Of a stretch of 64,000 nucleotides of DNA, positions 1-64,000 are shown one piece after another; the stretch's first letter is position 1, and the number at the start of each line of letters is the position of its first letter. Position numbers and translations under genes: made by a program. The notes beneath the pieces are model-generated. The model was not told the origin of the DNA. It did no database searches and saw only the letters and a list, made by a program, of their open reading frames with translations. The DNA lies in contig NZ_QNQP01000002.1 of assembly GCF_003316635.1 (NCBI RefSeq), forward strand, positions 62,001 to 126,000, written 5' to 3'. This stretch comes from Roseovarius dicentrarchi (lineage in GTDB: Bacteria; Pseudomonadota; Alphaproteobacteria; Rhodobacterales; Rhodobacteraceae).

Positions 1-1
1 C

Positions 2-628
2 GGCTCGACCGAGCTGGTGTGGATCGACCTCACCGATGTTGAGCGGTCCCAGCGCCGCCGCGCCATCATGCGCCTGCATGGCGGGTTTGAGGCGGGCGTC
101 GGCGACAGCGGGCCGTCCGCGCGTGTCGTCGACTGGATCAGCGTGCCACTGGGCGTGGCGACCTTGCGCGACCAGTTCCGCGACGTCGAGGATGACGCGG
201 CGCGGTTTGCCCTGATGAGCTGGTTTTTCGAGGAAAACCTGATGGAATTTGCCCCCTACAAAAGCGAACAATCGCGCGAGGGGTTTCAGATCGTCGGCAC
301 CAGCGGCACGGTCACCACCGTGGCGGCCAGCCATCTGGGGCTAAAGCGCTATGATCGCAACCGCGTGGACGGGCTGCGCATGACCTCGGACCAGATTGAC
401 AAGGTGATCCGCAGCTATCTGGCGCTGGGTCCGGACGGGCGGCGGCTGGATCCGCGCATCGGGCTGGACCGGCATGCGCTGATCATGTCCGGCGTTGCGA
501 TCCTTCAGGCGCTTTTGCGCTGCTGGCCGACCGACAGATTGTCAGTTGCGGATCGCGGTCTGCGCGAGGGCATGCTATACGCCCAAATGGCCGCCGATGG
601 CGTGCTGGCCAGCGAGGAGAGCGCATGA
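2..628 (+). CDS. Ppx/GppA family phosphatase, C-terminal part (5' end outside window)
   Basis: The reading frame is open from base 2 and begins inside the gene, reading [10 protein letters not shown], which matches the Gly-rich Ser/Thr phosphate loop of exopolyphosphatase/guanosine pentaphosphate phosphatases. A second family motif, [11 protein letters not shown], follows in the second half of the actin-like (ASKHA) fold. The family hydrolyses polyphosphate or pppGpp. The stop codon overlaps the rlmE start as ATGA, so the two genes are co-transcribed and probably translationally coupled. The missing N-terminus prevents separating Ppx from GppA. Confidence 0.85.
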
Positions 629-1341
629 ACAAGGGACCGGACGGCAAGAATACATCGGGGCGCGGCCAACGCGACCTGACGGTCAGGGTGAAATCAGCGC
701 GGGGGCGCACGGCGTCCTCTACGCGTTGGCTGCAACGGCAGCTGAATGACCCCTATGTCAAGCGCGCCCAGAACGAAGGGTATCGCGGGCGCGCCGCGTT
801 CAAGATCATGGAAGTGGACGATAAATTCCGCTTCCTGGTGCCGGGCGCGCGCGTCGTGGATCTGGGCTGTGCCCCCGGCGGCTGGATTCAGGTGGCGGTG
901 CCGCGCATCAACGCGTTGGAGGAGAAAAAGGGCAAAGCCGTGGGGACGATCCTGGGCATCGACCTGCAAGAGGTGGAGCCGATTCCCGGCGCCACCATCC
1001 ATCAGCTGGATTTCATGGATGAGGGCGCCGACGAACAGGTCAAGGAATGGCTTGGCGGGTCTGCCGATGTGGTGATGTCCGACATGGCCGCGTCCAGCTC
1101 GGGCCATAAACAGACGGACCACCTGCGCATCATTTCCCTGTGCGAGGCGGCGGCCTACCTGGCGTTTGACGTGTTGGAGGAGGGCGGCACATTCGTGTCC
1201 AAGGTTCTGGCAGGCGGCGCCGAGGGCGAGCTGCAAAAGCTGCTGAAACAACGCTTTGCCAAGGTGGCCAACGTGAAACCCCCCAGCAGCCGCGCCGACA
1301 GCTCGGAAAAATTCGTGGTTGCGTCTGGATTCCGGGGATAG
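625..1341 (+). CDS. rlmE: 23S rRNA (uridine 2552-2'-O)-methyltransferase RlmE
   Basis: This 238-aa protein belongs to the FtsJ/RrmJ family, which 2'-O-methylates U2552 of 23S rRNA in the 50S subunit using SAM. The SAM-binding motif DLGCAPGGW lies at residues 79-87. The K-D-K-E catalytic tetrad is visible as Lys60, Asp153 (MSDMA), Lys193 (VSKVL) and Glu228. A basic N-terminal extension of about 30 residues precedes the fold, longer than in the E. coli enzyme. The start overlaps the upstream phosphatase stop by four bases (ATGA). Confidence 0.95.
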
Positions 1342-1465
1342 GCGCGCGTCATTGGCCAACCGACCGGTCACGGCGACATCACGCATATGTGAGTGATCCT
1401 GTTCCCGGCACCCTGCGTATCTCCTTTATCGCCGATCACGGCGCACACCCAGGAGGAGAGATTTT

Positions 1466-1942
1466 ATGATCCGCAGAACATTCATGGCACTGGCCGCATC
1501 GACAGCCCTCGCATTGCCCGCAATGGCGGCTGACAAGGATATCGTCGACACGGCAGTCGATGCCGGATCGTTCGGCACGCTGGTCGCCGCTGTGCAGGCG
1601 GCCGACCTTGTTGAAACACTGAAGGGTGACGGCCCTTTCACCGTCTTTGCGCCCACGGATGACGCATTCGCCGCACCGCCCGAGGGCACCGTCGAGGATC
1701 TGCTGAAGCCCGAAAACAAGGACAAGCTGACCGCGATCCTGACCTATCACGTCGTGGCCGGTAAAGTCATGTCGACGGACCTGAGCGATGGCATGACAGC
1801 CGCAACCGTGCAGGGCGATGACGTCACCATCATGACCGAAGGCGGCGTCATGGTGAACGACGCGAACGTGACATCCGCCGACATCGAGGCGTCGAACGGC
1901 GTCATCCACGTCATTGATGCTGTGCTGATGCCGGCCATGTAA
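1466..1942 (+). CDS. Secreted fasciclin (FAS1) domain protein
   Basis: The product is 158 aa with a Sec signal peptide (about residues 1-21, cleaved after AMA) and a single FAS1 domain filling the rest. Typical FAS1 signatures are [10 protein letters not shown] near residues 58-67 and the YHVV segment followed by a C-terminal VIHVIDAVL strand. FAS1 proteins are extracytoplasmic adhesion or matrix modules; the bacterial single-domain forms have no settled biochemical role. A strong Shine-Dalgarno sequence (AGGAGGAG) precedes the ATG. The gene stands alone and ends at a strong bidirectional hairpin. Confidence 0.9.
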
Positions 1943-1993
1943 ACGGCGCTGTTCGGCACACCCCGCTGGCGTGTGCGAGCAATGCAAACAAAA

Positions 1994-2030
1994 ACGCTGC
2001 CAGAGTATCCCTCTGGCAGCGTCATTTTTT
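1994..2030 (+). terminator. Bidirectional intrinsic terminator
   Basis: A perfect 12-bp stem (1994-2005 with 2011-2022) closes a TATCC loop and is followed by CATTTTTT on the plus strand; on the minus strand the stem is followed by TTTTTGTTT. It separates the convergent fasciclin gene and the disordered-protein gene and can serve both. Confidence 0.9.
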
Positions 2031-2038
2031 ATCCAGCA

Positions 2039-4270
2039 TCAGGCCGAGTGGCGGAAATCCGTCACGTCTGTCACGGCAAACCGCCCGCCTTTCAGCTTTT
2101 GCAGTTTGCCTTGTCGCAGCAGCAACCCGAAGGACCGCAAGCCATCCTCGCGGCTGAAATCATCCTCATGCGCCTCGCGTAGTTTCTGCATCAGCATCGG
2201 GCGCGAGAATTGCGGTGTCCCTTCGATATCGGCCAGATAGGCGGCGGCGGCTTCCAGCAAATCGGTCAGGCTGTTTGCGCCGACATGCTCGGCATAGCCT
2301 GCGAACCCGGTCGGCGCCTCGGCGCGGCCGGCGGGCGGTGTCGCGCGCGGTGTCGCACCTGCCGTTGACGTGCCGGCGGGCGCGGGCCGGGGCTGGGCCA
2401 GATCGGCGCGGGTGATCCGGCGCGGGCGCACCGGGGCGGCGGGCGCGTCAACACGCTGCTCGGCCACCAGTTTGAGCGGGGCCGGCCGGGCCGGTGCGGC
2501 GGTGCCGGGGCGGGGCGTGGCGGCCGTGACCGCCTGCGGCCGGCGTGGCCGCACCACGCTTTGCAGGTCTTTGCGATAGGGCTGATCATCCACGCCGGGC
2601 GTCATTGCGCCGCCGGCGCGGCGCTCGGCCTTGGTTGCGGCAACGGCGGCGCGCAGGTGCTGAATGGCGCTGCGCCGCTTGTTGGATTCCGGCTCGTCCA
2701 GCTGTGTGTTGGCCTCGTCAAAGATCCGGCTGGCCTGCGCATCCGGCGCGGGCTGATCGCGGCGCCGCTCGGCGCGGCTGGTCTTGATCCGGGTTTCCTG
2801 AGCCTGCTCTGGGGGCAAGTCCGAATCTTCGGCGGGTTCACCCTTGGGCTGCGGCGTTGGTTGCGCTGCTTCGTCCGCAATTTCCGGCGCGGCATCTTTT
2901 GCCGTCGCATCAATCTTTTCGGCACTGCGCGCCCGAGTAATCTCGGCTTCGACCTCTGCCAGTTCGCGCTGAAGCTCTGCTTCGGCTTCGGGGCTTAGCC
3001 CGCCGTCCGAAGGCGCGGCGCCTGTCTCCTCTTCCAGCGATCCACCGGCCAGAGCGGCCTCGAGATCGGCGCGTTTCATCTTGATGACGCGCGCATCCAG
3101 AGGGCGGGCAGGCGGGGTTTGCGCTGGTGCCTGTGCATCGCTTGCGTCTGTTTCCTGCTCCGTCATGTCGCCGCCCGGCTGCGAATCAGCCAGCAGTTGC
3201 GCCAGCGTATCATCGCCGCCGGGCTGTTCGGCGGGTGCATCAGCGGCCAGTTCGTCGGGCTGATCGGCGGCTATCGCGGCAAAGAGCTGGTCCAGATCGT
3301 CGGATGCGTCTGCATCATCGTCCTGGGGCTCGATCGCATCATCAAAGACGTTTTGCGCCTCGTCCGCGCGCTCTGCATCCGCGCTGAGGCGCGCCAGCAT
3401 GTCGTCGTCGGACAGCATGGTTGCGTCAACCTCTGTGCCGGACGCTTGGGGCTCGTCTTCGCTGCGGGCCTCTTCGATAGTCGCGTCATTGACAGCGGGC
3501 GCGGTGTCCTCTGGCTCTTGCTCCTCTGAGCTATCCAAATGGGCGGCGGGCTGATCCCCTTCTGCGTCAGTCACATGCGCGGTGTCATCTTCCATGTCTG
3601 CCTGCGCGCCTTCGGGATCTGCATGCAGGTCGGTGTCCGCGACCTCGGCAGGGGCAGGGTCAGCGGCGGGTGACTCAGTAGCTGTGTCGGGGGCAAACTC
3701 CTGCACCTGATCTTCGTCGTCATAGCCGCTGCCGGAGAAGGCCGAGCCTGAAGGGCCGGCCACGGCACGGATGCGGCGCAACTTATCTGCGATGCTTTCG
3801 CTGCTGGACTGGTTTGCGCGGCTGGCCGGACGGTCCGGCGCAGGTTCTGCCGCCGCGGGAGCAGACGCGGCGGCAGTGGGGGCCGCGGGCTTTGCGCTCT
3901 GCGGCGTTGCGCCCCTGCCGTCCTCATCACGCGGCGACGGCGCCGCGGTATCGCTGGACGCGGGCGCAGGGGCTGCGGTATCTTTGGTCAGCGCGGCCAT
4001 GGCGGGAAAGGCGGCAGGCCCGGCGCGCAGGTGAATCCGGCCATCGGCATCGCGGGCCTCCACATGGCGGGAAATCTCGCGCTCGGCGATGCGGGCCAGC
4101 ATGTCGGCATCGGGGGTGGCCGGTTCGGCGCCAAAGTAGCGATCACCGGCAGACAGGTCGCGGAAATACTCGGCGATGGCCTTCATGGTATCGAACGAGT
4201 CGTCGAACCCTTCCAGAGTGCACGAGAATGTGCCGTATGAAACTGTCAGGATCTTGCTTGTGCTAACCAT
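2039..4270 (-). CDS. Very large acidic, intrinsically disordered protein with conserved end domains
   Basis: This 743-aa protein has a folded-looking N-terminus of about 90 residues (MVSTSKILTVSYGTF..., then an AIAEYFRDLSAGDRYFG segment), a central stretch of roughly 550 residues rich in Ala, Asp, Glu and Pro with no predicted fold, and a C-terminal 85-residue domain (NSLTDLLEAAAAYL ... QKLKGGRFAVTDVTDF). There is no signal peptide or membrane segment. I recognise the architecture as one that recurs in Rhodobacterales under uninformative names, but I cannot assign a function. The start was placed at 4270 because AAGGAAAGG lies just upstream; a longer frame to 4303 lacks such a site. Confidence 0.8.
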   Translation of the reverse strand: MVSTSKILTVSYGTFSCTLEGFDDSFDTMKAIAEYFRDLSAGDRYFGAEPATPDADMLARIAEREISRHVEARDADGRIHLRAGPAAFPAMAALTKDTAAPAPASSDTAAPSPRDEDGRGATPQSAKPAAPTAAASAPAAAEPAPDRPASRANQSSSESIADKLRRIRAVAGPSGSAFSGSGYDDEDQVQEFAPDTATESPAADPAPAEVADTDLHADPEGAQADMEDDTAHVTDAEGDQPAAHLDSSEEQEPEDTAPAVNDATIEEARSEDEPQASGTEVDATMLSDDDMLARLSADAERADEAQNVFDDAIEPQDDDADASDDLDQLFAAIAADQPDELAADAPAEQPGGDDTLAQLLADSQPGGDMTEQETDASDAQAPAQTPPARPLDARVIKMKRADLEAALAGGSLEEETGAAPSDGGLSPEAEAELQRELAEVEAEITRARSAEKIDATAKDAAPEIADEAAQPTPQPKGEPAEDSDLPPEQAQETRIKTSRAERRRDQPAPDAQASRIFDEANTQLDEPESNKRRSAIQHLRAAVAATKAERRAGGAMTPGVDDQPYRKDLQSVVRPRRPQAVTAATPRPGTAAPARPAPLKLVAEQRVDAPAAPVRPRRITRADLAQPRPAPAGTSTAGATPRATPPAGRAEAPTGFAGYAEHVGANSLTDLLEAAAAYLADIEGTPQFSRPMLMQKLREAHEDDFSREDGLRSFGLLLRQGKLQKLKGGRFAVTDVTDFRHSA

Positions 4271-4418
4271 GATATGTTCGCCTTTCCTTGCCTGCGAAGC
4301 CAATCTTTACCATGACAGGCACGACCAAAGAGGCCCGAATCTACGGTTTTCAACGTATCATTTCATGGCAAGATTGTGACGGGTTTCCTTTTGCCGCGCA
4401 AATTCAGGGGATTTTAGA

Positions 4419-5087
4419 TTGATTGTTCACAGTTCTGCACCTGTTGCGCTGATCGGCGGCGCGCCGGTATGCGAAACCGCGCTGGCATTCGCGCTGTCGC
4501 GTGCGGGCCGGATCGTGGCCGCCGATGGCGGCGCGGCAACGGCCCATGCGCGCGAAATTGCTCTGGATGCCGTCATCGGTGATTTTGATTCGATTCCCGC
4601 GGATGTGCGCGGCGCATACCCCGCCGAGATCCTGCACCCGATCGAGGAGCAGGACAGCACGGATTTTGAAAAATGCCTGACGCGGATCGCGGCCCCGTTG
4701 ATTCTGGGGGTGGGATTCAGCGGCGCGCGGCTGGATCATGAACTGGCGGCGTGCAACGCGCTGGTGCGCTGGCCCGCCCGGCGCTGCATGCTGATCGGGC
4801 CGCAGGATGTCATGTTTCTGGCGCCGCCCAGTTTTGCGCTGGATCTGGCGCCCGGAACGCGCGTGTCGCTGTTTCCCATGGGCGCGGTCGAGGGGCGCTC
4901 GGACGGGCTGAACTGGCCGATTGACGGGCTGACGCTCACACCTGATGGGCAGATTGGCACGTCAAATTTTGCGACCGGGCCGGTGGCGATCAGCGTGACG
5001 GCGCCGAAACTGCTGGTGATCCTGCCAGCAGGCCATGCCGGCGCGGTCGGCGATATGTTGATGTCCGCGCCCGCGCGTTGGCCCTGA
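4419..5087 (+). CDS. thiN: Thiamine pyrophosphokinase (thiamine diphosphokinase)
   Basis: The 222-aa enzyme transfers pyrophosphate from ATP to thiamine to give thiamine diphosphate. Family motifs are present: the AADGGAA segment, VIGDFDSI, and DSTDFEKCL, which together form the ATP/Mg and thiamine site. The C-terminal half carries the SN-F-ATGPVAISV type thiamine-binding strand region. Translation appears to start at TTG (4419) with AGGGG about 10 bases upstream. The gene diverges from the disordered-protein gene and is separated from it by about 150 bp. Confidence 0.9.
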   Translation: MIVHSSAPVALIGGAPVCETALAFALSRAGRIVAADGGAATAHAREIALDAVIGDFDSIPADVRGAYPAEILHPIEEQDSTDFEKCLTRIAAPLILGVGFSGARLDHELAACNALVRWPARRCMLIGPQDVMFLAPPSFALDLAPGTRVSLFPMGAVEGRSDGLNWPIDGLTLTPDGQIGTSNFATGPVAISVTAPKLLVILPAGHAGAVGDMLMSAPARWP

Positions 5088-5091
5088 GCGA

Positions 5092-6018
5092 TCAGGGCTG
5101 CGGCAGGGGCCGCCGCTCCAGATGGCGCTCGCGCAGGAACACGAACAGACCCGAGGCGACGATCAGGCCGATCCCGGCAAAGCTGATCGCGTCGGGCAGA
5201 TCGCCAAAGATGTAATATCCCAGCGCGGTGGCGGTCACGATCTCCAGGTACTGCACCGGCGCCAGCACCGAGGCGGGCGCGAATTTCAGCGCAAAACTGA
5301 TACAGATATGGCTGGCGGTCGCGCACAGGCCCAGCACCACCAGCAGCCAGAAGATGCGCGTATCCGGCCACGACGGGTCCAGCGGGCCGATGCCGCTGCC
5401 GTCAAACACCCACAGGACGGGCAGCGCAATCGGCAGCGCCGCCAGCCCGGTATAGGCCTGCAAGGTGATCGGATGCATCCGCGTGGCCATTTGCCGGGTC
5501 AGGATCATGTAGAACGCGAACAGAAACGCCGTGACCAGCGGCAACAGCGCGACAAGGCCGAAATCCTGAAATGACGGTCGGATGATCAGCAGCGCGCCGC
5601 AGAACCCGATGGTGCAGGCGATGTAGCGGCGCGGGCCAATCGGCTCGCCCAGCAGCAGGCCGCCCAGCAGGGTCAGAATAAACGGCTCCACAAAGAAAAT
5701 GGCGATGGCGTCCGCGACGGGCATGAATTGCAGCGAATAAAAGAAGCATCCCGTTGCCACCAGCAACAGCGCCGCGCGCACAAGATGCAGCACCGCCTCC
5801 CTGCCTCGGGGCCGGTGCAGCCAGCCCATCACAGCCGCCAGCGGCAAAAGCAGCACAGCCTGGGCCGCGAAACGGATCGCAGCCACCTGCGCCACGGCCA
5901 TGCCATCGCCGATCAGCTTGGCAAAGCTGTCCATGACCGGCGCGATGATGGAAAAGCCGACCATGAAAGCGATGCCCAGTGTCACGCGGGCGGTTTGGTC
6001 CGGAACGGGCAACGCCAT
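5092..6018 (-). CDS. EamA/DMT-family drug/metabolite transporter
   Basis: The product is 308 aa with ten hydrophobic segments arranged as two EamA repeats, the second ending in a GLIVASGLFVFLRE helix. Members export metabolites, amino acids or S-adenosylmethionine across the inner membrane; the substrate cannot be told from sequence. The ATG at 6018 was preferred over a TTG at 6054 that would overlap sdaA by 26 bases. It follows sdaA on the same strand with a 10-bp gap, so it is probably co-transcribed with the serine dehydratase. Confidence 0.85.
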   Translation of the reverse strand: MALPVPDQTARVTLGIAFMVGFSIIAPVMDSFAKLIGDGMAVAQVAAIRFAAQAVLLLPLAAVMGWLHRPRGREAVLHLVRAALLLVATGCFFYSLQFMPVADAIAIFFVEPFILTLLGGLLLGEPIGPRRYIACTIGFCGALLIIRPSFQDFGLVALLPLVTAFLFAFYMILTRQMATRMHPITLQAYTGLAALPIALPVLWVFDGSGIGPLDPSWPDTRIFWLLVVLGLCATASHICISFALKFAPASVLAPVQYLEIVTATALGYYIFGDLPDAISFAGIGLIVASGLFVFLRERHLERRPLPQP

Positions 6019-6028
6019 CGATGCAGGC

Positions 6029-7402
6029 TCAGCAGTTCGGGACGTTGACGGCAAGGCCGCCCAGCGATGTTTCCTTGTATTTGTCCATCATGTCGGCGCC
6101 GGTCTGGCGCATCGTCTCGATACAGGCATCCAGCGGAACCAGATGCGTGCCGTCGCCGCGCATGGCAAGGCTGGCCGCCGAAATCGCCTTGATCGCGCCC
6201 AGACCGTTGCGTTCGATGCACGGCACCTGCACCAGCCCCTTGACCGGATCGCAGGTCATGCCAAGGTGATGCTCCAGCGCGATTTCCGCCGCATTCTCGA
6301 TCTGCATCGGGGTGCCGCCCATCACGGCACAAAGGCCGGCCGCTCCCATCGCGGCGGCGCTGCCGACCTCGGCCTGACAGCCCGCCTCGGCGCCCGAAAT
6401 GCTGGCGTTGAATTTGACCAGCCCGCCGATGGCGGCGGCAGTCAGCAGGAAATCCTCGACATGGTCTTCGGAGGCGCCGGGGTGGTGATCCAGGTAGTAA
6501 CGGATCACGGCCGGCACGACGCCGGCGGCGCCATTGGTGGGCGCGGTGACGACCTGCCCGCCGGCAGCGTTTTCCTCGTTCACGGCCATGGCGTAGACGC
6601 TCATCCAGTCGTTGATCTTGTGCGGGGCGTTCTGGTTCGTGCCACGCTCGGCGATCAGCGCATCGCGGATGCCCTTGGCGCGGCGTTTGACGTTCAGCCC
6701 GCCGGGCAGGGTGCCTTCGGTGTTCATGCCGCGCTCGATACAGTCATTCATCACCTGCCAGATGCGTTTGACGCCGGCCGTCATGTCCGTCTCGCCCTGG
6801 CGCGAAATCTCGTTCGCCTTTTTCATCTGGGCGATGGTTTTGCCGGATGTTTCGCACATTTGCAGCATTTCGGCGGCGGATTTGAACGGGTAGGGCACAG
6901 GCTCGCCCTCGTCGGTATTGCGACCTGCGGCCAGTTCGGCCTCGGTCATCACGAAACCGCCGCCGATGGAAAAATAGGTTTCCCGAAGGATGGTATCGCC
7001 CTGTTTGTCGGTCGCCATCAGCACCATGCCGTTGGCGTGACCCGGCAGGTTGGGGCCGAAATCAAACAGCAGATCCTCCTTGGGATTGAAATGCAGCGTG
7101 CCGAGCCCCTCGGGGGAGATGCTGTGGCTTTCGCGGATTTGCGCCATCACCGCCTCGGCGCGGTCGTGATCGTAGGTTTCGGGGAGGAACCCGGCAAGGC
7201 CCAGAATGGTCGCGCGGTCGGTCGCGTGACCAACCCCGGTGAAGGCAAGGCTGCCATGCAGCGTGCCCTTGACCCCGGCACATTCAAACGGTGCGGCACG
7301 CATTTTATCAAGGAAGCGCGCGGCGGCGACCATCGGCCCCATCGTGTGGGACGAGGACGGGCCGATGCCGACCTTGAACATATCGAAGACAGACAGGAAC
7401 AT
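6029..7402 (-). CDS. sdaA: L-serine ammonia-lyase, single-chain [4Fe-4S] type
   Basis: This 457-aa enzyme converts L-serine to pyruvate and ammonia. The N-terminal beta domain carries SSSHTMGPM; the alpha domain carries [10 protein letters not shown] and [13 protein letters not shown], whose Cys-x10-Cys spacing matches the iron-sulfur ligands of the family. The chain ends exactly in Cys (...NVPNC), which in the Legionella enzyme inserts into the active site and occupies the fourth iron position. AAGGAGG lies seven bases before the ATG. A DMT exporter gene follows immediately. Confidence 0.96.
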
Positions 7403-7531
7403 GGGTGGGCCTCCTTCAGGCGAGCGTGGTCCGGCGGTTGTGCCACGAACTCTGCGCTGTGCCTATACTGAATGCGGCATTGGTGGGTTATCTTGTGCCG
7501 CAACCGGGTGGTGCGGGGCCGGGAGAGGACT

Positions 7532-7564
7532 GGGAGGGTGCCGGGAGGGTGCCGGGAGGGTGCT
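7532..7564 (+). repeat. Three tandem 11-bp G-rich repeats
   Basis: The unit GGGAGGGTGCC occurs three times back to back (the last copy ends in T), giving six GGG runs in 33 bases. This could fold as a G-quadruplex on the plus strand. It lies between the sdaA start and the terminator of the deaminase operon, in an otherwise gene-free stretch of about 240 bp. Confidence 0.85.
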
Positions 7565-7566
7565 CA

Positions 7567-7630
7567 GAGGGGCGTTGCCCCTCTTTGCCTTCGGCAAATT
7601 CACCCCAGGATATTTAAGGCAAAAAGAAAG
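7567..7630 (-). terminator. Double hairpin plus conserved ATATTT...CAAAAAGAAA motif at operon end
   Basis: Two adjacent hairpins are present: GAGGGGC-GTT-GCCCCTC (7567-7583) and TTTGCC-TTC-GGCAAA (7584-7598). They are followed at 7608-7630 by GGATATTT...CAAAAAGAAAG, a copy of a motif seen twice more in this window. On the minus strand the block lies just beyond the deaminase stop codon and probably ends that operon. It reads like a dispersed alphaproteobacterial intergenic repeat rather than a plain intrinsic terminator. Confidence 0.65.
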
Positions 7631-7642
7631 GGGCGGCGCGGT

Positions 7643-8917
7643 TCAGCTTGTTCGGTGGCGGCGGCGTGTTGTTTCCGGGCGGCCGGGCAGGCTGAGCGAT
7701 GCGTCCATGCGGGGGGTGCGGGATATGATGCGCCCCTTGGAGATGACGCAGAGCCGCGCCGCGCGCAGGCGCAGCGCCTCGATCGGGTCTGCCGCATCAA
7801 GGATGACCAGTGATGCGTTGGCGCCGACATGCAAGCCGTAATCGTCCAGCCCCATGATCGCGGCGTTCTGCTGGGTGACCATATCAAAGCAGCGGGCCAT
7901 TTCGTCTGGCGAGGACATTTGCGCGACATGCATTCCCATGAAGGCGACGTCCAGCATGTCGGCGGTGCCGAGCGAATACCACGGGTCCAGGACGCAATCC
8001 TGACCCCAGCCGACGGTGATGCCGTGGGCCTGCATTTCCTTGACCCGCGTCATGCCGCGGCGTTTCGGGAAGGTATCCTGCCGGCCCTGGATCATGATAT
8101 TGATCAGCGGGTTTGCTACGGCGGACACTCCTGCCTCGGCGATCAGGGGCAGGAGTTTGGAGACGTAGTAATTGTCCATCGAATGCATCGAGGTCAGGTG
8201 GCTGGCATTGACGCGGCCATGCAGGCCGAGGCGCTGCGCCTCATAGGCCAGCGTTTCGATATGGCGGCTCATCGGGTCGTCGGATTCGTCGCAATGCATG
8301 TCGACGCGCAGGCCGCGCGTGGCGGCCATTTCGCACAGCTCGCGCACCGATGCGGCGCCATCGGCCATCGTGCGTTCGAAATGCGGGATGCCGCCGACCA
8401 CGTCGAGGCCCATGTCGAGGGCGCGGATGGTATTTGCCCGCGCCGTGGGATCGCGGTAAAGCCCGTCCTGCGGGAAGGCGACCAGTTGCAGATCGATGTA
8501 GTCCTTGACCTGTTCGCGCACCTCCAGCATCGCCTCCACGCCTTTGAGCGTATCATCGCAGGTGTCCACGTGGCTGCGGATCGCCAAGAGGCCCATTGAG
8601 GCGGCCCAGTCGCAATAGGTCAGCGCGCGCGCGATCATGTCGTCTATGGTCATGACCTGTTTCAACTCGCCCCAGAGGCCGATCCCTTCCAGCAAGGTGC
8701 CCGAGGCGTTGATGCGGGGGGTGCCGTAGGATTGGGTGGCATCCAGATGGAAATGCGGATCGACAAAGGGGGGCGAGACCAGGTCGCCGGTGGCGTCGAT
8801 GGTTTCGCGCGCATTGGTTTCCAGCGGTTCGATCGCGGTGATGCGGCCGTCTGTTATGCCGATATCGGTGACGCGGCCATCGGGCAGCGTGCCGCCCTTG
8901 ACGATGATGTCGAACAT
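7643..8917 (-). CDS. CodA-family nucleobase deaminase, likely 5-methylcytosine deaminase
   Basis: The 424-aa protein is a metal-dependent amidohydrolase of the cytosine deaminase family. The E. coli CodA active-site set is present with a constant offset of six: His55, His57, His208, Glu211, His240 and Asp307 correspond to His61, His63, His214, Glu217, His246 and Asp313, and Gln150 corresponds to Gln156. The residue matching CodA Asp314 is Cys308 (GQDCVLDPW). Loss of that Asp is the known mark of bacterial deaminases that accept 5-methylcytosine. The start overlaps the permease stop by one base (TAATG), placing it last in an importer operon. Plain cytosine or isocytosine activity remains possible. 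Confidence 0.88.
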   Translation of the reverse strand: MFDIIVKGGTLPDGRVTDIGITDGRITAIEPLETNARETIDATGDLVSPPFVDPHFHLDATQSYGTPRINASGTLLEGIGLWGELKQVMTIDDMIARALTYCDWAASMGLLAIRSHVDTCDDTLKGVEAMLEVREQVKDYIDLQLVAFPQDGLYRDPTARANTIRALDMGLDVVGGIPHFERTMADGAASVRELCEMAATRGLRVDMHCDESDDPMSRHIETLAYEAQRLGLHGRVNASHLTSMHSMDNYYVSKLLPLIAEAGVSAVANPLINIMIQGRQDTFPKRRGMTRVKEMQAHGITVGWGQDCVLDPWYSLGTADMLDVAFMGMHVAQMSSPDEMARCFDMVTQQNAAIMGLDDYGLHVGANASLVILDAADPIEALRLRAARLCVISKGRIISRTPRMDASLSLPGRPETTRRRHRTS

Positions 8918-9861
8918 TAGCGCTCTCCCTTGTTGAATGGCACCATGAGGGCGGCAGGCACTTCGGCGCGGCGCGACATGACGACCAGCGCGAGGATGGA
9001 CAGGATATAGGGCATCATCAGGAAGATCTGGTACGGGATGCCGGCCCCCAGCGGTGTCTGCTGGACGCGGATTTGCAGCGCGTCGAATGCGGCGAACAGG
9101 ATCGCGCCAAGAAGCGCCTTGCCCGGCTTCCAGGCGCCGAACACGACGAGGGCAATGCAGATCCAGCCGCGCCCGTTTACCATTTCGAAAAAGAAGCTGT
9201 TGAAGGCCGACATGGTCAGGAATGCGCCGCCCACGGCCATCAGGCCGCTGCCGATCATGACCGCGCCCATGCGGATTGCGGACACGGACAGGCCCTGCGC
9301 CGCCACCGCCTGCGGGTTTTCGCCGGCCGCGCGCACGGCAAGGCCAAGGGGCGTGCGGTAGAGGACGATGGCCACCACGGCCACCATGATGAAAGCCAGA
9401 TAGGTCAGCGGGGTTTGCGCAAACAGCGCCGGGCCGATCAGCGGGATGTCTGACAGCAGCGGGATCTCGTAAGGTTGAAACGGTGTGATGCTGGGCGGGC
9501 TGGTGACTTCGGGCAGGGCCAGGCGGTAGGCGTAATAGGTGCTGGAGGTCGCCAGCAACGTGACGCCCAGGCCGACGACATGCTGCGACAGGCCAAACGG
9601 CACCGTCAGGATCGAATGGATCAGGCCGAACCCCATACCGACGGCAAAGGCCACCAGCACGCCGGGCCAGAGGCCAAGGCCCGAATAGACCGCCATCCAG
9701 CCCGCGAAGGCGCCGGCGACCATGATCCCCTCGATCCCGAGGTTCAGGATACCGGCCCGCTCGCAGATCAGCTCGCCCAGCGTGGCAAAGATCAGCGGGG
9801 ACGCGATGCGGATCGCGGCGGTCCAGAAACTGGCGGTCAGGAAGATCTCGAAGATGTCCAT
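8917..9861 (-). CDS. BMP-type nucleoside/nucleobase ABC transporter, permease 2
   Basis: The 314-aa membrane protein belongs to the branched-chain-transporter-like permease family found in YufQ/NupQ-type importers. It has about eight to nine hydrophobic segments and the family loop ERAGILNLGIEG, including the NLGIEG EAA-like region contacting the ATPase. It would pair with the preceding permease to form the channel. It begins with a one-base stop/start overlap and ends with the same arrangement into the deaminase gene, so all five genes form one translational chain. Confidence 0.92.
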   Translation of the reverse strand: MDIFEIFLTASFWTAAIRIASPLIFATLGELICERAGILNLGIEGIMVAGAFAGWMAVYSGLGLWPGVLVAFAVGMGFGLIHSILTVPFGLSQHVVGLGVTLLATSSTYYAYRLALPEVTSPPSITPFQPYEIPLLSDIPLIGPALFAQTPLTYLAFIMVAVVAIVLYRTPLGLAVRAAGENPQAVAAQGLSVSAIRMGAVMIGSGLMAVGGAFLTMSAFNSFFFEMVNGRGWICIALVVFGAWKPGKALLGAILFAAFDALQIRVQQTPLGAGIPYQIFLMMPYILSILALVVMSRRAEVPAALMVPFNKGER

Positions 9862-10910
9862 CAGGCCCTCACCACGCGGAACCGGGTCAGCAAAATTGCC
9901 ACCACCATGAGAAGGAGTGCGGTGGCCAGCATGATGTCCGCCAGATAGGTCGGCACCCCCACCGCGCGGGACATGCTGTCGGCGCCAACGAAAATGCCGG
10001 CCACGAACAGCGCGGCGGCGATGACGCCCAGCGGGTTGAGCAGGGCCAGCATCGCCACGATGATGCCGGTATAGCCAAAGCCGGGGCTGAGGTCCAAGGT
10101 CAGGTTGCCCTTCAGGCCCGCCACCTCGGAGAAGCCGGCCAGCGCGGCGAGGCCGCCGGATAGCAGCGCCGTCTTGATCAGAACGCGGCCCACCGGGATG
10201 CCGGCGAATTCGGCGGCGTTGCGGTTCAGGCCCACGGCGCGCATCTCATAGCCCAAGGTCGTGCGGGCGCTGATGATCCAGACAATAACCGCCGCAATCA
10301 GCGCAAGGCCAAAGCCCCAGTGCAGGCGCAGCCCGTCGATGAGACGGGGCAGGCGCGCCTCGTCAATCAGGCGCGCGGATTTGGGCCAGCCCATACCCAT
10401 CGGATCCTTCAGTGCGCCCTCCAGCAGCATGGATATGAAAAGCAGGAAGATGAAGTTGATCAAAAGGGTCGTGACCACCTCGTCAACGCCAAGACGTACC
10501 TTCAGCAGCGCCGGGATGAGCAGAAGGACCGCGCCGGCAATCATCGCCAAGATCGCCATCACCGGCAAAAGCACGAACGCGGGCCAGTCCAGCAGGCCGG
10601 CACCCAGCACCGCCACCACCAGCGCCCCGGCGTATAGCTGCGCCTCGGCGCCGATATTCCACAGGCGCGCGCGGAACGCCACAGCCACGGCAAGGCCGGT
10701 GAAAATCAGCGGCGTGGCCCGGTTCAGCGTCTCCAGCAGGGCAAATTTGCTGCCGAATGCCCCTTTCAGGATCAGGCCCAGCACCGCGAACGGGTTCGCC
10801 CCGGCAAGCATCGCCAAAAGGGACGCAATCACAACTGTCGTGACAATCGCCAAAGTCGGCGGCGTCAGGGTGCGCGCCAGCGACGGGTTGGCAATAGGCT
10901 CAAGACGCAT
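9861..10910 (-). CDS. BMP-type nucleoside/nucleobase ABC transporter, permease 1
   Basis: The 349-aa protein is the larger of the two YufP/NupP-like permeases, with about nine transmembrane segments and the family sequence ARLWNIGAEAQLYAG. The start was set at 10910 because GAGGAGG lies seven bases upstream, inside the end of the ATPase gene; a frame start at 10925 has no such site. The overlap with the ATPase gene is 11 bases. The inner-membrane channel imports the ligand delivered by the BMP-family lipoprotein-like binding protein. Confidence 0.9.
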   Translation of the reverse strand: MRLEPIANPSLARTLTPPTLAIVTTVVIASLLAMLAGANPFAVLGLILKGAFGSKFALLETLNRATPLIFTGLAVAVAFRARLWNIGAEAQLYAGALVVAVLGAGLLDWPAFVLLPVMAILAMIAGAVLLLIPALLKVRLGVDEVVTTLLINFIFLLFISMLLEGALKDPMGMGWPKSARLIDEARLPRLIDGLRLHWGFGLALIAAVIVWIISARTTLGYEMRAVGLNRNAAEFAGIPVGRVLIKTALLSGGLAALAGFSEVAGLKGNLTLDLSPGFGYTGIIVAMLALLNPLGVIAAALFVAGIFVGADSMSRAVGVPTYLADIMLATALLLMVVAILLTRFRVVRA

Positions 10911-12444
10911 GCGCCGCCTCCTCATAGCCGTGGCCGGCCATCCAGACGCCCAGCTCGGCGGGGCTCATGCTGCCGCGGGCGAAACCGGGCGACAATCGCC
11001 CTTCAGAGATGACATGAATAACGTCCGACAAGGCCATGATTTCATCCAGATCTTCGGATATCAGCAGAACCGCCGCACCGCGATCCCGCGCTGCCAATAG
11101 CTGGCTATGGACGTAATTGACAGCGCCAATATCCAGCCCGCGCACCGGCTGGTTGGCCAGAATGATCTGGGGGGCGCCCTCCATGACGCGGCCAAGGATC
11201 AGCTTTTGCATATTGCCGCCCGACAGTAGGCGAATGCGGGTGCCGGGACCGGGGCAGCGCACGTCGTAACTGGTGATGATGCGGCTGGCAAAATCGCGCG
11301 CGGCGCGCCAGTTCATCCAGCCATGACGGCTGAATGGCGGGTCCTTGTAAGTTTCAATTATGGCGTTCTCCGACAGATCGAAATCCGCAATCGTACCGGT
11401 TTTATGCCGGTCCTCCGGAATGCGGGCGATCCCCGCATGCACCGCTGCGCGGGGCGACCAGTGCAGAATATCGGCCCCGTTCAGGACGAGGGTTCCGGTA
11501 CGGGGCGCGATCATGCCGCCGATCAGATCTGCCAGCGCCGCCTGGCCGTTACCGGACACACCGGCCAGCCCGGTGATCTGTCCGGCAAGCAGCGAAAAAT
11601 CCAACGATTTCAGGCCCGGCGCGCTGCCACGATCCGGCGTGCTGACACCGCGTAAGGACAAAAGCGGCGCACCCGGAACGCCCGGCGCGGCCTTCGGCGC
11701 GCTGACCTCGCCGCCGACCATGCGGGCGGCCAGATCGTGCCGGTCGGTGCCAGACGTTGGCCCCTCATGCACCACCTTGCCGTGGCGCAGGATCACGACG
11801 CGGTCCGAGATTGCCATGACTTCATGCAGTTTGTGCGAGATGAAGATGATCGACAGCCCCAGCGCAATCGCCTTGCGCAGGGTTTCAAACAGATCATTGG
11901 TTTCCTGCGGGGTCAGAACCGCCGTCGGCTCGTCCAGGATCAGGATGCGCGCATCGCGGTAAAGCGCCTTGAGGATTTCCACCCGCTGGCGCTCGCCCAC
12001 GGTGAGCGCGCTGATGCGGGCGTCCGGATCGACGCTGAGCTTGAAATCATTTGCCAGTTGCACAATGCGGGCGCGCGCCGCCGCGCGCCCCAGACCGGGC
12101 GCCCACAAGGGACGGGTGCCCAGCGTCACATTCTCCAGCACGGTCATGTTGTCGGCCAGTGTGAAATGCTGGTGCACCATGCCCACGCCCGCATCCAGCG
12201 CGGCGCGCGGATTGCCGGCGGGCAGGGCGGCGCCCATCACCTCGACGCTGCCGGAATCGGCAGTGTACTGACCGAACAGGATGTTCATCAGCGTTGTCTT
12301 GCCGGCGCCGTTTTCACCCAGAAGCGCGATCACCTCGCCCTTGTGAAGGGTCAGGCTGACCGCGTCATTCGCGGTCAGCGCACCGAATGTCTTGGTAATT
12401 TTATCGAGGCGCAGGACAACCCGCGCCTCTGTTTTATCGGGCAT
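10900..12444 (-). CDS. BMP-type nucleoside/nucleobase ABC transporter, duplicated ATPase
   Basis: The 514-aa cytoplasmic protein has two fused ABC cassettes, as in YufO/NupO and sugar importers. The first cassette has a canonical Walker A (GENGAGKTT, residues 43-51), a VGERQRVEI signature and ILDEPTAVLTP Walker B. The second has the degenerate GVSGNGQAAL Walker A, LLSGGNMQKL signature and a Walker B in which ILANQP replaces the usual ILDEP, so the second site is probably weak or inactive. The start follows the binding-protein stop with no gap. Confidence 0.95.
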   Translation of the reverse strand: MPDKTEARVVLRLDKITKTFGALTANDAVSLTLHKGEVIALLGENGAGKTTLMNILFGQYTADSGSVEVMGAALPAGNPRAALDAGVGMVHQHFTLADNMTVLENVTLGTRPLWAPGLGRAAARARIVQLANDFKLSVDPDARISALTVGERQRVEILKALYRDARILILDEPTAVLTPQETNDLFETLRKAIALGLSIIFISHKLHEVMAISDRVVILRHGKVVHEGPTSGTDRHDLAARMVGGEVSAPKAAPGVPGAPLLSLRGVSTPDRGSAPGLKSLDFSLLAGQITGLAGVSGNGQAALADLIGGMIAPRTGTLVLNGADILHWSPRAAVHAGIARIPEDRHKTGTIADFDLSENAIIETYKDPPFSRHGWMNWRAARDFASRIITSYDVRCPGPGTRIRLLSGGNMQKLILGRVMEGAPQIILANQPVRGLDIGAVNYVHSQLLAARDRGAAVLLISEDLDEIMALSDVIHVISEGRLSPGFARGSMSPAELGVWMAGHGYEEAAHAS

Positions 12445-13479
12445 TTATTGTGACTTCGGCTCTTCATCGTTGATTTCGACGACAAATTCGCCGGACATGA
12501 TCTCGCCTGTGCGGGCCTCGACCAGATCAATCGCCTCTTGCGGCACCTTGCCCTTGAACGTGCCCAGCGGGGCCAGTTCGGCGCCGCCTTCCTTCATGTA
12601 GGAATAGGTGCCGTAATCTGCTGCCTCGAACGTGCCGGCGCGGACCTGTTCGATGGCCATGTTCAGCGTCGGCTCGAAATTCCAGATCGCCGAGGCCACG
12701 ACCGTATCGGGGTACTGCGCCTGCGTGTCGATCACGTTGCCGATGGCCAGAACGCCCTTTTCCACAGCGGCATCGGACACGCCAAACCGCTCTGCATAAA
12801 GCATGTCGGCGCCGTTTTCGATCATGGCAAAAGCGGTTTCCTTGGCCGCGGGCGGATCGAACCACGACCCGATGAAGCTGACCTGGAATTTGGCGTCGGG
12901 GCGCGTTTCGCGCACGCCGGCCATGAAGGCGTGCATCAGTCGGTTTACCTCGGGAATGGGGAAGCCGCCGATCAGGCCGACATTGCCTGTCTCGGTCATG
13001 GAACCTGCAATGATTCCCGTCAGATACGAGGCGTCCTGAATGTAATTGTCGAAGACGGCGAAGTTTGGCAGCGCGCCATCTTCCTTGAAGCTGGATCCCA
13101 GAAGAAACGCGATTTCGGGGTATTCGGCCGCCACTTCGCGCGCCTCTTGCTCGACGGCGAACGCCTCCCCGATGATCAGCTTGTAGCCGCTTTCGGCATA
13201 TTCGCGCATGACGCGGGCATAGTCGGTGTTGCTGACATTTTCCGAAAAGGCATAGTCGATATCACCGCGCTCGGCGGCGGCGGTGGCGGCCTTGTGCAGG
13301 CGGCTGACCCATTGCTGTTCAACGGGAACCGTATAGATGCCCGCGCATTTGATCGGCTCTGCCGCGAATGCCTGCGGCGCGCCCCAGAACAGACCGGCGG
13401 TCAGCGCGGCGGCAGCGGCGGTGGCCAGAAATCGGCGGCGCGTCAGGCCGCGCTGCTGTGTCGGTGCCTTGGTCATCAA
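12445..13479 (-). CDS. BMP-family substrate-binding protein of the nucleoside/nucleobase importer
   Basis: The 344-aa periplasmic protein belongs to the Bmp/PnrA-like family, whose members bind purine nucleosides or related bases. The N-terminus has a twin-arginine-like signal (LTRRRFLATAA, then a hydrophobic stretch and AFAAE), so Tat export is likely; no lipobox Cys is visible. It is the first gene of the five-gene operon ending in the CodA-family deaminase. Together they suggest uptake of a modified base or nucleoside followed by deamination. Confidence 0.92.
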   Translation of the reverse strand: MMTKAPTQQRGLTRRRFLATAAAAALTAGLFWGAPQAFAAEPIKCAGIYTVPVEQQWVSRLHKAATAAAERGDIDYAFSENVSNTDYARVMREYAESGYKLIIGEAFAVEQEAREVAAEYPEIAFLLGSSFKEDGALPNFAVFDNYIQDASYLTGIIAGSMTETGNVGLIGGFPIPEVNRLMHAFMAGVRETRPDAKFQVSFIGSWFDPPAAKETAFAMIENGADMLYAERFGVSDAAVEKGVLAIGNVIDTQAQYPDTVVASAIWNFEPTLNMAIEQVRAGTFEAADYGTYSYMKEGGAELAPLGTFKGKVPQEAIDLVEARTGEIMSGEFVVEINDEEPKSQ

Positions 13480-13743
13480 TATTATCCCCCCATTCGGATG
13501 CTACGACAAGTTATTGTCCAAATGGTAAAATCAAACGCCGCCGATAGCCAGCTATTTGACACGGGACGCCGGGCAGTTTTTGCAATTTATCGGCTGTCCG
13601 TGGCGCAATTCCCGCGCGGCGACCTAAAGGACTGGCGGCGATGGCCAATAAGTGCAAGATTATTGCTGTGCGGAACCGTCAAAACATCTGCGGCGTTCTG
13701 TACCGGAAATTGTTCAACGCCCTGTCCGGGCCAAGGAGGAAGT

Positions 13744-14211
13744 ATGAAGCCCTTTATCGCCACAGCTACCGCAGCGGCCCTGCTGCTGAGCGCGCCTGCC
13801 TTTGCCGCCACAGATGGCGAATCTGCCGCCCCAAGCGGCGACATTGCCGCAGGCGAGGCCGCATTCGCCAAGCAGTGCGTGACATGCCACGTCGTGAAAA
13901 CCGACGACGGTGAAACACTTGCCGGCAACCGCGCTGTCGTTGGTCCGAACCTTTACGGCATCACAGGCGGCCCGGTCGCAGCTGTTGAAGGTTTCCGCTA
14001 TGGCAAGCCGATGGTCGAAGCGGGTGAAACCGATGTCATCTGGGACGAGGAAAATTTCGTCGCGTATGTGCAGGATCCCAGCGACTGGCTGAAGACGACG
14101 CTCGACACCAACAAGGCCCGCAGCAAGATGGCGTGGAAGGTGCGCGACCCGCAGGAGGCGGCTGATCTTTACGCATATCTGCACGACCTGGCGCCCTATA
14201 CCGGCGAATAA
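13744..14211 (+). CDS. Class I cytochrome c, c2/c550-like
   Basis: The 155-aa periplasmic electron carrier has a signal peptide (about residues 1-21, cleaved after AFA) and one haem c site, Cys45-x2-Cys48-His49 (CVTCH). Met129 in SKMAWKV is the likely sixth ligand. The flanking VGPNLYGITG and GFRYG segments match Paracoccus c550 and purple-bacterial c2, so it probably shuttles electrons from the bc1 complex. The start was chosen from AAGGAGGAAGT just before the ATG; a much longer open frame upstream is antisense to the binding-protein gene. It has its own terminator. Confidence 0.93.
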   Translation: MKPFIATATAAALLLSAPAFAATDGESAAPSGDIAAGEAAFAKQCVTCHVVKTDDGETLAGNRAVVGPNLYGITGGPVAAVEGFRYGKPMVEAGETDVIWDEENFVAYVQDPSDWLKTTLDTNKARSKMAWKVRDPQEAADLYAYLHDLAPYTGE

Positions 14212-14236
14212 TCACCGGGTTGCATAGATTTCCAAG

Positions 14237-14265
14237 GGGCGGGCAAGGTGATTGTCCGCCCGTTT
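14237..14265 (+). terminator. Intrinsic terminator of the cytochrome c gene
   Basis: A 10-bp stem with one G-U pair (14237-14246 with 14252-14261) encloses GGTGA and is followed by GTTTT. It starts 26 bases after the cytochrome stop codon. Confidence 0.8.
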
Positions 14266-14421
14266 TGCGTGCGAGCCGGATTGTTTCGCTGACAGCGCAG
14301 TGCTGTCCTTATCCCGTTTGCGACTTGCGTGATCGGGGCATCTCGGACATGGCGCGCTGGGGTTCGACATGGCTTGGCCCTCGCAGGATTTCGGCCTATT
14401 GTGCGCCGGGGCAGGGGCGCT

Positions 14422-15423
14422 ATGACACAGTCAAATTACATTCCCAAAGGGGCGGCAAGTTTCAAGATCGCGCGCGTTGCGGCGCCGTGCGTGTTCGATT
14501 TCGTTCTGCTTCCCAAATTGACGATGCTGGCCCTGTCGGCGGCGATCGAGCCGTTGCGCGTGGCCAACCAGATATCCCAGCAGGAGTTGTACCGCTGGCG
14601 CACGATGACGCCCGGTGGCGCGCCCGTCCGCTGCTCGAACAACCTATCGCTTGAGGCGGATGCGCCGCTTGGACCGCCCGCACGGGGCGCGCGGGCCTTC
14701 ATCTGCTCGGGGGTGGAGCCAGCCGATACCATTGATCCGGTGGTCACGCAATGGGCGGCGCGGCAGGCGGCGCATGGCACGCCGGTCGGCGCAATCTGTA
14801 CCGGTGCCTTTACACTGGCGCGGGCCGGTTTGCTGCGCGGGCGCACGTTTACGCTGCACTGGGAAAACCAGCCCGCCTTTGTGGAGGCGTTTCCGGACCT
14901 TGTTCCAACACCCAACCTTTATGAGGTGGACGGCGATCTGATGACGGCGGCGGGCGGGTCTGCCTCCACCGACCTGATGCTGAGCGTGATCGAAGAGGAT
15001 TACGGGCATGATTTTGCGCTGGTCGTGTCGGATATGTGCCTGCACGGGCGCAGCCATTCAACCCATGCGCCGCAGAAAACGGCCCGGTCCGCCGTGATCG
15101 GCAGCCGCAACCGGCACCTGATTGCCGCGATGCGCCTGATGCAGCTTAACCTGGAGGAGCCTCTGAGCGTCGAGGAAATCGCCAGCGAGGTTGGCATATC
15201 CAAACGCCAGCTTGAGCGCAGTTTTACCCAGCACACGGCCCTCAGCCCGCGCCGCTACTATACCGACATGCGGCTGGCGCGCGCCTATTCGCTACTGTCC
15301 GAGACGGACCTTCCGATCGCGGAAATCGCCGCCGCTACCGGTTTTGGCGGCACGTCCGCCTTCGCGCGGGCGTTCCGCGCTAAATTCGATACGGCGCCGG
15401 GTAAATTTCGCAAGCGTTGGTAG
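14422..15423 (+). CDS. GlxA-type transcriptional regulator (DJ-1/PfpI domain + AraC HTH)
   Basis: The 333-aa protein combines an N-terminal class I glutamine-amidotransferase-like domain (about residues 18-190, with GAICTGAFTLARAGLL around the nucleophile elbow) with a C-terminal AraC/XylS DNA-binding domain (about 230-333; two helix-turn-helix units, SVEEIASEVGISKRQLERSF and AEIAAATGFGGTSAFARAF). Such regulators often control catabolism of betaine, carnitine or amino-acid derivatives. It converges on the decarboxylase/ATP-grasp/C45 operon with a 27-bp gap and may regulate it, though convergent position alone is weak evidence. Start at ATG 14422. Confidence 0.9.
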   Translation: MTQSNYIPKGAASFKIARVAAPCVFDFVLLPKLTMLALSAAIEPLRVANQISQQELYRWRTMTPGGAPVRCSNNLSLEADAPLGPPARGARAFICSGVEPADTIDPVVTQWAARQAAHGTPVGAICTGAFTLARAGLLRGRTFTLHWENQPAFVEAFPDLVPTPNLYEVDGDLMTAAGGSASTDLMLSVIEEDYGHDFALVVSDMCLHGRSHSTHAPQKTARSAVIGSRNRHLIAAMRLMQLNLEEPLSVEEIASEVGISKRQLERSFTQHTALSPRRYYTDMRLARAYSLLSETDLPIAEIAAATGFGGTSAFARAFRAKFDTAPGKFRKRW

Positions 15424-15450
15424 GGGTTTGCCGCGCATTCCTCATCCTGC

Positions 15451-16440
15451 CTACTCTGCCGCCGCACGCCCCTCGGGGGTGTAGATAATGCGGGTATCCT
15501 CGCGAAAATCGTGCAGGTCCAGCGGCCAGGCAGCCTGCGGCCAGCGCAGCTCCATCTGGCGGGCGCGGGGCCGGTAAACGGCCGTGTAGAGCGTGCCGAA
15601 CCCTTCATCAAAGCGCGGTGAATACAGCGGCGGGCGCAGGAAGGCGCGCACGAATTTATCCTGCGATTCGACGTGCAAGGTCAGGCGTTGCAACAGATAC
15701 CTTTCGCGCTCGACCGTGGCGGTAAAGCGGGCATGGCTGGACCACTCAACCCGGTCCTGATGATTGGTAGCAACCGCCTGATGGGTGATCTGCGTCCTGC
15801 GGTCGGGCGCCATCAATGCGGTCAAGAACTTGCGCTTGGCGTCGATGACGGTCACGTTATAGCTCATATGCGTCGGCACGCGGGCCAGAACGCGCCCCGC
15901 CTCGGCGGTGGTTTCACAGGTTTGCAGCACATAGCGCAGGATCAGCGGCACGCCAAACCCCTCGCCGACAACGCGGCGGCCGCCAAAGGTCAGCGACAGC
16001 GCCAGCCCCGCATCGTTGATGCCATCGACCAGCCCCCACAGCCCGTCCGATGTGCCCATCACGGCGCGCCCCTGCCAGTTTGTGCGCAGGATCAGGCTGT
16101 CAAATGCCTTGGCGGAATAGTCGTAATTGCGCACCAGCATCGGCTCTGCGCCGGGCCAGATTGCTTGACTGCATCCTGACAGATACGGCGGCGGGCAGTA
16201 AAAACTGAGGAAGCGGGCAGCGTGGTCGGTGCCGCCGGACAGTTCAACCAACTGGTCATAAATTGGCACAAGCTCAGGCATATGCGCGCGCAGCGCCTTG
16301 CGGCTGTCCAGATATCCTGGGCGCGCCGACGCGCCCTCGCGCGCCCACCAGCGATGGTAATCGGGCCAGTATTGGTGAAACAGCCCGGCCCATTTCGGGC
16401 CGGGCGCATCCTCGGATATCGCGCGCCAATGAAGCTGCAC
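15451..16440 (-). CDS. C45-family Ntn-hydrolase/acyltransferase (IAT/Tan-like)
   Basis: The 329-aa protein resembles isopenicillin-N acyltransferase and carcinine/beta-alanyl-amine hydrolases, which self-cleave to expose an N-terminal Cys. The SGCSQAIW segment puts the likely nucleophile at Cys90, and LVRNYDYS at 103-110 is the family's R-N-x-D motif. IVDGINDAG-like and TDHAARF features also fit. Translation starts at GTG (16440), only five bases after the ATP-grasp stop, with no clear Shine-Dalgarno sequence, so it is probably coupled. It would hydrolyse or transfer an acyl group on an amide made by its neighbours; the substrate is unknown. Confidence 0.85.
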   Translation of the reverse strand: MQLHWRAISEDAPGPKWAGLFHQYWPDYHRWWAREGASARPGYLDSRKALRAHMPELVPIYDQLVELSGGTDHAARFLSFYCPPPYLSGCSQAIWPGAEPMLVRNYDYSAKAFDSLILRTNWQGRAVMGTSDGLWGLVDGINDAGLALSLTFGGRRVVGEGFGVPLILRYVLQTCETTAEAGRVLARVPTHMSYNVTVIDAKRKFLTALMAPDRRTQITHQAVATNHQDRVEWSSHARFTATVERERYLLQRLTLHVESQDKFVRAFLRPPLYSPRFDEGFGTLYTAVYRPRARQMELRWPQAAWPLDLHDFREDTRIIYTPEGRAAAE

Positions 16441-16445
16441 AGGCG

Positions 16446-17903
16446 CTACAGGATCTTGAAGGCCGGATCGGCCAGCGCCGGCCCTGCTTCGGCGGTGGGC
16501 ATGGCGCGGCCCCGAACGCCGGCCTTCAATCCGTGAATCCAGCGCCTGCTACGCTCGGTCAGCTTGAACCCGTTGGTCATGGAGCGTCCGCGCGTGACCA
16601 GAATTCCAATATCGGCGCCCTCATAGCGGTAATCGCCCGGTTGCAGGATGCGCAGAAAAAACGCCTCATTCTCGGACTCGACGGCGCGGCGGTGATAATC
16701 AAACCGGTTGAAATCGACACTGCCGTCCTCGTTCATGCGGTAGATGCCGGTTTCGGGGACTTCTGTTGCGATATCAACGGTATCGTCGGTATGTTTGATC
16801 ACCATCTGCGACCAGCTGTCGATCATCTTGGGATCGGCCCAGCGGTCATTCAACTCGGCAATGTCCAGCGTGAATCGCTTTTTGGAGAATTCCAGCAGGT
16901 GAAACAGGAACAATGGCGCATCCGCATGGGCAAAGGCGGCGTGGTTTGTCATCGAACTGGCGCCGGTGATGCGCGGATTCAGCTCGCCCAGCCAGATATC
17001 GCCGGTTTTCTTGTCGATCAGGAAGTCCAGCTCGAAATAGCCGCGATAGCCCTCCTTGCGCAGCTGCTCACCGAATTTGAAGGTCAGCTCGCGCGCCTTC
17101 TGGCGTGTTTTCGGGGGGAAGGCGGTGCTGAAAATCTCATTCCCGCACCATCCGCCGCGATAGGGGGTCAGTTCCTTGAAGCCGACAAGTTCGGTCATCA
17201 GCGGGCCGACGATGGTGCCTTCCTTGGTTGCGCAGGCCTCGATCGCGCTGCCGCGGCAGTCGATCCGCTTCATGATCTTGATCTCGCCCTGACCCACGAT
17301 TTCATGCTCGTGGCGGCGAAAATCGGCCTTGGATTTGATGAAAAATGTCGTGTGTCCGCTATCGCCATAGGCCGATTGCAGCACCAGATCATGGCCCAGC
17401 CCGGCAGTATCGCAGATATCCTTCAGATGGTCATAGCTTTCGACCACGCTCAGCGTGTTCGGCACTGATGGCACGCCCGCCTTGTTGCCGATGCGGACCG
17501 TCTCGATCTTGTTGTCCATCTGCTGGCGCAGCTTGGCCTTGGGAAACCATATTTCGGCGCCCAGTTCCTTGGACAGGCGTTCGGTTTCCTCGTCAAACAT
17601 CAAGAAGACGAATTTCGGCTTCCCGCCGCGCCGTTTGATCAGGTCAATGACCTCTTTGTGTTGTAGCAGATAGTTGTTGATATCCTCGATGGACTGAAAT
17701 TCGGCGTGGGGCTGTTCACTGGGCACGAACGTGTTGGGGTGGCGGCCGCCATAGCAATCTATGTAGCTGATATATTTGAAGTTCTTGCACCACTCGTCCA
17801 GCCCGAGCAGGTTGAAATTGGTGGCGGAAATGAAGTAAATCGGGTCCTCGTTGCGGTGAAAATGACGGCGGATTTCTGAGATATTCTTGAGCTCGGATGC
17901 CAT
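16446..17903 (-). CDS. ATP-grasp ligase of unknown substrate
   Basis: This 485-aa cytoplasmic protein has an ATP-grasp core: DNK at 130-132, the nucleotide loop LQSAYGDSGHTTF at 175-187, the metal-binding strand YFELDFLID at 289-297 and ELNPRITGAS at 307-316. The N-terminal 120 residues (ISATNFNLLGLDEW, YIDCYGGRHP) form a distinct substrate domain. It has no biotin-carboxylase partner domains, so that common label is unlikely. ATP-grasp enzymes activate a carboxylate as acyl phosphate and join it to an amine or thiol. Position between an amino-acid decarboxylase and an amide hydrolase suggests an amine-carboxylate ligase such as a carnosine-synthase-like enzyme. Confidence 0.85.
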   Translation of the reverse strand: MASELKNISEIRRHFHRNEDPIYFISATNFNLLGLDEWCKNFKYISYIDCYGGRHPNTFVPSEQPHAEFQSIEDINNYLLQHKEVIDLIKRRGGKPKFVFLMFDEETERLSKELGAEIWFPKAKLRQQMDNKIETVRIGNKAGVPSVPNTLSVVESYDHLKDICDTAGLGHDLVLQSAYGDSGHTTFFIKSKADFRRHEHEIVGQGEIKIMKRIDCRGSAIEACATKEGTIVGPLMTELVGFKELTPYRGGWCGNEIFSTAFPPKTRQKARELTFKFGEQLRKEGYRGYFELDFLIDKKTGDIWLGELNPRITGASSMTNHAAFAHADAPLFLFHLLEFSKKRFTLDIAELNDRWADPKMIDSWSQMVIKHTDDTVDIATEVPETGIYRMNEDGSVDFNRFDYHRRAVESENEAFFLRILQPGDYRYEGADIGILVTRGRSMTNGFKLTERSRRWIHGLKAGVRGRAMPTAEAGPALADPAFKIL

Positions 17904-17930
17904 GATAGATCTCTTTCGTTAAATTTCTGA

Positions 17931-20690
17931 TTACAGCTTGGCGCGGGCGACGTTCAGTTTCAGCCGGGCCTGATTTGCCTCGCCCGCGCGTTCCAGCGCA
18001 TCCTGCGTGAACACCCGCAGGCCCAGATCGCCGCGATAGCCGTGGATTTCGCTGACATCGAGCGCCCGCATGAACGACAGGATTTCGGCGCTGACCACCT
18101 GGCCCGGCACCAGAATGGGAAATCCGGGCGGGTAGGGGATGATGAACTGCGATGACACCACTTCGGCGCCGCTGGCCATGGCGTCATGGATCGAGCCGTC
18201 CAGTTCCAGATAGTCGCAATTTTTCTCGTCATAGCTGAGGAAAAATGCCGAGCGGATGTCCCCCTCCGGCGTCTCGGACCCCGAGCGGAACGCATCGTGA
18301 AACCGGCTGAAATCGGGCAGGGGGGGCAGGTCGTCCATCAGGTTCGACACGCGTTTTTGAAATCCGCGCCGCTCCATCATCGACGCGTCATCCTGCAATT
18401 CGTCCAGCTCGCGCGCGATTTCGACCAGCACTTCGATCAGGTAGGCGACCGAGGATCGCGTGGTGCCGATATTGGTCATGAACAGCACGGTGTTGCGCGA
18501 TGTCTTGTTGATCTGGATGCCGTATTTATCCATCAGGATATCGGTCTTGAACGTGTCGCCGTCCCAGCCGGTGCCGCCCACGGCCAGCGTCACGCGGGTG
18601 GCATCCAGCACGAATTCGTCGCTTTCCCAGCAATCCCAGATATCGGTCCAGCCCTGTTCGGCGTCGTAATAGCTGCTGACCCCGCTTTCGCGGTGCTCTT
18701 CGGGGATCATGTCGCCGGTGGCCAGCACCTTGAAGTATTTTTTCAGCAAGGGGTGCGTGGCAATCGCGCGGCGCATCGACATCGCGGCCTCGACCTGCCG
18801 CTGGACAAATTCGAAGCCTTCCAGTTCGACCTGGCGCCGTCCCACATCCAGCGAGGCGATGATCTGGTAGTTGGGCGAGGTGGAGGTATGGGTCATGTAG
18901 GCTTCGCGAAAGGACGCCTCGACCTCGCCTTTGAAATCCTGATCGTTGACGTGGATCATCGACCCTTGGCGCAGCGATGTCAGCGTCTTGTGCGTCGATT
19001 GGGTGGCATAGACGCGCACCCGCGCGGTTGGCGGCGGGATCAGCCGTGTGTTCAGAAGCGTTTCGGTATCCGCGTCTTTCAGCTCAGTCTGCTGGGCGGC
19101 ATAGGCGGCGGCGTGATCGTCGCTGCGCAGCCGTTCGCGCAGCACGTTGGCGGCGTTCATCGCCGTGCGCTGCCGGTAGGTGGGGTTGAACCGGGCAAAG
19201 GCGAACCACGCCTCGTCCCACAGGAACACCAGATCCGGCTTGATGGCCAGGCATTCCTCCATCACCCGCTCGACGTTGTAGACAATGCCGTCAAAGGTGC
19301 AGTTGGTCAGCAGCAACATGCGCACGCGGTCCAGCTTGCCGGCGGCCTTCAGCTCCAGCAGCTGCTTCTTCATCTCGCGCAGCGGCACGGCGCCGTACAT
19401 CGAGTATTCGTTCAGCGGGTAGCTGTCTAAGTAACAGACCTGCGCCCCCGACAGGACCATGCCGTAATGGTGCGATTTGTGGCAATCGCGGTCGATCAGC
19501 ACGATATCGCTGGGCCGGATCAGGCCCTGCACGACGATCTTGTTGCAGGTCGAGGTGCCGTTGGTGGCAAAATAGGTCTGTTTTGAGCCAAACGCCCGGC
19601 TGGCAAGGCGCTGCGCCTCTTTTATAGGGCCAATCGGCTCCAGCAGGCTGTCCAGCCCGCCGGACGTGGCCGAGGTTTCGGCCAGAAAGATGTTCGAGCC
19701 ATAAAACGCGCCCATGTCCTGGATCCAGTGCGAGCGTGAGATGGATTTGCCGCGGCTGATCGGCATGGCGTGGAACACGCCGGTGGGCTGTTTGGAATAT
19801 TCCACCAGCGCCGTGAAAAACGGCGTTTTATAACGGGACTGCACGCCGCGGATCAGGTTCAGATGCAGTTCCAGAAAATCCTCCTGATTGTAGAACACGC
19901 GGCGGCAGATCCCCAGATCCAACCCGGCGATATCCTCGACCGAGCGGTCGGTGATCAGGTAGGCGTCCAGTTCCGGGCGCACGCGGGCGATCATGCGGCA
20001 CAGTTCGGGGCCATAATTGCTGGGGTCCAGATCCTGAAGCGCCTCCATACCGCCGGCGCTTTTCAGGTAGCGGGACAGGATCGGCAGATCCAGTTTCGAC
20101 TCCAGGATCAGGCCGGGGCGCACGACGATGGCCTGGATGTTGTGGTTGAACAGCACCCCCATCAATGCGTCCTGAAGGCTGGGCACAACCACCGTTTCGT
20201 AATGAAAGGGATCCTCGGGGCGGCGCATGCGGCTGAAATTCGACTTCAGCCAGCGTTCCTGATGCTCGTTCATGTTGTCGACGATCATCACTTCGAAATA
20301 TGGCTTGGTATGCGCGCGCGCCTCCAGCGATTGCATTGCCTCATCTTCGTGATCGTCAGAATCGGCGCCGTCGCGGTCCAGCGGAATTTGGCGGCGTCTG
20401 TAGGCGCCGCTGGTCAGCGCGCGGCTGATGCGCTGCACGGTAAAGGCCAGATCATCGTAATGGCCCGCATCGAACGTGCGCCGCAGCCCGTCAAAGGCGG
20501 CGGTTCCGGGAAAGGCCCAGTATGCCTCGATCGGGGCGAGGGACGTCAGCAATTCGTCGGTTTTCTTGATCATGGATTTTGCCATGCGACCGCCTTCGGA
20601 GCGGACCAGCGCGGCAGTAGACTCGCGCAGCGCGCTCCAGCGGTCAGCGCGCAGCTGCACGGCCGAGTAGTAGTCTGTCATGGACTGCAT
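17931..20690 (-). CDS. Large Orn/Lys/Arg-type PLP decarboxylase (919 aa)
   Basis: The product is a fold-type I Orn/Lys/Arg decarboxylase family member, about 160-200 residues longer than biosynthetic or acid-inducible lysine/arginine decarboxylases. An extra N-terminal region (about 1-125) precedes a receiver-like wing domain (YFEVMIVDN ... ILESKLDLPILSRYL). The PLP core has TNGTSTCNK, Asp492 in DEAWFAF and Lys568 in TQSTHKTLTS, the Schiff-base lysine. It is first in an operon with the ATP-grasp and C45 genes (gap 27 bp) and should make an amine from a basic or related amino acid; the exact substrate is not evident. GGGAAAATGA precedes the ATG; a second in-frame ATG is at 20681. Confidence 0.92.
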   Translation of the reverse strand: MQSMTDYYSAVQLRADRWSALRESTAALVRSEGGRMAKSMIKKTDELLTSLAPIEAYWAFPGTAAFDGLRRTFDAGHYDDLAFTVQRISRALTSGAYRRRQIPLDRDGADSDDHEDEAMQSLEARAHTKPYFEVMIVDNMNEHQERWLKSNFSRMRRPEDPFHYETVVVPSLQDALMGVLFNHNIQAIVVRPGLILESKLDLPILSRYLKSAGGMEALQDLDPSNYGPELCRMIARVRPELDAYLITDRSVEDIAGLDLGICRRVFYNQEDFLELHLNLIRGVQSRYKTPFFTALVEYSKQPTGVFHAMPISRGKSISRSHWIQDMGAFYGSNIFLAETSATSGGLDSLLEPIGPIKEAQRLASRAFGSKQTYFATNGTSTCNKIVVQGLIRPSDIVLIDRDCHKSHHYGMVLSGAQVCYLDSYPLNEYSMYGAVPLREMKKQLLELKAAGKLDRVRMLLLTNCTFDGIVYNVERVMEECLAIKPDLVFLWDEAWFAFARFNPTYRQRTAMNAANVLRERLRSDDHAAAYAAQQTELKDADTETLLNTRLIPPPTARVRVYATQSTHKTLTSLRQGSMIHVNDQDFKGEVEASFREAYMTHTSTSPNYQIIASLDVGRRQVELEGFEFVQRQVEAAMSMRRAIATHPLLKKYFKVLATGDMIPEEHRESGVSSYYDAEQGWTDIWDCWESDEFVLDATRVTLAVGGTGWDGDTFKTDILMDKYGIQINKTSRNTVLFMTNIGTTRSSVAYLIEVLVEIARELDELQDDASMMERRGFQKRVSNLMDDLPPLPDFSRFHDAFRSGSETPEGDIRSAFFLSYDEKNCDYLELDGSIHDAMASGAEVVSSQFIIPYPPGFPILVPGQVVSAEILSFMRALDVSEIHGYRGDLGLRVFTQDALERAGEANQARLKLNVARAKL

Positions 20691-21077
20691 TCATTTTCCC
20701 CGTTGATGGCGGCAGATCAGGACGGGGCGCGGGGGGATTGGGGCATCCTGATCATCCGCATTCATTGTTATCTATGTCGTCGCCGGCCTTGGATCACTCC
20801 CGCACCCCGATAAGCAGCCGGTAGGGTTTCAACTGGTGCGTCGGGTAATTGTTCCGCTGATCGCAGCCCGCCCGGCTGCACGGACGCCGCGGCCAAACTG
20901 CACGCAGGCCCGGTCACGCGGTTGCACAGGGGCAGGGCGAAGGGCGTCATATCTGCCGGTTCCTTGATGGTTCACACAGCGGTTCGATAACCCTACGCCA
21001 GATGGAATTGAAAAAACAACAGTGTATGTCGGGCGCTGTTTACAGTGGAGTGGAGTGGCGCGGCGCGTGCTGACCGA
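20691..21077. other. 387-bp intergenic stretch with no recognised gene
   Basis: No convincing coding region is visible on either strand. It must contain the promoter of the decarboxylase operon. On the minus strand AACAG (21040-21036) and CTGTT (21022-21018) can pair ahead of TTTTTT (21016-21011), a weak candidate terminator for the upstream histidine-kinase gene. Confidence 0.5.
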
Positions 21078-22442
21078 TCACTTGAGAATCGGCAGCCGGA
21101 CGGTCGCGCGCAATCCGCCCTCCGCGCGGTTTTCCAGCGTGATCGCGCCGCCATGCGCTAAAACAATGGTGCGCGTGATCGCCAGCCCCAGACCCGCGCC
21201 GCCGGTCGCAATGCTGCGGCTGTCGTCGCCGCGCGTGAAGGGGTGGAACATCGCCTCCAGCCGGTCTTCGGGGATGCCGGGGCCGGTGTCGTCGATGGTC
21301 ACGACGGCATGCTGCTGCGCCTGCGTCAGCGTGACTGTCGCGGCGCCGCCGTATCGCAGGGCATTGTCGATCAGGTTGCCAATGGCGCGGCCCAGCCCGA
21401 CACGTCGGCCCAGTATCCGCAAACCGGGCGCGCCGTGATAGGCCGCGCCGCGATCCGCACAAATCCGGCTTAGCAGGCCCTCCAGATCAAGCGGCTCCAT
21501 CGGTTCGGCATCGCGGCCATCCTTGGCGTAGGTGACCAGCCCATCCGCCATCACCGTCATTTCGTCCAGGGTGCGCACCATTGCGGCCCTTTGATCGTCA
21601 TCTTCGACCATCTCGGCGCGGATGCGCAGGCTGGTCATCGGTGTGCGCAGATCATGGCCCACGGCAGCAATCATGCGCATACGTTCGGCGTCGAATTGCG
21701 AGATTTCGGCCTGCATGGCGTTGAAGGCGCGCGCCGCCTCGCGCATCTCGCGCGCGCCGGCCTCCGGCACCCGCGCGCTGCGGTCGCCGCGCCCGGCAGC
21801 CTGTGCCGCCTGCGACAGTTGCCGCAGCGGCCGGGTCAGCTGGCTGGCGAAGACAGTGCCAACGCCCAGCACGCTAAGCAGTGACAGGCCAAGAAAGGTC
21901 AGAAACGGACGGCTTTTGATGCCGGCGGCGCCGGGGTGCCGCATCGCGCCGCGCGCGATGACGTTCAGCCATTGCGGCTGCCCCGCCTTGGCTGAAAGCG
22001 GGACGGTCACGGCAATCATCGGGCGGCCGGGCGTCCCGTTATCGCGGGCCTGCATGGCTGACGCGGGCAGGCGGCTGATCTGCGCGGCAAAGACATCGCC
22101 GCGCTCCAGCGCCTCCCTCAGGCCGTTGCTGATAGCGACAGACCGGCGGTCCGCCGCACTTTCATTCAGCAGCGGTTCATGCTCAACCCGCACCCGCACG
22201 TGCCGGTTCGACGCCTCGCGCGCGATCACCTGCCGCGTGGGTGCGTCCACCGTTTCCAGCACCGGGACAAGCGCCGCAATGCGTGTGATCCAGCGGTCCT
22301 CGATCGCCTGCCTGTCAAACCGCTGCTGCTGAAGGCTGAGGACGGCCAGCCCGATCAGATTGGCGGTCAAAATGGCGGTCGCAAGCAACAAGATGAACCG
22401 CCCCGCCAGCGTATCGGGCACAAGGCGGCGGAACGCGGCCAT
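21078..22442 (-). CDS. Two-component sensor histidine kinase (EnvZ-like)
   Basis: The 454-aa inner-membrane kinase has TM1 at about 15-37, a periplasmic sensing domain at 38-180, TM2 at 181-203, a HAMP domain at 204-255, the phospho-acceptor His263 in AAVGHDLRTP, and an ATPase domain with GNLIDNALRYG, DDTGPGIP and GGAGLGLAI. The ATG shares one base with the response-regulator stop (TGATG), so the earlier in-frame start at 22490 is unlikely. The signal is unknown. A divergent EF-hand gene next to the operon suggests a calcium connection. Confidence 0.94.
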   Translation of the reverse strand: MAAFRRLVPDTLAGRFILLLATAILTANLIGLAVLSLQQQRFDRQAIEDRWITRIAALVPVLETVDAPTRQVIAREASNRHVRVRVEHEPLLNESAADRRSVAISNGLREALERGDVFAAQISRLPASAMQARDNGTPGRPMIAVTVPLSAKAGQPQWLNVIARGAMRHPGAAGIKSRPFLTFLGLSLLSVLGVGTVFASQLTRPLRQLSQAAQAAGRGDRSARVPEAGAREMREAARAFNAMQAEISQFDAERMRMIAAVGHDLRTPMTSLRIRAEMVEDDDQRAAMVRTLDEMTVMADGLVTYAKDGRDAEPMEPLDLEGLLSRICADRGAAYHGAPGLRILGRRVGLGRAIGNLIDNALRYGGAATVTLTQAQQHAVVTIDDTGPGIPEDRLEAMFHPFTRGDDSRSIATGGAGLGLAITRTIVLAHGGAITLENRAEGGLRATVRLPILK

Positions 22443-23161
22443 CACCCGGCCTCCGTCACATCGGCGACCAGCCTGTATCCGCCGCCCCATTCCGTCACCA
22501 GGATTTGCGGGTTTTTCGGGTCTGACTCGATCTTGCGGCGCAGGCGGCTGATCTGGTTATCAATGGCGCGATCATAGGCTTTGGCCTCGCGTCCGGCCGT
22601 CAGATCCAGCAGGGTCGCCCGGCTTAGCACGGTGCGCGGCTGGTCCAGAAATATCCCCAACAGGCGGTTTTCAGCGCTGGTCAGCTCCACATCCGGCGCG
22701 CCCGCGCGCGTCAGCCGCAGCGTGTCGGGATCATGCACCCAGCCGGCAAACCCGCGCAGGCCCGCGGGCGGCGCGGCGATTTCGGGCGGCGCGCGGCGCA
22801 GGATTGCCCGCACCCGTGCCAGCAACTCGCGCGGGTTGAACGGCTTGACCAGATAATCATCGGCGCCCAACTCCAACCCCACGATGCGGTCCGTTTCATC
22901 GGCCATCGCCGTCAGCAGCAAAACCGGCGGCCCATCCGTGGCCGCCAGCCAGCGGCACAGGCTCAGCCCGTCTTCGCCCGGCATCATGATATCCAGAACC
23001 ACCAGATGTATCGTCGCCTCGGCCAGAACCTCGCGCGCCTCGGCGGCATGGGCGGCCAGACGGGTGCGAAACCCCTGCTTGCGCAGATACTGGCCCAGCG
23101 GCTCGCGAATGTCGCGGGCATCGTCAACGATCAGGATCTGGGGCGCGATAGGATCTGTCAC
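22442..23161 (-). CDS. OmpR-family response regulator
   Basis: The 239-aa regulator has an N-terminal receiver domain with Asp13-Asp14 acid pocket, phospho-acceptor Asp57 (VVLDIMMPGEDG), and Lys106 (YLVKPF), followed by an OmpR/PhoB winged-helix domain ending in VTEWGGGYRLV. It is the first gene of the pair, with the cognate kinase overlapping its stop. The 242-bp region upstream is shared with the divergent EF-hand gene and holds several inverted repeats that could be its binding sites. Confidence 0.94.
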   Translation of the reverse strand: MTDPIAPQILIVDDARDIREPLGQYLRKQGFRTRLAAHAAEAREVLAEATIHLVVLDIMMPGEDGLSLCRWLAATDGPPVLLLTAMADETDRIVGLELGADDYLVKPFNPRELLARVRAILRRAPPEIAAPPAGLRGFAGWVHDPDTLRLTRAGAPDVELTSAENRLLGIFLDQPRTVLSRATLLDLTAGREAKAYDRAIDNQISRLRRKIESDPKNPQILVTEWGGGYRLVADVTEAG

Positions 23162-23210
23162 GGTTTGGCTTCCCGGCTGTGCCTTAACTCTGTACCGTGC
23201 TTTATTGCAC

Positions 23211-23268
23211 TGATTTTATGAAAAAAATCAACGGGCAGGGTGGTGATTTGCGATTTGAATTGTCGCAA
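23211..23268. promoter_or_regulatory. Inverted repeats in the divergent region between regulator and EF-hand gene
   Basis: TGATTTT-N6-AAAATCA (23211-23230) and TTGCGA-N9-TCGCAA (23248-23268) lie between the two divergent start codons. They are candidate operators for the adjacent response regulator; no consensus is known to me, so the assignment is inference from position and symmetry. Confidence 0.4.
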
Positions 23269-23403
23269 TATGTATCAGCCTTGGCACTTGTGACACCTGG
23301 CGACAAACGGATGGTGGCGCTGACAAACCTTCCGGCGCAACATCGCCTAAGTAGGGATCACGCAGGCAATGACTGCCGCATCACACCCTCGAAAGGATAC
23401 GAC

Positions 23404-23973
23404 ATGACATATTCCAAAATCATCCCCGGCACTCTGGTTGCCGTGGTCGCGCTTGCCTCCGGGCTGACATTTGCCAATGCGCAGACAGCACCGAACACAG
23501 CACCCATGCAGATGGAGAACACCGCGCAGGGCGCCATGGCAACGCGCGCCGATTATCGCCGGGGTCACGGCAAACGTGGCGGACACGGGATGATGGGCCA
23601 GATCATGCGCCAGGCCGACGCGAATGGCGACGGTGCCGTAACGCAGGATGAAATCGACACATTCCGCGCCGGACTGGTGGCGAATGCCGATGCGTCCGGC
23701 GATGGCGACATCTCGCTCGATGAGTTTCAGACCATATATCTTGAACTGACGCGCGAGCGGATGGTCGATATGTTCCAGAAGCTTGACGCGGACGGCGACG
23801 GCGTGGTGACGCAGGCCGAGATGGACAAACGCTTTGGCAATATCGTCGAGCGGATGGATCGCAACGACGATGGCAAGCTGAGCCGCGACGACAAGCGCGG
23901 CCACGGTGGCAAAGGGCACGGTGGCAAGGGACAAGGCCGCGATGGCGAGCGCAAAGGCAATCGCAGCGACTGA
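23404..23973 (+). CDS. Secreted calcium-binding protein with four EF-hands
   Basis: The 189-aa protein has a signal peptide (cleavage near ANA, residue 26) and four EF-hand loops at 72-83 (DANGDG), 96-107 (DASGDG), 128-139 (DADGDG) and 152-163 (DRNDDG), each with Asp/Asn at the calcium-coordinating positions and Glu or Asp at position 12. The tail (164-189) is rich in Gly, His and Lys. It should bind Ca2+ in the periplasm or outside the cell. GAAAGGA precedes the ATG; a longer frame from 23197 runs through the promoter region. It is divergent from the two-component system. Confidence 0.92.
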   Translation: MTYSKIIPGTLVAVVALASGLTFANAQTAPNTAPMQMENTAQGAMATRADYRRGHGKRGGHGMMGQIMRQADANGDGAVTQDEIDTFRAGLVANADASGDGDISLDEFQTIYLELTRERMVDMFQKLDADGDGVVTQAEMDKRFGNIVERMDRNDDGKLSRDDKRGHGGKGHGGKGQGRDGERKGNRSD

Positions 23974-23983
23974 TAGCTGAACA

Positions 23984-24019
23984 CGCTGCGGGGGCTGGCC
24001 AAGCTCCCGCAGCGCATTT
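23984..24019 (+). terminator. Terminator-like hairpin after the EF-hand gene
   Basis: A 13-bp stem with one G-U pair (23984-23996 with 24002-24014) closes a short GGCCA loop and is followed by CATTT. The T-run is short, so termination may be partial. Confidence 0.6.
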
Positions 24020-24126
24020 CGTCCCGGCGTGTGCGGAATAGGGCCGACGATGAATGTGATCAATCTAACGCATAATCAGTATTATGGTAAGTAAAGGTGT
24101 TTTGCGGGCCTGACCCGCCGGACAGA

Positions 24127-25389
24127 TCAGTCGATCAGCAGCAGCGACAGCGCCGGGAAATAGCACACGGCCAGCAGGACCAGCACAACAGCCAGCAGAA
24201 ACGGCCATAGCGCGGCAAAGATCGCGGTTGGCTTCACGTCGCTCATCGAGGCCGCGATATACAGACCGACGCCGACCGGCGGCGTCAGCAGCCCCAGCGC
24301 CAGGTTGATGCTGATGACCACGCCGAATTGAAACGGGCTGATGCCATAATCGCCAGTCGCAATCGGCAGCAGGATCGGCGTGACCAGGATCAGCGCCGCG
24401 ATCCCGTCAATCAGCATCCCCACCAGCAGCAGCGCGCCCATTACGATCAGCAGGAAAACGAACGGATCGGACGTCAGCGACGTGATCAGCGCGGCCAGCG
24501 TCTGGGGGATCGCCTCGTAGATCACGACCCAGCCGAACACATTTGCGGCAGCCACCATGAAAATCACCATCGACGCATTCTGCGCCGTGCGCCGGAAGAG
24601 CGTGTACAGATGCGCGGGCTTCAGCTCGCCATAGACCAGCCAGCCCAGCAGGAACGCGATCAGCGATGCGACAGCGGCGCTTTCGGTTGGCGTGGCGATG
24701 CCCAGAACGATGCCGCCGATGATCGCCACAGGGATCAGCGCGGCGGGCAATGCGGCCAGAATCGCGCGCGCGGCGTCTGCGGCGCTCATCCACTGGCCTT
24801 TGGGGAACTGCACCGACAGGCCGATCAGCGTGACGACGATGAAAAAGCTGCCCGCCATCATCAGCCCCGGAATGATGCCCGCCAGAAACATGTCGCCAAT
24901 CGGGATCTGCGCCAGAACGCCGTAAATGACAAACAGCATCGACGGCGGAATGACCGGCGCCAGCAGACCGCCCGCCGCCGTCGTGGCGGCGGCAAAGCTG
25001 CGGTCATAGCCTTCGCGCTCCATCGCCGGCACCATCGCGCGGCTCATCACCGCGATCTGGCTGATGGCCGAGCCGATGATTGCCGCCATGAACATATTTG
25101 CCAGCAGATTGATCCAGACCAGACCGCCGCGAAACCCGCCCACCAGAACCCGCGCGGCATTGACCAGCCGCTTGGTCATGCCGCCCTCATTCATCAGCTC
25201 GCCCGTCAGCATGAACAGCGGGATCGCCAGCAATCCGTAGTTTTCCGTTCCGGCAAACATCTGCTGCGCGAAACTGTCGAACAGGACAGCATTATCCGAC
25301 TGCCAGATATAGCTGAGCGCGGTCATGGCCAGCACGATCGAAATCGGCACCGCGCCGAACAGCAGAACCAGAAACAGCGCCGCGGTCAT
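24127..25389 (-). CDS. TRAP transporter large permease, DctM type
   Basis: The 420-aa protein is the 12-helix ion-transporter-superfamily subunit of a tripartite (TRAP) symporter. It shows family segments such as IPLFMLTGELMNEGG and a GGLLAPVIPPS motif. The start at 25389 overlaps the small-permease stop as ATGA; the long upstream extension of the frame is antisense-like shadow. It is the last gene of the operon. The substrate is probably a carboxylate, but nothing in the sequence fixes which. Confidence 0.93.
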   Translation of the reverse strand: MTAALFLVLLFGAVPISIVLAMTALSYIWQSDNAVLFDSFAQQMFAGTENYGLLAIPLFMLTGELMNEGGMTKRLVNAARVLVGGFRGGLVWINLLANMFMAAIIGSAISQIAVMSRAMVPAMEREGYDRSFAAATTAAGGLLAPVIPPSMLFVIYGVLAQIPIGDMFLAGIIPGLMMAGSFFIVVTLIGLSVQFPKGQWMSAADAARAILAALPAALIPVAIIGGIVLGIATPTESAAVASLIAFLLGWLVYGELKPAHLYTLFRRTAQNASMVIFMVAAANVFGWVVIYEAIPQTLAALITSLTSDPFVFLLIVMGALLLVGMLIDGIAALILVTPILLPIATGDYGISPFQFGVVISINLALGLLTPPVGVGLYIAASMSDVKPTAIFAALWPFLLAVVLVLLAVCYFPALSLLLID

Positions 25390-25922
25390 GCGCCCGCCGC
25401 CGTCCGGCCGACCGGGCGCGCCAAATTGGCCACGCCGTGCAGCGTCAGGCCAAGCGCGAAAAGCGGCATGATCAGCCACAGCCAGAATTTGCGGATACCC
25501 AGCGTCAGCGTCGGCTCGGCATAGATGAAATTGAACGTCTCGCCCTGAAACGCCATGGCGTCGAACCCCGCGCGCAGCACCTCCAGTGGCATGAACCAGC
25601 GCCAGCACAGCCAAAGCATCAGCACCGCAAAGATCACAACCACAATATCAACCGCCCGCTGGGCCGCGCACGCCAGCGCCTCCGGCAGCATGTCGGTCAG
25701 CAGCGTGACGCTGACCGAATGGCCAAAATGCACGGCGGCGGACGCGGCGAGAAAGCTCATCCACGTCATCGCCATGATCGCCGCCTCATCCACCCAGAAG
25801 ATCGAGGCGCTCATGGCACGCGTCACCACGTTCAGCAGCACCAGCAGGGTGATCGCCACGGCCAGCGTTGCGGCGGCGGCCATTTCCAGCTGCGCCCAGC
25901 GATATGAAATCCGATGCAGCAC
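25386..25922 (-). CDS. TRAP transporter small permease, DctQ type
   Basis: The 178-aa four-helix membrane protein has the family's VDEAAIMAMTW-like motif after the first helix, corresponding to the conserved tryptophan-containing region of DctQ subunits. It joins the large permease and receives substrate from the periplasmic binding protein encoded just upstream. It overlaps the large-permease gene by four bases and is 65 bp from the binding-protein gene. Confidence 0.9.
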   Translation of the reverse strand: MLHRISYRWAQLEMAAAATLAVAITLLVLLNVVTRAMSASIFWVDEAAIMAMTWMSFLAASAAVHFGHSVSVTLLTDMLPEALACAAQRAVDIVVVIFAVLMLWLCWRWFMPLEVLRAGFDAMAFQGETFNFIYAEPTLTLGIRKFWLWLIMPLFALGLTLHGVANLARPVGRTAAGA

Positions 25923-25987
25923 CCTGCCCCCGCACTGTGAACTGGCCGCCCGATCATTCCGGCGGCCAGACAGTCAATTCGCGCCTC

Positions 25988-27028
<1,041 letters not shown>

Positions 27029-27083
27029 TCATAAACAGCGCGCGGCTGGGTCACAACGGGTTTTCGCGCCGCCTGCCCGGCAT

Positions 27084-28613
27084 TCAGCCGCCGGTGAACA
27101 GATCGCCGAACCGCTCGCGCAGGATGTTTTTCTGAACCTTGCCCATCGTGTTGCGCGGCAATTCGTCCAGCACGATCAGCTTGCGGGGATGTTTGAACCG
27201 CGCCAATGCACCGGCAGCCGCCTCCATGATGGCCGCCTCATCGGGCGTCCTGCCCTTTTCGGGCACCAGAATGCCGACCACGGTTTCGCCAAAGTCTGGA
27301 TGCGGCACACCGATCACCGCGCTTTCCAGCACGCCGGGCTGATCATCCAGGATCAGCTCGATCTCCTTGGGGTAGATGTTGTAGCCGCCCGAGATGATCA
27401 GATCCTTGCCGCGCCCGACGATCTGCACATAGCCGCGGTCGTCGATCAGGCCCAGATCGCCGGTGATGAAAAACCCATCCTCGCGCAGCTCTTCCGCCGT
27501 CTTTTCCGGCATCTGCCAGTAGCCCATGAACACGTTCGACCCGCGCACCTCGATCTGGCCCACCTCGCCCTGCGGCAGCTCGGCACCGGTGGCGGGATCG
27601 CAGATCTTCAGCTCGACCCCCGGCAGCGGAAATCCGACAGTGCCGGCGCGGCGGTCGCCGTCATAGGGGTTTGACGTGTTCATATTGGTTTCGGTCATGC
27701 CGTAACGCTCCAGGATCGCGTGGCCGGTCCGCTCGCGGAACGTGTCATGCGTTTCGGCCAGCAATGGCGCGCTGCCTGACGTGAACAGGCGCATGTGCTG
27801 CGCCGCCGCCCGGTCAAACCGCGCATCGTCCAGAAGGCGGGTGTAGAACGTGGGCACGCCCATCATGCTGGTCGCGCGTGGCAGATGCGCCAGCACGGTA
27901 TCCACATCGAATTTCGGCAGGAAAATCATTGCGCCGCCAACCGCCAGGATGACATTCGTTGCCACGAACAGGCCATGCGTGTGAAAAATCGGCAGCGCAT
28001 GCAGCAGCACATCTGCGCCGGTAAAGCGCCATTCGTCCACCAACACTTCGGCGTTGCTCAGCAGGTTATCCTGGCTCAGCATCGCGCCCTTGGACCGGCC
28101 CGTGGTGCCCGAAGTATAAAGCAGCGCGGCCAGATCATCGCCGCTGCGTGCGGCGGTGGGAAACGTATCGCTTTGCCCCGCCGCGCCGTCCATCAGGCTG
28201 CCGCTGCCGTCCGCGTTCAGCGTGGCAATCTGCGCGTCCAGCTTTTCCGCCACGGGCGTCAGCGCGTCCAGCGCGGCGGCATCGCAAACCACCAGCGCGG
28301 CGCCGGAATTTTCAACGAAATACGTGACTTCGCTGGCAGTATAGGCGGTATTCAGCGGCAGGAACACCACGCCCGCCTGCACGCAGGCGGCATAAAGCGC
28401 CAGCGCCTCGGGCGATTTTGCCACCTGCGCGGCCAGCCTGTCACCGGGTTTCAGCCCCAGTTCGGCCAGATACCTGGCGATGCGCGCGGCCTGCGCCAGA
28501 AACCCGGCATAGCTGACCTCGGCGCCATCTTGCAGGATCAGGAACGGCGCCGTGCTGCCCGCGTGGCGGCCAAACAGCGTATCATAGAGGGGGTTTGCCA
28601 TGTCTTTGGCCAT
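27084..28613 (-). CDS. matB: Malonyl-CoA synthetase
   Basis: The 509-aa enzyme is an ANL-superfamily acyl-CoA synthetase. It shows the P-loop YTSGTTGRSKGA, YGMTETNMNTSNP, TGDLGLIDDRGY and the catalytic lysine region PRNTMGKVQK near the C-terminus. It converts malonate, ATP and CoA to malonyl-CoA. AAAGGAAG lies seven bases before the ATG at 28613. The start is three bases after the malonyl-CoA decarboxylase stop, which makes the substrate assignment strong. Confidence 0.94.
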   Translation of the reverse strand: MAKDMANPLYDTLFGRHAGSTAPFLILQDGAEVSYAGFLAQAARIARYLAELGLKPGDRLAAQVAKSPEALALYAACVQAGVVFLPLNTAYTASEVTYFVENSGAALVVCDAAALDALTPVAEKLDAQIATLNADGSGSLMDGAAGQSDTFPTAARSGDDLAALLYTSGTTGRSKGAMLSQDNLLSNAEVLVDEWRFTGADVLLHALPIFHTHGLFVATNVILAVGGAMIFLPKFDVDTVLAHLPRATSMMGVPTFYTRLLDDARFDRAAAQHMRLFTSGSAPLLAETHDTFRERTGHAILERYGMTETNMNTSNPYDGDRRAGTVGFPLPGVELKICDPATGAELPQGEVGQIEVRGSNVFMGYWQMPEKTAEELREDGFFITGDLGLIDDRGYVQIVGRGKDLIISGGYNIYPKEIELILDDQPGVLESAVIGVPHPDFGETVVGILVPEKGRTPDEAAIMEAAAGALARFKHPRKLIVLDELPRNTMGKVQKNILRERFGDLFTGG

Positions 28614-28616
28614 GTC

Positions 28617-29861
28617 TCAGCTTCCTTTCAGGCTGCTTTGGCCGCTTGCGGCCAGGGATCGCGCTGCGGGCGATGCGGCGATGGTGCCGTCTGTTGCAAA
28701 TGCCTCGTGCCGTTCGGCGGTGCGGCGCAGATCGTAGAGGTAATTCACCATCACGCCGCCCGACCCGGCGCGCCCCTTGGGCGACAGATCGGCGTCGGCA
28801 TGCAAGGCATGGATGATCGCGCCATTGCCCAGATGGAACCGTGCCACCGGATCGCGCGGCGCGCCTTTGTGATCCTTGACGTTCAGCAGATAATGCGCCG
28901 CCAGCGCGGGCAGATCGCCCTGCCACGCGGTCAGTTCTGCCTCGCGCACCCAGTCCATCAGACCGGGGATCGGCGACAGGGTGACAAAGCGGCCGATGCC
29001 GGGCAGTTCCGACGCCAGATCGCCGGCCACCTGTTTGATCAGCGAGTTGCCAAAGGAAATGCCCGCCAGCCCGGTCTGGCAGTTCGAGATCGAGTAGAAA
29101 ACGGCGGTATCGGCGGACTTGGTCAGTAGCGCCTCGCGCTCTTCGGCCAGCAGCGGCTGCACGGCGCCGGGGATGCCGCGCGTCAGCGCCACTTCAACGA
29201 AAATCAGCGGCTCGTCCGGCATCGCGGGGTGGAAAAACGCGAAACAACGCCGGTCCTCGGGCTGCACGCGGCGGCGCAGATCGTCCCAGCTGTCGATGGC
29301 GTGGACCGCCTCATACGCGATGATCTTCTCAAGAATATCGGCCGAGGTTTGCCATGTGATGCGTTTCAAATCCAGAAAACCACGGTTGAACCACGACTTG
29401 AACAGGTGGCGAAAATCCAGATCCAGCGCCTCCAGCTCGGGCACGCCGCGCCCCAGCCGCAGCAGATCGGCGCGCATTTCCACCAGCGCGCCGGTGGCGC
29501 CCTCGACCTGATTGAGGCGGCGGATCAGTTCCTGACGCGGCGGCTCGCTTGCGGCCAGATAGGCGCGGTAGGTGCTGCGCGACGGGGTCTGTTCGTATTC
29601 GTTCAGCGCGCGGCGCGTGGCGGCGGGATCGACGTTCATCTGCTCCGCAAGGTGATGAAAAAACGCCAGCTTGGCCGTGTCATCCATCGCCCGGAACCGG
29701 GCCAATATCTGCTCGGCCAATAAATGGCCGGAGGTCTGGCCATGGGTGCTGATCAGCGCATCAGCCAGTTCCTCCAGCGGCTGGCGGCTCCAGTCGCCCT
29801 GCCGCGCTGCGCCAAGGCCACGCTCCAGCACGGCGGCCAGCAGATCGGACAGAACGGTCAT
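28617..29861 (-). CDS. matA: Malonyl-CoA decarboxylase
   Basis: The 414-aa enzyme decarboxylates malonyl-CoA to acetyl-CoA, completing malonate breakdown. It has the N-terminal helical domain and the C-terminal acetyltransferase-like domain, with FYSISNCQTGLAGISFG and ARFHLGNGAIIHAL motifs that hold the catalytic Ser/His region of the MCD family. The start at 29861 overlaps the TRAP permease stop as ATGA; the longer open frame to 30410 is antisense-frame extension through the permease gene. It is coupled to matB downstream. Confidence 0.94.
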   Translation of the reverse strand: MTVLSDLLAAVLERGLGAARQGDWSRQPLEELADALISTHGQTSGHLLAEQILARFRAMDDTAKLAFFHHLAEQMNVDPAATRRALNEYEQTPSRSTYRAYLAASEPPRQELIRRLNQVEGATGALVEMRADLLRLGRGVPELEALDLDFRHLFKSWFNRGFLDLKRITWQTSADILEKIIAYEAVHAIDSWDDLRRRVQPEDRRCFAFFHPAMPDEPLIFVEVALTRGIPGAVQPLLAEEREALLTKSADTAVFYSISNCQTGLAGISFGNSLIKQVAGDLASELPGIGRFVTLSPIPGLMDWVREAELTAWQGDLPALAAHYLLNVKDHKGAPRDPVARFHLGNGAIIHALHADADLSPKGRAGSGGVMVNYLYDLRRTAERHEAFATDGTIAASPAARSLAASGQSSLKGS

Positions 29862-31174
29862 ACGGCGGTCCCCATCACGTAATCGGGCAGCCATGTCGCC
29901 AGCCCCGGAAACAGGCAGAGCAGGATGATCGCCAGCACCATGCAACCCACAAACGGCAGCGAGCCATAGAGGATCGTCTTCAGCGAAATGTCGGGCGCAA
30001 TGCCGTTGATGACATACAGGTTCAGGCCCACCGGCGGGCTGATCAGGCCGATTTCCATGTTGATGGTCAGCACCACGGCAAACCAGATCGGATCGAACCC
30101 GGCGATGGTGATGATCGGCATCAGGATCGGCGCCGCCATCAGGATCACCGCAACAGGCGGCAGGAAAAACCCGGCGACCAGAAGGAAGACGTTGATCGCC
30201 CCCATCAGCACCCAGCGGTTGACGTCCAGCGTGCCGATCCATTCCGCGATGCTTTGCGTGATGAACAGACTGCTGAGCATATAGGAAAACACGCCCGCCG
30301 CCGCGATGATGAACAGGATCATCACCGATTCCTTGGTGCTGTCGCGCAGGATCATCCACAGGCCCGCCGGGCTCCAGAGTTTGTAGATCACCATGGCGAT
30401 CACGATGCATAGCAGCGCGCCGACGGCCGCCGTTTCGGACGGGGTCGCGATGCCGCCATACATGGCATAAAGCACGCCAAGGATGATGATCAGGAAGGGA
30501 ATGACGCGGGGCAGAATCTCGAATTTCTGCTTCCAGCTATAGGTCGTCTTGACCAGAACCTGCGCGTTGCCGGACCTGATCGTGGCATAGATCGACCACG
30601 CCATGAACAGCGCCACCAGCAGCAGGCCGGGAATGACGCCCGCCAGAAACAGCCGCCCGATCGACGTTTCCGTCGCGATGCCGTAAACGATCATCGTGAC
30701 CGACGGCGGGATCAAAATACCCAGCGTGCCGCCCGCCGCGATGCTGCCCGCCGCCACGCCGTCGGGATAGCCGCGCTTGCGCATCTCGGGGATGCCCATC
30801 TTGCCGATGGCGGCGCAGGTCGCCGGGCTGGACCCGGACATGGCCGCAAACAGCGCGCATGCGCCGAGGTTCGAGATCACCAGACCGCCGGGAATGCGCG
30901 TCAGCCACCGCTCCAGCGCCTCGTAAAGGTCCGCGCCAGCGCGCGTCGACGCAATCGAGGCGCCCATGATGATGAACATCGGAATGCTGAGCAGTGCAAA
31001 GCTGTCCAGCTTGCCAAAGAAGATCTCGGGCATCAATTCAAGGCTGCGCATTCCATCGAACACCACCAGAAAACCGCCCGACACGATCAGCAGCCCCAGC
31101 GCAACCGACACGCCCGAAAACAGCACGGCGATGGTGCAGAGCGCGACCAGCCCCCCTAAAACCAGCGGATCCAT
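29858..31174 (-). CDS. matM: Malonate TRAP transporter large permease
   Basis: The 438-aa DctM-type permease has about 12 transmembrane helices, GTLGILIPPSVTMIVYG and ATPSETAAVGAL, family-typical segments. Its place between a small permease and matA-matB matches the matPQMAB malonate operon described in rhizobia, so malonate uptake is the likely function. It overlaps the small-permease gene by one base (TGATG) and matA by four. Confidence 0.92.
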   Translation of the reverse strand: MDPLVLGGLVALCTIAVLFSGVSVALGLLIVSGGFLVVFDGMRSLELMPEIFFGKLDSFALLSIPMFIIMGASIASTRAGADLYEALERWLTRIPGGLVISNLGACALFAAMSGSSPATCAAIGKMGIPEMRKRGYPDGVAAGSIAAGGTLGILIPPSVTMIVYGIATETSIGRLFLAGVIPGLLLVALFMAWSIYATIRSGNAQVLVKTTYSWKQKFEILPRVIPFLIIILGVLYAMYGGIATPSETAAVGALLCIVIAMVIYKLWSPAGLWMILRDSTKESVMILFIIAAAGVFSYMLSSLFITQSIAEWIGTLDVNRWVLMGAINVFLLVAGFFLPPVAVILMAAPILMPIITIAGFDPIWFAVVLTINMEIGLISPPVGLNLYVINGIAPDISLKTILYGSLPFVGCMVLAIILLCLFPGLATWLPDYVMGTAV

Positions 31175-31722
31175 CAGGTATTCTCCAGTCCAAAAGGCGT
31201 ATCGATCCGCAGGATCAGCGCAACAATGTCAGCAATCAGTTGCAGCAAAAGAAGACCAAACCCGATCGGCAGCGCCATGTAAGGGATCCACAAACGCACC
31301 CCCCAGATCGTGTCGGACCGCCAGCCGCGCTCCCACGCGAAATGCCAGTAGTCAAAGCCATACCACAGCATCACCGCAACCATCGCGGCGCTGACGCTGA
31401 GCGTGAAACAGGCCATGAAGAACCGCGCGCGCGGCGGCAGCGCAATGGGGATCAGATCGACATTCACATGCCCGCGCAGCCGCTGCACATAAGGCAGCCC
31501 CATCAGCGTGGCGGCGATCATCAGATACACCACCATTTCGGTTTGCCAGATGGTCGAATGGTTCAGAACCGCCCGGACAAAGATCATCTGGCAGGTGATC
31601 CCCACCGCCAGCACGATCATTGCGGCCGAAATCCAGCCCGCCACCGTCGATATTGCGGCCACCGCCTTGAGAAAGGGATTGTTCCCCGTTTTGGCAACGC
31701 GCTGCGTCACTTGTCCGGCCAT
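31174..31722 (-). CDS. matQ: Malonate TRAP transporter small permease
   Basis: The 182-aa DctQ-type protein has four hydrophobic segments with the WQTEMVVYLMIAATLMGLPY motif region. The ATG at 31722 was preferred to a TTG at 31785 because it leaves a normal short cytoplasmic N-terminus. It forms the membrane complex with the large permease. The gap to the interrupted binding-protein gene is about 100 bp. Confidence 0.88.
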   Translation of the reverse strand: MAGQVTQRVAKTGNNPFLKAVAAISTVAGWISAAMIVLAVGITCQMIFVRAVLNHSTIWQTEMVVYLMIAATLMGLPYVQRLRGHVNVDLIPIALPPRARFFMACFTLSVSAAMVAVMLWYGFDYWHFAWERGWRSDTIWGVRLWIPYMALPIGFGLLLLQLIADIVALILRIDTPFGLENT

Positions 31723-31824
31723 GTCAGGATCCTGTTCAGATGGGAAAGTCGCGCCACTCAGGCAGGCGCGCGCCGGATTTGCCAATGTGGCAGGGGCAGC
31801 ACGCGCCGCCCCTGCCCCGCCAAA

Positions 31825-32810
31825 TCATTCGACCGACAGCGCCATGTCCAGCAGCTCCTGACCGCCTTCGACATTATCTGCGAAGTTCTTGTAGGAGGTC
31901 TGCATCGCAATCTCGCGCCAGGCGTCGAAATCCTCTTGCGTCATGGTGGCAATCTCCACGCCCGCATCGCGGAAGGTCTGGACCGAATCCGCGTCTTCCT
32001 TCTTGGCCTCTTCCAGATAGAACGCCTCGGCCTTGGCCGCGCCATCGCGCAGCGCCTGCTGCTGCTCGGGCGTCAGGCTTTCGAATTTGGATTTGTTCAT
32101 CAGCAGGGGCTGGTACATGAACCAAAGCGCGATGTCACCGGCGGGGTATAGCAGGAAACCTGCTCGTAAATGCGGTAGCTTACGAAGGACGATGACGATG
32201 TGTTCGCAGCATTCAGAACGCCTGTCTGCATCGCGTTATAGATATCCGCACTGGACATCGACGCGATGGAGGCGCCGGCGCCTGCCAGCATCTGCTCGAA
32301 CGCCTTGCCCGCCGCGCGGGTTTGCAAGCCTTCGACGTCGGCCGGTTTGGTGATGCACTTGTCCTTGCCCGCGAACCCGCCGGCCAGATAGCCGTGGACC
32401 AGCACCATCACGTCATCCTCGGCCATCTTGGCCTCGATCGCCTCCATGAATTCGCTGTCGTTCAGGCGCGCGGCGTGATCGTGGTTCTTCACCAGACCGG
32501 GCATCAGCGTCAGGTTGAAGGCCGGCTGCTGGCCGCCCGCGTAGGACAGCGGAAACACCGTCATGTCCAGTTGGCCCCGGCTGAGCGGCTTGTACTGCTC
32601 GCGCGGTTTGAACAGGGATTTGGAGCCGAAGATCTTGATCTCCAGATCCACGTCAGCGGCGGCGACTTCGTCCGCGACGATCTGGGCCACCTTGTGGCGC
32701 ACATCATTGTTCGACCACTGGTGCGACAGGCGCAGCTCGGTCGCGGACGCCGCAGCACCCATTGCGATCAGCGCAGACGCGGCCACAGCCGCCTTCAGCA
32801 TGGATTTCAT
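31825..32810 (-). pseudogene. matP: Malonate TRAP solute-binding protein, interrupted by an apparent frameshift
   Basis: Two frames together encode a normal-length DctP-family protein. The first part runs from ATG 32810 (GGAGGATATGAC upstream; signal peptide ending ASA) to about 32147; the second part, LWFMYQPLLMNKSKF... to 31825, is in the next frame. Adding one base to the CCCC run (plus-strand GGGG 32143-32146) restores a continuous SCYTPAGDIALWFMYQP, as expected in the family. As written, the first frame ends at 32100 and lacks the C-terminal third. This is either a recent inactivation, a sequencing error in the short homopolymer, or less likely programmed slippage. Confidence 0.85.
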
Positions 32811-32898
32811 GTCATATCCTCCCACGGATGTTTTTCAGGTCCGGTTGTCCCGGAGCGTGGCGTGCAGCGTGGCGCGGGGGCATTTCCGAGTCAATAAC

Positions 32899-32910
32899 TT
32901 TGTATACAAA
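32899..32910. promoter_or_regulatory. Palindromic operator between matR and matP
   Basis: TTTGTATACAAA is a perfect 12-bp palindrome in the 114-bp divergent region. GntR/FadR-type regulators bind TTGT-N2-ACAA-like sites, and the rhizobial MatR site is built on TTGTA/TACA halves. It should be the MatR operator controlling both directions. Confidence 0.75.
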
Positions 32911-32924
32911 AAAATGATCTTTGC

Positions 32925-33611
32925 ATGCGCAATCCAGCCGCGTATATCTCGACCATGGAAAAACGCCGCGCCGATGTCATTGCCGACGGGATAGAAGAGC
33001 TGATCTTTGACGGCACTTTTGCCGACGGCGACAGGCTGGACGAACATGCGCTGGCGGGCCGGTTCGGCGTCTCGCGTACCCCCATCCGCGAGGCGCTGCA
33101 AAAGCTGGCGCTGTCCGGGCTGGTGACGCAGATCCCCAATCGCGGCGTGTTTGTCCATCAGCCCGGCCCCGTCGAGCTGATGGAGATGTTCGAGGTCATG
33201 GCCGAGCTGGAGGCCGCCGCCGGGCGGCTTGCCGCGCTGCGCATCTCGGACGCGGCGCTGGACGATCTGCGCGCGGCGAATATCGCCTGCATGGCCGCTG
33301 TCACGGCGCAGGATGCCGGCGTCTATTACCTTGAAAACGAACGCTTTCATCAGATCATCTATGCGCAATCGGGCAACAGTTTCCTGCTGGCCGAGGCGCT
33401 GCGCCTGCACCGCCGCCTGCGCCCGTTCCGCCGCCAGCAGCTGCGCCTGCGCGGCCGATTGGCGCAATCCATGGCCGAGCATGAGGGCATCGTTGCGGCA
33501 CTGGAACGCGGCGATGCGCCCGGCGCGGCGGACCTGCTGCGCGCCCATGTCGCCGTGCAGGGCGAGAAATTCCACCACCTGATGTCCAGCCTGCGGCCCG
33601 CCGCCGAGTGA
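32925..33611 (+). CDS. matR: GntR-family (FadR/FCD) regulator of malonate catabolism
   Basis: The 228-aa protein has an N-terminal winged helix (RRADVIADGIEELIF ... FGVSRTPIREALQKLALSGLV) and a C-terminal all-helical FCD ligand domain with metal/ligand His residues in NERFHQIIY and HEGIV segments. It diverges from the matPQMAB operon across a perfect palindrome, so it most likely represses that operon until malonate or malonyl-CoA is bound. An alternative start is ATG 32955 (MEKRRADV); neither start has a clear ribosome-binding site. Confidence 0.9.
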   Translation: MRNPAAYISTMEKRRADVIADGIEELIFDGTFADGDRLDEHALAGRFGVSRTPIREALQKLALSGLVTQIPNRGVFVHQPGPVELMEMFEVMAELEAAAGRLAALRISDAALDDLRAANIACMAAVTAQDAGVYYLENERFHQIIYAQSGNSFLLAEALRLHRRLRPFRRQQLRLRGRLAQSMAEHEGIVAALERGDAPGAADLLRAHVAVQGEKFHHLMSSLRPAAE

Positions 33612-33671
33612 TGCAGGGCCTCGACACGCTCCGCGCGCGCGGTCTAGAACAGTGCCAAAGGAGCCATTGCC

Positions 33672-34115
33672 ATGACCTCGATCCTGATCCTGAACGGTCC
33701 GAACCTGAACCTGCTCGGCACCCGCCAGCCCGAGGTGTACGGGCGCACCACCCTGGCCGATGTCGAGGCGCTGTGCCGCGCCCATGGCGACACGCGCGGC
33801 GCCAAAGTGGCATTCATGCAAAGCAACAGCGAGGGCGCGCTGATCGACGCGATTCACGCGGCCAAGGGCGTGCATGACGGCATCATCCTGAACGCCGGCG
33901 CCTATACGCACACATCCATCGCGCTGATGGATGCGATTTCATCGGTAGAATTGCCGGTGATCGAGCTGCACCTGTCCAACGTCCACGCCCGCGAGGATTT
34001 CCGCCATGTCAGCTACATCGCGCGCGTCGCGCTGGGAGTGATCTGCGGCTTCGGCGCGGCGGGCTATCCGCTGGCGATGGACGCGCTGATGGGGCATCTG
34101 GCGGCAGGGTCTTGA
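33672..34115 (+). CDS. aroQ: 3-dehydroquinate dehydratase, type II
   Basis: The 147-aa enzyme catalyses the third step of the shikimate pathway, dehydrating 3-dehydroquinate to 3-dehydroshikimate, as a dodecamer. Family motifs are [16 protein letters not shown] near the N-terminus (Arg and Tyr of the flexible lid), [11 protein letters not shown], and [11 protein letters not shown] with the catalytic His. The length is exactly typical. A short Shine-Dalgarno (AAAGGAG) precedes the ATG. Confidence 0.97.
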
Positions 34116-34177
34116 CGGCACAGACTGCGCGCCCACTATCCGCGCGTTAAGTCTGACTTACGGATTGGCGGTAAGCC

Positions 34178-35047
34178 CTATTTCTCTTTCGGTTTAAGAA
34201 GTGGGCACGCATTTACCAATGCTCTGGCGTCGAAATCTATCGGTCTGTCATCATATGAGAAAACTTCATCAAGGTTTTCGACCGTCAGATCAATCTCGCG
34301 CAAATCTATTGCGGTTGAGTGCCGCACCTTGTCCACCGACAAAAAGTAGTCGTAAAACTTGAACTCTCCCCCCTTTGGACTGTCTGAATACAACCAAGAA
34401 TTTGGAATGCCATAAGCATCAGCGATAACCAGACCGTGGAGCGAGGATGTAATGATCCGCTTGCAACTCAGGATATCGGTAAGAACGCCCTCGACATCGG
34501 ATGTGCCCAAGTCAATCAGCTTGACCCCGTCAGCAACGGATTGGGACAGCCATTTTCTGTCAGACCACCGTAAAACAAGCCCAATCTCGTATTTTTTCTC
34601 TAATTCGGGCCGAAAGAAAAATGGCGTCAGAAGCGCCGGATCTCCATAAATTCGAGGACAGCGCGCGCCGCGATCCAAAATGCGCGCTCTGGTCAGCGGT
34701 CCGCGAACTGCGCGGTATTCGGCCTTTTTATTGATATGACGCGGGGGTTCAGGTCCAAAAGATCCTGTTCCCCAGACAATCGACTTATCGCGGACCAAGC
34801 TTATGATCGACCCGATCGCGATATAGGACGCTCTTTCGCCGGTATTCTGGAACGTGTCCAGCCCCGTAATTTTACGCAGGAGCCAAGGGGACAAATCATC
34901 CCCGAAATTTGCAGTTCTGGGCCAATGGATCAGTGGAATCTTGCCATTTTCAAGAAGGAGCGTTTCGGTATCCACCTCATAATCGGAAAACGGATTTTCA
35001 TTTCCGGTAATGGGGTGAGCCGCATCTTTCTCTGTTGTGCTCATCAT
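34178..35047 (-). CDS. Polysaccharide pyruvyl transferase family protein
   Basis: The 289-aa protein has the family's N-terminal ANFGDDLSPWLL segment and the C-terminal ITSSLHGLVIADAYGIP motif (S-x-L/R-H-G), typical of enzymes adding ketal pyruvate to surface polysaccharides such as PssK/PssM or WcaK types. The base composition is clearly lower in GC than the neighbours and codon choice differs, suggesting acquisition by transfer. No other polysaccharide genes are nearby. Start at 35047 has AGGAAAG six bases upstream; an ATG at 35068 is in frame. Confidence 0.82.
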   Translation of the reverse strand: MMSTTEKDAAHPITGNENPFSDYEVDTETLLLENGKIPLIHWPRTANFGDDLSPWLLRKITGLDTFQNTGERASYIAIGSIISLVRDKSIVWGTGSFGPEPPRHINKKAEYRAVRGPLTRARILDRGARCPRIYGDPALLTPFFFRPELEKKYEIGLVLRWSDRKWLSQSVADGVKLIDLGTSDVEGVLTDILSCKRIITSSLHGLVIADAYGIPNSWLYSDSPKGGEFKFYDYFLSVDKVRHSTAIDLREIDLTVENLDEVFSYDDRPIDFDARALVNACPLLKPKEK

Positions 35048-35080
35048 GACTTTCCTATCGCAAACCATCAGTCCGATGAC

Positions 35081-35106
35081 AAAAAAGGCGGACCCTACGG
35101 CCCGCC
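35081..35106 (-). terminator. Intrinsic terminator of the rpsB-tsf operon
   Basis: On the minus strand an 8-bp stem with one G-U pair (35106-35099 with 35094-35087) closes a GTAG loop and is followed by TTTTTT (35086-35081). It begins 27 bases after the tsf stop codon. Confidence 0.88.
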
Positions 35107-35132
35107 CTTGCTATTTCGACGCCTGAGGCAAA

Positions 35133-36005
35133 TTAACCCTTGGCGGTCTTGGCGACCTCGGCGGCGAAATCTTCCTTGATCACTTCGATGCCTTCGCCAA
35201 CTTCAAGGCGCACGAAACCGGTAATCTCGGCGCCCGCTTCCTTGGCGGCGGCCTCGACCGTCTGGTCCGGGTTCATCACGAATGCCTGACCCATCAGGGT
35301 GGATTCGGCCATGAATTTCTTCATGCGGCCCTCGATCATCTTCTCGATGACCTGCTCGGGCTTGCCGCTTTCGCGGGCGATATCCATCTGGATCTGCTTT
35401 TCTTTTTCGACGATTGCGCTGTCCAGCTCGGCCTCGTTCAGGGCGGCGGGGTTTGTGGCGGCGATGTGCATGGCAACCTGGCGGCCAAACGCCTCATCAC
35501 CGTTCAGCGCGACCAGCACGCCGATTTTGCCCATGCCGTCGGCGGCGGCGTTGTGGACGTAGGACACAACCGTATCGCCCGAAACCGACGCCATGCGGCG
35601 CAGGCCCATGTTTTCGCCAACAGTGGCGATCTTGGCGGTTATGGTCTCTTCGACCGTCTTGCCGCCCATGTCTGCCGATTTCAGCGCGTCAACGTCATCC
35701 GCCTTGATCGCGACATCCGCGATCGCAGCAACCATCGCCTGAAATTCAGCGTTCTTGCCAACGAAATCGGTTTCCGAGTTGATTTCCACGGCAACGCCGC
35801 GGCCACCCTCGACCTTGACGGCCACAAGGCCCTCGGCGGCGGTGCGGCCGGATTTCTTGGCGGCTTTGGCCAGACCTTTGGTGCGCAGCCAGTCGCTGGC
35901 CGCTTCCATGTCGCCATCCGTTTCGGTCAACGCCTTTTTCGCGTCCATCATGCCTGCGCCTGTCGTGTCGCGCAGTTCCTTAACCATTGCAGCTGTGATC
36001 GCCAT
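35133..36005 (-). CDS. tsf: Translation elongation factor Ts
   Basis: The 290-aa nucleotide-exchange factor for EF-Tu shows the N-terminal UBA-like helix ([20 protein letters not shown]), the TDFVGKN contact motif in the core ([12 protein letters not shown]) and the coiled dimerisation region. The C-terminus ends [21 protein letters not shown]. It lies 71 bp downstream of rpsB, the standard bacterial arrangement, with an intercistronic hairpin between the genes. Confidence 0.98.
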
Positions 36006-36029
36006 TTGGCTCTCCTAATATTACGTGTG

Positions 36030-36053
36030 GCCCGGCGGTCAGTGCCGCCGGGC
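36030..36053. promoter_or_regulatory. Intercistronic hairpin between rpsB and tsf
   Basis: GCCCGGCGG and CCGCCGGGC form a perfect 9-bp stem around TCAGTG in the 71-bp gap. It has no T-run, so it more likely partially attenuates transcription or protects an mRNA end than fully terminates. Confidence 0.65.
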
Positions 36054-36076
36054 GTATGCCTGATGCGATCCGGGGA

Positions 36077-36964
36077 TCAGCTGTTCTGACCGGCCTTCGC
36101 GGCCATGTCCGAGATCTCTTCGCTCGACTTGATGTCCAGCGGCGCATCTTTGGTGGCCTTGTCATCATGCACGGCTTCGTGGCTGATGTTGTCGGTTTCA
36201 ACGCCGGTCGATTCGGGCAGTGCTTCCTCGACGGGGGCTTCTTCCATGGCGCCGATGTCGATACCTGCCGCGCCCATCTGGGCCGTCATGCCGTCCAGCG
36301 CCGCACGGCTGACCAGATCGCAATAGAGCAGGATCGCGCGCGCCGCGTCGTCGTTGCCGGGGATGATGTAGTCGATCCCGTCAGGCGAGCAGTTGGTGTC
36401 AACCACGGCGACAACCGGGATGCCCAGCTTGTTTGCCTCGGCGATGGCCAGCTGCTCTTTCTTGACGTCGATGACGAACAGCAGGTCGGGAATGCCGCCC
36501 ATTTCGCGGATACCGCCCAAGGACGCCTGAAGCTTGCCCTGGTCACGTTCCATGCCCAGACGCTCTTTCTTGGTCAGGCCTTCGGCACCGGATTCCAGCG
36601 CCTCGTCGATCTCTTTCAGGCGGTGAATGGATTTCGACACGGTCTGCCAGTTGGTCAGCGTGCCGCCCAACCAGCGGTGGTTCATGTAATACTGCGCGCA
36701 TTTCTCGGCGGCTTCAGCAATCGGCGCTGCGGCCTGACGCTTGGTGCCGACGAACAGAACGCGGCCGTTCTTGGCCACTGTCTCGCGCACGACGTTCAGC
36801 GCGGCGTCCAGCATGGGAACGGTCTGCGTCAGGTCCATGATGTGGATGCCGTTGCGCGCGCCGTAGATATATTCGCCCATGCGGGGATTCCAGCGCTGCG
36901 TCTGGTGGCCGAAGTGAACGCCAGCTTCCAGCAACTGACGCAGATTGAACTCGGGAAGAGCCAT
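36077..36964 (-). CDS. rpsB: 30S ribosomal protein S2
   Basis: The 295-aa protein contains the full S2 fold: [25 protein letters not shown] at the N-terminus, [15 protein letters not shown], and the [27 protein letters not shown] signature. An acidic C-terminal extension of about 60 residues follows, common in alphaproteobacteria. The start at 36964 was chosen over 36997 to match the conserved N-terminus. It heads the rpsB-tsf operon. Confidence 0.98.
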
Positions 36965-37087
36965 GTCGTATTCCTTTTCCGGTTTTCGCCTCGGCACGGG
37001 GTGAGAGGGGTTGCCTCAACCGGTGGACTGCCGGGGGATGTCTGTCCCGGCCAGCCCGCCCATGCCTGCGGATTTCTAGTGCTTCGC

Positions 37088-37116
37088 GCTATAGACTGCG
37101 CAGCGGGCGCGCGCAA
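37088..37116 (-). promoter_or_regulatory. Predicted sigma-70 promoter of rpsB-tsf
   Basis: On the minus strand TTGCGC (37116-37111) and TATAGC (37093-37088) are separated by exactly 17 bases, about 125 bp upstream of the rpsB start. Both hexamers are close to consensus for alphaproteobacteria. Confidence 0.65.
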
Positions 37117-37178
37117 GGGGGGCTTGTGCACCGCCCCGCCTGCCCCCACCATCGCCAAAACTGGCAGGAGCGCGGCGC

Positions 37179-38078
37179 ATGGTACATCTGATCTGGTCCC
37201 CCGAGGCGGCAGCGGCAAGGGCCGCAGGCGCGCCGCTGGTCGCGCTGGAAAGCACGATCATAACCCACGGGATGCCCTACCCCGATAACCTGACGACCGC
37301 CCGCGCGGCAGAGGACGAAGTCCGCGCCGCCGGCGCCACCCCCGCCACCATCGCCGTGCTGGACGGAGAATTGCATGTCGGGCTGGAGGCCGCGCAGCTG
37401 GACCGGCTGGCGCGGCTGCCCGGCCCCATGAAGCTCAGCCGCGCGGATCTGGCTGTGGCGCTGGCCACCGGCGCCAGTGGCGGCACCACCGTTGCGGCCA
37501 CCATGATCGCGGCGGCGCTGGCCGGGATCGACGTCTTTGCCACGGGCGGCATCGGCGGCGTGCATCTGGGCGCCGCGCACAGCTGGGATGTGTCTGCCGA
37601 CCTGCACGAGCTGGCGCAAACCCGCGTTACCGTGGTCTGCGCCGGGCCCAAGGCCATCCTCGATCTGCCCAAAACGCTGGAAGTGCTGGAAACTCTGGGC
37701 GTGCCGGTCATCGCCTACGGGCAGGATGCGCTGCCGGCGTTCTGGGCGCCCGCATCGCCCTTCGCCGCGCCGCTGCGCATGGACGGGGCCGGAATGATCG
37801 CTGCCGCCCACAGGGCGCGCGCGGATCTGGGCCTGCCCGGCGGGCAATTGATCTGCAACCCGGTTCCCGCGCGCGACGGTATCGCATATACCAAGCTCGC
37901 CGCCCTGATCGGCACTGCGGCAGATGACGCGGCAAAGGCCGGGATCGCAGCCAAGGACGTCACCCCCTATCTGCTGAGCCACCTTAATACGGCCACCGCC
38001 GGGCGCACGCTGGCCGCAAATACCGCACTAATCCGCAACAACGCGCGGCTGGCCGCCGCTATCGCCTGTGCGCTCTGA
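37179..38078 (+). CDS. psuG: Pseudouridine-5'-phosphate glycosidase
   Basis: The 299-aa enzyme reversibly splits the C-C bond of pseudouridine 5'-phosphate into uracil and ribose 5-phosphate. Family motifs are ALESTIITHGMPYP near the N-terminus, KLSRADLAVAL, GASGGTTVAATM, VFATGGIGGVHLGA and LICNPVPARDGI. The partner pseudouridine kinase (psuK), often fused or adjacent, is not in this window. The gene diverges from rpsB. Confidence 0.95.
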   Translation: MVHLIWSPEAAAARAAGAPLVALESTIITHGMPYPDNLTTARAAEDEVRAAGATPATIAVLDGELHVGLEAAQLDRLARLPGPMKLSRADLAVALATGASGGTTVAATMIAAALAGIDVFATGGIGGVHLGAAHSWDVSADLHELAQTRVTVVCAGPKAILDLPKTLEVLETLGVPVIAYGQDALPAFWAPASPFAAPLRMDGAGMIAAAHRARADLGLPGGQLICNPVPARDGIAYTKLAALIGTAADDAAKAGIAAKDVTPYLLSHLNTATAGRTLAANTALIRNNARLAAAIACAL

Positions 38079-38194
38079 GCCTCGCCGCACTACAAGGCCC
38101 AAAGACAGGCGCCGCGCCCAATTCACGCCCCATTGCCGCGCACCCGGTTTGCCCCTAAACATTGCCGCAGCATGATCCGGGGCCAATCGCAGAC

Positions 38195-38890
38195 ATGAGC
38201 ACACTTTTCGACGATGAAAACACGCCGCCGCAGCGCGTCAGCCTGTTCGGTCGCTTGCGCGCCCGCTTCCTGACCGGGCTTGTGGTGATCCTGCCGGTCG
38301 CCCTGACCATCTGGCTGATCTGGACGATGATCGGCTGGGTCGACGGGTTCGTGCTGCCGCTGATCCCCTATGACCTGACGCCGGCAAATTATATCGGCAT
38401 CAACCTGCGCGGCGTCGGCGTCGTCGTGTTCCTGATCTTTACCATCCTGGTCGGTTCGGTTGCCAAGGGTCTGATTGGCCGCACGCTGATCCGCTTTGGC
38501 GAAAACCTGGTCAATCGGATGCCGGTCGTCCGCTCGATCTATTCTGGCGTCAAGCAGATTGCCGAGACCATCTTTGCCCAGACCGAACGCAGCTTCGAGA
38601 CGGCCTGCCTGGTCCAGTACCCGCGCAAGGGGATCTGGGCGATCGGCTTCATCTCGACCATGGCCAAGGGCGAGATTGCCGGAAAATCTGAAACCGGCGG
38701 CGCGCTTGTCAGTGTGTTCCTGCCGACCACGCCGAACCCCACATCGGGATTCCTGCTGTTCCTGCCCAAGGAAGACGTGATCGAACTGGACATGACGGTC
38801 GAGGACGCGGCCAAGCTGGTGATCTCGGCCGGCCTTGTCTACCCCAGCCGCGTCGCGCCCGAGGATCTGCCGACCAAGCCCGCCAGTTAA
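38195..38890 (+). CDS. DUF502 family inner-membrane protein
   Basis: The 231-aa protein has two transmembrane helices (about residues 21-45 and 65-88 after LRARFLTGLVVILPVALTIWL) followed by a soluble domain with the family's NRMPVVRSIYSGVKQI motif. The family is widespread in proteobacteria and chloroplast relatives (COV) affect membrane traffic in plants, but the bacterial function is unknown. The ATG at 38195 was preferred to an upstream TTG. It converges on the patatin gene with a 10-bp gap. Confidence 0.88.
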   Translation: MSTLFDDENTPPQRVSLFGRLRARFLTGLVVILPVALTIWLIWTMIGWVDGFVLPLIPYDLTPANYIGINLRGVGVVVFLIFTILVGSVAKGLIGRTLIRFGENLVNRMPVVRSIYSGVKQIAETIFAQTERSFETACLVQYPRKGIWAIGFISTMAKGEIAGKSETGGALVSVFLPTTPNPTSGFLLFLPKEDVIELDMTVEDAAKLVISAGLVYPSRVAPEDLPTKPAS

Positions 38891-38900
38891 ACCGGCAGTC

Positions 38901-39905
38901 TCAGTTGAACATTTCGGTCAGGTCGGTGCTGCTGCGCACGCCCAGATCGTCCCAATGGGCCTCCAGAAACTTGTCCGCCGCAACGCGCCCGGCCTCTTTC
39001 AACTGGTTCAGCAAAAACGGATTCGGCAGCATCTTGGTCGCAACCGACAGCTCGGACATCAGCTTGTCATCGGCGATCATGTGAACATGCAATCGCTTCA
39101 TCGCGCCCTCCGGCACGGTGCCGTTATCCAACAGCCGCTGCACAAAATTGATCGCCCGCATCTCGCGCAGCAGCGACGAGTTGAAGCTGATCTCGTTCAC
39201 CCGGTTGCTGATTTCCTGCGCCGAGCGCGGCAGATCAGGCCGCTCAAGCGGGTTGATGTTGACGATGACAATATCATCCGGCAGGTCCCTCTCGAACAGC
39301 GGAAACAGCGCCGGGTTGCCGGTATAGCCGCCATCCCAATACGCCTCTCCATCAATCTCGATCGCCTGAAACAGCGTCGGCAGGCAGGCCGAAGCCAGCA
39401 GCGGATCGGCCGCAATCTCGTCGCCCTGAAAAATGCGGATCTTGCCCGTGCGCACGTTTGTTGCCCCGACAAACAGGCGCGGTGCATCCTCGGCGCACAC
39501 CTTGTCATAGGCAAACCGTTCCACCACCCGGCGCAGCGGGTTGGAATAAAACGGCCCGTAATCGTAGGGCGACACCGTATCGGAAATGGGCAGCGGCATG
39601 GCGTATTCCATCGCGGCACTGATCGCCCCCGGAATGGACGCAGCCATCCAGGCCGGCATGCGCAGATCATGCACCGCCCCCATCTGCGCCCAAAGCCAGT
39701 TCAGGTTTTCACGCGCACCCTCGCGCCCGCCCGCCACATGCCCCGCCTTCAGCGCGGCACCGTTCAGCGCGCCTGCGGATGTGCCGGAAATCGCCGACAC
39801 CTCCAGCCTGTCCTCATCCAGCAGCCGGTCCAGAACGCCCCACGTAAAGGCGCCATGCGCGCCGCCGCCCTGTAACGCCAGATTGATCCGTTTGATGCTC
39901 ATCAC
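38901..39905 (-). CDS. Patatin-like phospholipase
   Basis: The 334-aa protein carries the patatin set: oxyanion-hole loop GGGAHGAF (13-20), nucleophile elbow GTSAG with Ser43, and the catalytic Asp in WDGGYTGNP. It has no signal peptide, so a cytoplasmic or membrane-associated lipid acyl hydrolase is likely. The substrate is unknown. A copy of the window's intergenic ATATTT-type motif lies immediately upstream of the start. Confidence 0.92.
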   Translation of the reverse strand: MMSIKRINLALQGGGAHGAFTWGVLDRLLDEDRLEVSAISGTSAGALNGAALKAGHVAGGREGARENLNWLWAQMGAVHDLRMPAWMAASIPGAISAAMEYAMPLPISDTVSPYDYGPFYSNPLRRVVERFAYDKVCAEDAPRLFVGATNVRTGKIRIFQGDEIAADPLLASACLPTLFQAIEIDGEAYWDGGYTGNPALFPLFERDLPDDIVIVNINPLERPDLPRSAQEISNRVNEISFNSSLLREMRAINFVQRLLDNGTVPEGAMKRLHVHMIADDKLMSELSVATKMLPNPFLLNQLKEAGRVAADKFLEAHWDDLGVRSSTDLTEMFN

Positions 39906-39930
39906 CGCCTCCCGAATTTTTTCTCCAATG

Positions 39931-39952
39931 GCTTTTCTTGGTCCAAATACCC
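39931..39952 (-). repeat. Dispersed intergenic motif, copy B
   Basis: On the minus strand this reads GGGTATTTGG followed by ACCAAGAAAAGC. It closely matches copies at 7608-7630 (+) and 45162-45183 (-). Confidence 0.6.
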
Positions 39953-40093
39953 AAATTCCGACCGTTCAGCTGGCGCGCTTTCAGACGTGGCGCACCGTAC
40001 CATCCATGTTGCATTGCAGCATATATTGCTGCATGTGCAAAAGTCACGCAGCCATCCCTTCGCAGCCCCTGCCTTGCCACACACCACACGGCC

Positions 40094-40124
40094 AAAAAAA
40101 AACGCCAGCGCGAAGCTGGCGTTA
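40094..40124 (-). terminator. Strong intrinsic terminator read on the minus strand
   Basis: On the minus strand the stem AACGCCAGC / GCTGGCGTT with a short TTCGC-type loop is followed by an unbroken run of nine T. The stem begins inside the stop codon of a small minus-strand frame, so something on that strand appears to end here. Confidence 0.88.
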
Positions 40125-40282
40125 AGTTATTGAGGCAGGTTTCATACAGGCAAGAAACCTATCGAGCAGTGACTCCTTTATAAGCAATCTTGCGCCGCCA
40201 TCCAAGCTAAAAGTTTGAAAACGCGTGAATCCCTCTTTACCCTCGCGTTCAATGAAACAACGCCCATCAGGAATTGTCCCCA
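40122..40282 (-). CDS. Possible small protein or gene remnant
   Basis: A frame of 53 codons from ATG 40282 ends TAA exactly at a strong minus-strand terminator. The peptide (MGTIPDGRCFIEREGKEGF..., RFLACMKPASIT) looks protein-like and its C-terminal part resembles the end of small excisionase/helix-turn-helix proteins (L-I-K-x-S-x-L-D-x-F-L). No Shine-Dalgarno is seen, the frame stays open further upstream in antisense to the next gene, and the composition is less GC-rich. It may be the 3' remnant of a longer lost gene. Confidence 0.4.
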
Positions 40283-42147
40283 TGACACGATCAGTCAGTT
40301 TCCACCGCCATGGGCGACTATCCGCCGCATTAACCTTTGTTTTGCTTGGTCTGGGCGCGATAAACCCTGCCGCCGCGCAGCCGGTGCATGGCATCGCGAT
40401 GTATGGCGACCCGGCCTTGCCGCCTGATTTTACCGCGCTGCCCTATGCCAACCCGAACGCGCCCCAAGGGGGCAGCGTCACCTCCGGCAATGTCGGCGGC
40501 TATGATTCGCTCAACCCTTTCGCGCCCAAGGGCACCCCGCCATGGCAGCTGCGCCACCTCGCCTACGAATCGCTTTTAGGCCGCTCCTGGGACGAGCCGT
40601 TCACGCTTTACGGTCTTTTGGCCGAATCGCTTGAGACGGACGACGCCCGCACCTGGGTCGAATTCACCCTGAACCCCAAGGCCGCGTTTTCCGACGGCAG
40701 CCCGGTCACGCCCCAAGATGTGATCTGGTCGTTCGAGACGCTGGGCACGCGCGGCCACCTGCGCTACCGCGATTTCTGGACGCGCGTTGCCACGATCGAA
40801 CAGACCGGCCCCGGCAAGGTCCGGCTGGACTTCAAGACCGAGGATGGCCCGCCCGACCGCGATCTGGTGCTGCTGGCCGGCCTGCGCCCGATCCTGAAAA
40901 AATCCCAATGGGACGATCTGGTGTTCGAGGATGGCGCGATCGAGGATATCCCCATCGGCACCGCGCCTTATGTCGTTGCCGACTACCAGCTGGATCGCCG
41001 CGTGACCCTGCGCCGCAACCCCGATTACTGGGGGCGCGATCTGCCCTTTCGGCGCGGCACGAACAACTTCGATGAGATCCGCATTGATTTCTATGGCGAT
41101 GACGCCGTGATGAAAGAGGCGTTCAAGGCGGGCGAGATCAGCTATATCCGCGAATTCAACGCCGAACGCTGGGAGGAGCTGGCCACCCTGCCTGCCGTCC
41201 AGCGCGGCGATATCCTGCGCAGCGAAATCCCCAATGGCCAGCCTTCCGGCATCTCGGGCTTCGTGATGAACACGCGCAACCCGCCGCTGGACGACTGGCG
41301 CGTGCGCGAGGCACTGATTGCCGCGTTCAACTTTGAATATATCAACGATACCCTGACCGGCGGGCGCCAGCCGCGCATCACCTCTTATTACTCCAATTCC
41401 GAACTGGGCCTGATCCCCGGCCCCGCCTCCGCGGCCGAGCGCGCCTTGCTGGCGCCCTTTGCCGATGATCTTCTGCCCGGCACGCTTGAGGGCTACACCC
41501 TGCCCGCCAGCGACGGATCGAAACGCAACCGCGCCAATATCCGCGCTGCCGCCGATCTGCTGGCCGATGCCGACTGGACCGTGCAGAACGGCGTGCTGAA
41601 GAACGCGGACGGCCAGCCGCTGGTGCTGACCGTGCTGCTGCAACAGGACGCTCTGGTACAGCAGGCCACCGCGATGATGGATATCTACGCCCGCGCGCTG
41701 GAACGGTTGGGCATCACGCTGACCGTGCAAAGCGTGGACAAGGCGCAATATAACATGCGCGAGGCAAACTACGATTTCGACCTCACCTATATGCGTCGCT
41801 CGCTGTCGCTGTCGCCGGGAAACGAGCAATATTTCTACTGGGGCGCCAAGGGCTCCGATCAGCCCGGCAGCCGCAATCTGATGGGCATGAACAGCCCCGC
41901 CGCCGAGGCGATGATAAATGCCATGCTGGCCGCCGAAACGCATGACGATTTCGTCACCGCCGTGCGCGCGCTGGACCGCGTCCTGATTGCCGGTCGCTAC
42001 GTCATTCCCATCCACCAATACGCGGTGGGCCGCATCGCCCATGACGCGCGCCTGTCCTTCCCGGCAGATACCCTGCCGCTTTATGGCGATGGCATAGGCT
42101 TTCTGCCCGAAGTCTGGTGGATGGACAAATCGGCCCCTTCGGAGTGA
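40282..42147 (+). CDS. ABC transporter periplasmic binding protein, YejA-like (SBP family 5)
   Basis: The 621-aa protein has a signal peptide (about residues 1-32, cleavage near AAA-Q) and the oligopeptide-binding fold: HGIAMYGDPALP, NPNAPQGGSVT, YDSLNPF, LAESLETDD and the typical lobe II sequence up to the C-terminus. This is the YejA branch, which binds peptides or murein fragments and microcin C in enterics. No permease or ATPase genes follow, so it is an orphan or works with a distant transporter. Start at 40282 was chosen for AGGA nine bases upstream; a frame start at 40225 is less likely. Confidence 0.9.
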   Translation: MTRSVSFHRHGRLSAALTFVLLGLGAINPAAAQPVHGIAMYGDPALPPDFTALPYANPNAPQGGSVTSGNVGGYDSLNPFAPKGTPPWQLRHLAYESLLGRSWDEPFTLYGLLAESLETDDARTWVEFTLNPKAAFSDGSPVTPQDVIWSFETLGTRGHLRYRDFWTRVATIEQTGPGKVRLDFKTEDGPPDRDLVLLAGLRPILKKSQWDDLVFEDGAIEDIPIGTAPYVVADYQLDRRVTLRRNPDYWGRDLPFRRGTNNFDEIRIDFYGDDAVMKEAFKAGEISYIREFNAERWEELATLPAVQRGDILRSEIPNGQPSGISGFVMNTRNPPLDDWRVREALIAAFNFEYINDTLTGGRQPRITSYYSNSELGLIPGPASAAERALLAPFADDLLPGTLEGYTLPASDGSKRNRANIRAAADLLADADWTVQNGVLKNADGQPLVLTVLLQQDALVQQATAMMDIYARALERLGITLTVQSVDKAQYNMREANYDFDLTYMRRSLSLSPGNEQYFYWGAKGSDQPGSRNLMGMNSPAAEAMINAMLAAETHDDFVTAVRALDRVLIAGRYVIPIHQYAVGRIAHDARLSFPADTLPLYGDGIGFLPEVWWMDKSAPSE

Positions 42148-42180
42148 TATGACAATGACAGATAAAGGCAGGACGATCCG

Positions 42181-42294
42181 ATGAAAAAGCTGATCCTTCT
42201 GGCGGCGCTGGCCGCACTGGCAGGCTGCGCCACGGTGGAGGGCGCAGGCCGCGACATATCGGGCGCCGCACGCGGCGTTCAAAGCTGGTTCTGA
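42181..42294 (+). CDS. Entericidin-like small lipoprotein
   Basis: This 37-aa peptide starts MKKLILLAAL, has a lipobox LAGC with Cys16, and continues ATVEGAGRDISGAA, the hallmark of EcnA/EcnB entericidins. Those are small membrane lipoproteins with a suspected toxin-antidote or envelope-stress role. It lies 33 bp after the YejA-like gene on the same strand, with GGACGATCC upstream of the ATG. Confidence 0.88.
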   Translation: MKKLILLAALAALAGCATVEGAGRDISGAARGVQSWF

Positions 42295-42369
42295 CGCGCG
42301 CGCCGCTTGCAATGCCCCGGGCGCGCGCCTACCAACAGGGCCAACGCCCCGAACCCGAAAGGCCGCGCC

Positions 42370-43008
42370 ATGGTCAAGCTCGACATTATTTCCGACCCGA
42401 TTTGCCCTTGGTGCTATATCGGCAAGACGCAGCTGGATGCGGCGCTGGACCAGCGGCCCGATCACCCCTTTGTCATTGAATGGCACCCGTTTCAGCTGAA
42501 CCCCGACATGCCGCGCGAGGGTATGGATGCACGTGCCTATTACGAGGCCCGCTTCGGCAGCAAGGAGGCGACAATCGCCGCGTTCAAGCCGGTGATCGAA
42601 AAGGCCGCTCTGATCGGTCTCAGCATTGACTACGATGCGATGACGCGCATCCCCAACACGCTGGACGCGCACCGCCTGATCCACTGGGCGGGCATCGAGG
42701 GCAAACAGGACGCCGCCGCGATGGCGCTGTTCTCCGCCTATTTCGCCGAAGGCCGCGACATCGGCGCGTCCGAGGTGCTGGCCGATATCGCCGACAGTCT
42801 GGGCATGGACGCCGCCGTCATAACCAAGCTGCTGGCGTCGGATGCCGATACCGATGACATCCGCACGCGTGATGCGCAGTTCCGCGAAATGGGCGTCTCA
42901 TCCGTGCCGACCTTCATCGTCGCCGCGCAGCACGCCGTTCCCGGCGCGCAGGACACCGCCCTGTGGCTGCGCGTGATGGACGAGATCATCGAAAAACAAG
43001 CCGACTGA
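42370..43008 (+). CDS. DsbA-family oxidoreductase, FrnE-like
   Basis: The 212-aa cytoplasmic thioredoxin-fold protein carries DPICPWCYIGK, a Cys-Pro-Trp-Cys active site, and the cis-Pro loop SSVPTFIV near the C-terminus. It belongs to the FrnE / 2-hydroxychromene-2-carboxylate isomerase-like branch, whose members act as disulfide isomerases or glutathione-linked enzymes. No signal peptide is present from the chosen start (42370). The frame's extension to 42307 overlaps no feature but lacks a ribosome-binding site. Confidence 0.9.
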   Translation: MVKLDIISDPICPWCYIGKTQLDAALDQRPDHPFVIEWHPFQLNPDMPREGMDARAYYEARFGSKEATIAAFKPVIEKAALIGLSIDYDAMTRIPNTLDAHRLIHWAGIEGKQDAAAMALFSAYFAEGRDIGASEVLADIADSLGMDAAVITKLLASDADTDDIRTRDAQFREMGVSSVPTFIVAAQHAVPGAQDTALWLRVMDEIIEKQAD

Positions 43009-43102
43009 ATTCCAGTATACCTTTGCATGCAGGCGCCTTCCCTTCCTTTGGATCCTGCGCTAAAAGGCTCGCAACCCGTCCCTGACAAACGAAAGGCGCC
43101 CC

Positions 43103-44317
43103 ATGTCCAAGATCAAGGTAGAAAACCCCATCGTCGAGCTTGACGGCGATGAGATGACCCGCATCATCTGGGATTTCATCAAGAAAAAGCTGATCCTGCC
43201 CTATCTCGACGTCGATCTGAAATATTACGATCTGGGCATCATGTCCCGCGATGAGACGGACGACCAGATTACGATCGATGCCGCCCACGCGATCCAGAAA
43301 TACGGCGTCGGCGTCAAATGCGCGACCATCACCCCCGATGAGGGCCGGGTCGAGGAATTCGGCCTGAAGAAAATGTGGCGCAGCCCGAACGGCACCATCC
43401 GCAACATCCTCGGCGGCGTTGTCTTCCGCGAGCCGATCATCTGCAAGAACGTGCCGCGCCTTGTTCCCGGCTGGACCCAGCCCATCGTGATCGGCCGCCA
43501 CGCCTACGGTGACCAGTACCGCGCAACGGACATGAAATTCCCCGGTCCCGGCACCCTGTCGATGAAATTCGTTGGCGACGACGGCACGGTGATGGAAGAG
43601 GAAGTGTTCAAGGCCCCGTCTTCGGGCGTCTATATGGGCATGTACAACCTCGATGACAGCATCCGCGATTTCGCCCGCGCATCCTTCAACTATGGCCTGA
43701 AACGCAACTACCCGGTGTATCTGTCAACCAAGAACACCATCCTGAAAAATTACGACGGTCAGTTCATGATCATCTTTCAGGAAATCTTTGACGCCGAATT
43801 CAAGGACAAGTTCGACGCCGCCGGCATCACCTACGAGCATCGCCTGATCGACGACATGGTCGCCTCGGCGATGAAATGGTCGGGCGGCTATGTCTGGGCC
43901 TGCAAGAACTACGACGGCGACGTGCAGTCAGATACCGTCGCGCAGGGCTTCGGCTCGCTTGGCCTGATGACGTCTCAGCTGATGACGCCCGATGGCCAGA
44001 TCGTCGAGGCCGAGGCCGCGCACGGCACCGTCACCCGCCACTACCGCCAGCACCAGAAGGGCGAGGAGACGTCGACAAACTCCATCGCCTCCATCTTTGC
44101 CTGGACCGGCGGGCTGAAGCATCGCGGCAAGCTGGACAGCAATGACGCGCTGACGAACTTCGCCGAGACACTGGAAAAGGTGGTCGTCGATACGGTCGAG
44201 TCCGGCCACATGACCAAGGATCTGGCCCTGCTGGTCGGCCCCGATCAAAAATGGCTCACCACCATGGGCTTCCTCGAAAAGGTGGATGAAAACCTGAACA
44301 AGGCGCTGAACGGCTGA
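43103..44317 (+). CDS. icd: NADP-dependent isocitrate dehydrogenase, eukaryote-like type
   Basis: The 404-aa TCA-cycle enzyme oxidises isocitrate to 2-oxoglutarate. It is the homodimeric IDH type shared with eukaryotes, starting [21 protein letters not shown], with the substrate-binding [10 protein letters not shown] loop, [12 protein letters not shown], and the metal ligands in LIDDMVA and [32 protein letters not shown] contains the NADP-selecting segment. A hairpin separates it from the convergent reductase gene. Confidence 0.97.
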
Positions 44318-44352
44318 ATCTGGCGCAATCTCCATCCGCATAGACGCTACTG

Positions 44353-44384
44353 CAATGGCCGGCCCTCAACGGGACCGGCCATTG
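44353..44384. terminator. Hairpin between convergent icd and reductase genes
   Basis: CAATGGCCGG and CCGGCCATTG form a perfect 10-bp stem around a 12-base loop. It lacks a T-run on either strand, so it may act with Rho or stabilise 3' ends. Confidence 0.6.
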
Positions 44385-44425
44385 TCATTGCCGCGACTGC
44401 GAAATTCACGGGCGCACCCGTGCCG

Positions 44426-45097
44426 TCAACTCCAATCGTCTGCAACCAGATCATCGCGATCAACGCCAAGCGCGGCCAGCTCCGATTGTACCGCACTCAT
44501 CATTGGCGGCGGCCCGCAAAGGTAGCACAGGCTGCCAGGCTCCACGAACTGGCGCAGATAATCGCGGTCCAGCCTGCGCTTGGGAACGGTCTTGCCTTCG
44601 CCCTTGGTCACCACATAGGCAACGGTCAGGCCCGGCATCGCCGATAATTCATCGCGCCGGATGATATCCGCCTCCGTCTTGTTCGAGAAAACCAAAGTCG
44701 ATCCACTCAGATCGCCATGATCCTTCAACCGCTTGTGAAGCAGCGCCAGTATCGGTGTAATCCCCGCACCGCCCGCGATGAAAACGCCCGGCCCACGGTC
44801 GCGCATATCGCCGAACGGCCCTTCGATCGTGACCCCGTCGCCCGCCTGCATCCTGGCGATCTGCTCGGTCACGCCATCGTGGCTGGGATAGCTTTTGATG
44901 ATGAACTCCAGCGATGCCGCGTCCGGCAAGCTGATGGGCGTGAAGGGCCTCCCCTCATCGCGCCAGCCATCTTTTTGCAACTTCATCTCAATCGCCTGAC
45001 CGGGCTCAAAAGTGAACCCTTCGGGGCGGTCAAATGTCAGATGATGGGTGTCATGCGTCACGGGTTCGATACTGCGCAGCGTCAAGTTCTGAGCCAT
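44426..45097 (-). CDS. FAD/NAD(P)-binding ferredoxin reductase-like protein
   Basis: The 223-aa protein has the FNR fold: FAD-binding RPFTPIS at residues 50-56, the nucleotide motif IAGGAGITPILALL, and CYLCGPPPMM near the C-terminus. It lacks a 2Fe-2S domain, so electrons must pass to a separate partner. It could be a flavin or ferredoxin reductase or the reductase part of an oxygenase. The start at 45097 has AAAGGAG eight bases upstream. Confidence 0.88.
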   Translation of the reverse strand: MAQNLTLRSIEPVTHDTHHLTFDRPEGFTFEPGQAIEMKLQKDGWRDEGRPFTPISLPDAASLEFIIKSYPSHDGVTEQIARMQAGDGVTIEGPFGDMRDRGPGVFIAGGAGITPILALLHKRLKDHGDLSGSTLVFSNKTEADIIRRDELSAMPGLTVAYVVTKGEGKTVPKRRLDRDYLRQFVEPGSLCYLCGPPPMMSAVQSELAALGVDRDDLVADDWS

Positions 45098-45161
45098 AGG
45101 TAAATCTCCTTTGGCCCTCAACGCGGCGCGCCGGCCCTGCGTTCCCGCAAACCGGCAGTGG

Positions 45162-45183
45162 TTTTTTCTTGGTGAAAATACCC
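45162..45183 (-). repeat. Dispersed intergenic motif, copy C
   Basis: On the minus strand this reads GGGTATTTTCACCAAGAAAAAA. It lies in the gap between fabI and the reductase gene, on the same strand as both. Confidence 0.6.
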
Positions 45184-45220
45184 AAAATCCGACACCGCCC
45201 TCGGGCGTTGCCGGTTCAGA

Positions 45221-46039
45221 TCACAGGTTATCGGCCTGCGGCATGCCCAGCACATGAAATCCGCCATCGACGCGGATGATCTCGCCCGTTGTGCAGGCGC
45301 CCGCGTCCGAGGCCAGATACACCGCCGTGCCGCCCACCGCCTCCAGCGTGGCATTGGCGCGCAGGGGCGCGTTCATATCGGTGTGCTTATAGGTGCGCCG
45401 CGCGCCGCCGATGGCCGCGCCGGCCAGTGTTTTCATCGGGCCGGGGGATATCGCGTTGACGCGGATGCCGTCTGGCCCCAAGTCGTTGGCCAGATAGCGC
45501 GTCGCGCTCTCCAGTGCGGCCTTGGCAACACCCATGACGTTGTAGCTGGGCACCACGCGGTTGCTGCCCTGATAGGTCAGGGTCAACAGGGTGCCGCCAT
45601 TCTCCTGCATCATCGGATGCGCGCGGCGCGCCACGTCGATGAAGCTGTAGCAGGAGATATCCAGCGAATGTTTGAAATTGGCGCGGCTGGTGTTCAAAAA
45701 CCGGCCCGTCAGCTCGGACTTGTCCGAAAAAGCAATCGCATGCACCACGAAATCAATCGTCGGCCAGCGGTCCGCCAGCGCGGCGAACCCGGCATCGAGC
45801 GAGGCATCATCGGTCACATCGACGTCGACCATGAAATCGGACCCGACCGACGCCGCCAGCGGCTCCAGCCGCTTGCCGAATGCGTCGCCCTGATAGCTAA
45901 ACGCCAGTTCGGCGCCGGCGGTATGCATCGCCTTGGCAATGCCCCACGCGATCGAGCGGTCGTTGGCCACGCCCATGATCAAGCCGCGCTTGCCCTGCAT
46001 GGGCAGCGGTGCGGTCGGCAGGTCTGGTATCTGTGTCAT
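45221..46039 (-). CDS. fabI: Enoyl-[acyl-carrier-protein] reductase (NADH)
   Basis: The 272-aa short-chain dehydrogenase family enzyme performs the last reduction of each fatty-acid elongation cycle. It shows the N-terminal GVANDRSIAWGIAKAM nucleotide loop and the FabI catalytic Tyr-x6-Lys in SYNVMGVAKAALE; the preceding CYSF segment is also typical. It follows fabB with a six-base gap, so fabA-fabB-fabI form one operon. This is the target class of triclosan and diazaborines. Confidence 0.96.
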   Translation of the reverse strand: MTQIPDLPTAPLPMQGKRGLIMGVANDRSIAWGIAKAMHTAGAELAFSYQGDAFGKRLEPLAASVGSDFMVDVDVTDDASLDAGFAALADRWPTIDFVVHAIAFSDKSELTGRFLNTSRANFKHSLDISCYSFIDVARRAHPMMQENGGTLLTLTYQGSNRVVPSYNVMGVAKAALESATRYLANDLGPDGIRVNAISPGPMKTLAGAAIGGARRTYKHTDMNAPLRANATLEAVGGTAVYLASDAGACTTGEIIRVDGGFHVLGMPQADNL

Positions 46040-46045
46040 GCGGGC

Positions 46046-47275
46046 CTATCCGTGAAATTTGCTGAGCAGCATGGAGCCGTTGGTGCCGCCAAAGCCGAAA
46101 GAGTTGGTCATCACCGTGTCCAGCCCGGCATTGTCGACGCGGCTGGTCGCCACCTCGGCCGCGTCCAGCGCGGGGTCGAGGTTTTCGACGTTGATTGACG
46201 GGATGATGAAATCGTCCTGCAAGGCCAGCAGGCAATAGATCGCCTCCTGCGCCCCCGTTGCGCCCTGGCTGTGGCCCGTCATCGACTTGGTCGAGCTGAT
46301 CGGCGGGGTGGACCCCTGGCCAAAGACGCGGCGCACCGCCTCGACCTCGCCCACGTCGCCCACGGGTGTCGACGTGCCATGCGCGTTGATATAGCTGACG
46401 CGGCGATCCTCGCCCAATGTACGCAGCGCGCCGCGCATCGCCCGCTCGCCGCCCTCGCCCGATGGCGCCACCATGTCGGCCCCGTCGGATGTGGCGGCAA
46501 AACCGGTGACTTCGGCATAGATCTTGGCGCCGCGCGCCTGCGCATGCTCCAGCGCCTCCAGCACCAGAATCGCACCGCCGGCGGAGATGACAAACCCATC
46601 ACGGCCTGCGTCAAACGCACGGCTCGCCTTTTCGGGCGTGTCGTTATATTTCGACGACATCGCGCCCATCGCATCGAACAGGCAGGACAGCGTCCAATCC
46701 AGTTCTTCGCCGCCGCCGCCGAACATGATGTCCTGCTGCCCCAGCGCGATCTGTTGCGCCGCCATGCCGATGCAATGCAGCGAGGTCGAGCAGGCCGAGG
46801 TGATCGAGAAGTTCATGCCCTTGATCTGGTAGGCCGTCGCCAGATTGGCGCTGACGGTCGAGGACATGCATTTTGGCACCGCAAACGGCCCGATCCGCTT
46901 GGTCGCGCCGGTTTTCAGGACGGTCTGATGCGCACTGAACAGCGCGCTGGTCGATGGCCCGCCAGACCCGGCGATCAGCCCGGTCATGGGGTTGATCACG
47001 TCCGATGTCTCCAGCCCCGCATCGGCAATGGCCTGACCCATGGCGATATGCGCATAGGCCGCACCCGGCCCCATGAAGCGCAACGTGCGCTTGTCCACAT
47101 GATCGGCCAGATCAAGGTCAATCGCGCCGGCGACGCGGCTGCGAAATCCATGCTCGGCCATTTCCTCGCTTGCGGTGATGCCGGACGTGCCGGCCTTCAG
47201 CGATGCCAGAACCTCATCGGCACTGTTGCCGATGGACGAGACGATTCCCAAGCCTGTTACGACCACGCGGCGCAT
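46046..47275 (-). CDS. fabB: 3-oxoacyl-[acyl-carrier-protein] synthase I
   Basis: The 409-aa condensing enzyme has the Cys-His-His triad: Cys162 in TSACSTSLHC, a His in INAHGTSTPVGD and a His in GHSQGATG. The FabB-type identity is supported by the adjacent fabA, since the pair makes unsaturated fatty acids anaerobically. It lies 31 bp after fabA. Confidence 0.96.
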   Translation of the reverse strand: MRRVVVTGLGIVSSIGNSADEVLASLKAGTSGITASEEMAEHGFRSRVAGAIDLDLADHVDKRTLRFMGPGAAYAHIAMGQAIADAGLETSDVINPMTGLIAGSGGPSTSALFSAHQTVLKTGATKRIGPFAVPKCMSSTVSANLATAYQIKGMNFSITSACSTSLHCIGMAAQQIALGQQDIMFGGGGEELDWTLSCLFDAMGAMSSKYNDTPEKASRAFDAGRDGFVISAGGAILVLEALEHAQARGAKIYAEVTGFAATSDGADMVAPSGEGGERAMRGALRTLGEDRRVSYINAHGTSTPVGDVGEVEAVRRVFGQGSTPPISSTKSMTGHSQGATGAQEAIYCLLALQDDFIIPSINVENLDPALDAAEVATSRVDNAGLDTVMTNSFGFGGTNGSMLLSKFHG

Positions 47276-47306
47276 GGCGTTCTCCCTTTTGTCCTGATAC
47301 CGGCGC

Positions 47307-47816
47307 TCAGCTTTCGCTGAGCGCGACCTTCATGTCCTTGACGAGATAGATGACCTCGCCGTCCGCCTCGACCCGGCCATCGGCGACGCCCATGGTCAGG
47401 CGGCGCGTCTGCACGGCCTTTGTGAAATCAACGTGATATGTCAGCATTTTGCGATCCGGGCGCACCATGCCCGTCAGCTTGACCTCGCCCACACCCAGCG
47501 CATAACCGCGCCCCTGCCAGCCGCGCCAGCCAAGGTTGAAGCCGGTCAGTTGCCACAGACCGTCCAGACCCAGGCAGCCGGGCATGATCGGATTGCCCGG
47601 AAAATGGCAGTCAAAGAACCACAGGTCGGGCGTGATATCGAATTCGGCGGTGATATGCCCCTTGCCATGCGCGCCGCCATCGGCGGACACATCGGTGATC
47701 CGGTCCATCATCAACATGGGCGGTTCGGGCAGCTGGGCGTTGCCGGGGCCGAACAGCTCGCCTCGGGCGCATTTCAGCAGGTCTTCTTTTCCGAAATGCG
47801 TCGGGTAATCTGCCAT
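47307..47816 (-). CDS. fabA: 3-hydroxydecanoyl-ACP dehydratase/isomerase
   Basis: The 169-aa hot-dog-fold enzyme dehydrates 3-hydroxydecanoyl-ACP and isomerises the trans-2 product to cis-3, the branch point for unsaturated fatty acids. The catalytic His71 ([14 protein letters not shown]) and Asp85 (LGLDGLWQ) match E. coli His70 and Asp84. The start at 47816 (MADYPTHF) was chosen for homology; the frame remains open upstream. It is divergent from irr. Confidence 0.96.
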
Positions 47817-47930
47817 TCGGGCGGTCCTTTCGGCGTTGGATCTGGTCATTGTCGGTAATCGCGCCATATCCTCTAACACCCCGGCCCGCGCCCATGCAAG
47901 CCTGCGAGGGCAGCGCCATGCGCCCAAGTT

Positions 47931-47971
47931 GGGAAATCTATTTGAAATTCCCAGGCAGCACACTCTATATT
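47931..47971 (+). promoter_or_regulatory. Predicted irr promoter with overlapping inverted repeat
   Basis: TTGAAA (47942-47947) and TATATT (47966-47971) are spaced by 18 bases, about 30 bp before the irr start. An imperfect inverted repeat, GGGAA (47931-47935) with TTCCC (47948-47952), covers the -35 box and could be an operator. Confidence 0.55.
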
Positions 47972-48000
47972 GGGGGCAAGTTAACAGGATCCATCCCACC

Positions 48001-48435
48001 ATGACATGCACAGCAACACCAGAAGCAACGCAGCGCGGGTCGCAATGGCTGACCAGCGCCGGGGTACGTCCCACCCGTCAGCGCGTGGCCTTGGCCGCCA
48101 TGCTGATCGGTGACGGACAGCACCGGCACGTCACTGCCGAAAGCCTTTTTGCAGATGTTCAACGCTGCGGCGAGCAGGTCTCGCTTGCCACCGTCTACAA
48201 CACGCTGCGCGCCTTTTGCGAGGCGGGCCTGATGCAGGAGGTGCTGGTCGACGGCATGAAATCCTATTTCGACACCAATGCCCACGACCATCCGCATTTC
48301 TTCTGGGAAGACGAAAACCGCCTGTCGGACGCCCCCGCCGATGAGCTGAAGATCACCAGCCTGCCCACGGCACCCGATGGCGCAGAAATTGCATCGGTCG
48401 ATGTGGTCATCCGCTTGCGCCGGAAATCCTCCTGA
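48001..48435 (+). CDS. irr: Iron response regulator Irr (Fur superfamily)
   Basis: The 144-aa regulator has the Fur-like winged helix ([13 protein letters not shown] ... [17 protein letters not shown]) and the His-rich haem/metal region HDHPHFFWE characteristic of Irr. In alphaproteobacteria Irr represses or activates iron-linked genes at iron-control elements when haem is low. It lies divergent to fabA-fabB-fabI; this neighbourhood is familiar from Rhodobacterales. The stop codon overlaps the quinone-reductase start as TGATG. Confidence 0.92.
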
Positions 48436-49421
48436 TGCGCGCGGCATGGTACAGCCGGTTCGGCGCGCCCGCCGATGTGATCGAACTGGGCGAAATTGAC
48501 GCGCCGGCCCCCGGCCCCGGCGATGTCCGGGTCAAGCTGGCATATTCCGGCGTAAACCCCTCTGACGCCAAGGCCCGCGCAGGCACCCGTCCGGGCGTGA
48601 CCAAGCCCCCGTTTGACCGTGTAATCCCCCATTCCGACGGTGCGGGTGTCATTGATGCGGTTGGCGATGGCGTGGATGCGGCCCGCATGGGGCAGGCCGT
48701 ATGGATTTATAACGGCCAGTGGCAGCGCGCCTTTGGCACCGCCGCCGAATATATCTGCCTGCCCGCTGCGCAGGCGGTTCCGCTACCGGGCGGCGTTGAC
48801 CCGCAAGTTGGCGCCGTGCTGGGCATTCCCGGCCTGACCGCCGCGCATACGGTTCTGGGTGGCGGCGACATTGCTGGCCAGACCATCCTGATCAGTGGCG
48901 GCGCGGGTGCGGTGGGCCATAACGCGGTGCAACTGGCCAAATGGGGCGGCGCCCGCGTTATTGCCACATGCAGCGCCGGCAGCATGGACAGGGTGCGCGC
49001 CGCAGGGGCCGACATCGTGCTGGATTACACCGATCCCGACCTTGCCGCGCAAATCATGGACGCCACTGGCGGCGCCGGTGTCGCGCGCGCGGTCGAGGTG
49101 GAATTCGGCGTAAACGCCGCCCTTCTGGCGGAGGTCATGGCGCCAAACGGCACGATCGCCGCCTATGGCTCGGGCAAGGATATGACGCCCGCCCTGCCCT
49201 TTGGTCCGCTGCTGTTCAAGGCGATCAAAATCGACATCACGCTGATCTATATCCTGCCAGAGGCCGAGCGTGCCTGTGCCATCACCCACCTGCACGACGC
49301 CCTTGCAGCAAAGGCGCTGACCCCCGCGATAGATCAGGTTTTTGACCTGGCCGATTGCGCCAAGGCGCACGATGCCGTGATGACGCCGGGCCGCGCCGGT
49401 GCTGTTTTGCTGCGGATCTAA
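48435..49421 (+). CDS. NADPH:quinone reductase-type MDR oxidoreductase
   Basis: The 328-aa protein belongs to the zinc-independent quinone oxidoreductase branch of the medium-chain dehydrogenases. It has the N-terminal GroES-like domain (GDVRVKLAYSGVNPSD) and the NADPH motif SGGAGAVGHNAVQLAK. The catalytic zinc ligands are absent. It shares one base with the irr stop and is probably expressed with irr. The natural substrate is uncertain (quinone or enal). Confidence 0.9.
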   Translation: MRAAWYSRFGAPADVIELGEIDAPAPGPGDVRVKLAYSGVNPSDAKARAGTRPGVTKPPFDRVIPHSDGAGVIDAVGDGVDAARMGQAVWIYNGQWQRAFGTAAEYICLPAAQAVPLPGGVDPQVGAVLGIPGLTAAHTVLGGGDIAGQTILISGGAGAVGHNAVQLAKWGGARVIATCSAGSMDRVRAAGADIVLDYTDPDLAAQIMDATGGAGVARAVEVEFGVNAALLAEVMAPNGTIAAYGSGKDMTPALPFGPLLFKAIKIDITLIYILPEAERACAITHLHDALAAKALTPAIDQVFDLADCAKAHDAVMTPGRAGAVLLRI

Positions 49422-49508
49422 GTAAATCTGATTGCGACTAGAAGGAACGCAGGTTCCAGAGGTCGGCAATGCCACCACATCCTGTTTAATTGTGGCGCCT
49501 CACAAAAA

Positions 49509-49540
49509 AAAATGGCTCCGGAGCAATCCGGAGCCATTTT
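49509..49540. terminator. Bidirectional intrinsic terminator
   Basis: A perfect 14-bp stem (49509-49522 with 49527-49540) closes a GCAA loop, with A/T runs on both sides. It serves the convergent quinone-reductase and FKBP genes. Confidence 0.92.
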
Positions 49541-49560
49541 CGTTTCAACTCTCAGGTCGA

Positions 49561-49989
49561 TCAGGCAATCGCGACCAGTTCGATATCGAACTTCAGGTCC
49601 TTGCCCGCCAGCGCGTGGTTGGCGTCCAGCGTGACATGCTCATCCGTGACTTCCAGAACGGTCACCGGCAGAACCTGGCCGTTTTCTGTCTGAACCTGCA
49701 ACTGCGTGCCGGGATCCAGCGGAATGTCTGCGGGAATACCTTCGCGCGGCACTTGCTGGCGCGCGTTGGGATCGACCTGGCCATAAGCCTGATCGGCGGG
49801 CACCTCGACGACCTTCTTGTCGCCAACGGTCATGCCCGGAATGGCCGTATCAAGGCCCGGAATGATCTGGCCCGAGCCGACCTCGAAAGACAGCGGATCG
49901 CGGCCATCGCTGCTGTCAAAGACGGTGCCGTCGGTCAGCGTGCCGGTATAATGAATGTGAACGGTATCGCCCGCTTTTACTTCGGTCAT
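49561..49989 (-). CDS. FKBP-type peptidyl-prolyl isomerase, SlyD-like
   Basis: The 142-aa protein has the FKBP catalytic fold (VHIHYTGTLTDGTVFDSS, PLSFEVGSGQIIPGLD) interrupted by an insert-in-flap chaperone domain (residues about 70-125, PREGIPADIPL ... HVTLDANHALAGKDL), as in SlyD. It lacks the metal-binding His/Cys tail of E. coli SlyD. It accelerates Pro isomerisation and holds unfolded chains. Start at 49989 has GGAG upstream; the frame runs open to 50115. Confidence 0.93.
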   Translation of the reverse strand: MTEVKAGDTVHIHYTGTLTDGTVFDSSDGRDPLSFEVGSGQIIPGLDTAIPGMTVGDKKVVEVPADQAYGQVDPNARQQVPREGIPADIPLDPGTQLQVQTENGQVLPVTVLEVTDEHVTLDANHALAGKDLKFDIELVAIA

Positions 49990-50288
49990 GGAAAGACTCC
50001 AGTTCTGGTGTGTTTGGGGGGTGAATGAATGGCAAGGCCGCGGCGCGCGCGGGTGCTTGTGCGAATTGGCAAAGTACTTAGCAACGCTACTGTGTGATTG
50101 CAAAGGGGTGCGCAAGGATTTCCCCGTAACGCCTTGATATAGTGATATTATTTAATGCAGCCAAGCTACCAATCCGGCCCGCATCTGGTAAATCATGCCG
50201 CATCCGGGATGCATAGAAGGGCCATTTACGGTCTTTCGTGCAAATTATATCCGTGACAATCTGTCATTCACCCTGAACGGAGCGCGCA

Positions 50289-50348
50289 ATGAAAAATCAC
50301 ACCAGCATCGCATTTGATCCGCGGCAATCCCTGTCAGGATTGCGCTGA
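50289..50348 (+). CDS. Possible 19-aa leader peptide coupled to the hydrolase gene
   Basis: ATG 50289 follows AACGGAG and opens a 19-codon frame (MKNHTSIAFDPRQSLSGLR) whose TGA shares one base with the hydrolase ATG (TGATG). This looks like translational coupling, but the hydrolase also has AGGA at a usable distance, so the short frame could be chance. The 300 bp between it and the FKBP gene hold nothing else I recognise. Confidence 0.35.
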   Translation: MKNHTSIAFDPRQSLSGLR

Positions 50349-51193
50349 TGGCGCGCTTTACCACTGCGGACGGGCTGTCGCTGCATTACGCCGATACCGC
50401 CGAGCATGAGGGCGGCGACGGCCCTGCCATTCTCTGCCTTGCCGGGCTGACGCGCAATTCGAGTGATTTTCGCTTTGTCCTGCCGTTTCTGGCGGGCTAC
50501 CGCGTGATCCGGATGGATTATCGCGGGCGCGGCCGATCAGACTATGCCGCCGATCCGGCCAGCTATTCCATCCCGCAAGAGGCGCAGGACGCGCTGGCGC
50601 TGCTGGATCATCTGGGGATCGCCAGCGCCACCATCCTTGGCACCTCGCGTGGCGGGCTGATCGCGATGTATCTGGCCGCGACCGCGCCGGACCGTCTGAA
50701 GGGCGCGATCCTGAACGATATCGGCCCCGAGCTGGCCGAGGGCGGGCTGGACCGGATCAAGCAATATGTCGGCCGGCGCCCCGGCTATGACAGCTATGAT
50801 GCCGCTGCCGGTGGGCTGGCCGCCGCGAACGAGGCGCAATTTCCCGGCGTCCCCCTGCCCCGTTGGCGGATGCATGCGGAAAACATCTGGGCCGAGCAGC
50901 CGGATGGCCCGCTGGCGCTGCGCTATGATGTGCGGCTGGTCGATGCTCTCAAGGATCTGACCGCCGCCCCCGCGCCCGATGTCTGGCCGGTCTTTGATGC
51001 GCTTGCGGCGCTGCCCCTGACCGTGCTGCGCGGCGGCAATTCCGATCTGCTCAGCCCGGACACATTCGAGCGGATGAAAACCCGCGCACCCGGCATGCGT
51101 GCCGTCACGGTGCCGGATCGCGGCCATGTGCCATTCCTTGACGAAGCCGAGGCGCTGGAGGGGATTCTGGCCCATCTGAAAGATCACGCATGA
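50348..51193 (+). CDS. Alpha/beta-hydrolase
   Basis: The 281-aa protein shows the alpha/beta-hydrolase pattern: MDYRGRGRSD, the nucleophile elbow GTSRG with Ser100, an acid in LRGGNSDLLSP and the catalytic His in DRGHVPFLDE. It has no signal peptide. Its stop overlaps the dehydratase start as ATGA, so it belongs to a three-gene catabolic-looking operon. The ester, lactone or amide substrate is unknown. Confidence 0.9.
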   Translation: MARFTTADGLSLHYADTAEHEGGDGPAILCLAGLTRNSSDFRFVLPFLAGYRVIRMDYRGRGRSDYAADPASYSIPQEAQDALALLDHLGIASATILGTSRGGLIAMYLAATAPDRLKGAILNDIGPELAEGGLDRIKQYVGRRPGYDSYDAAAGGLAAANEAQFPGVPLPRWRMHAENIWAEQPDGPLALRYDVRLVDALKDLTAAPAPDVWPVFDALAALPLTVLRGGNSDLLSPDTFERMKTRAPGMRAVTVPDRGHVPFLDEAEALEGILAHLKDHA

Positions 51194-52176
51194 GCAATAT
51201 CGACATGATCCGCGCCGCCGCCGCGCGGCTGGACGGATACGCGCGGCGCACGCCGCTCTTGTCCTCGCCTTTACTGGACCGGATCGCCGGGCGGCGCGTC
51301 TGGGTGAAACCGGAATGCCTGCAACATACCGGCAGCTTCAAATATCGCGGTGGATATGCCGCCGTTTCCGCGTTGGACGCGGCCACCCGCGCGCGCGGTG
51401 TGCTGGCGTATTCGTCCGGCAATCACGCGCAGGGCGTCGCGCTGGCCGCCGCGCAGCATGGCGTGCCAAGCGTCATCATCATGCCCGCCGACGCGCCCGC
51501 GATGAAGATCGCCAATACCCGCGCGCTTGGCGCCGAGGTGGTGCTGTATGACCGCGCCGGCGGACAGAGCCGCGAGGATCTGGGGAGCGCGCTGGAAAAC
51601 GAACGGGGCCTGACGTTGATCCGCCCCTTTGACGAACCGCAGGTGATTGCCGGCCAAGGCACCACCGGCTTGGAAATTGCCGAGGATGCCGCCGCACTGG
51701 GCCTCGGCCGCGCCGATGTGCTGGTCTGCTGCGGCGGCGGCGGGCTGACCTCTGGCATTGCGCTGGCGCTTGAGGCGGACGGCCCCGGCCTGCGCGCCCG
51801 CCCTTGCGAGCCTGAGGGGTTTGACGACACCGCCCGGTCGCTGAGTGCCGGGGCCATCCGGCGCAACGCGCAAACCTCGGGCGGGCTGTGCGACGCGATC
51901 ATCACGCCGCAGCCCGGCGACATCACCTTTCCCATCATGCAGCGCCTGTGCGGCCCCGGTCTGGTCGTCTCGGATAATGAAGCATTGCGCGCCATGGCGC
52001 TGGCATGGGGCCGGCTGAAGCTGGTTGCCGAACCCGGCGGCGCGGTCGCCCTGGCCGCCGCATTGTTCCGCGCGGACCAGATCGAAGGCGAGGATGTGAT
52101 CGTCGTCATATCGGGCGGCAACGTGGATGCACAGATATTCCAGCGCGCGCTGACCCATCTCGGGGATCTGACCTGA
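51190..52176 (+). CDS. PLP-dependent serine/threonine dehydratase family enzyme
   Basis: The 328-aa fold-type II PLP enzyme has the Schiff-base Lys51 in TGSFKYRGG, the SSGNHAQGVALAA phosphate-site region and the CCGGGGLTSG glycine loop. It lacks the C-terminal ACT domains of biosynthetic threonine dehydratase, so it is a catabolic serine/threonine or hydroxyamino-acid dehydratase. It is translationally linked to the hydrolase before it and the enolase-superfamily gene after it. Confidence 0.9.
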   Translation: MSNIDMIRAAAARLDGYARRTPLLSSPLLDRIAGRRVWVKPECLQHTGSFKYRGGYAAVSALDAATRARGVLAYSSGNHAQGVALAAAQHGVPSVIIMPADAPAMKIANTRALGAEVVLYDRAGGQSREDLGSALENERGLTLIRPFDEPQVIAGQGTTGLEIAEDAAALGLGRADVLVCCGGGGLTSGIALALEADGPGLRARPCEPEGFDDTARSLSAGAIRRNAQTSGGLCDAIITPQPGDITFPIMQRLCGPGLVVSDNEALRAMALAWGRLKLVAEPGGAVALAAALFRADQIEGEDVIVVISGGNVDAQIFQRALTHLGDLT

Positions 52177-52232
52177 TGCGCAGCGATCCCCCCATCATGC
52201 GGCGCAGCGTCGCCCCAGTCCGGAGCCAGACC

Positions 52233-53465
52233 ATGCGCCTTTCCACGCTCGACATCATCGTCACCGCGCCGCCCGCGCCCGGCTGGGGCGGGCGTTACTG
52301 GATACTGGTCAAGGTCACGACCGATACCGGCATCACCGGCTGGGGCGAGTGTTACGCCGCCAGCGTCGGCCCCGAAGCGATGCGCGCCGTGATCGACGAC
52401 GTGTTCGAGCGCCACATGGCCGGCGAGAACCCCGAGAATATCGAGATGATGTTTCGCCGGGTCTATTCATCCGGCTTCACGCAGCGCCCCGATCTGACGG
52501 TCATCGGCGCCTTTTCCGGGCTGGAGATGGCCTGCTGGGACATCTTGGGCAAGGCGCGCGGGCGCCCGGTTCACGCGCTGCTGGGCGGGCGGATGAATGG
52601 CCGCATTCGCGCCTACAGCTACCTCTATCCGCTGCCGCACCATGACGAGGATGAATTCTGGTCCTCGCCCGACATGGCCGCAGAAAGCGCGGCCGAGCTG
52701 GTGGATGAGGGCTATACCGCCGTCAAGTTCGATCCGGCCGGCCCTTACACCCTGCGCGGCGGCCATATGCCGTCCCTGGCCGATATCGACCAGTCCGTTC
52801 AGGTCTGCGCCGCCGTGCGCGAGGCGGTCGGCACCCGCGCCGATCTGCTGTTCGGCACGCATGGGCAGTTTACCACGGCAGGCGCGATCCGGCTGGGCCG
52901 CGCCATCGCGCCCTACGATCCCCTATGGTTTGAGGAGCCGATCCCGCCCGACAACGTGGCCGCGATGGCGCAGGTGGCACGTGCCACCGGCCTGCCGATC
53001 GCCACCGGCGAGCGGCTGTGTACCAAGGCCGAATTTGCCCCCGTCCTGCGCGAGGGCGCGGCCAGCATCCTGCAACCGGCGCTGGGGCGCGCGGGCGGCA
53101 TTTGGGAGTGCAAGAAAATCGCCGCGATGGCCGAGGTCTATAACGCGCAAATCGCGCCGCATCTTTATGCTGGACCCATCGAATGGGCGGCGAATGTGCA
53201 ACTGGCCGCAAGTATCCCGAACCTGCTGATGGCAGAAACCATCGACACGGAATTCCACCGCGCGCTGATCCGCAATTCCATCCGCATCGAGAACGGCTAT
53301 ATCACCGTGCCGGACACGCCCGGACTGGGCATCGCGGTGGACGAGGATCTGGCCCGCGCGCATCCCTATCGCGGCGAATCCCTGCATCTGGAAATGACCG
53401 AGGAGCCATGCAATTACCACGGTCCCAACGCCTTTACCGGCGGCGCGCCGCGCGGTCAGGACTGA
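52233..53465 (+). CDS. Enolase-superfamily enzyme, mandelate racemase/muconate lactonizing type
   Basis: The 410-aa protein has the N-terminal capping domain (WGECYAASVGPEA) and the barrel with VKFDPAGP, WFEEPIPPDN and TGERLCTK, where the two Glu are metal ligands, and IAPHLYAGP with a catalytic-type His. The first metal-ligand strand reads LLFGTHGQ where sugar-acid dehydratases usually have D-x-H/N-G, so the ligand set may differ. Probable substrate is a sugar acid or lactone. The ATG at 52233 has GGAG eight bases upstream; ATG 52176, overlapping the previous stop, is an alternative. Confidence 0.88.
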   Translation: MRLSTLDIIVTAPPAPGWGGRYWILVKVTTDTGITGWGECYAASVGPEAMRAVIDDVFERHMAGENPENIEMMFRRVYSSGFTQRPDLTVIGAFSGLEMACWDILGKARGRPVHALLGGRMNGRIRAYSYLYPLPHHDEDEFWSSPDMAAESAAELVDEGYTAVKFDPAGPYTLRGGHMPSLADIDQSVQVCAAVREAVGTRADLLFGTHGQFTTAGAIRLGRAIAPYDPLWFEEPIPPDNVAAMAQVARATGLPIATGERLCTKAEFAPVLREGAASILQPALGRAGGIWECKKIAAMAEVYNAQIAPHLYAGPIEWAANVQLAASIPNLLMAETIDTEFHRALIRNSIRIENGYITVPDTPGLGIAVDEDLARAHPYRGESLHLEMTEEPCNYHGPNAFTGGAPRGQD

Positions 53466-53890
53466 GGCGCGCGCGCCTCTCCCGGTACGGGAAAGATGAT
53501 GTCATACAGCCAGTTATAGACGAACGCATAGACCAGGTAGAACAGCGCGAACGCGATATCCATCCAGAACGCTTGAATCAGCGTGATGCCCAGATACCAT
53601 GCCAGAAACGGCATCAGGACCAGCAGCAGGCCAAACTCGAACAGGGCCGAGTGAAAAATGCGCAGGCCCAGCCCCTTGCGGGTATGGCCCACGCGGGCCT
53701 GCATCACCTTGTCAAATGCCAGGTTGAAAATGTAGGTCCACAATGTCGCCAGCGTGGCGCTGACCACGGCGACGATGCCCATATCGTGGATCGGCAGGCT
53801 GAACGCCCAGCCGCCCACAGGCACCACGATGGCCAGTCCCAGCCCCTCGAACATCAGGGCGTGGCGGATACGGTCGGCTGTGCTGCGCAT
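53456..53890 (-). CDS. PACE-family efflux transporter
   Basis: The 144-aa membrane protein has four hydrophobic helices arranged as two bacterial transmembrane pair repeats, with R-x-x-H-A-L-M-F-E-G-L at the N-terminus and RIFHSALFEFGLL in the second repeat. The conserved Glu in helix 1 is the proton-coupling residue of the AceI-like Proteobacterial Antimicrobial Compound Efflux family, which exports biocides and short-chain diamines. GGGAGAGG precedes the ATG. It overlaps the end of the convergent enolase-superfamily gene by 10 bases. Confidence 0.9.
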   Translation of the reverse strand: MRSTADRIRHALMFEGLGLAIVVPVGGWAFSLPIHDMGIVAVVSATLATLWTYIFNLAFDKVMQARVGHTRKGLGLRIFHSALFEFGLLLVLMPFLAWYLGITLIQAFWMDIAFALFYLVYAFVYNWLYDIIFPVPGEARAPQS

Positions 53891-53968
53891 GGCGCCTCTC
53901 CCTGCATTGTGCTGCCCCGCCATAGCGCCGCAGCCGAGGCGCCGCAACTTGTGGTCACCGCGCCGTGA

Positions 53969-54898
53969 TCAGGGCAGAACGCTCAGCCACATCCAGACGG
54001 TGACAATCGACAGCGCCGTTCCGATCAGCACCGCCGAGGCCGCCACCCGCCGCGCCGCGCCATACATATTGGCAAAGATATAGGCATTGATCCCCGGTGC
54101 CATCGCCCCGGTGATGACCACACTGCGCAAGGACGCTGTCGGCAGGTCCAAGCCGCGCCCCAGACCCAGCGCAATCGCCGGATGCGCCAGCAGCGACACC
54201 GCGCAAACCGCCAGAATGATGCGCAAATCCCCCTCGGGCCGGTATTGCACCAGCACCCCGCCAAGCCCGAACAGCGCGGCAGGCAGCGCGGCCCGCGCGA
54301 TCAGGTCCAGCCCGTGCTGAATCGACGATGGCACCACCAGCCCGGTCAGATTGACGGCAAAGCCCAGGGCGATCCCGATGATCAGCGCGTTCGAGAACAT
54401 CGCGCGCAGCACCTTGCGCACCACCGCACCCGGTTTGGTGCCGCGCGCGCGGACGATCTCCATCGCGGTGATGCCGACGCCGTAGCAAAACGGCGAGTGT
54501 ATGGCGATGATGGCAAAATTCGCCTCCAGCGCATCGGCGCCATAGGCCCGCTCGGTGATCGGCAGGCCCAGCAGCAGCGAATTGGAGAACAGGCAGCAAA
54601 ACCCGATGACCACCGCATCGGGCCAGTCGCGGCCAAAGATGAACCGCGCGCCCACTGTTCCCAGCACGAAACCACCCAGCGCGCCGGTGTAGAAGCTGAC
54701 CAAAAGCGGCGCGTTGAAATTCTGCCCCAGATCCAGCTGCGAGATGGCGGTGAACAGCAGGCAGGGAATGGCAAAGTTCTGGGCAAAGCGCATCAGCCCG
54801 TCGACGCCCGATTGCGCGAACCAGCCCAGCCATACCACCGCATACCCGGCCCCGATCACGACAAAAACCGGCAGGATGATGTCCAGAAACGCGGTCAA
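53969..54898 (-). CDS. AEC-family transporter (auxin efflux carrier-like)
   Basis: The 309-aa membrane protein has about ten hydrophobic segments in two five-helix repeats, typical of AEC/MdcF/YfdV carriers that move organic acids or amino acids. It starts MTAFLDIILPVFVVIGAGYAV. It is the last gene of the long minus-strand run and is separated from the PhnP-like gene by six bases. The substrate is not evident. Confidence 0.9.
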   Translation of the reverse strand: MTAFLDIILPVFVVIGAGYAVVWLGWFAQSGVDGLMRFAQNFAIPCLLFTAISQLDLGQNFNAPLLVSFYTGALGGFVLGTVGARFIFGRDWPDAVVIGFCCLFSNSLLLGLPITERAYGADALEANFAIIAIHSPFCYGVGITAMEIVRARGTKPGAVVRKVLRAMFSNALIIGIALGFAVNLTGLVVPSSIQHGLDLIARAALPAALFGLGGVLVQYRPEGDLRIILAVCAVSLLAHPAIALGLGRGLDLPTASLRSVVITGAMAPGINAYIFANMYGAARRVAASAVLIGTALSIVTVWMWLSVLP

Positions 54899-54904
54899 TT
54901 CGGT

Positions 54905-55714
54905 CTAGACCTGAAAGCTGAGCGTCATGCCGTCATAGGCCACATCGACGCCGTCCGGCAATTCCGCCTTGAGCGTCTGGTAATCCATGTCGGTATGCAT
55001 ATTGGTGATGATCCCCTGCCGCGGCGCGGCGCGGGCGATCCATTCCAGACTGCGCTCCAGATGGATATGGGTCGGATGCGGCTTGCGGCGCAGCGCATCC
55101 AGAATCCATGTGTCCAGCCCGGTCAGCATATCCCAGCAGCTTTGATCCATATCCGCCACATCGGGCAGATAGGCCACGTCGCCCACCCGGAAGCCCAGCG
55201 AATCCATTGCGCCGTGATTGACGCAGAACGGCGTCAGGGTAATCTCGCCCCCGGCGCCGGTCACGGTCACGTCCCCGTCGATCAGGTTCATGTCAAGAAT
55301 GGGCGGGTAGGCCGACCCCTTGGGCCGGATGAAGGCATAACCGAACCGGTCCATCAGCGCATCGCGCGTCGGCGCATCGGCCCAGACCGGCAGGCGGCCG
55401 GGAATGTTGAACACGATGACGCGCAGATCGTCCAAGCCGTGGCAATGATCGGCGTGGCTATGGGTATACACCACCGCATCCAGACTGCCGATACCGTGCC
55501 GGATAAGTTGCTCGCGCATGTCCGGCCCGCTGTCGATCAGAACGCGGGTCAGGCCGCCCGGCCCCTCCTGCTCGATCAACAGCGAACAGCGCGTGCGCCG
55601 GTTGCGCGGCTCGGCCGGGTCGCACAGGCCCCAGTCGCCGCCCGGTTTGTCGGCCAGACGCGGCACGCCGCCAGACGATCCGCAGCCAAGGATGATGAAG
55701 CGGCGCGTTGTCAT
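54905..55714 (-). CDS. Metallo-beta-lactamase-fold hydrolase, PhnP-like
   Basis: The 269-aa protein has the di-metal motif HSHADH (His85, His87, Asp89, His90), N-terminal LGCGSSGGVPR and a CDPAEPRNRR segment, which match PhnP-type cyclic phosphodiesterases and tRNase-like relatives. No phn operon is nearby; instead it overlaps tatD by four bases. In alphaproteobacteria the tatD-MBL pair beside holB is a recurring order, so its natural role may be nucleic-acid or nucleotide related. Confidence 0.9.
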   Translation of the reverse strand: MTTRRFIILGCGSSGGVPRLADKPGGDWGLCDPAEPRNRRTRCSLLIEQEGPGGLTRVLIDSGPDMREQLIRHGIGSLDAVVYTHSHADHCHGLDDLRVIVFNIPGRLPVWADAPTRDALMDRFGYAFIRPKGSAYPPILDMNLIDGDVTVTGAGGEITLTPFCVNHGAMDSLGFRVGDVAYLPDVADMDQSCWDMLTGLDTWILDALRRKPHPTHIHLERSLEWIARAAPRQGIITNMHTDMDYQTLKAELPDGVDVAYDGMTLSFQV

Positions 55715-56514
55715 GCCGCCGTCCCCTTGTAAGCCGCCGCCTTGGTAAACAGGCGGTCAAAATTGGCCTGGGTCTGGGCCGCGAATTCGGGCCAGTCCAT
55801 GCCCATCACCTCGGCGCCCCTTTGCGCGGTGTGCAGGGTATAGGCCGGCTCGTTCCGGCGGCCGCGATGCGGCGGTGGCGCGAGGTACGGCGCGTCGGTT
55901 TCGACCAGTATCCGGTCGCGCGGCGCGGCGGCAAAAATGTCGCGCAACTCCTGGCTTTTGGGAAAGGCGGCGATGCCGGACATGCTGAGGTAGAAATCCA
56001 GATCAAGCGCCGCCCGCGCCAGCGCCGCGCCCGAGCTGAAGCAATGCATGACGCACGAGAACGCGCCGTCCCGGTATTCCTCGGTCAGGATCTGCGCCAT
56101 ATCGTCATCGGCGGCGCGCGCATGGATGATCAGCGGCAGGCCGGTCTGCCGCGCCGCCGCAATATGTACGCGCAGCGAGGTCTGCTGCACTTCGGCGCTG
56201 TCGGAGGTATAATGGTAATCCAGCCCCGTTTCGCCAATGCCGACGAATTTCGGATGCGCGGCCAGCGCGATCAGATCGTCGGCGCTGGCCATCGGCTCGG
56301 ACGCGACGCTCATCGGGTGGGTGCCGGCGGCGTAGAACACCGGCGCATGCGCCTCGGCGATGGCGCGCACGGCAGGTTCGCTGCGCAGTTTGGTGCAGAT
56401 CGTGACCATGCGCGTCACGCCCGCGGCAACGGCGCGGTCGATGACCTGCGGCAATTCCCCGGCAAAATCGGGGAAATCCAGATGGCAGTGACTGTCGGTG
56501 ATTTCAACGTGCAT
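55711..56514 (-). CDS. tatD: TatD-family metal-dependent DNase
   Basis: The 267-aa TIM-barrel hydrolase has the N-terminal TDSHCHLDFPD metal motif, GIGETGLDYHY, LPLIIHARAADDD and VETDAPYLAPPPHRGRRNEP, all typical of TatD/YcfH. It is a 3'-exonuclease/AP-type nuclease in DNA repair. It sits nine bases after holB on the same strand and overlaps the next gene as ATGA. Confidence 0.95.
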   Translation of the reverse strand: MHVEITDSHCHLDFPDFAGELPQVIDRAVAAGVTRMVTICTKLRSEPAVRAIAEAHAPVFYAAGTHPMSVASEPMASADDLIALAAHPKFVGIGETGLDYHYTSDSAEVQQTSLRVHIAAARQTGLPLIIHARAADDDMAQILTEEYRDGAFSCVMHCFSSGAALARAALDLDFYLSMSGIAAFPKSQELRDIFAAAPRDRILVETDAPYLAPPPHRGRRNEPAYTLHTAQRGAEVMGMDWPEFAAQTQANFDRLFTKAAAYKGTAA

Positions 56515-56523
56515 ACAGACCCT

Positions 56524-57627
56524 TCAGGCGGGCAGGTGCGCCGCCGTCTTTTGTATTCTGAACACGGTATCTAGGACGAGCGCGGCAGGGTCAAGGTTGA
56601 CCGCCCGGCCATGGCGCATCCGCGCCCCCACATCCTGCGCGCAATCGGCCCAGCGGCGCGCCGCCGCCAGATCGGGCGCGGCGCGGGCCAGCATCTGCGC
56701 CTCGCCGGGGGCGCCCTCGGGGCTGGGCGGCGCGCCGGTGGCGCCGGTGCGGGCCATGCGGCCCAGCAGCAGCTCGATCAGCCAGATCAGCAGGTTCAGG
56801 CGGTCCTCGGCACCGCGCTGCGCGGCGGCATTGGCTAGCGCCAGCGCGCGGGGCCGGTCGATATTGGGCAGATCCGCAAACAGTTGCACCAGTTCGGCGT
56901 ATATCTTTAACCCGTTCAGATTGATCAGGCGCACCGCCTCGCCCACCGAACCGCCCGACAGCGCGGCAAGCGCGGCCGTGTCGCTGCCCTGCTCAATCCC
57001 GGCCTGCGCCAGCGCCGCCGCCATATCGCTGGCCTCCAGCGCAGGCAGGCGCAGCTCGCGGCAGCGCGAGCGGATAGTCGGCAACAGGCCAGACGGCTGG
57101 TGGCTGATCAGGAATAAGGTGGTGCGCGCGGGCGGCTCTTCCAGCATTTTCAGCAGGGCGTTGGCGGCCTGAATGTTCATTTCGTCGGCCGTGTCGATGA
57201 TGACCGCGCGGCGCCCGCCATCGGCGCTGGAAAGCGCCAGAAAGCTGTGCAGACTGCGCACATCCTTGGCGACGATCATGTCGCGCATCCGCTTGGTATC
57301 CTCATTTATGCTGCGGGTGATGTGATACAAATGCGGCTCGGACCGGGCGAGGATGCGGCGCGCAACCGGATGATCGGGCGCAATATCGAGGCTGCTGGGC
57401 GCCGCGCCACCTTCGTCATGGGCCAGCAGGAACCGCGCGGCGCGCCATGCAAACGTGGCCTTGCCCACGCCGCGCGGGCCTGTCAGCAACCATGCGTGAT
57501 GCAGCCGGCCGTCGTTATATGCGTCCAGAAACGCGGCCTCGGCGGCGCCCTGCCCGATCAGCTGCGGCGTCTCGCGCGGATGGGGCGCGCCTTCGATCTG
57601 GTCGGGCTGCGGGGCGCTGTCGCTCAT
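56524..57627 (-). CDS. holB: DNA polymerase III subunit delta'
   Basis: The 367-aa clamp-loader subunit shows the Walker A-like GPRGVGKATF (50-59), the sensor-like IRSRC motif and an LLKMLEEPPARTTLFLISH segment typical of the family. The usual zinc-binding Cys cluster is not obvious in the N-terminal domain. It is arranged tmk-holB-tatD, with a four-base overlap with tmk, which is the common bacterial order. Confidence 0.94.
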   Translation of the reverse strand: MSDSAPQPDQIEGAPHPRETPQLIGQGAAEAAFLDAYNDGRLHHAWLLTGPRGVGKATFAWRAARFLLAHDEGGAAPSSLDIAPDHPVARRILARSEPHLYHITRSINEDTKRMRDMIVAKDVRSLHSFLALSSADGGRRAVIIDTADEMNIQAANALLKMLEEPPARTTLFLISHQPSGLLPTIRSRCRELRLPALEASDMAAALAQAGIEQGSDTAALAALSGGSVGEAVRLINLNGLKIYAELVQLFADLPNIDRPRALALANAAAQRGAEDRLNLLIWLIELLLGRMARTGATGAPPSPEGAPGEAQMLARAAPDLAAARRWADCAQDVGARMRHGRAVNLDPAALVLDTVFRIQKTAAHLPA

Positions 57628-58259
57628 GCCAGCCGCTCCATCACGGCGGCGCGCACGTCGCGGGCCACCGCCTCGATCCCCTGCGCGCCGTTTATCACGA
57701 CAAAGCGCGCGGAAAATTCCTCGGCCAGTGCCAGAAACCCCTGCCGCATCGCCGCTTGCAGATCGCCGCCGAACGCCTCGAACCGGTCCTCGGTGCCGCC
57801 GCGCGCCACGGCGCGCGACAGGCCGGTGCCTGCCTCCATGTCGATCAGAAGCGTCAGATCAGGCTCCTGCCCGATCATAAGATCGTGCAGCGCCTCGACC
57901 TGCGCGCGCAGGCCGCCGCCGCGCAGCCCCTGATACATGCGCGTGGAATCAGCAAAGCGGTCGCAGATCACAATCTGTCCGGCGGCCAGCGCGGGGCGGA
58001 TGGTCCGCTCCAGATGGTCGCGGCGCGCGGCTGTAAACAGCAGCAGCTCTGTTTCAGGCGACCAGCGATCGACATCGCCGCTGAGGACCAGCGCGCGGAT
58101 CTGTTCGGCGCCGGGGCTGCCCCCCGGCTCGCGCGTCAGGATCGCATCCCGGCCCTGCGCCGTCAGATGCTCGTGCAGCAACCGCGCCTGCGTGGATTTG
58201 CCCGACCCGTCGATGCCCTCGAAACTGATGAACAGCCCGCGCGCCGCCCCTTGGCTCAC
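57624..58259 (-). CDS. tmk: Thymidylate kinase
   Basis: The 211-aa enzyme phosphorylates dTMP to dTDP. The P-loop FEGIDGSGKSTQ is at residues 13-24; the DR-motif appears in ICDRFADSTRMYQG and the lid region near RAVARGGTEDRFE. It overlaps dacA-like and holB genes by four bases on either side. Confidence 0.97.
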   Translation of the reverse strand: MSQGAARGLFISFEGIDGSGKSTQARLLHEHLTAQGRDAILTREPGGSPGAEQIRALVLSGDVDRWSPETELLLFTAARRDHLERTIRPALAAGQIVICDRFADSTRMYQGLRGGGLRAQVEALHDLMIGQEPDLTLLIDMEAGTGLSRAVARGGTEDRFEAFGGDLQAAMRQGFLALAEEFSARFVVINGAQGIEAVARDVRAAVMERLA

Positions 58260-59422
58260 AAGGCCCCCTCAGGCCCTTCGCGCAGCCGGTTCAGCAAAAT
58301 GCCGGAGACGGTTTTCATCCGCACCGCAAAGCCGCCGCGCGCCACGTCCCGCGCGGCCAGCAACGGCACGCGCGTTTCGGGCATCCCCTCGGGCGTGATG
58401 ACCAGTTCGGCCAGACGATCACCTTGGGAAATCGGCGCCTGAAGCGGGCCGTCATAAATCACCTCGGCGGCGATTTTGTCGCCGCCCAGAACCGGCAGCA
58501 ACATGGTGACATCCTCGGCGGCAACCAGACCGACGCGGGCCGCGTCGCCCATCCAGACATCGGCCTGCGCCACATCGCTGCCCGCCTTGACCAGCGTATT
58601 TTCGGCAAACTGGCGGAAGGCCCAGTTAACGATCGCCTCCGACTCCTCGGCGCGGGCCTGCGTCGTCTCCAGCCCCGACAGCACGAAGACAACGCGCCGG
58701 TCGCCCTGCTTGGCCGAGCCTGTCAGGCCATAGCCGGCCGCTTGCGTGTGTCCGGTTTTCAGCCCGTCTGCCCCGATACCAAGGCCCAGAAGCGGGTTGC
58801 GGTTTTGGGTATTCTGCGGCGCGCGCCCGTCAAACGCATATTCGGTTTCGGCAAACATCGGGTAGAAATCCGGGAAATCGGTGATGATCAGCCGGGCCAG
58901 CAACGCCAGATCGCGCATGCTCATCTTGTGGCTGGGCGCGGGCCAGCCGTTGGAATTGGCAAAGGTCGAATTGGTCATGCCCAGTTGTTGCGCCCGCTGG
59001 GTCATGAACCGGGCAAACCCTGCCTCTGTCCCGTCGGGGCTGAGCGCCTCGGCAATGACGGCGCAGGCATCGTTGCCCGACAGCACGATGATGCCGCGCA
59101 AAAGGTCAGCTACCTTGACCCGGTCGGTCGTATCCAGAAACATGGTCGAGCCGCCGTAGCTCATCGCGTGCTGCGAAACAGGCAGTTTCTCATCCATCGA
59201 CAGGCGGCCATCGCGGATCGCCTCGAACGCGACATAGAGCGTCATCAGCTTGGACATGGACGCGGGCGGCATCGGCTGATCTGCGTTCTTGTTCAGCAAT
59301 ACCGTGCCGGTGCCCACATCCACCACATAGGCCGCCTTGGCCGCCGTATCAAAAGCGGCGGCAGGCAGCGCAGAGCAGCCAAGCGCGAGGGCGGTCAGGG
59401 TGGAGGTGAAAAAACGGATCAT
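58256..59422 (-). CDS. D-alanyl-D-alanine carboxypeptidase (penicillin-binding protein 5/6 type)
   Basis: The 388-aa periplasmic serine peptidase trims the terminal D-Ala from peptidoglycan stem peptides. It has a signal peptide (cleavage after AAA, near residue 23), the S-x-x-K motif at Ser55-Lys58 (SMSK), S-x-N in LSGNDAC and K-T-G in GLKTGHTQ. The C-terminal PBP5-like domain and a short amphipathic end are present. It is grouped with tmk by a four-base overlap. Confidence 0.95.
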   Translation of the reverse strand: MIRFFTSTLTALALGCSALPAAAFDTAAKAAYVVDVGTGTVLLNKNADQPMPPASMSKLMTLYVAFEAIRDGRLSMDEKLPVSQHAMSYGGSTMFLDTTDRVKVADLLRGIIVLSGNDACAVIAEALSPDGTEAGFARFMTQRAQQLGMTNSTFANSNGWPAPSHKMSMRDLALLARLIITDFPDFYPMFAETEYAFDGRAPQNTQNRNPLLGLGIGADGLKTGHTQAAGYGLTGSAKQGDRRVVFVLSGLETTQARAEESEAIVNWAFRQFAENTLVKAGSDVAQADVWMGDAARVGLVAAEDVTMLLPVLGGDKIAAEVIYDGPLQAPISQGDRLAELVITPEGMPETRVPLLAARDVARGGFAVRMKTVSGILLNRLREGPEGAL

Positions 59423-59486
59423 TGAGCGTGTCCCGGTATTGTGACTGATAAATTATGCATCTGACGCGGTCGGCTATCTGGCGCCC

Positions 59487-60353
59487 CTAGTTCGTCACGG
59501 CGTAGGCGTCATCGAAACCAATCGCCTTGACCTTGGCCAGCAGCGCATCGCGCCCGCTGGCGGATGTGGCCGGCCCGACGATGACGCGCCAGAATGTCTT
59601 GCCCTGGCTTTCCTGTTTCAGAACCGTCGGCACCATGCCGGCCTGGCGCATGGCGGTGGCCGTGTTCTCGGCGTTCGTCTCGACGCTGAAAATGCCGATC
59701 TGAAGGTATGGCCGGTCCAGATCGGACGCCGCCTTGGCCGCCGCCGGCGCGGGCCGGGGCGTGGGCGCAGGGGATTGCGCCGCAGCGGGCGCGCGTTGCG
59801 GCTCTGGCGTGACCGTATCGGGCTGAGGAGCGCCGCCCACCGGATCAAGGCTGCTTGTCTCGACTCCGGCGGGCTCCAACGTGGTCGCGTCGCCCGGCAC
59901 CGGCGCCTCTTCACGGCGCAGCGCGGTGACGTTCAGCGCCGCAGGCGCGCCCGCCAGCATCCCCAGCGCGGCAGCCGCATCCGACGATACCTGAAACGCG
60001 GGGCCGGGATTGGCCCGCTCGCGGCGGAACAGCGCGCCGATGACGAATTTCGAATTGGCCGTGTTGCGGATGATGACGCGCTCAGGCTCTTTTACATCCG
60101 GATGCGCCACCCAGACACCGCCCAGCGACGGGCGCCCGTCCCACAGCCCCTGATCGGTGATCTGGAACACCTCGGGCGCCTCGACGTCCCGCTCGACCAG
60201 CCGCACGGAGGAGGCATCGCCGCTGACCGACGAGCCCTGCTCGGGCAATTTGAACGGGTTGACACCCTCCATCCCGTCACAGCCGGCCAGCATCAAAAGC
60301 GCGGCGCCGCCACATGCTGCCCTGCGCCATCCCGCCCGATTTGTCACACCCAT
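59487..60353 (-). CDS. SPOR-domain lipoprotein with RlpA-like region
   Basis: The 288-aa protein has a lipoprotein signal with lipobox LAGC (Cys25). Residues about 55-145 (LWDGRPSLGGVWVAHPDV ... VIIRNTANSKFVIGALFRRE) resemble the double-psi beta-barrel region of RlpA, followed by a Pro/Ala linker (about 150-205) and a C-terminal SPOR domain (about 210-288) that binds denuded septal peptidoglycan. The usual catalytic Asp/His pair of RlpA lytic transglycosylases is not obvious. It lies 64 bp upstream of the carboxypeptidase gene, consistent with a cell-wall role. Confidence 0.85.
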   Translation of the reverse strand: MGVTNRAGWRRAACGGAALLMLAGCDGMEGVNPFKLPEQGSSVSGDASSVRLVERDVEAPEVFQITDQGLWDGRPSLGGVWVAHPDVKEPERVIIRNTANSKFVIGALFRRERANPGPAFQVSSDAAAALGMLAGAPAALNVTALRREEAPVPGDATTLEPAGVETSSLDPVGGAPQPDTVTPEPQRAPAAAQSPAPTPRPAPAAAKAASDLDRPYLQIGIFSVETNAENTATAMRQAGMVPTVLKQESQGKTFWRVIVGPATSASGRDALLAKVKAIGFDDAYAVTN

Positions 60354-60512
60354 TCCCTGCCCCTTGCGATCTGGATTTGTCCGCCCTCACCGTGCGCCCG
60401 TGCGATCCGAACGGGCCGCATCATGCGCGCATGGCACCGCGATCTGTGCCGCGTGCGCGCAGCATAGCCAGTCCGGCGGACCAAGAAAAGCACGCTATGG
60501 GGGTTCGGCGGA

Positions 60513-60527
60513 ATTCCCCTTGGGAAT
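60513..60527. promoter_or_regulatory. Short perfect inverted repeat upstream of tRNA-Ser
   Basis: ATTCCC-CTT-GGGAAT lies just upstream of the predicted tRNA promoter. It could be a regulator site or a small hairpin; no assignment is possible. Confidence 0.35.
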
Positions 60528-60538
60528 ATCACGCGGAT

Positions 60539-60565
60539 TTGACTGCAAACTGGTGCTTTTAGAAT
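60539..60565 (+). promoter_or_regulatory. Predicted promoter of tRNA-Ser
   Basis: TTGACT (60539-60544) and TAGAAT (60560-60565) lie 30 bases before the mature tRNA. The 15-base spacing is shorter than ideal, but both hexamers are near consensus. Confidence 0.5.
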
Positions 60566-60594
60566 CGCAAAGACCCGATTAGACAGACCCTGTC

Positions 60595-60684
60595 GGAGGA
60601 GTGGCAGAGTGGTCGAATGCACCGGTCTTGAAAACCGACGAGGGTGAAAGTCCTCCGTGGGTTCGAATCCCACCTCCTCCGCCA
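60595..60684 (+). tRNA. tRNA-Ser (anticodon UGA)
   Basis: The 90-nt gene has a perfect 7-bp acceptor stem (GGAGGAG with CTCCTCC), discriminator G and encoded CCA. The anticodon loop CTTGAAA gives anticodon UGA. A long variable arm (ACGAGGGTGAAAGTCCTCCG region) and the T-loop GGTTCGAATCC are typical of class II serine tRNAs. Confidence 0.96.
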
Positions 60685-61049
60685 GGTTTCATCAACAATA
60701 AGACGGTTTTGCACCATAGGGCGGCGTGTAAGCCGGGGTATCGGTGTCTGGGGACATGCTCGAGGCTGACCCATTGCGAATGGTTGTTCGGGTAAGGGCG
60801 TCGTCAAAATGTTTGGGACGCACAGGTGCATGGACGGGGATGTTCGACCTGCGTCAGGCTGTGCGGCTATTCCGAATTCCGGGCAATGCCATGGTTTATC
60901 TACCTGTTCATCCGTACCTTGTCGAACCCGGCGGGCGCCGGAGCACTGTGGTGGCCCAGAGGCAATCATTGGCCAGTGCCATCAAGAGACGCCCGTGCCG
61001 GGCGTCTCTGAGGTGCGTTGGCTGACCGGGTCGGCTGTCGCACCGGGCG
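60685..61049. other. 365-bp intergenic stretch after tRNA-Ser with a strong hairpin
   Basis: No convincing gene is seen; the short frames here lack ribosome-binding sites and family motifs. An 11-bp perfect stem with a TGC loop (AGAGACGCCCG / CGGGCGTCTCT, 60985-61009) lies 41 bp past the end of the minus-strand permease gene and probably marks its 3' end. No duplicated tRNA 3' end or integrase is visible, so there is no sign of an integrated element. Confidence 0.55.
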
Positions 61050-62267
61050 TCAGGCAGCCGGGTTGACCGCGGCGTGGGCTTCGGTTTCCAGCTCAAGCGC
61101 CTTGGGCACCGACAGCTTGAGCGCGATGACAAAGCCGCAGATCCCGCCCCCCAGCTTGCCGATCAGAAGCGGCAGGATGATGGACGGCTGGAAGTTTGCC
61201 GCGAAGGCCAGATGATCGCCAAAGGAAAACGCGGCGCAGACGCAGAACGCGATGGCCAGCACCTTGTCCTTGGCGGGCATATCCTCGATCAGACGATACA
61301 TCGCCAATACATTCGCCATCGCGGCCAGCAGGCCCGCCGCCCCGCGCGGGGACAGGCCGATGCGGCGGCCCGCGATCTCCATCGGGCGCGCCAGATAGCG
61401 GGTGATGAGGTAAACCATCGGAAACGCACCCGCCAGCATGATGCCGATATATCCGGCAATCTCCAGCGCGCGGAACTGATCGGCCTCATCGGCGATAATC
61501 GGATCGAACCCCCAACTGCCGAAGAGGATGCTGAACAGACCGGTGAAATACTCGACAATGGAAAACACCAGCACCAGCGTGATCGCCGCATACATGATCC
61601 GCCCGAACCACAGGAATCCCCGGATCATCGCGCCGGGCGCAAGCCGCAGCCCCACCGCAATCGCCACGCAAAACAGTGCCAGCGGAGCAAGGTTGCGCAG
61701 AATCATGCCAAAGCCCATCTGAAGCGTCTGCGTCGCCTCGCCGGTGGCGTTGATGTCGGGCCGGATCGGCACATTGCCCAGCATGATGAGCGCGGCGGCG
61801 ATGAACACGCCGATCGGCACGCTCAGAATGCCCGACATGATGCCCAGCGCCATATATTGGTGATCGACCTTCTTCAGCATGGCCAGCCCGACCGGGATCG
61901 AAAAGATGATCGTCGCGCCCGCCATGAAGCCTGTCAGCGTCGCAATCACCCACGCCTCCGAGCTTTGGGCCAGCGCTTCGGCCAGCTGATAGCCGCCCAT
62001 GTCGATGGCGATGATCGTCGTCGCCGCAATCGACGGATCCGCGCCGATCAGCATGAAAAGCGGCCCGATCACCGAACTGACGAATTGCGACAGATAGGGG
62101 ATCGCCGCCATGATACCCGCGACCGGCACGAAGATCGGGCCAATCGAATACAGCCCTTCCTGAAATTCCTTGCCCAGCCCGCTGTCGCTGTCGATGATAT
62201 AGGCAAACGCGCCCAGTACGGCGCAGGCCATGATGATGTAGATGATGACCGACCCTACTATTTCCAT
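61050..62267 (-). CDS. eutH: EutH-like ethanolamine permease
   Basis: The 405-aa membrane protein has about eleven hydrophobic segments and the EutH hallmarks: an N-terminal VIIYIIMACAVLGAF helix, GADPSIAATTIIAIDMGGYQLA, and GDHLAFAANFQP near the C-terminus. EutH facilitates ethanolamine entry at low pH in enterics. No ethanolamine ammonia-lyase or microcompartment genes are in the window, so its substrate here could be ethanolamine or a related amine. Confidence 0.88.
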   Translation of the reverse strand: MEIVGSVIIYIIMACAVLGAFAYIIDSDSGLGKEFQEGLYSIGPIFVPVAGIMAAIPYLSQFVSSVIGPLFMLIGADPSIAATTIIAIDMGGYQLAEALAQSSEAWVIATLTGFMAGATIIFSIPVGLAMLKKVDHQYMALGIMSGILSVPIGVFIAAALIMLGNVPIRPDINATGEATQTLQMGFGMILRNLAPLALFCVAIAVGLRLAPGAMIRGFLWFGRIMYAAITLVLVFSIVEYFTGLFSILFGSWGFDPIIADEADQFRALEIAGYIGIMLAGAFPMVYLITRYLARPMEIAGRRIGLSPRGAAGLLAAMANVLAMYRLIEDMPAKDKVLAIAFCVCAAFSFGDHLAFAANFQPSIILPLLIGKLGGGICGFVIALKLSVPKALELETEAHAAVNPAA

Positions 62268-62329
62268 CTTTATGTCTCCATGTTGTGAGGGAATTGAACC
62301 GTTGAACCGGTTTCTCGGATTTTTGACGA

Positions 62330-62356
62330 CGGCGGCGGGCGTGGGCGCCGCCGCCG
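62330..62356. terminator. GC-rich hairpin between hisN-like and eutH genes
   Basis: CGGCGGCGG and CCGCCGCCG form a 9-bp stem immediately after the phosphatase stop. There is no T-run on the minus strand, so it may be an attenuator or mRNA-stabilising element. Confidence 0.4.
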
Positions 62357-62360
62357 GTTT

Positions 62361-63131
62361 TCAGTCACGCAAAAGCGCCAGGGCCGCAGCGTGCAATTCG
62401 GGCGTGGCGGCGGCCACGATGGGGCCGCTGTAGTCCAGTTGCGGCACCCTGCCCGACCAATCGGTCAGGATGCCGCCCGCCTCGGTCACGACCGGGCGCA
62501 GTGCCATGAAATCATAGGGTTGCAGGTCATAATCCACGACGACATCGACATGCCCGGCGGCCAGCAGGGCGTAGGGATAGCAGTCATGGCAAAACCGCCG
62601 CGTTTGCCCCGCCGCCAGAAGCCGTGACAGGATTTCGGGCCGGGCTGCGTGGATCTTCTCGCCCTCGTTGATATAGAGTGTGGCCGCATCCATCCGCGTC
62701 GTGGTCGATGCCCTGATGGGCGTGCCGTTCAGCGCCGCGCCCCGGCCTGCCGCGCCTGTGTAAACCTCGCCCAGCATCGGCATGCTGATGATGCCGATTT
62801 CCGGTCGGCCCTCGACCAGATGCGCCAGAAGAAACCCGAACAGCGGAAAGCCGGTGATGAAGGACCGCGTGCCGTCAATCGGGTCGATCACCCAGACCCG
62901 TTTGCGGCCCGCGGCATCGGCGCCGTGTTCTTCGCCGACGATGCCGTGATCGGGAAATTTCTGCGCGATACGGTCGCGCACCAGCCGCTCGATCGCGCGG
63001 TCGGCTTGGGTCACCGGGCTGTCGTCGGATTTGAAGGAAACGCCCAGATCGCCGCGGAAATACCCGCGTGCCATTTCGGCGGCGCGTTCGGCCAGATCCA
63101 GACATTCGTCCAGCAGGTCATCGGTAGTCAT
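62361..63131 (-). CDS. hisN: Inositol-monophosphatase family phosphatase, HisN-like
   Basis: The 256-aa Mg-dependent phosphatase has the metal motifs GIVGEEHG, VWVIDPIDGTRSF and YDLQPYDFMAL. The TRSFITGFPLFG sequence and the length match histidinol-phosphate phosphatase of the HisN branch, which dephosphorylates histidinol phosphate; inositol monophosphatase activity cannot be excluded. Other his genes are not adjacent. Confidence 0.88.
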   Translation of the reverse strand: MTTDDLLDECLDLAERAAEMARGYFRGDLGVSFKSDDSPVTQADRAIERLVRDRIAQKFPDHGIVGEEHGADAAGRKRVWVIDPIDGTRSFITGFPLFGFLLAHLVEGRPEIGIISMPMLGEVYTGAAGRGAALNGTPIRASTTTRMDAATLYINEGEKIHAARPEILSRLLAAGQTRRFCHDCYPYALLAAGHVDVVVDYDLQPYDFMALRPVVTEAGGILTDWSGRVPQLDYSGPIVAAATPELHAAALALLRD

Positions 63132-63158
63132 GTTCAGTTACCCCCTGGTTGCCGGCGC

Positions 63159-64000
63159 TCACGATTTCACGCGGCGCATATCCGGGTCATAGAGCGGGTC
63201 CATATGGACCTGGCACGGCACCCGCCGGGTTGCGACTTCGAGCTCGTATTCGCCCGCCTCGATATAGGCGCGGTCCACCCCATCGGGGCAGCGGACATAG
63301 CCGTAGCCGATGGATTTCTGAACCGTGTAGCCATAGCCGCCGCTGGTCAGCCATCCGGCGCGCGCGCCGTTGCGATAGATCGTCTCGCGGCCCAGAAGCA
63401 CGATGCCGGGATCGACGGTAAAGCCCGCCATCATCTTGCGCACGCCGCTTTGCTTCAGCGCCTCGGCGGCGGCGCGGCCCTTGAAACCAACGTCCTTGCC
63501 CAGCTTGACCGCCCAGCCCAGCCCGGCCTCCAGCGGGGCGTGATCCGGCCCGATATCGGAGCCCCAGGCGCGATAGCCCTTTTCCAGTCGCAGCGATTCA
63601 ATCGCGCGGTAGCCGGCGTCGATCAGCCCATGCGCCGCGCCGGCCTTCATCAGGGCGTCATAGACGGTGGTTGCAAATTCCACCGGCAGATGCAGCTCCC
63701 AGCCCAGCTCGCCAACATAGGTCACGCGCAGCGCCGTGACCGGGCAGCCGGCGATGCCGATGGTGCGCAGGGTGCCGAAGGGAAAGGCGCCGTTCGATAC
63801 GTCGCTTTGTGTCACCTGTTCCAGGATAGCGCGCGCGTTCGGTCCCATCAGCGACAACACCGCCTTGGCCGAGGTCACATCGAACAGCTGGCAATTCATG
63901 CCCGCCGGGATGTTCCGGCGGATCCAGTCGAAATCATGCGTGGCAAAGCCGGTGCCGGTGACGATGTAATATTCATCCTCGCCGGTGCGCCCGATGGTCA
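63159..64000 (-). CDS. GcvT-domain dehydrogenase/aminomethyltransferase, C-terminal part (5' end outside window)
   Basis: The frame is open to the window edge and encodes at least 280 residues of a GcvT fold: EDEYYIVTGTGFATHDFDWIRRN, a MGPNARAILEQVT segment, GELGWELHLP and the C-terminal ARAGWLTSGGYGYTVQKSIGYGYV barrel. In Rhodobacterales such C-termini belong to dimethylglycine/sarcosine dehydrogenase-like proteins with an N-terminal FAD domain, which pass a one-carbon unit to tetrahydrofolate. The N-terminal part is not in view, so a stand-alone T-protein is possible though the sequence favours the fused type. Confidence 0.85.
   Translation of the reverse strand, partial: TIGRTGEDEYYIVTGTGFATHDFDWIRRNIPAGMNCQLFDVTSAKAVLSLMGPNARAILEQVTQSDVSNGAFPFGTLRTIGIAGCPVTALRVTYVGELGWELHLPVEFATTVYDALMKAGAAHGLIDAGYRAIESLRLEKGYRAWGSDIGPDHAPLEAGLGWAVKLGKDVGFKGRAAAEALKQSGVRKMMAGFTVDPGIVLLGRETIYRNGARAGWLTSGGYGYTVQKSIGYGYVRCPDGVDRAYIEAGEYELEVATRRVPCQVHMDPLYDPDMRRVKS

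What the first reader, a model, noticed from the sequence alone, without database searches (positions are those of the whole stretch)
15451..20690. Uncharacterised decarboxylase / ATP-grasp ligase / C45 Ntn-hydrolase operon
Three tightly spaced genes (gaps 27 and 5 bp) encode an oversized Orn/Lys/Arg-type decarboxylase, an ATP-grasp carboxylate-amine ligase and a C45 autoproteolytic hydrolase of the family that includes isopenicillin-N acyltransferase and beta-alanyl-amine hydrolases. Read together they could decarboxylate an amino acid, join the amine to a carboxylate, and later cleave or exchange the amide: a make-and-break cycle for an aminoacyl-amine such as carnosine/carcinine-like compounds or an acylated polyamine. 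A GlxA-AraC regulator converges on the operon. I know of no described pathway with this exact set.
Basis: partly seen in the sequence, partly recalled or inferred. Interest (0 to 1): 0.78.

Follow-up and report, generated by a model that had tools for sequence, protein, structure and literature searches.

The report
Conserved four-gene amide catabolism cassette
These three genes are what is left, in this marine bacterium, of a strictly conserved but apparently undescribed four-gene enzyme set, probably used to break down an amino acid through a temporary amide bond.

Summary
In detail: decarboxylase (DEC), ATP-grasp enzyme (GRASP) and C45 hydrolase (C45) lie on the minus strand at the stated coordinates. 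They form one unit. Of 292 sampled genomes of the order, 58 carry this GRASP type, and all 58 have DEC and C45 in the same stretch. In 57 of the 58 a nitrilase-superfamily gene (NIT) is present. The window is the only exception, and it keeps NIT's leader and first five codons.

In 39 of 39 examined halomonad loci the cassette sits inside the ectoine-degradation cluster. Elsewhere it is often near class III aminotransferases or PuuR-like regulators.

DEC is not an ordinary Orn/Lys/Arg decarboxylase: the Glu proposed to bind the cationic side chain is Asn in 51 of 51, with arginines nearby.

Best reading: GRASP makes an omega-amide, DEC decarboxylates the amide-bearing amino acid, aminotransferase and dehydrogenase finish the chain, and C45 (normally with NIT) releases an omega-amino acid such as GABA. 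Linkage is shown; substrates and order are inferred. The AraC gene is probably not part of it. My paper searches found no description of the set.

The parts
17931..20690 (-). DEC: PLP-dependent decarboxylase of the OKR_DC_1 family, 919 aa; PLP lysine Lys568 (S-T-H-K) at 18987-18989; pocket signature Asn728 to Arg732 at 18495-18509
   Evidence: full-length relative of Rv2531c (PDB 9n0o, 822 bits)
16446..17903 (-). GRASP: ATP-grasp enzyme (NCBIfam PRK06524, named 'biotin carboxylase'), 485 aa
15451..16440 (-). C45: autoproteolytic Ntn-hydrolase, 329 aa; nucleophile Cys90 at 16171-16173
20936..20950 (-). NIT remnant: ATG plus four codons (M-T-P-F-A) of the lost nitrilase-superfamily gene
   Evidence: Matches the NIT start of L047; no other NIT match in the window better than E 0.6
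20951..21024 (-). conserved leader upstream of the lost NIT gene
   Evidence: Part of an 89-bp match with L047 6065-6153, 85%
20770..20935 (.). 166 bp without a match to L047, in place of the NIT body
20691..20769 (-). conserved spacer before DEC
   Evidence: Matches L047 from 7133 on
14329..15423 (+). GlxA/AraC regulator, GbdR-like; convergent neighbour, probably not part of the cassette
   Evidence: beside the cassette in 5 of 80 named loci and 2 of 58 order loci

Best explanation
DEC, GRASP and C45, together with the NIT gene lost from this genome, are one catabolic cassette. GRASP uses ATP to put an amide (for example gamma-glutamyl-like) on the omega-nitrogen of an alpha,omega-diamino acid or a close relative. 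DEC removes the alpha-carboxylate of that amide-bearing amino acid. A class III aminotransferase and an aldehyde dehydrogenase turn the new amine into an acid. C45, in most genomes with the NIT amidase, takes the amide off again and releases an omega-amino acid (GABA, beta-alanine or 5-aminovalerate), which the same aminotransferase type sends to central metabolism. SHOWN: the four genes travel together, keep their catalytic residues, and have an aminotransferase nearby in many loci; DEC has an altered pocket; the window lacks NIT. INFERRED: the substrate, the acid that is attached, the order of steps, the part of the neighbouring enzymes, and that C45 and NIT act as hydrolases here.
For: Linkage: 58 of 58 order genomes with this GRASP have DEC and C45, 57 have NIT; 80 named loci have DEC 80, C45 79, NIT 76, the gaps lying on cut contigs; protein distances of the four families correlate at r 0.88-0.95. 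Catalytic residues. Pocket: the Glu of 'VEKTG' is Asn in 51 of 51 DECs, Arg732 in 50 of 51, Arg574 in 50 of 50 with a residue there, which suits a neutral or anionic far end such as an amide better than a cation. Neighbours: a class III aminotransferase in 41 of 80 named loci, 26 of them with one directly 3' of C45; one example of the latter passes PRK07483 and one GABA transaminase passes TIGR00700; PuuR-like in 14 of 80; doeC and doeD next to the cassette on the same strand in 39 of 39 halomonad loci. Three DEC-less clusters (L143, L144, L150) carry instead a racemase-like protein, D-amino acid dehydrogenase, ketoacid decarboxylase and aldehyde dehydrogenase, another way to shorten an amino acid by one carbon. 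PylC, an ATP-grasp that acylates lysine's epsilon-nitrogen (role recalled), is among the tied fold matches of GRASP. C45 is closest in fold to isopenicillin-N acyltransferase, which removes an aminoadipyl amide (recalled); NIT is closest in sequence among solved structures to Nit2, an omega-amidase (recalled).
Against: No substrate is known for any of the four. The role of LdcI Glu526 rests on docking and an older proposal (PMC5607190, passages read). Arg732 is not kept in Rv2531c. The L143-type clusters hold a 2-oxo-arginine decarboxylase and an agmatinase-type ureohydrolase, which speak for a guanidino substrate there, and L047 has a Lys/Arg/Orn-type binding protein. A further DEC-less cluster, L149 (Cupriavidus), has NIT, GRASP and C45 but not the ketoacid-decarboxylase set, and the paralogous loci L032-L035, L131, L154 and L156 have no DEC either. 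39 of 80 named loci show no class III aminotransferase in their flanks (some are short contigs), and a doeC-like or ALDH-like dehydrogenase was seen in only 4 and 3 of 80. The halomonad doe location may be one old insertion inherited by all. GRASP could use another acid, or bicarbonate. Two amidases in one route is more than the scheme strictly needs.
Confidence: 0.35

Rival explanations
1. One reading: DEC first makes a free diamine or agmatine from a basic amino acid, GRASP then protects it as an amide, the amine is oxidised, and C45/NIT release GABA or a homologue.
For: OKR family match; PuuR-like regulator in 14 of 80 and GABA transaminase in 22 of 80 named loci; L047 has a Lys/Arg/Orn-type binding protein that passes TIGR01096; ureohydrolase near the cassette in L129 and L132.
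Against: The acidic pocket residue is Asn in 51 of 51 DECs and two arginines are conserved. DEC scores far below every Arg/Lys/Orn decarboxylase cut-off listed (best 215 against 968). PuuR-like proteins are below the PuuR cut-off (142 and 148 against 211).
Confidence: 0.22
2. DEC is an acidic amino acid decarboxylase (glutamate to GABA, or aspartate to beta-alanine), or decarboxylates a gamma-glutamyl amide to a GABA amide as in butirosin biosynthesis (recalled); GRASP and C45 load and unload the glutamyl or aspartyl unit.
For: Arg574, Arg732 and Asn728 in the pocket; GABA transaminase in 22 of 80 and a glutamate-synthase-like gene (named by eye; such a gene is annotated in L147) in 24 of 80 loci; the doe pathway ends in aspartate (PMC3187862, passages); TAXI-type binding protein in 40 of 80.
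Against: Free glutamate would need neither GRASP nor C45 nor NIT; three DEC-less clusters carry arginine-type genes.
Confidence: 0.17
3. Biosynthesis: the cassette makes a stable aminoacyl-amine (osmolyte, signal or storage compound) and C45/NIT edit or recycle it.
For: In some genomes the cassette stands among genes that look unrelated (L133, L136, L151, L155; judged by eye from ORF starts), and it stands beside nifHDKEN on a Rhizobium plasmid.
Against: Transporters and transaminases are the commonest recurrent neighbours in the named loci and a degradation cluster in the halomonads; two amidases suit breakdown better.
Confidence: 0.15
4. GRASP is a bicarbonate-dependent amine carboxylase (PurK-like) and the hydrolases act on a carbamoyl or guanidino derivative.
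Against: The stretch after E-N-P-R that reads I-Q-V-E-H in pyruvate carboxylase reads I-(T/S)-G-A-S in most GRASPs, so the bicarbonate base (recalled) is missing.
Confidence: 0.08

Closest known systems
Rv2531c of Mycobacterium tuberculosis (PDB 9n0o/9n0n)
   Same: Full-length match to DEC (822 bits over residues 14-908), same Asn and Arg574-type changes; described as a probable amino acid decarboxylase of unclear activity (PMC12910592, passages).
   Different: Lacks Arg732. Whether the other three genes lie near it was not tested.
Puu pathway (gamma-glutamylated putrescine, E. coli; recalled)
   Same: Ligase, oxidation of the free end, amidase release of GABA, GABA transaminase, PuuR-type regulator.
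   Different: PuuA is a glutamine-synthetase-type ligase and PuuD a class-I glutamine-amidotransferase-type hydrolase (recalled). Here an ATP-grasp, a C45 hydrolase and a nitrilase-type amidase, plus a built-in decarboxylase.
Ectoine degradation doeABX-doeCD (Halomonas elongata, PMC3187862, passages)
   Same: In 39 of 39 examined halomonad loci the cassette stands between doeX and doeC.
   Different: In H. elongata doeX, doeC and doeD bear consecutive gene numbers; the cassette is not part of the described pathway.
Isopenicillin-N acyltransferase (C45; PDB 2x1c)
   Different: 10% identity in that alignment; fungal penicillin enzyme; substrate not expected to be shared.
PylC, PurK and biotin carboxylase (ATP-grasp)
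   Different: 8-17% identity in the listed rows; the name 'biotin carboxylase' in annotations is not supported by the residues after E-N-P-R.

Membership tests
Orn/Lys/Arg decarboxylases (OKR_DC_1) | Domain score and PLP lysine motif S-x-H-K | tested here: met
   249 bits, cut-off 27; Lys568 in 50 of 50 with a residue there
Orn/Lys/Arg decarboxylases (OKR_DC_1) | Curated cut-off of an Arg, Lys or Orn decarboxylase model | tested here: not met
   Best LdcC 214.7 against 968; arginine decarboxylase 179.8 against 1167; SpeF 141.5 against 1310
Orn/Lys/Arg decarboxylases (OKR_DC_1) | Acidic residue for the cationic side chain (LdcI Glu526) | tested here: not met
   Asn in 51 of 51 DECs; its role rests on PMC5607190 passages
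Rv2531c-type decarboxylases | Full-length similarity, including the long N-terminal part | tested here: met
   Residues 14-908 aligned, E 5.5e-246
PRK06524 'biotin carboxylase' family | Curated NCBIfam cut-off | tested here: met
   753 against 684
Biotin carboxylase (function) | Residues after E-N-P-R that hold bicarbonate | tested here: not met
   (T/S)-G-A-S in most of 62 GRASPs instead of Q-V-E-H; their role is recalled
C45 autoproteolytic acyltransferase/hydrolase | Curated cut-off and N-terminal-nucleophile Cys | tested here: met
   170 against 85; Cys in 60 of 60
C45 autoproteolytic acyltransferase/hydrolase | Self-cleavage and amidase or acyltransferase activity | not testable with these tools
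   Needs purified protein
Nitrilase superfamily (NIT, in relatives) | CN_hydrolase domain and Glu-Lys-Cys triad | tested here: met
   117 bits, cut-off 23, for the NIT of L042; triad in 49 of 49 relatives; gene absent from the window
Puu pathway | PuuR regulator above its cut-off | tested here: not met
   142 and 148 against 211 for the two examined
Puu pathway | GlnA-type ligase and PuuD-type hydrolase as the amide enzymes | tested here: not met
   The ligase candidate has an ATP-grasp fold; the hydrolases are C45 and nitrilase types
Ectoine degradation (doe) | Cassette inside the cluster | tested here: met
   39 of 39 examined halomonad loci; the L139 doeA and doeB pass their cut-offs. No doeA, doeB or doeX was seen at the window's cassette or at the other 57 order loci

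The most novel reading that the evidence does not exclude
A new catabolic strategy for alpha,omega-diamino acids: an ATP-grasp enzyme tags the omega-nitrogen with an amide, an Rv2531c-type decarboxylase acts only on the tagged amino acid, and a C45 Ntn-hydrolase plus an omega-amidase remove the tag. It would give the Rv2531c-type decarboxylases their first substrate class, and in halomonads it would open a side branch of ectoine breakdown from diaminobutyrate to beta-alanine.
Probability: 0.3. Interest if true: 0.78.

Novelty: new variant of a known kind. Interest (0 to 1): 0.62.

Why it matters
A tightly linked set of four enzymes without an assigned reaction deserves attention. This one is common: a GRASP of either type is in about a fifth of the sampled genomes of the order (60 of 292) and about a quarter of the sampled halomonad family (40 of 151), and GRASP relatives lie on 32 plasmid records, mostly rhizobial. 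It bears on how marine bacteria use basic amino acids, ectoine or polyamines. It corrects a misleading annotation ('biotin carboxylase'). It gives a genomic context to a decarboxylase family with a solved structure but, in the paper I could read, no known activity. The doe linkage makes the question directly testable in halomonads.

Tried and rejected
Rejected: carnosine/carcinine-like product as the leading idea (no neighbour that I identified supports it). Rejected: AraC as part of the operon (5 of 80 named loci; 2 of 58 order loci; next to a sarcosine-oxidase/GcvT-type flavoprotein in L050, and one gene away from it in L051). Rejected: biotin carboxylase function. Weakened: arginine as DEC's direct substrate, which I favoured until the pocket comparison.

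Led nowhere or unclear: C45 by sequence has no convincing relative in the PDB, only by fold. Fold matches of GRASP are tied and do not choose between acids. Nine searches of the PMC library ran: (PDB codes, Rv2531c). On the cassette: one search gave 5 papers, none about it by title and start of abstract; searches gave 0; (C45/PRK06524 terms) gave 6, judged by title and start of abstract. (ectoine, doe) matched 26 papers, 15 listed, of which I read passages in three: PMC3187862, PMC13188858 (no 'decarboxylase', 'ATP-grasp', 'biotin carboxylase', 'nitrilase' or 'C45' in its main text, although it surveys ectoine gene neighbourhoods) and PMC10228743. Passages in PMC7866039 and PMC8503589 did not help. 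The paper on the Rv2531c structure (PMC12329521) is not held. The upstream flavoprotein of L047 had no NCBIfam match at the 1e-30 limit used, so 'opine oxidase' stayed a guess.

Limits: in genome contigs only the best 80 of 434 relatives were returned, all close (85-96%). The class and phylum draws include the window's own genome and close kin. My ORF picker mis-framed some genes, so neighbour counts were redone by tblastn. Counts of neighbours depend on flank length (10 kb or less; about 6 kb in most order loci). Distance correlations are raised by kinship alone. In the three L143-type clusters the 'NIT' is a carbon-nitrogen hydrolase that I also used as a query, so its kinship to NIT was not tested independently.

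Rows dropped: the order set leaves out G282 and G196, which hold only the paralogue (45 and 44%); the halomonad set leaves out G1367 (48%). In one search one of the 58 (L039) has DEC in the stretch but not between NIT and GRASP. In one search the label 'DEC in locus' for L145, L146 and L148 rests on 41-51% matches.
Full report
What is there. The minus strand carries DEC (17931-20690), GRASP (16446-17903) and C45 (15451-16440), with gaps of 27 and 5 bp. DEC belongs to the OKR_DC_1 family of PLP decarboxylases. GRASP passes the NCBIfam model PRK06524, named 'biotin carboxylase', and C45 passes C45_proenzyme. Upstream lies a two-component system and downstream, convergent, a GlxA/AraC regulator.

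The three genes are one unit. A draw of 292 genomes of the order gave GRASP matches in 60. Two of these hold only a paralogue (44-45% identical). In the other 58, all examined with wider flanks, DEC and C45 are in the same stretch as GRASP in 58 of 58, and NIT in 57 of 58; 56 have the order NIT-DEC-GRASP-C45, one (L039) has DEC elsewhere in the stretch, and one is the window. Among 80 named loci, DEC is found in 80, C45 in 79 and NIT in 76; the missing ones (L055, L079, L109, L120 for NIT, L089 for C45) lie on cut contigs. In class-wide and phylum-wide draws, which include the own genome and close kin, GRASP is in 11 of 385 and 11 of 398 genomes. Most of the distant loci that I fetched keep several of the four genes, some in changed order. 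Pairwise distances of the four families correlate at 0.88-0.95 (kinship alone also raises such values). On the GRASP tree DEC is in 51 of 62 loci, on both sides of the midpoint root, and its presence needs four or five changes.

The lost fourth gene. NIT is a nitrilase-superfamily protein with its Glu-Lys-Cys triad in 49 of 49. In the nearest relative, L047 (uncultured Roseovarius sp., GRASP 96% identical), NIT runs from 6139 to 7131, just before DEC. The window keeps the 74-bp leader and five codons, then 166 bp of unmatched sequence, then the spacer before DEC. Neither NIT type has an orthologue in the own genome: the best matches are 27-32% identical. The own genome has a second GRASP (45%) with a C45 (47%), and no NIT was found beside it, whereas three related paralogous loci (L033-L035) have one. 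So this genome lacks NIT in both places. The deletion rests on one assembly.

Catalytic state. DEC keeps Ser-Thr-His-Lys and the Asp-Glu-Ala-Trp stretch; GRASP keeps Glu307, Asn309, Arg311 and Asp293 in 62 of 62; C45 keeps Cys90 in 60 of 60 and its Arg-Asn-Tyr-Asp stretch in 59 of 60, one row having a gap. The three window genes have full open frames.

The DEC pocket. Aligned with arginine and lysine decarboxylases, the Glu of 'VEKTG' (LdcI Glu526) is Asn728 in DEC, and the Ser of 'FSQAS' is Arg574. Across 51 DECs, Asn728 is in 51, Arg732 in 50 and Arg574 in 50 of 50 with a residue there. Rv2531c shares the Asn and the Arg574 change but not Arg732. PMC5607190 (passages read) names Glu526 as a probable lysine-binding residue, from docking and an older proposal. 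This is my main reason to doubt a free cationic substrate. No structure of DEC was predicted.

Neighbours. In the 80 named loci: TAXI binding protein 40, fused TRAP permease 41, USP 27, glutamate-synthase-like 24; class III aminotransferase of the PRK07483 type 28, of which 26 directly 3' of C45, GABA transaminase 22, PuuR-like 14, any class III aminotransferase 41. In the 58 order loci, with shorter flanks, the same two aminotransferase types were seen in 10 and 7. In all 39 examined halomonad loci the cassette stands between doeX and doeC-doeD; doeA and doeB are also seen in 38. In H. elongata itself doeX and doeC are neighbours (PMC3187862, passages). In three DEC-less plasmid clusters (Roseateles, Shinella, Sinorhizobium), GRASP and C45 stand with a ureohydrolase, a 5-guanidino-2-oxopentanoate decarboxylase, aldehyde dehydrogenase, D-amino acid dehydrogenase, an ornithine-racemase-like protein and a carbon-nitrogen hydrolase. 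A fourth DEC-less one (Cupriavidus, L149) has NIT, GRASP and C45 without the ketoacid decarboxylase. On a Rhizobium leguminosarum plasmid the set lies beside nifHDKEN.

Mechanism. Two different gene sets for shortening an amino acid by one carbon, DEC with aminotransferase and dehydrogenase, or racemase with D-amino acid dehydrogenase, ketoacid decarboxylase and dehydrogenase, are found with the same GRASP and C45. That fits a common need: an omega-nitrogen kept as an amide during the shortening and set free at the end. The pocket of DEC fits an amide-bearing substrate. The likely products (GABA, beta-alanine, 5-aminovalerate) fit the transaminases nearby. The acid attached and the order of steps are guesses.

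Known or new. DEC's closest relative with a solved structure is Rv2531c, of unclear activity (PMC12910592, passages). My searches of the PMC library found no description of the set; papers outside that library were not searched. The families are known; the combination appears undescribed.

Noticed in passing
L032 (own genome, contig C11, 192000-209000): A second GRASP (45%) and C45 (47%) pair in the same genome, beside a trimethylamine-methyltransferase-like gene (230 bits, cut-off 525) and two OYE-type oxidoreductases, with a DctP-type TRAP transporter; no DEC or NIT seen there.
   Followed up: partly
L148 9201-14471: The DEC-GRASP-C45 set stands next to nifHDKEN on a Rhizobium leguminosarum plasmid, with an ABC transporter and an amidase downstream.
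   Followed up: partly
L145 11992-16391: Rhizobium leguminosarum OyaliB keeps DEC and GRASP, but after a short ORF there are IS30 and ISNCY transposases where the rest of C45 is expected.
   Followed up: no
L146 12001-15672: Two GRASP-like stretches in tandem (58% and 46% to the window's) before C45 on a clover Rhizobium plasmid.
   Followed up: no
Sinorhizobium medicae plasmids, hits H25, H26, H28-H32: Only a partial GRASP match (39-40% of the query, in two pieces), which looks like a decayed copy.
   Followed up: no
window 7643-13479: Minus-strand BMP/PnrA-type ABC transporter (binding protein, ATPase, two permeases) with an amidohydrolase; the binding protein, ATPase and amidohydrolase are also in L047.
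   Followed up: no
window 21078-23973: Sensor kinase and response regulator with a divergent EF-hand protein, upstream of DEC where L047 has a Lys/Arg/Orn-type ABC transporter and a flavoprotein.
   Followed up: no
L047 830-5323: A flavoprotein with a C-x-C-E-E stretch and a Lys/Arg/Orn-type ABC transporter before NIT; an opine or arginine uptake set is a guess.
   Followed up: partly
L050 4577-5911, L051 4609-5880: FAD oxidoreductase directly upstream of NIT; the one in L050 resembles L-pipecolate oxidase (445 bits, cut-off 600), the one in L051 is 76% identical to it.
   Followed up: partly
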